From a virus, in the IMG/VR virus record IMGVR_UViG_3300039018_000141, positions 1 through 20,217 of that record: a stretch of 20,217 nt of DNA. One strand, written 5' to 3'. The notes beneath the pieces are model-generated. The model worked only from the letters and a program-made list of their open reading frames with translations. It did no database searches and was not told the DNA's origin. Made by a program: the position numbers and the translations under genes. How positions within the stretch are numbered: the first letter of the stretch is position 1; each line of letters starts with the position of its first letter. Shown here piece after piece: positions 1 through 20,217 of this stretch.

Positions 1-18
1 AACCAGTTCAAAGCCACA

Positions 19-684
19 ATGCCACTACTAACTAAAAAGGAATTTGCTAAGCAATGCGGCATAAAAACTAATCGTTTATCGGTTGAGATTGACAGGAACA
101 AGGTTTATGAGGTTGATGGGTTGATTGATACCGATAATGAACTAAATGCAGCGTTTATTGAGCGGTCAAAGGTGTTGACAGCGTTACGGGTTAAGCGGAT
201 TGAACAAGCCCCGATTAAGGCAGCCAAACCACCAAAGGTAAAAGCACCTAAAGTAGTGATTGAAGATACTGATGATGATGACGATGATATAGAAGTTGAA
301 GAGGATGGCGATTTGTTGGATATATTGTCAGCCGAAAAGAAGTACAAGCACTTTTTAGCGGTCAGGACGGAACGAGGCGCAGAACTTGACGAGATTAAGA
401 TACAGAAATTGCAGGGTATTTTAGTCCCTACTGAATTAGTAAAGCATTTATTGCGTCAACATACAAGTAATATCACTAAAGTAACAAAGGAAACGCTGGA
501 AGATGTGATAGTATTATGGGCTGCAAAGTACAAGATACAGGACGATGACACTAAGAAAATGAGAAAAACAATTTTAGAGAAAATAAACTTTGGCATTGAC
601 CGTGCAATAGCTGATACAAAAAAGCAGTTGGGGCAGTTGATTGATGCTTATTCAGAAACAAGGGGTAAAGGGGAAAGGAAATGA
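19..684 (+). CDS. Terminase small subunit, Nu1-like (probable)
   Basis: A 221-residue protein directly before the large terminase, with a 4-base ATGA overlap. Residues 1-50 look like a small DNA-binding head (a TKKEFAKQCGIK helix-turn-helix-like stretch), as expected for the subunit that recognises the packaging site. Residues 65-80 are a basic Ala-Lys-Pro linker and residues 83-98 are almost entirely Asp/Glu. Residues 103-215 are helical and charged, containing KYKHFLAVRTERGAELDEIK and LVPTELVKHLL, the pattern of the Nu1 middle region that binds the large subunit. The function rests on position and this architecture; there is no catalytic motif to confirm it. The frame is open back to base 1, so an earlier start outside the window is possible, but the ATG at 19 gives a natural N-terminus. 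Confidence 0.7.
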   Translation: MPLLTKKEFAKQCGIKTNRLSVEIDRNKVYEVDGLIDTDNELNAAFIERSKVLTALRVKRIEQAPIKAAKPPKVKAPKVVIEDTDDDDDDIEVEEDGDLLDILSAEKKYKHFLAVRTERGAELDEIKIQKLQGILVPTELVKHLLRQHTSNITKVTKETLEDVIVLWAAKYKIQDDDTKKMRKTILEKINFGIDRAIADTKKQLGQLIDAYSETRGKGERK

Positions 685-2672
685 CCAAACACTCCCAACT
701 ATCCGAAATATTAGATTTCACCCGTACCCAGTTATCCGACATTTTGCCGAGCGACTGGGCGGAGCAGAACATGGTAGTATCATCGGGTAAATTTCAGGGG
801 CGGCTATCCTATGACCGCACCCCGTACAGCCGTGAGATTGTAGACTGCTTTAGCCCGTACCATTATGCCACAGAGGTAACACTGATGGGTGGCGCACAGT
901 TCGGCAAGTCTACCACCGTAGTAGAACCGATAATAGCCTATACCATTAGCGAAGACCCGTGTAACATGGGATTTTTGACAGGTCATAGCGACCTGAGCGA
1001 GGAAGCAATGGTAAAGTTAGATAGTGCCATACATAACGCCAATTTAGGGCATTTAATTAGACCGTCACTTATAAAGCCCCGTAATACCCGTACAGGAGAT
1101 ACCAACAAAGTAAAAGAGTTTATCGGCGGCAGCATTGTGAGCGGTAGTGCCACAAACCACAAGCTACTACGTCAAAGGTCATGGCAGAAGATATTAGCTG
1201 ATGACTTAGAAGCAGCAAAGGGAGCAAGTAAAGAGTCAGGTAGTACGATTGCATTGATACGGGAAAGGGCTAAGTCATTTGGTAATAGTAAAAAAATACT
1301 TTGGTGCAGCACACCCGAAAATAAACAAACATCTTTGATACTACCGTTGTTTTTGGCAGGTGACCAAAGGCGGTGGCATTGGGTTTGTCCGTGTTGTGGT
1401 GAGTGGATATACCTGCAATGGGTTGCGCCTGTTATTGGTTCAGAAGAAAAGGCAGGGTTTACATGGCGGTTGGATAGTGCAGGTAAGTTGATAGCAGGTA
1501 GTGTAGAATACATTTGTCAGGTTTGTTCTAAACCATTTGATGAAAGCCATAAGTACGAGTTAAACCTTAACGGCAAGTGGATACCACAGGCAGTTGCCGA
1601 AGACCCTACACATTTATCATATCATCTACCTTCGCTGTATGCCATGCCCGGTATGAATGGGTGGGAACAGGCGGTAAGAGATTATCTTAAAGCTAATCCC
1701 GGCAATGGGCAGCCAGTCAATAAAAGCCTGATGCGCACCTTTGTTAACCTTACTTTAGGCGAATGTTTTGAAGAGGAACAGACCGAAACGAGCGCAAAAA
1801 GTATAATGCGCAATACCCGTAGATATGAACCATGTACAGTTCCTGAAAGCGTGAGCCGTGCAGACGGTAACGGTGATATTATGCTATTGACATGTGCAGC
1901 GGATTTGAATGGTTTTGTTGATGATGCACGACTTGATTATGAAATAGTAGGGTGGAGTAAGGCAGGTGCAAGTTATAGCATTACGCATGGCAGTATAGGT
2001 ACGTTTGTACGTGGTGAGGGTAAGCTAAAGGGCAAGACCGACAGGCAGCAATGGAGTTATGATGCAGGTCAACCTAACAACGTATGGAAAGCCTTTAGTG
2101 ATGTATTGGATACGGTTTGGGATGTAGACACGGGGCGTAAGATGAAAGTATATATTACAGGACTTGATACAGGTAACTTTACTGCACACGCCTATGAGTT
2201 TATGGACAGGACAAACCACTATGTTTTAGGTTTGAAGGGTGATATTGATACACGTTACATAAAGACTAAGTTAGACCGTGCAAGTTGGAAGATAGGCAAA
2301 GGGCGCAGCGACTTGTATATTTTGGAAGTGAACATGATAAAAGATACACTTTCTGAGTATATGGAGTTGAATTGGGATAGAAAACAGGACATGCAGCCGT
2401 ACGGATTTATGAACTTTCCACAACCTAATGACGGGTTATACGGGTTTGAGAATTTCTTTGAACATTTTGAGAGTGAACATAATGTATATTCTGTAAATAG
2501 CATTGGTGAAAGTGTGAGCCGGTGGGAAAAGAAAAACAGTAATGTACAGAATCACATGTGGGATTGCCGCATTTACAACATGGCTATGCGTGAACTGTTT
2601 TTGTATTTAGCAGGCAAAGGAATGAAGATAAAAGACTTTACATGGGATGACTTTTGCACGGCTGCAATTTAA
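681..2672 (+). CDS. Terminase large subunit, GpA family
   Basis: The packaging motor: an ATPase that drives DNA into the prohead, plus a nuclease that cuts concatemers. The 663 residues fit the GpA family. A Walker A-like loop, GAQFGKST, lies at residues 71-78. A Walker B-like segment, ILADDLE, lies at 171-177. CPCC (236-239) and CQVC (279-282) form a probable zinc ribbon, a feature of GpA-type terminases. The C-terminal half carries acidic residues suited to an RNase H-like nuclease: D408 in CAADLN, D496 in TGLDTG and D628 in MWDCR. The start overlaps the small subunit by ATGA. The gene is followed by the promoter-like dyad and then the tail sheath, not by the portal as is usual. The identification is secure; the assignment of individual catalytic residues is inference. 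Confidence 0.95.
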   Translation: MTKHSQLSEILDFTRTQLSDILPSDWAEQNMVVSSGKFQGRLSYDRTPYSREIVDCFSPYHYATEVTLMGGAQFGKSTTVVEPIIAYTISEDPCNMGFLTGHSDLSEEAMVKLDSAIHNANLGHLIRPSLIKPRNTRTGDTNKVKEFIGGSIVSGSATNHKLLRQRSWQKILADDLEAAKGASKESGSTIALIRERAKSFGNSKKILWCSTPENKQTSLILPLFLAGDQRRWHWVCPCCGEWIYLQWVAPVIGSEEKAGFTWRLDSAGKLIAGSVEYICQVCSKPFDESHKYELNLNGKWIPQAVAEDPTHLSYHLPSLYAMPGMNGWEQAVRDYLKANPGNGQPVNKSLMRTFVNLTLGECFEEEQTETSAKSIMRNTRRYEPCTVPESVSRADGNGDIMLLTCAADLNGFVDDARLDYEIVGWSKAGASYSITHGSIGTFVRGEGKLKGKTDRQQWSYDAGQPNNVWKAFSDVLDTVWDVDTGRKMKVYITGLDTGNFTAHAYEFMDRTNHYVLGLKGDIDTRYIKTKLDRASWKIGKGRSDLYILEVNMIKDTLSEYMELNWDRKQDMQPYGFMNFPQPNDGLYGFENFFEHFESEHNVYSVNSIGESVSRWEKKNSNVQNHMWDCRIYNMAMRELFLYLAGKGMKIKDFTWDDFCTAAI

Positions 2673-2674
2673 TT

Positions 2675-2730
2675 TTTTCCATAAAAAACGGAAAATAAAA
2701 ACACCAAACAACATGCCAATGTAATTTTAT
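2675..2730 (+). promoter_or_regulatory. Candidate late promoter with dyad (copy A), upstream of tail sheath operon
   Basis: The 74-base gap between terminase and sheath holds an inverted repeat: TTTTCC at 2675-2680, the 9-base spacer ATAAAAAAC, and GGAAAA at 2690-2695. After 24 more bases comes TGTAATTTTA at 2720-2729, which contains TAATTTTA, seven of eight positions of the Bacteroidetes -7 box TAnnTTTG counting the two n positions. No TTTG-like -33 box is visible at the expected distance; the dyad sits farther upstream, which would suit dependence on a bound activator. The whole 21-base dyad recurs identically at 19838-19858 with the same spacing to the same downstream box. The promoter role is inferred from this conservation and position. 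Confidence 0.6.
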
Positions 2731-2746
2731 CCCAAAGTACAATAAC

Positions 2747-4273
2747 ATGGCTAACATAGGTGTAGGTTCAGAAAGAATAAGCCGAATTACGGGTTATAAT
2801 CTTTCAAAAGGCAATAAAGCCGTTCCATCTCAAAATTTACCAATCAGCATAGCAGTCATAGGCGAAATAAACACCGCCAATGACCCGAGCGTTACCTATA
2901 ACGTAGGTGTTGAGGTAACAAGCGCACAGCAGGCAGGTACATTGTTTGGTTTTGGTAGCCCAATACACAGGGCGTTAAGCATACTAAGACCAGCAGGCGG
3001 CGGTGTAGGCGGTATACCTACCATCGTCTACCCGATTGAAGCGGCAGGCGGTGCAGTAGCTACGGTAAAGACCATTACACCAACAGGCACGGCAACAGGC
3101 AACGGAACGCACAGCGTAATAGTAGCAGGTCGTAAGTTCCTGAATGACGGGCGTTATGACATTGTAGTAGCAAGCGGCGATACGGCGGTAGAAATATCTA
3201 CTAAAATATATGATGCGGTAAATGCAGTATTGAGCGCACCAGTTACAGCGGCGGTAAATAGCCCTGTTACCCGTGCAGCATTAACGGCTAAGTGGGCAGG
3301 TGCAAGTTCTGATTTTAATATCTCTATTGATACAAACGGTAACGACTTAGGTATTACTTATGCATTTGCTACCACATCAGCAGGTGCAGGCGTGCCAGCA
3401 GTAACAACAGCACTTACCAACTTTGGTAGCCGCTGGAATAACATGATTGTAAACTGCATAGGTACAGATAGTACCACATTGAACAGTTACGAAACATGGA
3501 ACGGTATACCTGACCAAGAAACACCGTCAGGGCGTTATGTTGGCACGATAATGAAGCCAGCGGTAGTATTTAGCGGTTCAACACTTGCAGACCCCAGCAC
3601 GCTAACATCTGCAAGGTCAATACAATGTACAAACGCTATTTGCCCAGCACCTAACAGCCCTGCATTCCCATTTGAGGCGGCAGCTAACCATGTAGCACTA
3701 TATGCAGTAATTGCACAGAACAATCCGCATTTGTCAGCAATCGGAAAGAAATACCCCGATATGCCTGTACCATCTGACGGGGTGATAGGCGTAATGTCTG
3801 ATTACAATGACCGTGACAGAATAGTTAAATTGGGTTGTGGTACGGTTGATTTGGTTGCAGGTGTTTATGAAATACAAGACGCAGTAACAACATACAGACC
3901 TGACGGCGAAGTACCACCGAAGTTCAGATATGTACGTGATTTGTTTGTGGATTTCAATATCCGATACGGTTACTACCTGCTTGAATTGACATTTGTAATT
4001 GACAAGGTAATAGCAGCAGATACAGCAATAGTAAGTGCAAGCAATGTGATAAAGCCTAAAGGGTGGAAGCAGATATTGTTTGGCTATGCGGTAAACCTTG
4101 AACAGCGTGCATTGATTGCCCGTGCAAGCTACATGCAAGACCTTATAACGGTATCGATAGCAAGCGATAACCCAAACAGGATAAATACAGAGTTCGCATA
4201 CGAGCGCACAGGTATAGTGATTATCAGCAGTACGATGGCATTTGCAGACGCTTATTTTGGTGAAACAAACTAA
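2747..4273 (+). CDS. Contractile tail sheath protein, Mu gpL-like
   Basis: A 508-residue structural protein that polymerises around the tail tube and contracts on infection. The N-terminus, with NLPISIAVIGE at residues 30-40, and the long Gly/Ala/Thr/Val-rich middle domain match Mu gpL-type sheaths. The C-terminal 150 residues (RYVRDLFVDFNIRYGYYLL onward) match the conserved inner sheath domain that interlocks subunits. It starts 17 bases after the candidate -7 box, making it the first gene of a long tail operon, and lies 16 bases before the tube gene. The presence of a sheath shows that the particle is a myovirus-type phage. No Shine-Dalgarno is seen; the leader is A-rich. Confidence 0.9.
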   Translation: MANIGVGSERISRITGYNLSKGNKAVPSQNLPISIAVIGEINTANDPSVTYNVGVEVTSAQQAGTLFGFGSPIHRALSILRPAGGGVGGIPTIVYPIEAAGGAVATVKTITPTGTATGNGTHSVIVAGRKFLNDGRYDIVVASGDTAVEISTKIYDAVNAVLSAPVTAAVNSPVTRAALTAKWAGASSDFNISIDTNGNDLGITYAFATTSAGAGVPAVTTALTNFGSRWNNMIVNCIGTDSTTLNSYETWNGIPDQETPSGRYVGTIMKPAVVFSGSTLADPSTLTSARSIQCTNAICPAPNSPAFPFEAAANHVALYAVIAQNNPHLSAIGKKYPDMPVPSDGVIGVMSDYNDRDRIVKLGCGTVDLVAGVYEIQDAVTTYRPDGEVPPKFRYVRDLFVDFNIRYGYYLLELTFVIDKVIAADTAIVSASNVIKPKGWKQILFGYAVNLEQRALIARASYMQDLITVSIASDNPNRINTEFAYERTGIVIISSTMAFADAYFGETN

Positions 4274-4289
4274 TTAAAACATACTCACA

Positions 4290-4697
4290 ATGGCAGTAGT
4301 AGCAGGAGATATGAGGGAGATTGGCGTAACCCATGAAACGGTTGGCAACTTTACTCTATTCGTAAAATCAGCAGAAGATAGTAACCTTGACAAAGGCGGT
4401 TATCGCAACACAGACGATGCCAACATGGTAGACGGTGGCGGTAACATGATAATGGTTAAGAACCAAGTCCGTTGGAGTTTGGAAACGCTAATCAGCGTGG
4501 ACATGAATACCCGTAAGGATTTGGATAAGTTGGTAGCACTTGCCGAAAGTCCTATTGAAGCTAACTTTACATTTGCCTATTTGAACGGCAATGTACAGGG
4601 CGGTACAGGTACGATTGTAGGTGACATTGTCAGCAATACCAACGCAGGCACAATGACTGTAAAATTCGCAGGGGGTGGCGTTCTAAAAGACATTTAA
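4290..4697 (+). CDS. Tail tube protein, Mu gpM-like
   Basis: A 135-residue protein of the right size and place for the inner tail tube, the hexameric ring stack through which DNA passes. It follows the sheath by 16 bases, the standard sheath-tube pairing. The sequence has a beta-rich tube pattern: paired strands around NFTLFVKSAEDSNLDKGGYR and NGNVQGGTGTIVGDIV, with a helix LDKLVALAES at about residues 79-88. The Mu-type tube family is the closest that I recognise. The leader before the ATG is AT-rich and lacks a Shine-Dalgarno. Confidence 0.85.
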   Translation: MAVVAGDMREIGVTHETVGNFTLFVKSAEDSNLDKGGYRNTDDANMVDGGGNMIMVKNQVRWSLETLISVDMNTRKDLDKLVALAESPIEANFTFAYLNGNVQGGTGTIVGDIVSNTNAGTMTVKFAGGGVLKDI

Positions 4698-4701
4698 TCT
4701 T

Positions 4702-5088
4702 ATGACATTAGTAAGCAAAGAAATAGCCGAAAAAGACGTTAATACATGGCTGGATAAACAGCGTGTAAAGCCCCGTGCAAGAGCCGAGAAAGAAAAGGAC
4801 ATTGAAAGCCTTATTGAAGCGGTTATGTACGGTGAATTGTCCTTTGATGATGAAGGTCATGCGGTGCAAACATTGACGTTCCCGATTGGCACAACTTCAC
4901 AACTTGTATATGGTAGTCGTATCTCATTGGACGACATAAGCACTAAGACCAAAGGTAGCGGAGGTACAGATGCTTTTAGCATTATTGCGGCATACATATC
5001 AGCAAGCACAGGCATTGCAATCGGGCTATTAAAGAAAATGGATAATAGTGATATTGGATTAGCTGGTAACGTTGTGGCTTTTTTTTAA
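4702..5088 (+). CDS. Tail assembly chaperone, short (zero-frame) form
   Basis: A 128-residue protein lying four bases after the tube gene and before the tape measure, the position of the tail assembly chaperones (lambda G/GT, Mu frameshift proteins). These bind the tape measure during tail assembly and are absent from the virion. The N-terminal half is charged (SKEIAEKDVNTWLDKQRVK, then AEKEKDIESLIEAVMYGELS). Residues 65-128 resemble the conserved chaperone fold, with SISLDDIST-like and LLKKMDNSDIGLAGN segments. The reading frame ends inside a run of eight T at 5079-5086 with a TAA at 5086-5088. A longer frameshift product is described separately. The assignment rests mainly on position and the frameshift structure. 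Confidence 0.75.
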   Translation: MTLVSKEIAEKDVNTWLDKQRVKPRARAEKEKDIESLIEAVMYGELSFDDEGHAVQTLTFPIGTTSQLVYGSRISLDDISTKTKGSGGTDAFSIIAAYISASTGIAIGLLKKMDNSDIGLAGNVVAFF

Positions 5089-5240
5089 TTGATAGTGTAA
5101 GCATTAGCAATATAGTTAAGACCGTTGTAAGGGAACACCACTGGCAGCCTACCGTAATTGGTAGGCTGTTTTTAGATAACATTGATTATAGCGGCATATT
5201 GTTTTGGTATGAGGATATAATTGAAATGCACAAGAAATGA
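4702..5240 (+). CDS. Tail assembly chaperone, long form by -1 ribosomal frameshift
   Basis: Ribosomes slipping back one base on the T run at 5079-5086 miss the TAA and continue in a frame that stays open for 51 codons, from TTA at 5085 to TGA at 5238-5240. The predicted fusion is 179 residues. The extension reads LIDSVSISNIVKTVV, then REHHWQPTVIGRLFLDN, then IDYSGILFWYEDIIEMHKK. Its Trp/Tyr-rich, acidic WYEDI ending is like the T domains of other frameshifted chaperones. The extension ends exactly at the tape measure start (ATGA overlap, 5237-5240) and fills the otherwise empty gap 5089-5236. The +1 frame hits TGA at 5090-5092, so only -1 slippage works. Confidence 0.8.
5079..5086 (+). promoter_or_regulatory. 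Programmed -1 frameshift slippery site (T8)
   Basis: Eight consecutive T. In the chaperone frame they are read as T TTT TTT followed by TAA, an ideal X-XXY-YYZ heptamer at 5079-5085 in which both tRNAs can re-pair after slipping back one base. The stop codon directly after the heptamer would add a pause. The only strong downstream RNA hairpin starts about 58 bases later, farther than the usual stimulator distance. Confidence 0.75.
5145..5173 (+). terminator. Terminator-like hairpin inside the chaperone extension
   Basis: CAGCCTACC at 5145-5153 pairs perfectly with GGTAGGCTG at 5160-5168, leaving a six-base loop, and is followed by TTTTT at 5169-5173. This is the shape of an intrinsic terminator, but it lies within the translated -1 extension, 64 bases before the tape measure start. 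Translation through it by frameshifted ribosomes would open it, so it could act as a partial terminator or attenuator that lowers expression beyond the abundant sheath and tube. It may instead be a coincidence of coding sequence (WQPTVIGRLF). Confidence 0.4.
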
Positions 5241-7261
5241 GAACGCTAACCATACCTACTATTTTTTCGGCGATTGACAGGTTTACTCAGCCTGTACGAC
5301 ACATGCAAAGTAGTGTATCAGGTTTGGCAGGTGCTACGGCGGCGGCTAACGCAACAATGGAAAGGAGTTTTGCACGTACATCTGAAACGATGTTGGACGT
5401 AAGCAAAAAAGCAGCAGTTGTTAGTGCAGCTATTTTAGTACCGTTAGGATTGGCTGCAAAAGCGGCGATAGACTTTGAAGATAGGTTGGCAGACGTAGCG
5501 AAAACTACAGGATTATCGGGTGTTGAGTTGGAAAGTTTTGGAAAGGAATTATTAGCAGTAAGCCGCAACACCCGTAGCAGCATAGATGAGTTATTAGACA
5601 TTGGTATTGTAGGTGGTCAGTTAGGTGTAGCCCGTAATGAGTTGGCAGCATTTACTAAGGCAGCCGATGTATTTAATATTGCATTGGGTAAGGATTTTTC
5701 AGGCGGTACAGAAATGGCTATTGCAAGTGTGTCGAAAATAAGAAGCCTGTTTAAAGATACACGGGATTTGGATATTTCACAATCTATAAGCCGCACGGGT
5801 AGTGCAATAAATGATTTGGGTGGAATGGGTGCAGGCACTACCGAAAATATAAATGATTTCGTTTTGCGTATTGGTTCAATGCCTGACAAGATGAAGTCAA
5901 CTTTTACGGAAATTGCAGCATTGGGTACGTTTTTGGAAGAAAAGGGCGTTAATTCTGAGCGTGGTAGTTCAGGATTTATGAACTTTATTGCGGAAACAAA
6001 CAAAAATTTACCACAGTTTGCAAGGCACTTAAAAATGAGTGCAAAAGATGCAGCAGCATTGTTTAATCAAAATCCTTTATTGTTCGGTCAAAAGTTTGCA
6101 AGGTCATTGAATAAAATGAGTCCACAGCAAATGCAAAAAGTTCTTACAGAATTGTCATTGAATAGCGCGGAAGTAACTCGTGTTATAGGTGCGATGGGTG
6201 ACGAAACAGACAGGTTGAATAAGTTAATGGAAATAAGCGACCAAGCATTTGAAAAAAACACTTCACTAACTATTGAAGCAGCACGTAAAAAAGCCACATT
6301 AGCAGGTAAGTTACAGACTTTGAAAAACGGGTTTGCCGAATTAGCTATTGCAGTAGGCGATATACTTTTACCTGTAATGGCTAAGATGACAGTAGTAGTT
6401 ACAAATGTAGCCAACTGGATAACCGACTTGACACGTAAACACCCAACACTAACAAAAGTCATAGTTTACACAGCATTAGCATTAGGCATATTGTCGGCGG
6501 CTATTGCGGTGAATACGTTTGTGATAGGGCAAGTATTAAAGATTAACGGGCTTTGGTTATTAGCGGTAAAAGCTACTAATTTCTTTTTAGGAATTGCCAC
6601 AGTTATTAACGGCAAATATGCAGTATCTTGTTTTGCTACTTCGGCGGGTATGCGAGGTATGGCTTTTGCATCTTATTTTTTAGAAGGTGCGTTTTTATCA
6701 CTAAATTTCATGACAGGGGGATTGCTTATAGCATTTGGTTTGTTAGTTGCTACATTTTCAGAGGGGTATGATAAATCTATTAATTATGGGGAATCTCTTG
6801 AAAAGATGAAAAATGGGTTTTCTAAACTAAAAGAACCGATTAGCGTAGCACAGATAGGTTTGGAAAAGTATAATAAAGCATTAGAAGAATACGGAGAACT
6901 TTTAAATTTTATTAACCGTCAAAAATATGCAAAAGAAAGAGGGTTTTTAACAGAATTTACAACACGGGTAAGAGATAAAGTAATGAACCCTGCCTTAAGC
7001 CAACAGGCAGAAATTGAAAGGTATGCACCCGGCATATTAAAACCCAAAGTGTCAGATTACATGAGCGCAAAGGACTCGGCTGAAATTTCTCAAGCAATAG
7101 ACCCTGAACAAGCAAGACAAGACAGCCTTATCAGAAGATTAGAAGTAAACAAAAAAGAAACCGTATCTATAAACTTTGGCAATATGCCAGCAGGTACAGA
7201 TGTAAAGCATAGCAAGGGAATAGGAGTTACATATTCATCAACACAGGTAATGCCAGCGTAA
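5237..7261 (+). CDS. Tail tape measure protein, TP901 family
   Basis: A 674-residue tail-length determinant. Residues 80-290 match the TP901/PhageMin_Tail core, starting with AAIDFEDRLADVAKTTGLS and running through ELLDIGIVGGQLGVARNELA. This is the conserved part found in many phage tape measures. Hydrophobic helices follow near residues 400-435 (VIVYTALALGILSAAIAV) and 475-505 (FMTGGLLIAFGLLVATF), typical of tape measures that enter the host membrane on ejection. The charged C-terminal 150 residues probably contact the baseplate hub. At about 0.15 nm per residue the tail would be near 100 nm, an inference only. The start overlaps the stop of the frameshifted chaperone, and the stop overlaps the next start by one base. 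The C-terminal third is visibly more AT-rich than neighbouring genes. Confidence 0.9.
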   Translation: MRTLTIPTIFSAIDRFTQPVRHMQSSVSGLAGATAAANATMERSFARTSETMLDVSKKAAVVSAAILVPLGLAAKAAIDFEDRLADVAKTTGLSGVELESFGKELLAVSRNTRSSIDELLDIGIVGGQLGVARNELAAFTKAADVFNIALGKDFSGGTEMAIASVSKIRSLFKDTRDLDISQSISRTGSAINDLGGMGAGTTENINDFVLRIGSMPDKMKSTFTEIAALGTFLEEKGVNSERGSSGFMNFIAETNKNLPQFARHLKMSAKDAAALFNQNPLLFGQKFARSLNKMSPQQMQKVLTELSLNSAEVTRVIGAMGDETDRLNKLMEISDQAFEKNTSLTIEAARKKATLAGKLQTLKNGFAELAIAVGDILLPVMAKMTVVVTNVANWITDLTRKHPTLTKVIVYTALALGILSAAIAVNTFVIGQVLKINGLWLLAVKATNFFLGIATVINGKYAVSCFATSAGMRGMAFASYFLEGAFLSLNFMTGGLLIAFGLLVATFSEGYDKSINYGESLEKMKNGFSKLKEPISVAQIGLEKYNKALEEYGELLNFINRQKYAKERGFLTEFTTRVRDKVMNPALSQQAEIERYAPGILKPKVSDYMSAKDSAEISQAIDPEQARQDSLIRRLEVNKKETVSINFGNMPAGTDVKHSKGIGVTYSSTQVMPA

Positions 7262-8598
7262 TGAACGACATAGAATTATATGAAGGTGGTAACGGCGGTG
7301 AATTGCGAATAAATGGCAATGACCTCAACTGGGTAGACGGCATAACCAACATGCCGTATATGTCGTGCTTTGGCGGTAATAATTGGTGGGGTAATTCGTT
7401 ACTTGATGAAGGTAGGGGCATAAGGTTTACAGCAGAAACAGAGGATATAATAAACAGCACACCACTAAGCAGCAACGGGCGGTTAAAGATTGAGCAGGCA
7501 ATCATTCGGGACTTGGAATATTTAAAAGCTGAATTTCCGACTGAAAAGTTAATAGTCAGCGTTTCGATAGTCAGCGAAAAACGGATTGACATAAGCGTTA
7601 ATTTAGCAGGTAAGGAAATGTTTTTGGTATGGAATCCGTTTATACCCGAAGCGGTACGTACATTGGTAGAGCCGCCATATACCGAAATTTGGGAAAGCCC
7701 TATAAGGTCAGGGCTATCTTCACGATATGCCATGACAGGGTTTGAATTAACGCAGGGGATGGATGTGGCTACGTTCGATATTGCCAAGTTTGCCACTATG
7801 TCCGATGAAATGTCATTGATTTCCTATTACAACAGTATTGCGGCAGGTTTTGGAATGACGGGCTTATTTCAGATACAGGGCTACAACATTGTGTATTTGT
7901 TGGGCTACGGTGAAACATGGGCAGTAACAACACCTACACAGGTATTGCATTGGGCTACTGAAATGAGGCTGAAAGCATCGGGGGTTTATACGCCTGTAGC
8001 ATGGAGTTATCAATTAGGTGGCACAGGAGCGCACGTAATAACGGATTGGGGCGATGGTAGTGCGATTGAATTGGATGTGATACCGTCAGATGCTCCAGTA
8101 ACTATTCCACATTTGTTTGCAGATGTGGTTACCCGTAATGTAGTGTTTTATAGTAACGATGCAGATGTTAAAACATTTAGGGCTATAAACATATCAAGTA
8201 ACTATTTCTTTAGGAGATTTATTTACAGATTGCCGTTAAGTACCGAAACAATAACAATAGCTAACCAACAAATAGGATTAGTTACAAACATGGTAATTGA
8301 AGAATTATCAAATCTAACAATTTTAAGTTTAGGGGCTAACCAAATACCTTCATTTTCCCCTGCTTTGTTTTTAGGTAATTTCCCTGACTTAACAGCTATA
8401 ATACTTTCAAACAATAATCTTTCATCTACTCAAGTAGATGACATATTCAATTTCCTATACGCTAACAGCCCTGAATTACTATCAACAACAGGAGTAATAA
8501 ACACTACACCACAAACCCCAGCAGCACCACCGACAACAGCATCGTTAACAGCCCGAAACGCATTTATTGCGGCAGGGTGGACATTAATAACAGACTAA
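7261..8598 (+). CDS. Mu gp46-like baseplate wedge protein fused to PKD-like and leucine-rich C-terminus
   Basis: Residues 1-120 match the GP46/W family of baseplate wedge subunits: a short strand-rich start, the hallmark WWG at 42-44, then a helix REL-like stretch and paired strands KLIVSVSIVSEKRIDISVNL. That family is normally about 120-150 residues, yet this protein has 445. Residues 125-235 are unassigned. Residues 246-305 hold TDWGDGS (261-267), the signature loop of PKD-like beta domains. Residues 345-400 read as leucine-rich repeats (LSNLTILSLGANQI, FPDLTAIILSNNNL). The end, NAFIAAGWTLITD, resembles the tails of Bacteroidetes surface LRR proteins. I infer that a surface-binding module was added to a wedge protein. 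It precedes baseplate J, as W precedes J in Mu. Confidence 0.75.
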   Translation: MNDIELYEGGNGGELRINGNDLNWVDGITNMPYMSCFGGNNWWGNSLLDEGRGIRFTAETEDIINSTPLSSNGRLKIEQAIIRDLEYLKAEFPTEKLIVSVSIVSEKRIDISVNLAGKEMFLVWNPFIPEAVRTLVEPPYTEIWESPIRSGLSSRYAMTGFELTQGMDVATFDIAKFATMSDEMSLISYYNSIAAGFGMTGLFQIQGYNIVYLLGYGETWAVTTPTQVLHWATEMRLKASGVYTPVAWSYQLGGTGAHVITDWGDGSAIELDVIPSDAPVTIPHLFADVVTRNVVFYSNDADVKTFRAINISSNYFFRRFIYRLPLSTETITIANQQIGLVTNMVIEELSNLTILSLGANQIPSFSPALFLGNFPDLTAIILSNNNLSSTQVDDIFNFLYANSPELLSTTGVINTTPQTPAAPPTTASLTARNAFIAAGWTLITD

Positions 8599-8602
8599 TA
8601 CC

Positions 8603-9781
8603 ATGCAGACTATACCAACTAAAGAGCAGATATACAACAGCATAATTTCGGACATTGAGAACGAATTTAGCATTACCATACCACCGTATGGGCGCAACTT
8701 CTTACAGGTGTTCAGCATGGTATTGGCAGGTGCTTTGAAGATGTTTTACCTTGCATTGGGATTTGTGCAAAAAAACGCATTACCCGACCTTGCAGACCCC
8801 GAAGAATTAGGCGGCACACTTGACAGGGTAGGTAGGATTAAATTAGGTCGTTCCCGTTTCCCAGCGACACAGGCACAGTATACAGCAACGGTAACAGGAA
8901 CAACGGGTGCAACAATACCAGCAGGCAGCACATTTAAAAGCGATGATACAAGTCTTTCACCCGGCTATTTGTTTATCTTAGATAACGCTTTTACATTGGC
9001 AGCAAGTAGCGGTACAATAACCATACGGGCTTTAACAGCAGGCGATGTAAGTCAGCTTGCAGTAACTAACACGCTTACCATTACAAGCCCCGTAGCACTC
9101 ATAAACAGCACAATAACGGTAACAGCAGAAACGGTAACACCAAGAGCCGCCGAAACTATTGAAGAATATAGGGCTAAGATACTTTTATCCTACCGTATTG
9201 AGCCGCAGGGGGGTAGTGTTGGTGATTACAGGATTTGGGGTAGTGATGCACAGGGTACACGGGCAATATACCCATACACGACAAGCGGTGCAAGCAATGA
9301 AATTGATATATTTGTTGAAGCTACAATAGCAGACAGCACAGACGGGAACGGAACACCAACAGCAGGCATACTTACCGATGTTGAAGATGTCATTGAACTA
9401 AACCCCGATACTACGCTAACAATGGCAGAGCGCACACGTAGACCGTTAGGAGTATTTGCAGTAAACGTTTACCCGATTGTTTTAAAAGAACTTGACATAA
9501 ACATAGCAGGTTTTGTAGACTTGACAGCAGATAAACAAGCAGCGATACTTGCTGCAATGACAGAGGCGATATACAATGTAAGACCGTTTATAGGTGGGCT
9601 TGATGCAGTTGCAGACCGTAACGATATATTTGATATTAGCCGAATTGGTGCAGTAGTTTTGACAGCCGTGCCGGGTAGTAGCTTTGGCACTATCACAATG
9701 GACGTAGACGGTACGCCCGACAGTTCATATCAGTTTGATAACGGAGAAATACCTTACCTTGACGCAATAACCTACGTATAA
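8603..9781 (+). CDS. Baseplate J-like protein, Mu gp47 family
   Basis: A 392-residue baseplate wedge component that links the hub periphery to the fibres. The N-terminal helices (PTKEQIYNSIISDIENEF), then ALPDLADPEELGGTLDRVGR, then a beta domain beginning ATVTGTTGATIPAGSTF, and the central TPRAAETIEEYRAKIL and GGSVGDYRIWGSDAQG stretches form the canonical order of the J family. The conserved dynamic loop motif GTPTAGILTDVEDVI lies near residues 251-265. It follows the wedge-LRR gene by four bases and overlaps the next start by one base (TAATG). Identification is firm. Confidence 0.93.
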   Translation: MQTIPTKEQIYNSIISDIENEFSITIPPYGRNFLQVFSMVLAGALKMFYLALGFVQKNALPDLADPEELGGTLDRVGRIKLGRSRFPATQAQYTATVTGTTGATIPAGSTFKSDDTSLSPGYLFILDNAFTLAASSGTITIRALTAGDVSQLAVTNTLTITSPVALINSTITVTAETVTPRAAETIEEYRAKILLSYRIEPQGGSVGDYRIWGSDAQGTRAIYPYTTSGASNEIDIFVEATIADSTDGNGTPTAGILTDVEDVIELNPDTTLTMAERTRRPLGVFAVNVYPIVLKELDINIAGFVDLTADKQAAILAAMTEAIYNVRPFIGGLDAVADRNDIFDISRIGAVVLTAVPGSSFGTITMDVDGTPDSSYQFDNGEIPYLDAITYV

Positions 9782-10500
9782 TGAGTGCAGCTAAAATACA
9801 GACTTTATTTATTAGGTTATTTCCACAAACTGGACGTGCTTTTAAGATACCTTACATGGGTATCTTTTGGCGGCTTTTACGTGCTTTGTCGTTAAGTTTT
9901 AATCGGGCTTTTGTGGCGGCAAGTAGCATATTTGATAGTATCTTTCCCGATAACGACAATTTCACCGCAGAAGATGCAGCAATACAGGAACGGCTATACG
10001 GATTGCCTACCAATACAAGTGTACCTTTGGCAGACCGTAAACTTGCAATTTACAGACGCATAGCACACCCCGGCGAACAACCAGCAAGACAGGGCGCACT
10101 ATTTATAGAGCAGCAGTTACAGTCGGCAGGGTTTGACGTATATGTTTATGAAAATAGATTTTTTGAGGGTAGCCCAGCAAGTTGGATAACTAAGACGCCA
10201 AGTGAGGTGTTAGGCATAACAGCAGGCTATGCTGTTTATGGTGGTTTTGCGTATGGTGAAACTGAATATGCAGGTACGTGGGCAGACGATGGGATAACCG
10301 TAATAGCCAATTATTTAGAAGAAGCAAAGGACGCATTATTTGATTTTGGCGATAACTACCGTAGTGCTTTTTTTATAGCAGGTGCAAGTATTACAACTTT
10401 CGCAGATGTGCCAGCAGTTAGGCGCACGGAATTTAGACAATTATTACTAACTTTAAAGCCTACCAATACAGCAGGTTGGCTTTTCGTAAACTACACGTAA
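9781..10500 (+). CDS. Tail protein, Mu gp48 / DUF2313-like (P2 gpI position)
   Basis: A 239-residue protein directly after baseplate J, where Mu gp48 and P2 gpI lie. The N-terminus (LFPQTGRAFKIP, then a helix with RLLRALSLSFNRAF) recalls the LLPxGRAW start of that family. ERLYGLPTNTSVPLADRKLA and AIYRRIAHPGEQPARQGALF match its middle section, followed by FIEQQLQSAGFDVYVYEN. The protein is thought to attach tail fibres to the wedge. The C-terminal half has aromatic Gly-rich stretches (YAVYGGFAYGETEYAGTW) that I do not recognise. The family call is by pattern and position, so moderate. Confidence 0.65.
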   Translation: MSAAKIQTLFIRLFPQTGRAFKIPYMGIFWRLLRALSLSFNRAFVAASSIFDSIFPDNDNFTAEDAAIQERLYGLPTNTSVPLADRKLAIYRRIAHPGEQPARQGALFIEQQLQSAGFDVYVYENRFFEGSPASWITKTPSEVLGITAGYAVYGGFAYGETEYAGTWADDGITVIANYLEEAKDALFDFGDNYRSAFFIAGASITTFADVPAVRRTEFRQLLLTLKPTNTAGWLFVNYT

Positions 10501-10503
10501 GAC

Positions 10504-11100
10504 ATGGCAAGAGAAATTAGTGATTTTAATGGTACGGTAATAGCCCCCGGCGGTGCATACCCATACGGCAATATTAAAGACAATCCGAACGGAACTATTG
10601 TAGACAGCACAAGTAATGCAGACCTGCAACAGTTTGCGCAAAAGGTAATGGATGAAGGCAACATAACCCCCAACGGTTTGCCCGATAATAATACAAATGG
10701 CTATCAGATATTTCAGGGTTTGCAGCAGGTTATTAAAGACACTCACCCCGGTTGGGGATTGAACGGAATTACCTTTGTAAGTTCAGGAAGTAACCTTTGG
10801 CAAAATGCAGCAGGGTACGGGTTTTTACATGCCCGTATTGAGGGGGATTTGATATTTTTAGCAGGCGTTATTGAAAATACGGCAGGCGGTTCACCTTCAC
10901 CTGCATTACCTTTTACTATGCCCGTTGCACTTAGACCTGCATACCTGACACAAATAATGTGCTATGATACGTTAGCAGCAGCAATGGTTGCGGTTACAAT
11001 AACAACGGCAGGTGTAGTTACTATTATCGGTGGTGGTGCAGGTGGTACAAAGTTATTTTTGGAAGGCACACACTACAAAATAGGAGCAAATACTTACTAA
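10504..11100 (+). CDS. Short tail fibre-like protein
   Basis: A 198-residue protein in the fibre position after the gp48-like gene. The N-terminal 85 residues (DFNGTVIAPGGAYPYGNIKD, then GNITPNGLPDNNTNGYQIF) match the baseplate-attaching part common in fibres of Bacteroidetes phages. The C-terminal half is Gly/Ala/Thr/Val-rich beta sequence with FTMPVALRPAY, like the tip domains of short phage fibres, a plausible receptor-binding head. No chaperone gene follows. The stop overlaps the next ATG by one base. It is much smaller than long tail fibres, so host range may instead depend on the wedge-LRR protein or on genes outside the window. Confidence 0.6.
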   Translation: MAREISDFNGTVIAPGGAYPYGNIKDNPNGTIVDSTSNADLQQFAQKVMDEGNITPNGLPDNNTNGYQIFQGLQQVIKDTHPGWGLNGITFVSSGSNLWQNAAGYGFLHARIEGDLIFLAGVIENTAGGSPSPALPFTMPVALRPAYLTQIMCYDTLAAAMVAVTITTAGVVTIIGGGAGGTKLFLEGTHYKIGANTY

Positions 11101-11846
11101 TGGCAGTAGTATTACATATTGATAGTTCGGCAGTTGTAGCCTATACAAATTACTTAGAAAAACTAAGTAAGAGTGCTATGCCCAACACGGTACGTAATAC
11201 ATTGAGCAAAGCGGCGTTTGATGTAAAAGGTAAGACCATGCTTGTAACGGCAAATAAAAACTTTACACAACGTAAGCCAACGTTTTTTAAATCAGCAAGT
11301 ACGGTAGACCCTGCAAAGGGCTATAACATAAGTGCCATGCAATCACAGGTAGGATTTAAGGCAGTACCGAAAGACAAGGGGCGAGCAGTTGATGATTTGG
11401 AAGAACAAGAGCATAGCGGAAGAATTGGTGGTAGGACATTTATACCATTGAAGCAGGCAAGGGCTGGGAACAGTTGGCACAGAAATGTAAAATTGAAAAT
11501 GCGGATAGAAGCACTTGACAATTTAATTTTTAGTGATAAAGCACAAGGCGATAGTCCTGAAGAAAAGTTTGTTAAGTCGGCTATCCATGCAGGTAAAGGT
11601 AAATTGGTGGTAGGCAATCGGGTTAATGTCAGAGGGAACAGGACTGTATTTCTTATTAATAGCGTTAAGCGAATTGGTGCAGATACAAAGATTAATAGCA
11701 CCCCTGTTTACTCTATGAAAAAAGGGCGCAAGGTAACAGTTAAGGCACGACCATTTATGAAAGAGGCAAGTATAATGACACAGGCAAAGTTAGATAAGAT
11801 ATTTATTGATGAGGCGGTAACACAAATAAACAGGTTAACTACATGA
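11100..11846 (+). CDS. Putative tail completion protein, lambda gpZ-like
   Basis: A basic 248-residue protein that I cannot assign firmly. Its layout resembles minor tail protein Z: a helical start with LSKSAMPNTVRNTLSKAAFD, a Lys-rich strand region with NFTQRKPTFFKSASTV, an inner stretch with FIPLKQARAG, then VFLINSVKRIG and VYSMKKGRKVTVKARPFMKEA near the C-terminus. In gpZ-like proteins this last pattern precedes the terminal helix, as here. Such proteins cap the finished tail so that it can join the head. The gene lies between the fibre and the gpN-like protein, with a one-base overlap before and ATGA after. Confidence 0.45.
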   Translation: MAVVLHIDSSAVVAYTNYLEKLSKSAMPNTVRNTLSKAAFDVKGKTMLVTANKNFTQRKPTFFKSASTVDPAKGYNISAMQSQVGFKAVPKDKGRAVDDLEEQEHSGRIGGRTFIPLKQARAGNSWHRNVKLKMRIEALDNLIFSDKAQGDSPEEKFVKSAIHAGKGKLVVGNRVNVRGNRTVFLINSVKRIGADTKINSTPVYSMKKGRKVTVKARPFMKEASIMTQAKLDKIFIDEAVTQINRLTT

Positions 11847-13078
11847 GCTGGATAGAACGGGTTAAAACAGGCTATACAATACGCACAGGGGATGGGGCAA
11901 CCTATACCCCTAAATGGCTTAATCCGAATAAGTCGCAGTCGTTCAATATATCTCAGTTTAACTTTCCGAATGTGTCAGGGACTTTGGTAGACAGGCGCAG
12001 ACCAAAGGGCGAAGTTTATAGTTTAGAATTGTACTTTGACGGGGATAACCATTTAGATGTATCAGCAGCATTTGCACTATCTGCAAATAACAGCAGGGCA
12101 TGGACTATTACGCACCCTATTTACGAAACATTGATAGTACAGCCTGTATCTATTTTCTATGATAACCGTGATGCAAACGTAACAAAAATAACAGGTACGG
12201 TAATTGAAACAATAGGAGCGGCAACAAAAAGTAAGGCAGCCCCGATAGATAAAATACGAGGCGATAAAGTACGTATTGATGCGTTACAGGCTAATGCCTA
12301 CGCATTTGATGTGCAGCCTACAACAGCAGACATAACAGAGTATAAAGGCAACTTAGATACACTTTATGCAGAAGGTAGTAAATCAGCAGGCACTACATTA
12401 GATGCCGAAACGTATTTCAATGCCTACAATGCCGCTTATAGTAAGTTAGATGAACTAATAAGCGAACCATTGGCAGCGGTACGGTTAGCGCAAAGAATGA
12501 TTGAAGCCCCGTTTATATTTGCACAACTTGTACAGCGTAGGTTTGAAACGTTTATGAATCAGGTTGCACTACTACGGCGCACACTTGACAATGTATTAAA
12601 CCGCAACCAAAAAAGGCAATACGAAACAAATGTAGGGTGTATCATATCTGCAATGGCAGCAGCTACGACTATAAACATTGATGGCAGTTACAGGAATAGG
12701 ACAGACGTTATTAGTATCATTGATAGTCTTGCTGATACTTATAATCAGTACATTACAGACCTTGACGGATTGCAGACTTTGACGGGTGCAGATGCAGATA
12801 GCTATATCCCTAACTTTGATGCAATTAACGGCATACGGGAACAAGTGATATTTACTATCAACAATTTGTTAGATATTGCAGTTGACGGACGGACTGAAAT
12901 AACGATACCGTTAGAAGAAGATAGCAACGCAATATTATTGACTTACAGGTTTTACGGCGATGATAATGAAGATGTATTTTTGAATGAGTTTGTAAATGCA
13001 AACAATTTAGGGCTTACCGAATATCTGATAATACCAAAGGGTAGACTGATTACTTATTACGTAGAAAATGGAAATTAA
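11843..13078 (+). CDS. Baseplate/tail protein, Mu gpN-like (DNA circularisation N-terminal family)
   Basis: A 411-residue protein placed just before the hub, as gpN is in Mu. The first 110 residues follow the family pattern: FNISQFNFPNVSGTLVDRRR, a conserved strand with LELYFDGDNHLDVSAAFALS, then WTITHPIYETLIVQPVS. This is a small beta domain shared with LysM-linked hub proteins. The middle 230 residues are mostly helical, and the C-terminus (NLGLTEYLIIPKGRLITYY) looks like a LysM-type peptidoglycan-binding or hub-contacting tail. Despite the historical family name, the likely role is structural, linking tube and hub. The next gene starts 11 bases before its end. Confidence 0.65.
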   Translation: MSWIERVKTGYTIRTGDGATYTPKWLNPNKSQSFNISQFNFPNVSGTLVDRRRPKGEVYSLELYFDGDNHLDVSAAFALSANNSRAWTITHPIYETLIVQPVSIFYDNRDANVTKITGTVIETIGAATKSKAAPIDKIRGDKVRIDALQANAYAFDVQPTTADITEYKGNLDTLYAEGSKSAGTTLDAETYFNAYNAAYSKLDELISEPLAAVRLAQRMIEAPFIFAQLVQRRFETFMNQVALLRRTLDNVLNRNQKRQYETNVGCIISAMAAATTINIDGSYRNRTDVISIIDSLADTYNQYITDLDGLQTLTGADADSYIPNFDAINGIREQVIFTINNLLDIAVDGRTEITIPLEEDSNAILLTYRFYGDDNEDVFLNEFVNANNLGLTEYLIIPKGRLITYYVENGN

Positions 13079-14201
13079 AATAGATGATACTGTTATTCAA
13101 TACTGGACAGACCTTGAATTAAATATCAGGTATGATAGTCTTGTGTCTGATTTTGCGGTAAGTATTTATTTTGAGCCTACGGATAAGAAGCACCAGCAGC
13201 TATTTAAGCCGTTATCTTATCGTACCTGTACTATCAGCGACAACGGGCGTAGATTGCTCACAGGCACGGTACTAAGCCATAGTTTTGTAGATGGTGCAGA
13301 AACGCAGCTATTACGCATATCGGGGTACAGCAAGACTGGAGTATTAGAGGATAGTGACATAGCAGGTGAAAACGCAATACAATGGAATAGCAGCAACTTA
13401 GGAGAGATTGCAAATGAGTTGATAAAGCCGTTCGGATTAAAAGTATTAGTTGACCCGTCAGTTGCCGATGTAGTGAATAGCGACTATAATACAGAGGCAG
13501 CGAAAGACAGCCAAACCATAAAAGAAATACTATCAACACTTGCCAGCCAAAAGAATGTAATACTAACACACGATGAGTTTGGGAACGTGTTGTTTACTAA
13601 GGTTAAGGTTGGGGTTGAATCATCAACAGTAACATTAGCAGCAGGCACAGTACCACCCCCGTTTTCAGATGCAGTAGTAGGCGCACCTGAATTTACAGCA
13701 ACGGCAGTGCAACAGAAATTATACCAACCCGTTTTTAACTTTGATGGTACTTCGCCTAACGTATCAATGCAGTTGATTACCAACGGGCAGAATATGCACA
13801 ATACTATCACTATCAATAAGCAGGCAGATGAATACGGCGGCGATGCACGAAGCACAGCAACTGAGATAAACCCATACTGCAAACCATATAGACCGAGAGT
13901 AAACAGGCAGACAAGCGGAAAGTCAGTAGATACACCTTTTGCGGCACGTAATGCGTTAAATATTGAATTAAAAAACATAACTTTATCAATTAAAACAAGT
14001 AGCTGGTATTTGGGTGGAAACATAGCACGGGTAAACACTATTGTAACAGCACAATCAAACAGGATATTTTTGTATAAAAAAACAGCGTTTTTTGTTGAAC
14101 AGGTATCATATATAGGAAATGCGGAAAACCAAACAGCGAATTTAACATGCGTATTGCCCGAAGCATATTCAAGCGATAAGCCTATAAATATTTTTGATTA
14201 A
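13068..14201 (+). CDS. Baseplate hub protein, Mu gpP / gp27-like
   Basis: A 377-residue hub subunit forming the trimeric ring between the tail tube and the spike. The opening (IDDTVIQYWTDLELNIRYDS, DFAVSIYF) and the segment GRRLLTGTVLSHSF followed by QLLRISGYSKTGVLEDSDI are the usual pattern of Mu gpP and P2 gpD hubs. GEIANELIKPFGLKVLVDP and SQTIKEILSTLASQKNVILT form the second gp27-like barrel entry. The start codon lies within the end of the gpN-like gene, and the stop overlaps the spike start by one base (TAATG). Identification is firm by motif order and neighbours. Confidence 0.85.
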   Translation: MEIKIDDTVIQYWTDLELNIRYDSLVSDFAVSIYFEPTDKKHQQLFKPLSYRTCTISDNGRRLLTGTVLSHSFVDGAETQLLRISGYSKTGVLEDSDIAGENAIQWNSSNLGEIANELIKPFGLKVLVDPSVADVVNSDYNTEAAKDSQTIKEILSTLASQKNVILTHDEFGNVLFTKVKVGVESSTVTLAAGTVPPPFSDAVVGAPEFTATAVQQKLYQPVFNFDGTSPNVSMQLITNGQNMHNTITINKQADEYGGDARSTATEINPYCKPYRPRVNRQTSGKSVDTPFAARNALNIELKNITLSIKTSSWYLGGNIARVNTIVTAQSNRIFLYKKTAFFVEQVSYIGNAENQTANLTCVLPEAYSSDKPINIFD

Positions 14202-14752
14202 TGTTGACACTTGCAAATGTCATATCGGTAGCAATAGCTAATACACGTAGGTTTGTAAAAGCCCGTGTATTTAGTCGTGTACGTGAGGTGCAGCAGGCGT
14301 TACCATACGGCATTGATAGCGCACCGATAAACACGAGCATAGCAGCATTTGCAGACACAGCAGATACGGGCACAGCAGTAGTGATAGGGTATGTATACAA
14401 AGATGCCATAGCAGCAGCAGGGGAAAGCAGATTATACAGCACTAATAGTAGTGGAGCGTTTCAATTTCAGGTACACCTAAAGGCAAACGGTGAAGTGTTG
14501 ATTGGTACGAGTTCAAGCGATGCGGCGTATACTAATTTCTTAGTCAAGTTCAATGAGTTGAAAACAGGATTTGATTTACTGAAAACAGAGGTGAACGCAC
14601 TTGTTACAAGCTACAATGCACATACCCATTTATATGTACCTGCATTAGCCCCAGCACCAACACCCGTACCGACAGCGCCAGCAATACCAACGGGCGTACC
14701 TGCAACAGCAACTATTGATAGTTCTAAGGCAACTAAAATTAAAACTAACTAA
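14201..14752 (+). CDS. Baseplate spike / central puncturing protein, Mu gp45-like
   Basis: A 183-residue protein after the hub, the place of Mu gp45 and P2 gpV. Residues 20-100 give the OB-fold pattern (VREVQQALPYGIDSAP, VVIGYVYKDAIAAAGESRLY, FQVHLKANGEVLIG), with the GES/LYS motif typical of gp45-like spikes. A helix follows, then HTH at residues 141-143. Known contractile spikes bind iron at the tip through a HxH pair, so this may be the metal site. The tail (residues 146-183) is a Pro/Ala-rich segment (PALAPAPTPVPTAPAIP) ending in SKATKIKTN, a common end in this family. Confidence 0.75.
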   Translation: MLTLANVISVAIANTRRFVKARVFSRVREVQQALPYGIDSAPINTSIAAFADTADTGTAVVIGYVYKDAIAAAGESRLYSTNSSGAFQFQVHLKANGEVLIGTSSSDAAYTNFLVKFNELKTGFDLLKTEVNALVTSYNAHTHLYVPALAPAPTPVPTAPAIPTGVPATATIDSSKATKIKTN

Positions 14753-14753
14753 A

Positions 14754-15074
14754 ATGGTAACATACGATAGTTCACTTGTTTATATCACCGCAGCAACAAC
14801 AATAGAAGCCCGATTTTTAGCGTGCAGAAATGTTATTGATGCACTTTATGTCATAGCGGCAACTGGTGCAGGTACAGCAAACTTTGAAAGCTACGAACTT
14901 GATGACGGGCAAACAAAGGTATACACCAAGTACAGAAATGCAAATGATATTTACCTTGCCATAACTGCATTTGAGCGACTTGAGCAGCGTTATCTGAATC
15001 AGTTGAACGGGCGCAGAATGAGATTAGTAAACAGTAAAAACTTTGTCGAAAGATGGGAACGGAACAGCCAATAA
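14754..15074 (+). CDS. Head-tail joining protein, gpW-like
   Basis: I place the start at the ATG at 14754 (MVTYDSSLVY), one base after the spike stop, giving 106 residues. An earlier in-frame ATG at 14715 would overlap the spike gene by 38 bases. The protein has a mainly alpha-helical core with an ESYELDDGQTKVYTKYRN strand-turn, the pattern I associate with small gpW-type head completion proteins, then FERLEQRYLNQLNGRRMRL. It lies immediately before the portal, as W precedes B in lambda. The assignment is by position plus this general pattern. Confidence 0.55.
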   Translation: MVTYDSSLVYITAATTIEARFLACRNVIDALYVIAATGAGTANFESYELDDGQTKVYTKYRNANDIYLAITAFERLEQRYLNQLNGRRMRLVNSKNFVERWERNSQ

Positions 15075-15079
15075 CGGGA

Positions 15080-16726
15080 ATGAGTAAGTTTAAAAATTGG
15101 GTAGCTGAAAAGTTAGGCGTTACTCCCATGCCTGAAAATAACCAACAGCCCGAAAAGGAAGCCGAGTATTCACGTAACAGAGCATTTAACTACCGATGGG
15201 ATGCGTTTACGGGTGAAATGAATTTGGGCGAGGTCGGGCCAGTAAAGGACTACTTTCTTGACTATGACATTTTACGTGCAAGGTCGTGGCAGTTGTATTT
15301 GGAAAGCGATGTATGTCAGATGGGCATTAACCGATTTGCCCGTTGGGTTATCGGCAGCGGATTAGTGTTACAGGCTATACCCGAAACAACACTTTTAGAA
15401 AGTGAAGGGATAGACATTGACAGCGAACAATTTAACCGAATTGTTGAAAGCCGATTTAAAGTATATGCCAACAACAAAATGTCGGACTTTGCCGATATGC
15501 GTAGCCTAAGCGAAATATCGCATACAGCGTTTGTAAATGCTATTGTAGGCGGTGATGTGTTGGTAATACTACGTGTGGTAAAAGGGGTGGTAAAGATGCA
15601 GCTAATAGACGGTTGCCATGTTAGCAATCCTATGAGCGTTACCTATGCAGCAAGCGGCGATTTGTACTATAACGGGCATATAATACGTAACGGGGTAGAG
15701 ATTGATGAAGATGGCAAGCACTTAGCGTACCATGTTCAGTTTAGCCCGTTTGAATGGCGTAGGATTGAAGCACGTAACCCAAAGACCAAACAGGTAATGG
15801 CATATCTTGTTTACGGGCAGGATTTCCGTATTGATGACACAAGGGGTATGTCATTGCTAACGTCTGTAATTGAAACGGCTAAGACTTTGGAGAGGTATAA
15901 AAAAGCTACGGTAGGGAGTGCGGAAGAAAGGCAAAATATACCATACTTTATACAGCACGGTGTAAATTCAAATGAAGAAAACCCATTCCAAAAAGGGCTT
16001 GCTAAAGTACGGGATTTCAGACCGAATGTAGATGATGTGCCGACTGACTATGAAGGGCGGCAACTTGCAGACCAAGTATATGCAAGCACTCAAAAGCAGA
16101 CGTTTAACATGCCGATTGATAGCAAAATAGTGTCATTGGAAAGCAAACAGGAACTATATTTTAAAGACTTTCACACCACTATTGGAGATGATATTTTTGC
16201 AACTATTGGCATACCCCCAAATGTAGCCCGTATGCTGTATGATAGCAACTTTAGTGCAAGCCGTGCAGCATTGAAAGACTGGGAACATACTTTGATAGTG
16301 ATGCGTGAGCGTTTTTACAGAATGTTTTATAAGCCCGTATATGCTTTGTGGATGGATACCGAAGTAATGAAGTTGAAGATACCTGCACCGGGCTACATTC
16401 AGGCGTTAATGGTAAACGATGAAATGATACTTTGTGCTTATCGGTCAGCAGTTATGACAGGTGCAAATGTGCCACACATAGACCCCGTAAAAGAAGTAAC
16501 AGCAGAGCGGTTAAAGTTGGGTGCTGCGTTTGCGAATGTGCCACTTACTACGGTTGAAGCGGCTACAATGGCAGTAAATGGCGGTGATAGTGAAAATAAT
16601 ATAGAACAAGCGTCTACGGAGTTGGAAAAGTCAAATGATTTAGGTATTTTGCCACACGTTGAACCAAAAATAACGTTAACCGATGTACAAGATTTGTCTA
16701 ATACACCCAAGTTGGAAAAGACCTGA
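15080..16726 (+). CDS. Portal protein, lambda gpB type
   Basis: The portal is the dodecameric ring at the unique capsid vertex through which DNA is packaged and released. I take the ATG at 15080 (MSKFKNWVAEKLG), five bases after the gpW-like stop, giving 548 residues; an upstream in-frame ATG at 15053 would overlap that gene. The sequence follows the Phage_portal_2 pattern: YLESDVCQMGINRFARWVIG, GGDVLVILRVVKGVVKMQLI, YVHVQF-like AYHVQFSPFEWRRIEARNP, then IGIPPNVARMLYDSNFSASR and ALKDWEHTLIVMRERFYRMF. Its last 44 bases overlap the first glycosyltransferase gene in another frame. It lies 12 kb downstream of the terminase, which is unusual. Identification is firm. Confidence 0.93.
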   Translation: MSKFKNWVAEKLGVTPMPENNQQPEKEAEYSRNRAFNYRWDAFTGEMNLGEVGPVKDYFLDYDILRARSWQLYLESDVCQMGINRFARWVIGSGLVLQAIPETTLLESEGIDIDSEQFNRIVESRFKVYANNKMSDFADMRSLSEISHTAFVNAIVGGDVLVILRVVKGVVKMQLIDGCHVSNPMSVTYAASGDLYYNGHIIRNGVEIDEDGKHLAYHVQFSPFEWRRIEARNPKTKQVMAYLVYGQDFRIDDTRGMSLLTSVIETAKTLERYKKATVGSAEERQNIPYFIQHGVNSNEENPFQKGLAKVRDFRPNVDDVPTDYEGRQLADQVYASTQKQTFNMPIDSKIVSLESKQELYFKDFHTTIGDDIFATIGIPPNVARMLYDSNFSASRAALKDWEHTLIVMRERFYRMFYKPVYALWMDTEVMKLKIPAPGYIQALMVNDEMILCAYRSAVMTGANVPHIDPVKEVTAERLKLGAAFANVPLTTVEAATMAVNGGDSENNIEQASTELEKSNDLGILPHVEPKITLTDVQDLSNTPKLEKT

Positions 16727-17873
16727 ATTAGCCCGTAAATGCTATGATACATGGATGGGTAAAGCGGATAACCCACAGGACATAGAATATGTGTTGTGTT
16801 TGTCTAAAAAAGACCCTACAAACACCCATCAGCGTGACGGGTATTCAGATGTGTTTAACAATACAGCAGCTAAGTTTACAGAGATTGCGGACAACGGACT
16901 TGTTAAGCAAATGAACCATGCAGCGACTATCTGTACAGGTAATTTAATCATAGCCATATCAGATGACTTTGTTTGCCCTGACGGTTGGGATACTTTGCTG
17001 TTAAATGAGTTGGAAGGTAAGACCGACTATGTGGTAAAAACACAGGACGGATTACAGCCCTATATTATGACCTTGCCAATGATGGACAGGGCATTTTATA
17101 ACAGGTTGGGATTTATCTACAATCCCGAATATAACCACATGTACGGCGATGAAGAACTTGCAGACGTTGGTAAGATGTTGAATAGAACAATTACATTGCC
17201 GCATTATTTCAGGCACGAACATTACAGCACAGGTATTAATCCAAAGGACGATGTAAATGCAAAGAATGATAGTTTTATGATGATTGATAAGGAAACTTAT
17301 ACAGCACGTAAAAAGAAAAACTTTGACATTGTTTTGCTTAGTATTTTAATACCTACAATTCCCAAAAGGGCGGAGCAGTTAGCGCAGTTATTGGCAACTT
17401 TAAAAGCGCAAATAGGCACGTATGCGATTCAGATACTTACAGATGATAGCAGCGAAACAACAGGAGCAAAAAGAAACAATCTACTGCAATCCGCTAAAGG
17501 TGAATATGTATGTTTCTTTGATGACGATGATGTGCCAGCAGAACACTACATTTACTGCATTATGTCGGCTATTCACAGTAACCCCGATTGTTGCAGCCTT
17601 AACGGTGTTATTACCACAGACGGCAAGAACCCAAAAAGATTTGTACACTCTATTCAGTATAATAGTTGGCTTGAAAAAGAAGAAGTTTATTACAGACCAC
17701 CAAACCACCTTAATGTCATAAAATCCAGCATAGCAAAACAATTCCCGTTCCCTGAAAAGAACTTTGGAGAAGATGCTGCATGGAGCATGGCGATATGTAA
17801 TAGCGAAGTATTAAAAACAGAAGCGGTAATTGATGAAACGTTATACTATTACAAATTCATATCTGTAAAATGA
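16683..17873 (+). CDS. Tandem two-domain glycosyltransferase
   Basis: A 396-residue protein with two GT-A-like domains. Residues 1-210 form the first: it opens with ICLIHPSWKRPELARKC and has a possible metal/nucleotide-sugar motif SDDF at 93-96. Residues 216-396 form the second, a clear GT2 fold: SILIPTIPKRAEQLAQ, then GAKRNNLLQSAKGEYVCFF, the DDDD metal-binding run at 280-283, and GED at 362-364, where the catalytic base usually lies. The enzyme probably transfers sugars from nucleotide donors in the cytoplasm; the acceptor is unknown. The start lies in the portal gene (44-base overlap), so it is translationally tied to head genes. It overlaps the methyltransferase by ATGA. Confidence 0.8.
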   Translation: MYKICLIHPSWKRPELARKCYDTWMGKADNPQDIEYVLCLSKKDPTNTHQRDGYSDVFNNTAAKFTEIADNGLVKQMNHAATICTGNLIIAISDDFVCPDGWDTLLLNELEGKTDYVVKTQDGLQPYIMTLPMMDRAFYNRLGFIYNPEYNHMYGDEELADVGKMLNRTITLPHYFRHEHYSTGINPKDDVNAKNDSFMMIDKETYTARKKKNFDIVLLSILIPTIPKRAEQLAQLLATLKAQIGTYAIQILTDDSSETTGAKRNNLLQSAKGEYVCFFDDDDVPAEHYIYCIMSAIHSNPDCCSLNGVITTDGKNPKRFVHSIQYNSWLEKEEVYYRPPNHLNVIKSSIAKQFPFPEKNFGEDAAWSMAICNSEVLKTEAVIDETLYYYKFISVK

Positions 17874-18457
17874 GATACTACTCACAGAATAACGAAACCG
17901 AAATAGTATTAAATTACTTTAACGGGTTTATAGGTAATTTGCTGGACATTGGAGCAAATAACGGTGTTGATTTAAGTAATAGCTACGACCTGTTAAATGC
18001 AGGTTGGCATGGTACATTAGTTGAGCCTGTAAAAATGGCGCACGACAATATTGAGGAAAGACCGAATGTTGAAAAGTTTAACTTTGGCATAGGTGAAAAG
18101 ACGGGTATTTTTGATTTTTGCAATGCCAGCGATAGCCTACTTGCTACCACTAAGCCGAATATGTTGGTTAAGTGGACTACTGTAACACATGAAGTAGTAC
18201 CAGTGCAGTTTTATACCTTTCCCGATGCGCTACAAAAGTTCATGGTAAAGCGGTTTGACTTTATAACCATTGATGCAGAGGGTATGGATTTTGAGATATT
18301 GCACCAAATGAATTTAACTGATTTGGGTTGCAAGTGTATCTGCATTGAACACAACAGCACGCCTATGTTAGCCGAAAAGATGAAATCCTATTGTAATATT
18401 TTTGGGCTATCAAAAGAACTGTTAAGAAACGGAGAGAACATAATACTTGCTTTATGA
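17870..18457 (+). CDS. FkbM-family SAM-dependent methyltransferase
   Basis: A 195-residue methyltransferase. LLDIGANNGVD at residues 24-34 is the S-adenosylmethionine-binding loop, VEP at 51-53 is the acidic ribose contact, and FDFITIDAEGMDFEILHQMN is the FkbM signature. These enzymes commonly O-methylate sugars or polyketides. With glycosyltransferases on both sides and 4-base overlaps at both ends, sugar methylation within the same cassette is the likely role. Length is at the short end for the family, but the core motifs are intact. Confidence 0.85.
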   Translation: MRYYSQNNETEIVLNYFNGFIGNLLDIGANNGVDLSNSYDLLNAGWHGTLVEPVKMAHDNIEERPNVEKFNFGIGEKTGIFDFCNASDSLLATTKPNMLVKWTTVTHEVVPVQFYTFPDALQKFMVKRFDFITIDAEGMDFEILHQMNLTDLGCKCICIEHNSTPMLAEKMKSYCNIFGLSKELLRNGENIILAL

Positions 18458-19128
18458 GTAAACTGCAATTACCGAAAGTAGACCTTATAGGCATAGACAC
18501 AAATCACCCTGAACAGGGGTTACAGTCAATGCAAATAAGTATGTCACAAATTGATTTTGGTAAGGCTATTATGTTTACATGTGCTGATAAGTCAGATTTT
18601 GATAGTTCGATAACTAATGGCATTGAGTTTATAAAGATTGACAAAATTAAGGAGTATCTTGATTACAGCGACTTTTGTCTTAGGTTAGGCGATTATCTTA
18701 CAAATGACTATGTACTAACAACGCATGGAGATGGGTTTGTGATTAACGCAAATTTATGGACTGATGATTTTTATAATTTTGATTACATTGGAGCACCGTG
18801 GGCAAAAGTCCATATGGAAGCGTGGGGCGGATTGCCTAATCCAGTTGGTAATGGTGGATTTAGTTTTCGCTCAAAAAAGATGCTGGATTTTTCAAAACAA
18901 TTTAAAACCACAGGCGGCAATAATGAAGATGGTTTTTTGACTAACTTTAAAATTGTAGAGGCATTGGCGTATGGTATTAAATATGCAGACTTAGCCACAG
19001 CCTATAAGTTTTCAGTTCACCACCTTGAAGATGTAGGCGGCGTTTTTATTCCTGAAAATTACTTTGGATTTCATGGCTATCATAATTTACCAATAGCACT
19101 GGAATACGTAAATTCAAAGGGCAAATGA
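18454..19128 (+). CDS. DUF5672-type glycosyltransferase-like protein
   Basis: A 224-residue protein matching the DUF5672 pattern. The order is: VLTTHGDGFVINANLW (the H-G-D stretch of a possible metal site), FDYIGAPWAKVH, VGNGGFSFRSKKML and NNEDGFLTNF, then YKFSVHHLEDVGGVF and FGFHGYHNL. Such proteins occur in glycan loci and are thought to be glycosyltransferases, but the reaction has not been established to my knowledge. It is overlapped by ATGA with genes on both sides, placing it within the sugar cassette. Confidence 0.7.
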   Translation: MSKLQLPKVDLIGIDTNHPEQGLQSMQISMSQIDFGKAIMFTCADKSDFDSSITNGIEFIKIDKIKEYLDYSDFCLRLGDYLTNDYVLTTHGDGFVINANLWTDDFYNFDYIGAPWAKVHMEAWGGLPNPVGNGGFSFRSKKMLDFSKQFKTTGGNNEDGFLTNFKIVEALAYGIKYADLATAYKFSVHHLEDVGGVFIPENYFGFHGYHNLPIALEYVNSKGK

Positions 19129-19697
19129 CCGTATCAATAATAACCCCAACAACACCCGACAGGGATAGCTACAACACCCGTATAATACAGGTAGCACAAT
19201 CACAGACATATCCCATACACAAACATTTATTCGATTTCGGTAGTGGCATGATAGGCGTAAAACGCAACAGGCTATGCCATGCCGCCACAGGTGATATAAT
19301 AGTGCATTTTGATAGCGATGATTACTACGCACCTGACTGGATAACCCGAATAGTACAAACCATGCAGCAATACCCCGAATACGATATTTACGGGCTTAAA
19401 GACCTTTATTACTCCACAGGGTACAAGTATACAGGCGGTAGACCGAACGGCATTGTATGGGGTGCTACAATGGCTTATAGGCGTGAGTTTTGGAAGCGTC
19501 ACATATTTTCAGATGTGCAAATAGGCGAGGATAGTTTATTTTGTCAAAATGCCCGTGTAATGTCAATGACTTATATAGATGGTTTCTTAGCTGGTATGCA
19601 CGATGGCAATACCAGCAAAAAGAATATTTCAGGTGAGCGATGGAGCAAAACTATTCTTCCATCGGCTTTGTGTAATGCGGCGGAAATTGCGCTATGA
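19125..19697 (+). CDS. GT2-family glycosyltransferase, short
   Basis: A 190-residue glycosyltransferase, close to a minimal GT-A catalytic domain. The features are MTVSIITPTTPDRDSYNTR (first strand of the GT2 fold), GVKRNRLCHAATGDIIVHF followed by DSDD (metal and donor binding), GATMAYRREFWKRHIF, and IGEDSLF with the GED catalytic-base motif. HDGNTSKKN near the C-terminus is also seen in related phage and polysaccharide enzymes. It is the last gene of the sugar cassette. The final 47 bases are overlapped by the minus-strand regulator-like gene. Confidence 0.85.
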   Translation: MTVSIITPTTPDRDSYNTRIIQVAQSQTYPIHKHLFDFGSGMIGVKRNRLCHAATGDIIVHFDSDDYYAPDWITRIVQTMQQYPEYDIYGLKDLYYSTGYKYTGGRPNGIVWGATMAYRREFWKRHIFSDVQIGEDSLFCQNARVMSMTYIDGFLAGMHDGNTSKKNISGERWSKTILPSALCNAAEIAL

Positions 19698-19821
19698 TAA
19701 TGTGTAAGTTTTGTTGTATCACAGTACCAATACTCCTTCCCTTATGTGCTGCAATGTTTTTTAAAGCCTCATGTTCCTTTGGTGAAACTAAAGGCAGCCT
19801 TATTTCTTTTTTCCCAGCCAT
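19651..19821 (-). CDS. Small ribbon-helix-helix-like DNA-binding protein (putative)
   Basis: The only minus-strand gene that I support. Taking the ATG at 19821 gives 56 residues starting MAGKKEIRLPLVSPKEHEAL; the in-frame ATG at 19845 would place eight extra residues over the dyad. EIRLPLVSP would form the DNA-contacting beta strand, EHEALKNIAAHKGRS the first helix and IGTVIQQNLHIIIAQ the second, the order of Arc/CopG-type regulators. It is convergent with the glycosyltransferase and divergent from the protease. A TATCTTTG box, a perfect match to the Bacteroidetes -7 element, ends four bases before the start. The dyad at 19838-19858 covers the -33 region, which would suit autoregulation. Small size keeps confidence moderate. 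Confidence 0.5.
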   Translation of the reverse strand: MAGKKEIRLPLVSPKEHEALKNIAAHKGRSIGTVIQQNLHIIIAQFPPHYTKPMEE

Positions 19822-19825
19822 ACGC

Positions 19826-19833
19826 CAAAGATA
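19826..19833 (-). promoter_or_regulatory. Candidate -7 promoter box of the ribbon-helix-helix-like gene
   Basis: Read on the minus strand, 19833 to 19826 is TATCTTTG, an exact match to the Bacteroidetes -7 consensus TAnnTTTG. At the -33 distance lies the TTTT of the dyad arm rather than TTTG. The box leaves only four bases before the ATG at 19821, implying a leaderless or nearly leaderless transcript, or a chance match. Confidence 0.4.
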
Positions 19834-19837
19834 AATA

Positions 19838-19892
19838 TTTTCCATAAAAAACGGAAAAGTTTTTATAGCCCCTGTACTGCTTTGTAATATTA
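19838..19892 (+). promoter_or_regulatory. Candidate late promoter with dyad (copy B), upstream of prohead protease
   Basis: TTTTCC at 19838-19843, spacer ATAAAAAAC, and GGAAAA at 19853-19858 repeat copy A base for base. The box TGTAATATTA begins at 19883, again 24 bases after the right arm. A TTTTT run at 19860-19864 stands about 20 bases before the TAATATTA box and could serve as a weak -33 element. The protease ATG follows at 19900, so the leader would be very short. The two copies are 17 kb apart and share the same orientation and geometry relative to a late gene, which argues for a regulatory element. Confidence 0.6.
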
Positions 19893-19899
19893 CATTGCA

Positions 19900-20217
19900 A
19901 TGAAAGAAATACTTTTATATACACCACTTTACGACTATTCAGCAGCGAATTTTATTTCGCAGTTGGAAGCCAATAAAGATAGTGATATAACAGTAAGAAT
20001 GAACACCAACGGCGGAAGTCCAGAGGCTACATTCGGAATGATTGCGAAAATGTCAGAGCGCACAAAGAAAACCTTTATGAAGGTTGACGGTAAAGCGCAT
20101 AGCATGGGAGCATTTATGTTAGCCTATGCAACTGATAGCGAAGCCTTAGACGTTTCCGAAATACTAATACATCGTGCCGCTTATCCCTCCTACATTGAAT
20201 CTGACCCCGAATATATG
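19900..20217 (+). CDS. ClpP-like prohead protease, 5' part (cut by window end)
   Basis: A gene of at least 106 codons that runs off the window without a stop. The start is typical of S14/ClpP-like capsid maturation proteases in Bacteroidetes phages: MKEILLYTPLYDYSAANFIS, then DITVRMNTNGGSPEATFGMI. The nucleophile Ser68 lies in KAHSMGAFML and His91 in ILIHRAA; the third residue of the triad would be beyond the end. This enzyme usually trims the scaffold and coat precursor, so the major capsid gene probably follows. Its position after the portal, with the sugar cassette between, fits a head module. Confidence 0.85.
   Translation, partial: MKEILLYTPLYDYSAANFISQLEANKDSDITVRMNTNGGSPEATFGMIAKMSERTKKTFMKVDGKAHSMGAFMLAYATDSEALDVSEILIHRAAYPSYIESDPEYM

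Follow-up and report, generated by a model that had tools for sequence, protein, structure and literature searches.

A mobile glycan cassette at the portal/RHH junction of a Bacteroidota-type myophage, with virion proteins as candidate acceptors

Four genes for the synthesis of a glycan lie between the portal and protease genes in an IMG/VR virus record of 20,217 bases, referred to here as the window. This arrangement raises the question of how such a cassette came to reside among structural genes and which acceptor its product decorates. An earlier note on this DNA proposed that the cassette modifies virion proteins, and its location within the head module was used as an argument for that target. 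The analysis reported below supports this reading in part.

Gene content of the cassette

Analysis of the ORFs with Pfam and PHROGs reproduced the order, the coordinates and the overlaps of the four genes between portal and protease, and the gene families bore out the description of a glycan-building cassette that includes a methyltransferase. The four genes had been listed correctly, but an antisense gene encoding a ribbon-helix-helix (RHH) protein (19651-19821, minus strand), located before the protease gene, had been overlooked. The first gene does encode a glycosyltransferase (GT), as proposed, but this protein consists of two fused GT domains (phrog_14945 and phrog_14775). The features are the following.

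15053 to 16726, plus strand: portal protein, the upstream neighbour of the cassette (PF05136, E 1e-36; phrog_21, E 4e-49)
16683 to 17873, plus strand: GTa, a fused two-domain GT-A glycosyltransferase of 396 aa (GT2 PF00535, E 5e-14; N-terminal domain, phrog_14945; C-terminal domain, phrog_14775)
17870 to 18457, plus strand: FkbM-family SAM-dependent O-methyltransferase of 195 aa (PF05050, E 5e-13)
18454 to 19128, plus strand: DUF5672 protein of 224 aa, a predicted GT-A-fold glycosyltransferase (PF18922, E 7e-16)
19125 to 19697, plus strand: GTb, a GT2-type glycosyltransferase of 190 aa (PF00535, E 1.5e-9)
19651 to 19821, minus strand: small RHH DNA-binding protein (family profile, E 3e-17 across loci)
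19826 to 19833, minus strand: TATCTTTG, which matches the -7 promoter element of Bacteroidota (TAnnTTTG) and lies immediately 5' of the RHH start
19838 to 19858, minus strand: candidate RHH operator, a 21-bp inverted repeat (TTTTCC-N9-GGAAAA) located at the promoter of the RHH gene
19900 to >20217, plus strand: ClpP-like head maturation protease, cut by the contig end and divergent from the RHH gene (PF00574, E 1e-10; phrog_94)
2675 to 2695, minus strand: a further copy of the 21-bp TTTTCC-N9-GGAAAA repeat, also perfect, within the 74 bp that separate terL from the sheath gene

According to the ORF coordinates, successive genes from portal to GTb overlap by 44, 4, 4 and 4 bp, and the start codon chosen for GTa is backed by alignment with L002, a related locus. 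The rest of the window encodes TerL, contractile tail and baseplate proteins, all on the same strand (Pfam/PHROGs). From the sheath gene (2747) to GTb, the plus-strand genes form an almost gapless run, in which the sole gap of more than 20 bp is 148 bp long; this sheath-to-portal run terminates, at its 3' side, in the cassette. The contig ends within the protease gene, and the genome is incomplete. The late genes (681-20217) are ordered terL, tail, baseplate, portal and protease, with head genes following tail genes. The baseplate wedge protein (7261-8598) has 445 aa and a C-terminal part weakly matching leucine-rich repeats; it has about 135 to 185 aa in most relatives.

Relatives of the window were found in metagenome-assembled genomes (MAGs) of Bacteroidota, Chitinophaga and Cytophagaceae among them, and two in MAGs assigned to other phyla, perhaps through errors of binning. 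The TAnnTTTG-like element of the RHH promoter is of the type used by Bacteroidota. Judged by the MAGs of its relatives and by this type of promoter element, the window belongs to a myophage of Bacteroidota-type bacteria.

Residues 3 to 197 and 219 to 390 of GTa match phrog_14945 and phrog_14775, respectively, and the protein divides into an N domain (GTaN, residues 1 to 215) and a C domain (GTaC, residues 216 to 396), which are encoded by separate genes in three relatives (L038, L107 and L108). The AlphaFold model is a tandem of GT-A folds (pLDDT 86, pTM 0.80). Its top Foldseek matches are two-domain chondroitin and heparosan synthases, K4 chondroitin polymerase being the best, and VIA alignment of the separate domains (Z of about 17) relates the N domain to WrtF and the C domain to TarS/TarP. 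The motifs are largely conserved (SDD/DE in the N domain, DDDD/ED in the C domain). The FkbM protein scores 49.9 bits against PF05050, for a curated cut-off of 22.7, and retains the DIGAN (SAM), VEP and IDxEG (IDAEG) motifs.

The AlphaFold model of the DUF5672 protein, built with 40 sequences, also adopts a GT-A fold (pLDDT 94.5). It aligns with the glucosyltransferase domain of LH3 (6wfv; VIA Z 13.5, rmsd 3.3, 194 aligned residues) and with domain 1 of PBCV-1 A064R (VIA Z 12.4), the latter being one among many GT-A fold matches. No credible sequence relative of the DUF5672 or FkbM profiles was found in the PDB. The DUF5672 protein is likely to be a GT-A glycosyltransferase by its predicted fold, a shared fold being no proof of activity. 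In viruses, the neighbours of DUF5672 genes include GTs, sugar-nucleotide enzymes and O-methyltransferases. The family, which carries no name in Pfam, matches at least 585 stretches of viral contigs and is labelled hypothetical in annotated phage records. A fold and a likely activity can now be proposed for this family, which is common in viral contigs.

The four reading frames are intact, with catalytic motifs kept, and none of the four proteins contains a membrane-like segment (top 19-residue Kyte-Doolittle mean, 1.37). In total, the cassette comprises four GT domains, including the predicted one of the DUF5672 protein, and one FkbM methyltransferase, and it encodes no membrane protein.

Insertion at the portal/RHH junction and exchange between phages

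The comparison was based on 80 portal relatives. Most close relatives display the same layout, consisting of the portal gene, a small antisense gene and the protease gene. The portal and RHH genes are tail to tail and at most 50 bp apart in 23 of 30 distinct junctions; they are separated by 2,924 bp in the window, where the cassette fills the junction exactly, with overlaps of 44 bp at the portal gene and 47 bp at the RHH gene. Inserts of 3 to 4.4 kb are present at the same junction in four other relatives; those of L005 and L039 differ in content from the cassette of the window, and that of L002 is partly shared. In this group, the portal/RHH junction serves as a general hotspot for insertions. 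A ferritin-like gene (PF00210, E 1e-13) lies directly 3' of the portal gene in L002 (4261-4746), L031, L032 and L039. Direct repeats at the ends of the cassette, considered as a trace of transposition, gave only chance-like matches.

In L002, GTa and FkbM are encoded antisense, immediately behind the RHH gene, and the ferritin and GTb genes are located behind the portal gene. GTa of the window and of L002 are 67% identical, versus 36 to 44% for portal, hub and other backbone proteins, indicating that GTa was transferred separately. Between phages sharing GTa, FkbM identity is 28 to 30%, far below that of GTa, and the GTb proteins of the window and of L002, located at the same junction, are 40 to 41% identical. 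Single-protein scans for close relatives of the window returned none with the portal or DUF5672 proteins and one with GTa.

Related cassettes occupy other gaps. GTaN, GTaC and FkbM genes, with 4-bp overlaps, are antisense between terL and the sheath gene in L108 and L109 (genomes G019 and G029); L038 has a larger cassette, antisense upstream of the portal gene, with both GTs and FkbM; and five loci (L107, L110, L111, L113 and L114) have other sets of GTs in the terL/sheath gap. Asparagine-synthase-like and hexapeptide-transferase genes also occur in terL/sheath cassettes (L110 3968-5792, L113 and L122). GT2 is present in 12 of 39 relatives, FkbM in 6 of 40 records, the window counted, and DUF5672 in the window only among the same 40 records (39 relatives plus the window). 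In the RHH-bearing relatives, PF00535 matches are confined to gaps of the structural cluster. By these comparisons, GTaN-GTaC-FkbM is the conserved core and DUF5672 and GTb are accessory. On the same comparative grounds, the cassette is a moron, its site being empty in most relatives and its mobility independent of its neighbours.

Since cassettes occur in three gaps and on both strands, a fixed head-module position is ruled out as functional evidence, and the argument that the earlier note had drawn from placement does not hold: homologous cassettes of the relatives lie in other gaps, mostly antisense. With a core that varies in both gap and strand and is exchanged separately, position is weak evidence. 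Consensus scans revealed no convincing promoter or terminator flanking the cassette in the window, and scans for sigma-70 promoters and terminators gave no signal exceeding that of shuffled sequences. The cassette would therefore be expressed by read-through.

The antisense RHH gene and its inverted repeat

The RHH gene probably starts at 19821, within an ORF that opens at 19845. A profile search across the loci of the relatives assigned the antisense junction gene to one family of 33 ORFs, the profile of which matches CopG-type structures (antitoxin 7e4j, ORF56, AvtR and CopG). The inverted repeat is found beside the RHH promoter element in the window and in several relatives. This repeat over its own promoter, together with the RHH profile, makes the family a candidate autorepressor. 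The sequence TTTTCCGTTTTTTATGGAAAA is present twice in the window, perfect at both sites (19838-19858 and 2675-2695); two matches were obtained in 0 of 100 shuffles. The viral contigs searched contained no exact copy of the 21-bp element elsewhere.

The best within-genome match of the RHH promoter was the region upstream of the sheath gene in 9 of the 11 genomes in which both sites are visible (8 of 10 lineages, since G014 and G015 are close relatives), ranking first among 168 to 313 windows and always antisense to the sheath gene. Match scores were 35 to 184 within the nine genomes and averaged 20.7 between genomes (maximum, 39); the low scores between genomes indicate that the element changes along with its own phage. 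G008 has a third copy, upstream of the portal gene. An 11-bp direct repeat, GGTACTCGTTA, is arrayed at three late-gene gaps of that genome (L013 7451-7495, the RHH promoter of L013 and L114 6352-6412).

The RHH promoter is copied at the start of the antisense cassettes of G019, G013 and G008; in G019 and G013 the copy includes the TAnnTTTG element and, by its position, would drive the antisense glycan cassette. In the window, no promoter element is clearly visible antisense at the sheath copy, which could be a relic or could act on the sheath operon. The RHH protein would bind these repeated elements, which suggest a network of RHH-marked late-operon boundaries. A search of open-access papers found no report that RHH proteins control the late genes of phages in such a setting.

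A broader proposal, which we advance tentatively and with somewhat more doubt than conviction, is that the antisense RHH protein marks the boundaries of late operons, with one copy of its operator at the promoter of the RHH gene, another just before the sheath gene and, in G008, a further one before the portal gene. These boundaries would be the sites at which cassettes insert, on either strand and under one regulator, and the GT-GT-methyltransferase core located there would decorate the virion like A064R. The RHH boundary element is more surprising than the glycan cassette itself. The repeats provide a testable rule for the sites of accessory-gene insertion and for possible late-gene switching in this lineage.

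Acceptor of the glycan and comparison with known systems

The mechanism that we propose, with confidence and doubt in balance, starts from insertion of the mobile cassette into a Bacteroidota-type myophage, precisely where the portal and antisense RHH genes meet tail to tail. Read-through from the sheath-to-portal operon would transcribe the cassette, whose enzymes would hence be made together with the structural proteins. GTa, with its two GT active sites, the DUF5672 protein and GTb would add sugars in turn, in the cytoplasm, from host nucleotide sugars, and FkbM would O-methylate one sugar of the chain, affording a short methylated glycan.

The acceptor would most likely be a virion protein (capsid, decoration or tail), because the closest relatives of GTaC among isolated phages are actinophage GTs, including Che8 gp108, and because A064R shares the plan of the core. 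The solubility of the enzymes and the position of the cassette at the end of the sheath-to-portal run point in the same direction. Against this acceptor, most relatives have their homologous cassettes antisense to the late genes, where a separate promoter would be needed and expression may be early, and the N and C domains of GTa resemble the O-antigen enzyme WrtF and the teichoic-acid GTs TarS/TarP, respectively. TarP is prophage encoded and changes the host surface. Virion glycosylation is nonetheless the best single target, one that we would neither assert nor deny with assurance.

That the cassette modifies LPS or capsule, as glycans of the host surface, either in the course of infection or in a lysogen, is possible if doubtful; it would block superinfection or the re-adsorption of progeny. 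The likeness to WrtF and TarS/TarP favors this explanation, as do the DUF5672 proteins of cyanophage sugar-nucleotide clusters and the asparagine-synthase-like and hexapeptide-transferase genes that some relatives add and that polysaccharide loci typically contain. The RHH promoter copies from which the antisense cassettes of G019, G013 and G008 start, with the host-type TAnnTTTG in the first two, suggest expression before, or apart from, the late genes. However, the four proteins of the cassette include no flippase, polymerase or membrane GT by Kyte-Doolittle analysis, the cassette of the window terminates a structural gene run, and the PF00535 matches of these genomes are restricted to the structural cluster.

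Carriage of the cassette as a selfish or neutral passenger, at a site that tolerates insertions and with no set acceptor in this host, would account for the variable contents of the hotspot and for the exchange of GTa independently of FkbM and GTb, but is improbable given four intact frames with catalytic motifs and a core that keeps its gene order from site to site. Glycosylation or methylation of phage DNA, for which GTs and methyltransferases are the expected tools and which has precedent in phages that attach sugars to modified bases, is very improbable, since a thymidylate-synthase/hydroxymethylase-type gene (PF00303) is absent from 14 relatives and the partial window, and FkbM enzymes O-methylate small molecules and sugars. 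If virion proteins are the acceptors, methylated sugar chains on Bacteroidota phage particles would bear on phage persistence and recognition in Bacteroidota-rich environments.

Among known systems, CopG/Arc-type repressors resemble the RHH protein of the window in profile and in the inverted repeat over their own promoter; the window differs in the antisense position of the gene between portal and protease, in the repetition of the operator at the sheath boundary and in that no adjacent toxin partner was seen. The gtr-type O-antigen conversion cassettes rely on a membrane flippase and membrane-bound GTs, neither of which the Kyte-Doolittle profiles of the four proteins revealed. E. coli K4 chondroitin polymerase and Pasteurella heparosan synthase 2 contain tandem GT-A domains in one chain, like GTa, but the solved chains of these two-domain GT2 polymerases have about 520 to 600 aa, versus 396 aa for GTa, and share 10 to 15% identity with it; polymerase activity is not implied.

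Virion proteins of Che8, Corndog and Myrna are described as glycosylated (PMC12363180), as is specifically the Che8 capsid (PMC12363180; PMC11256854), and Che8 gp110 is reported as required for capsid glycosylation (PMC12363180). GTaC is 35% identical to Che8 gp108 (E 1e-15), the product of a gene adjoining gp109-gp110, in a comparison limited to one GT2 domain of gp108; the enzyme reported as essential is gp110. Like the cassette, Che8 gp108-gp110 and cluster J phages (Lucky2013/LittleE) have adjacent phage GT genes, GTaC being 33 to 35% identical to Che8 gp108 and Lucky2013 gp15, and the GT genes of Lucky2013 are located in the head module, directly 3' of the major capsid gene. These phages differ in their actinobacterial hosts, in gene order, in the location of the Che8 genes at the genome end and in that the annotations of these stretches list neither FkbM nor DUF5672.

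A064R of the chlorovirus PBCV-1 combines two GTs and a methyltransferase and works on the capsid glycan (PMC7019647; PMC9614988). It belongs to an algal virus and is a single polypeptide, whereas the methyltransferase is encoded by a separate gene in the window. As likened by the domain plan given in the papers, both are soluble and cytoplasmic, with a SAM methyltransferase placed after two GT domains; the sizes, in this order of GT, GT and methyltransferase, are 212, 193 and 200 aa in A064R and about 215, 181 and 195 aa in the window.
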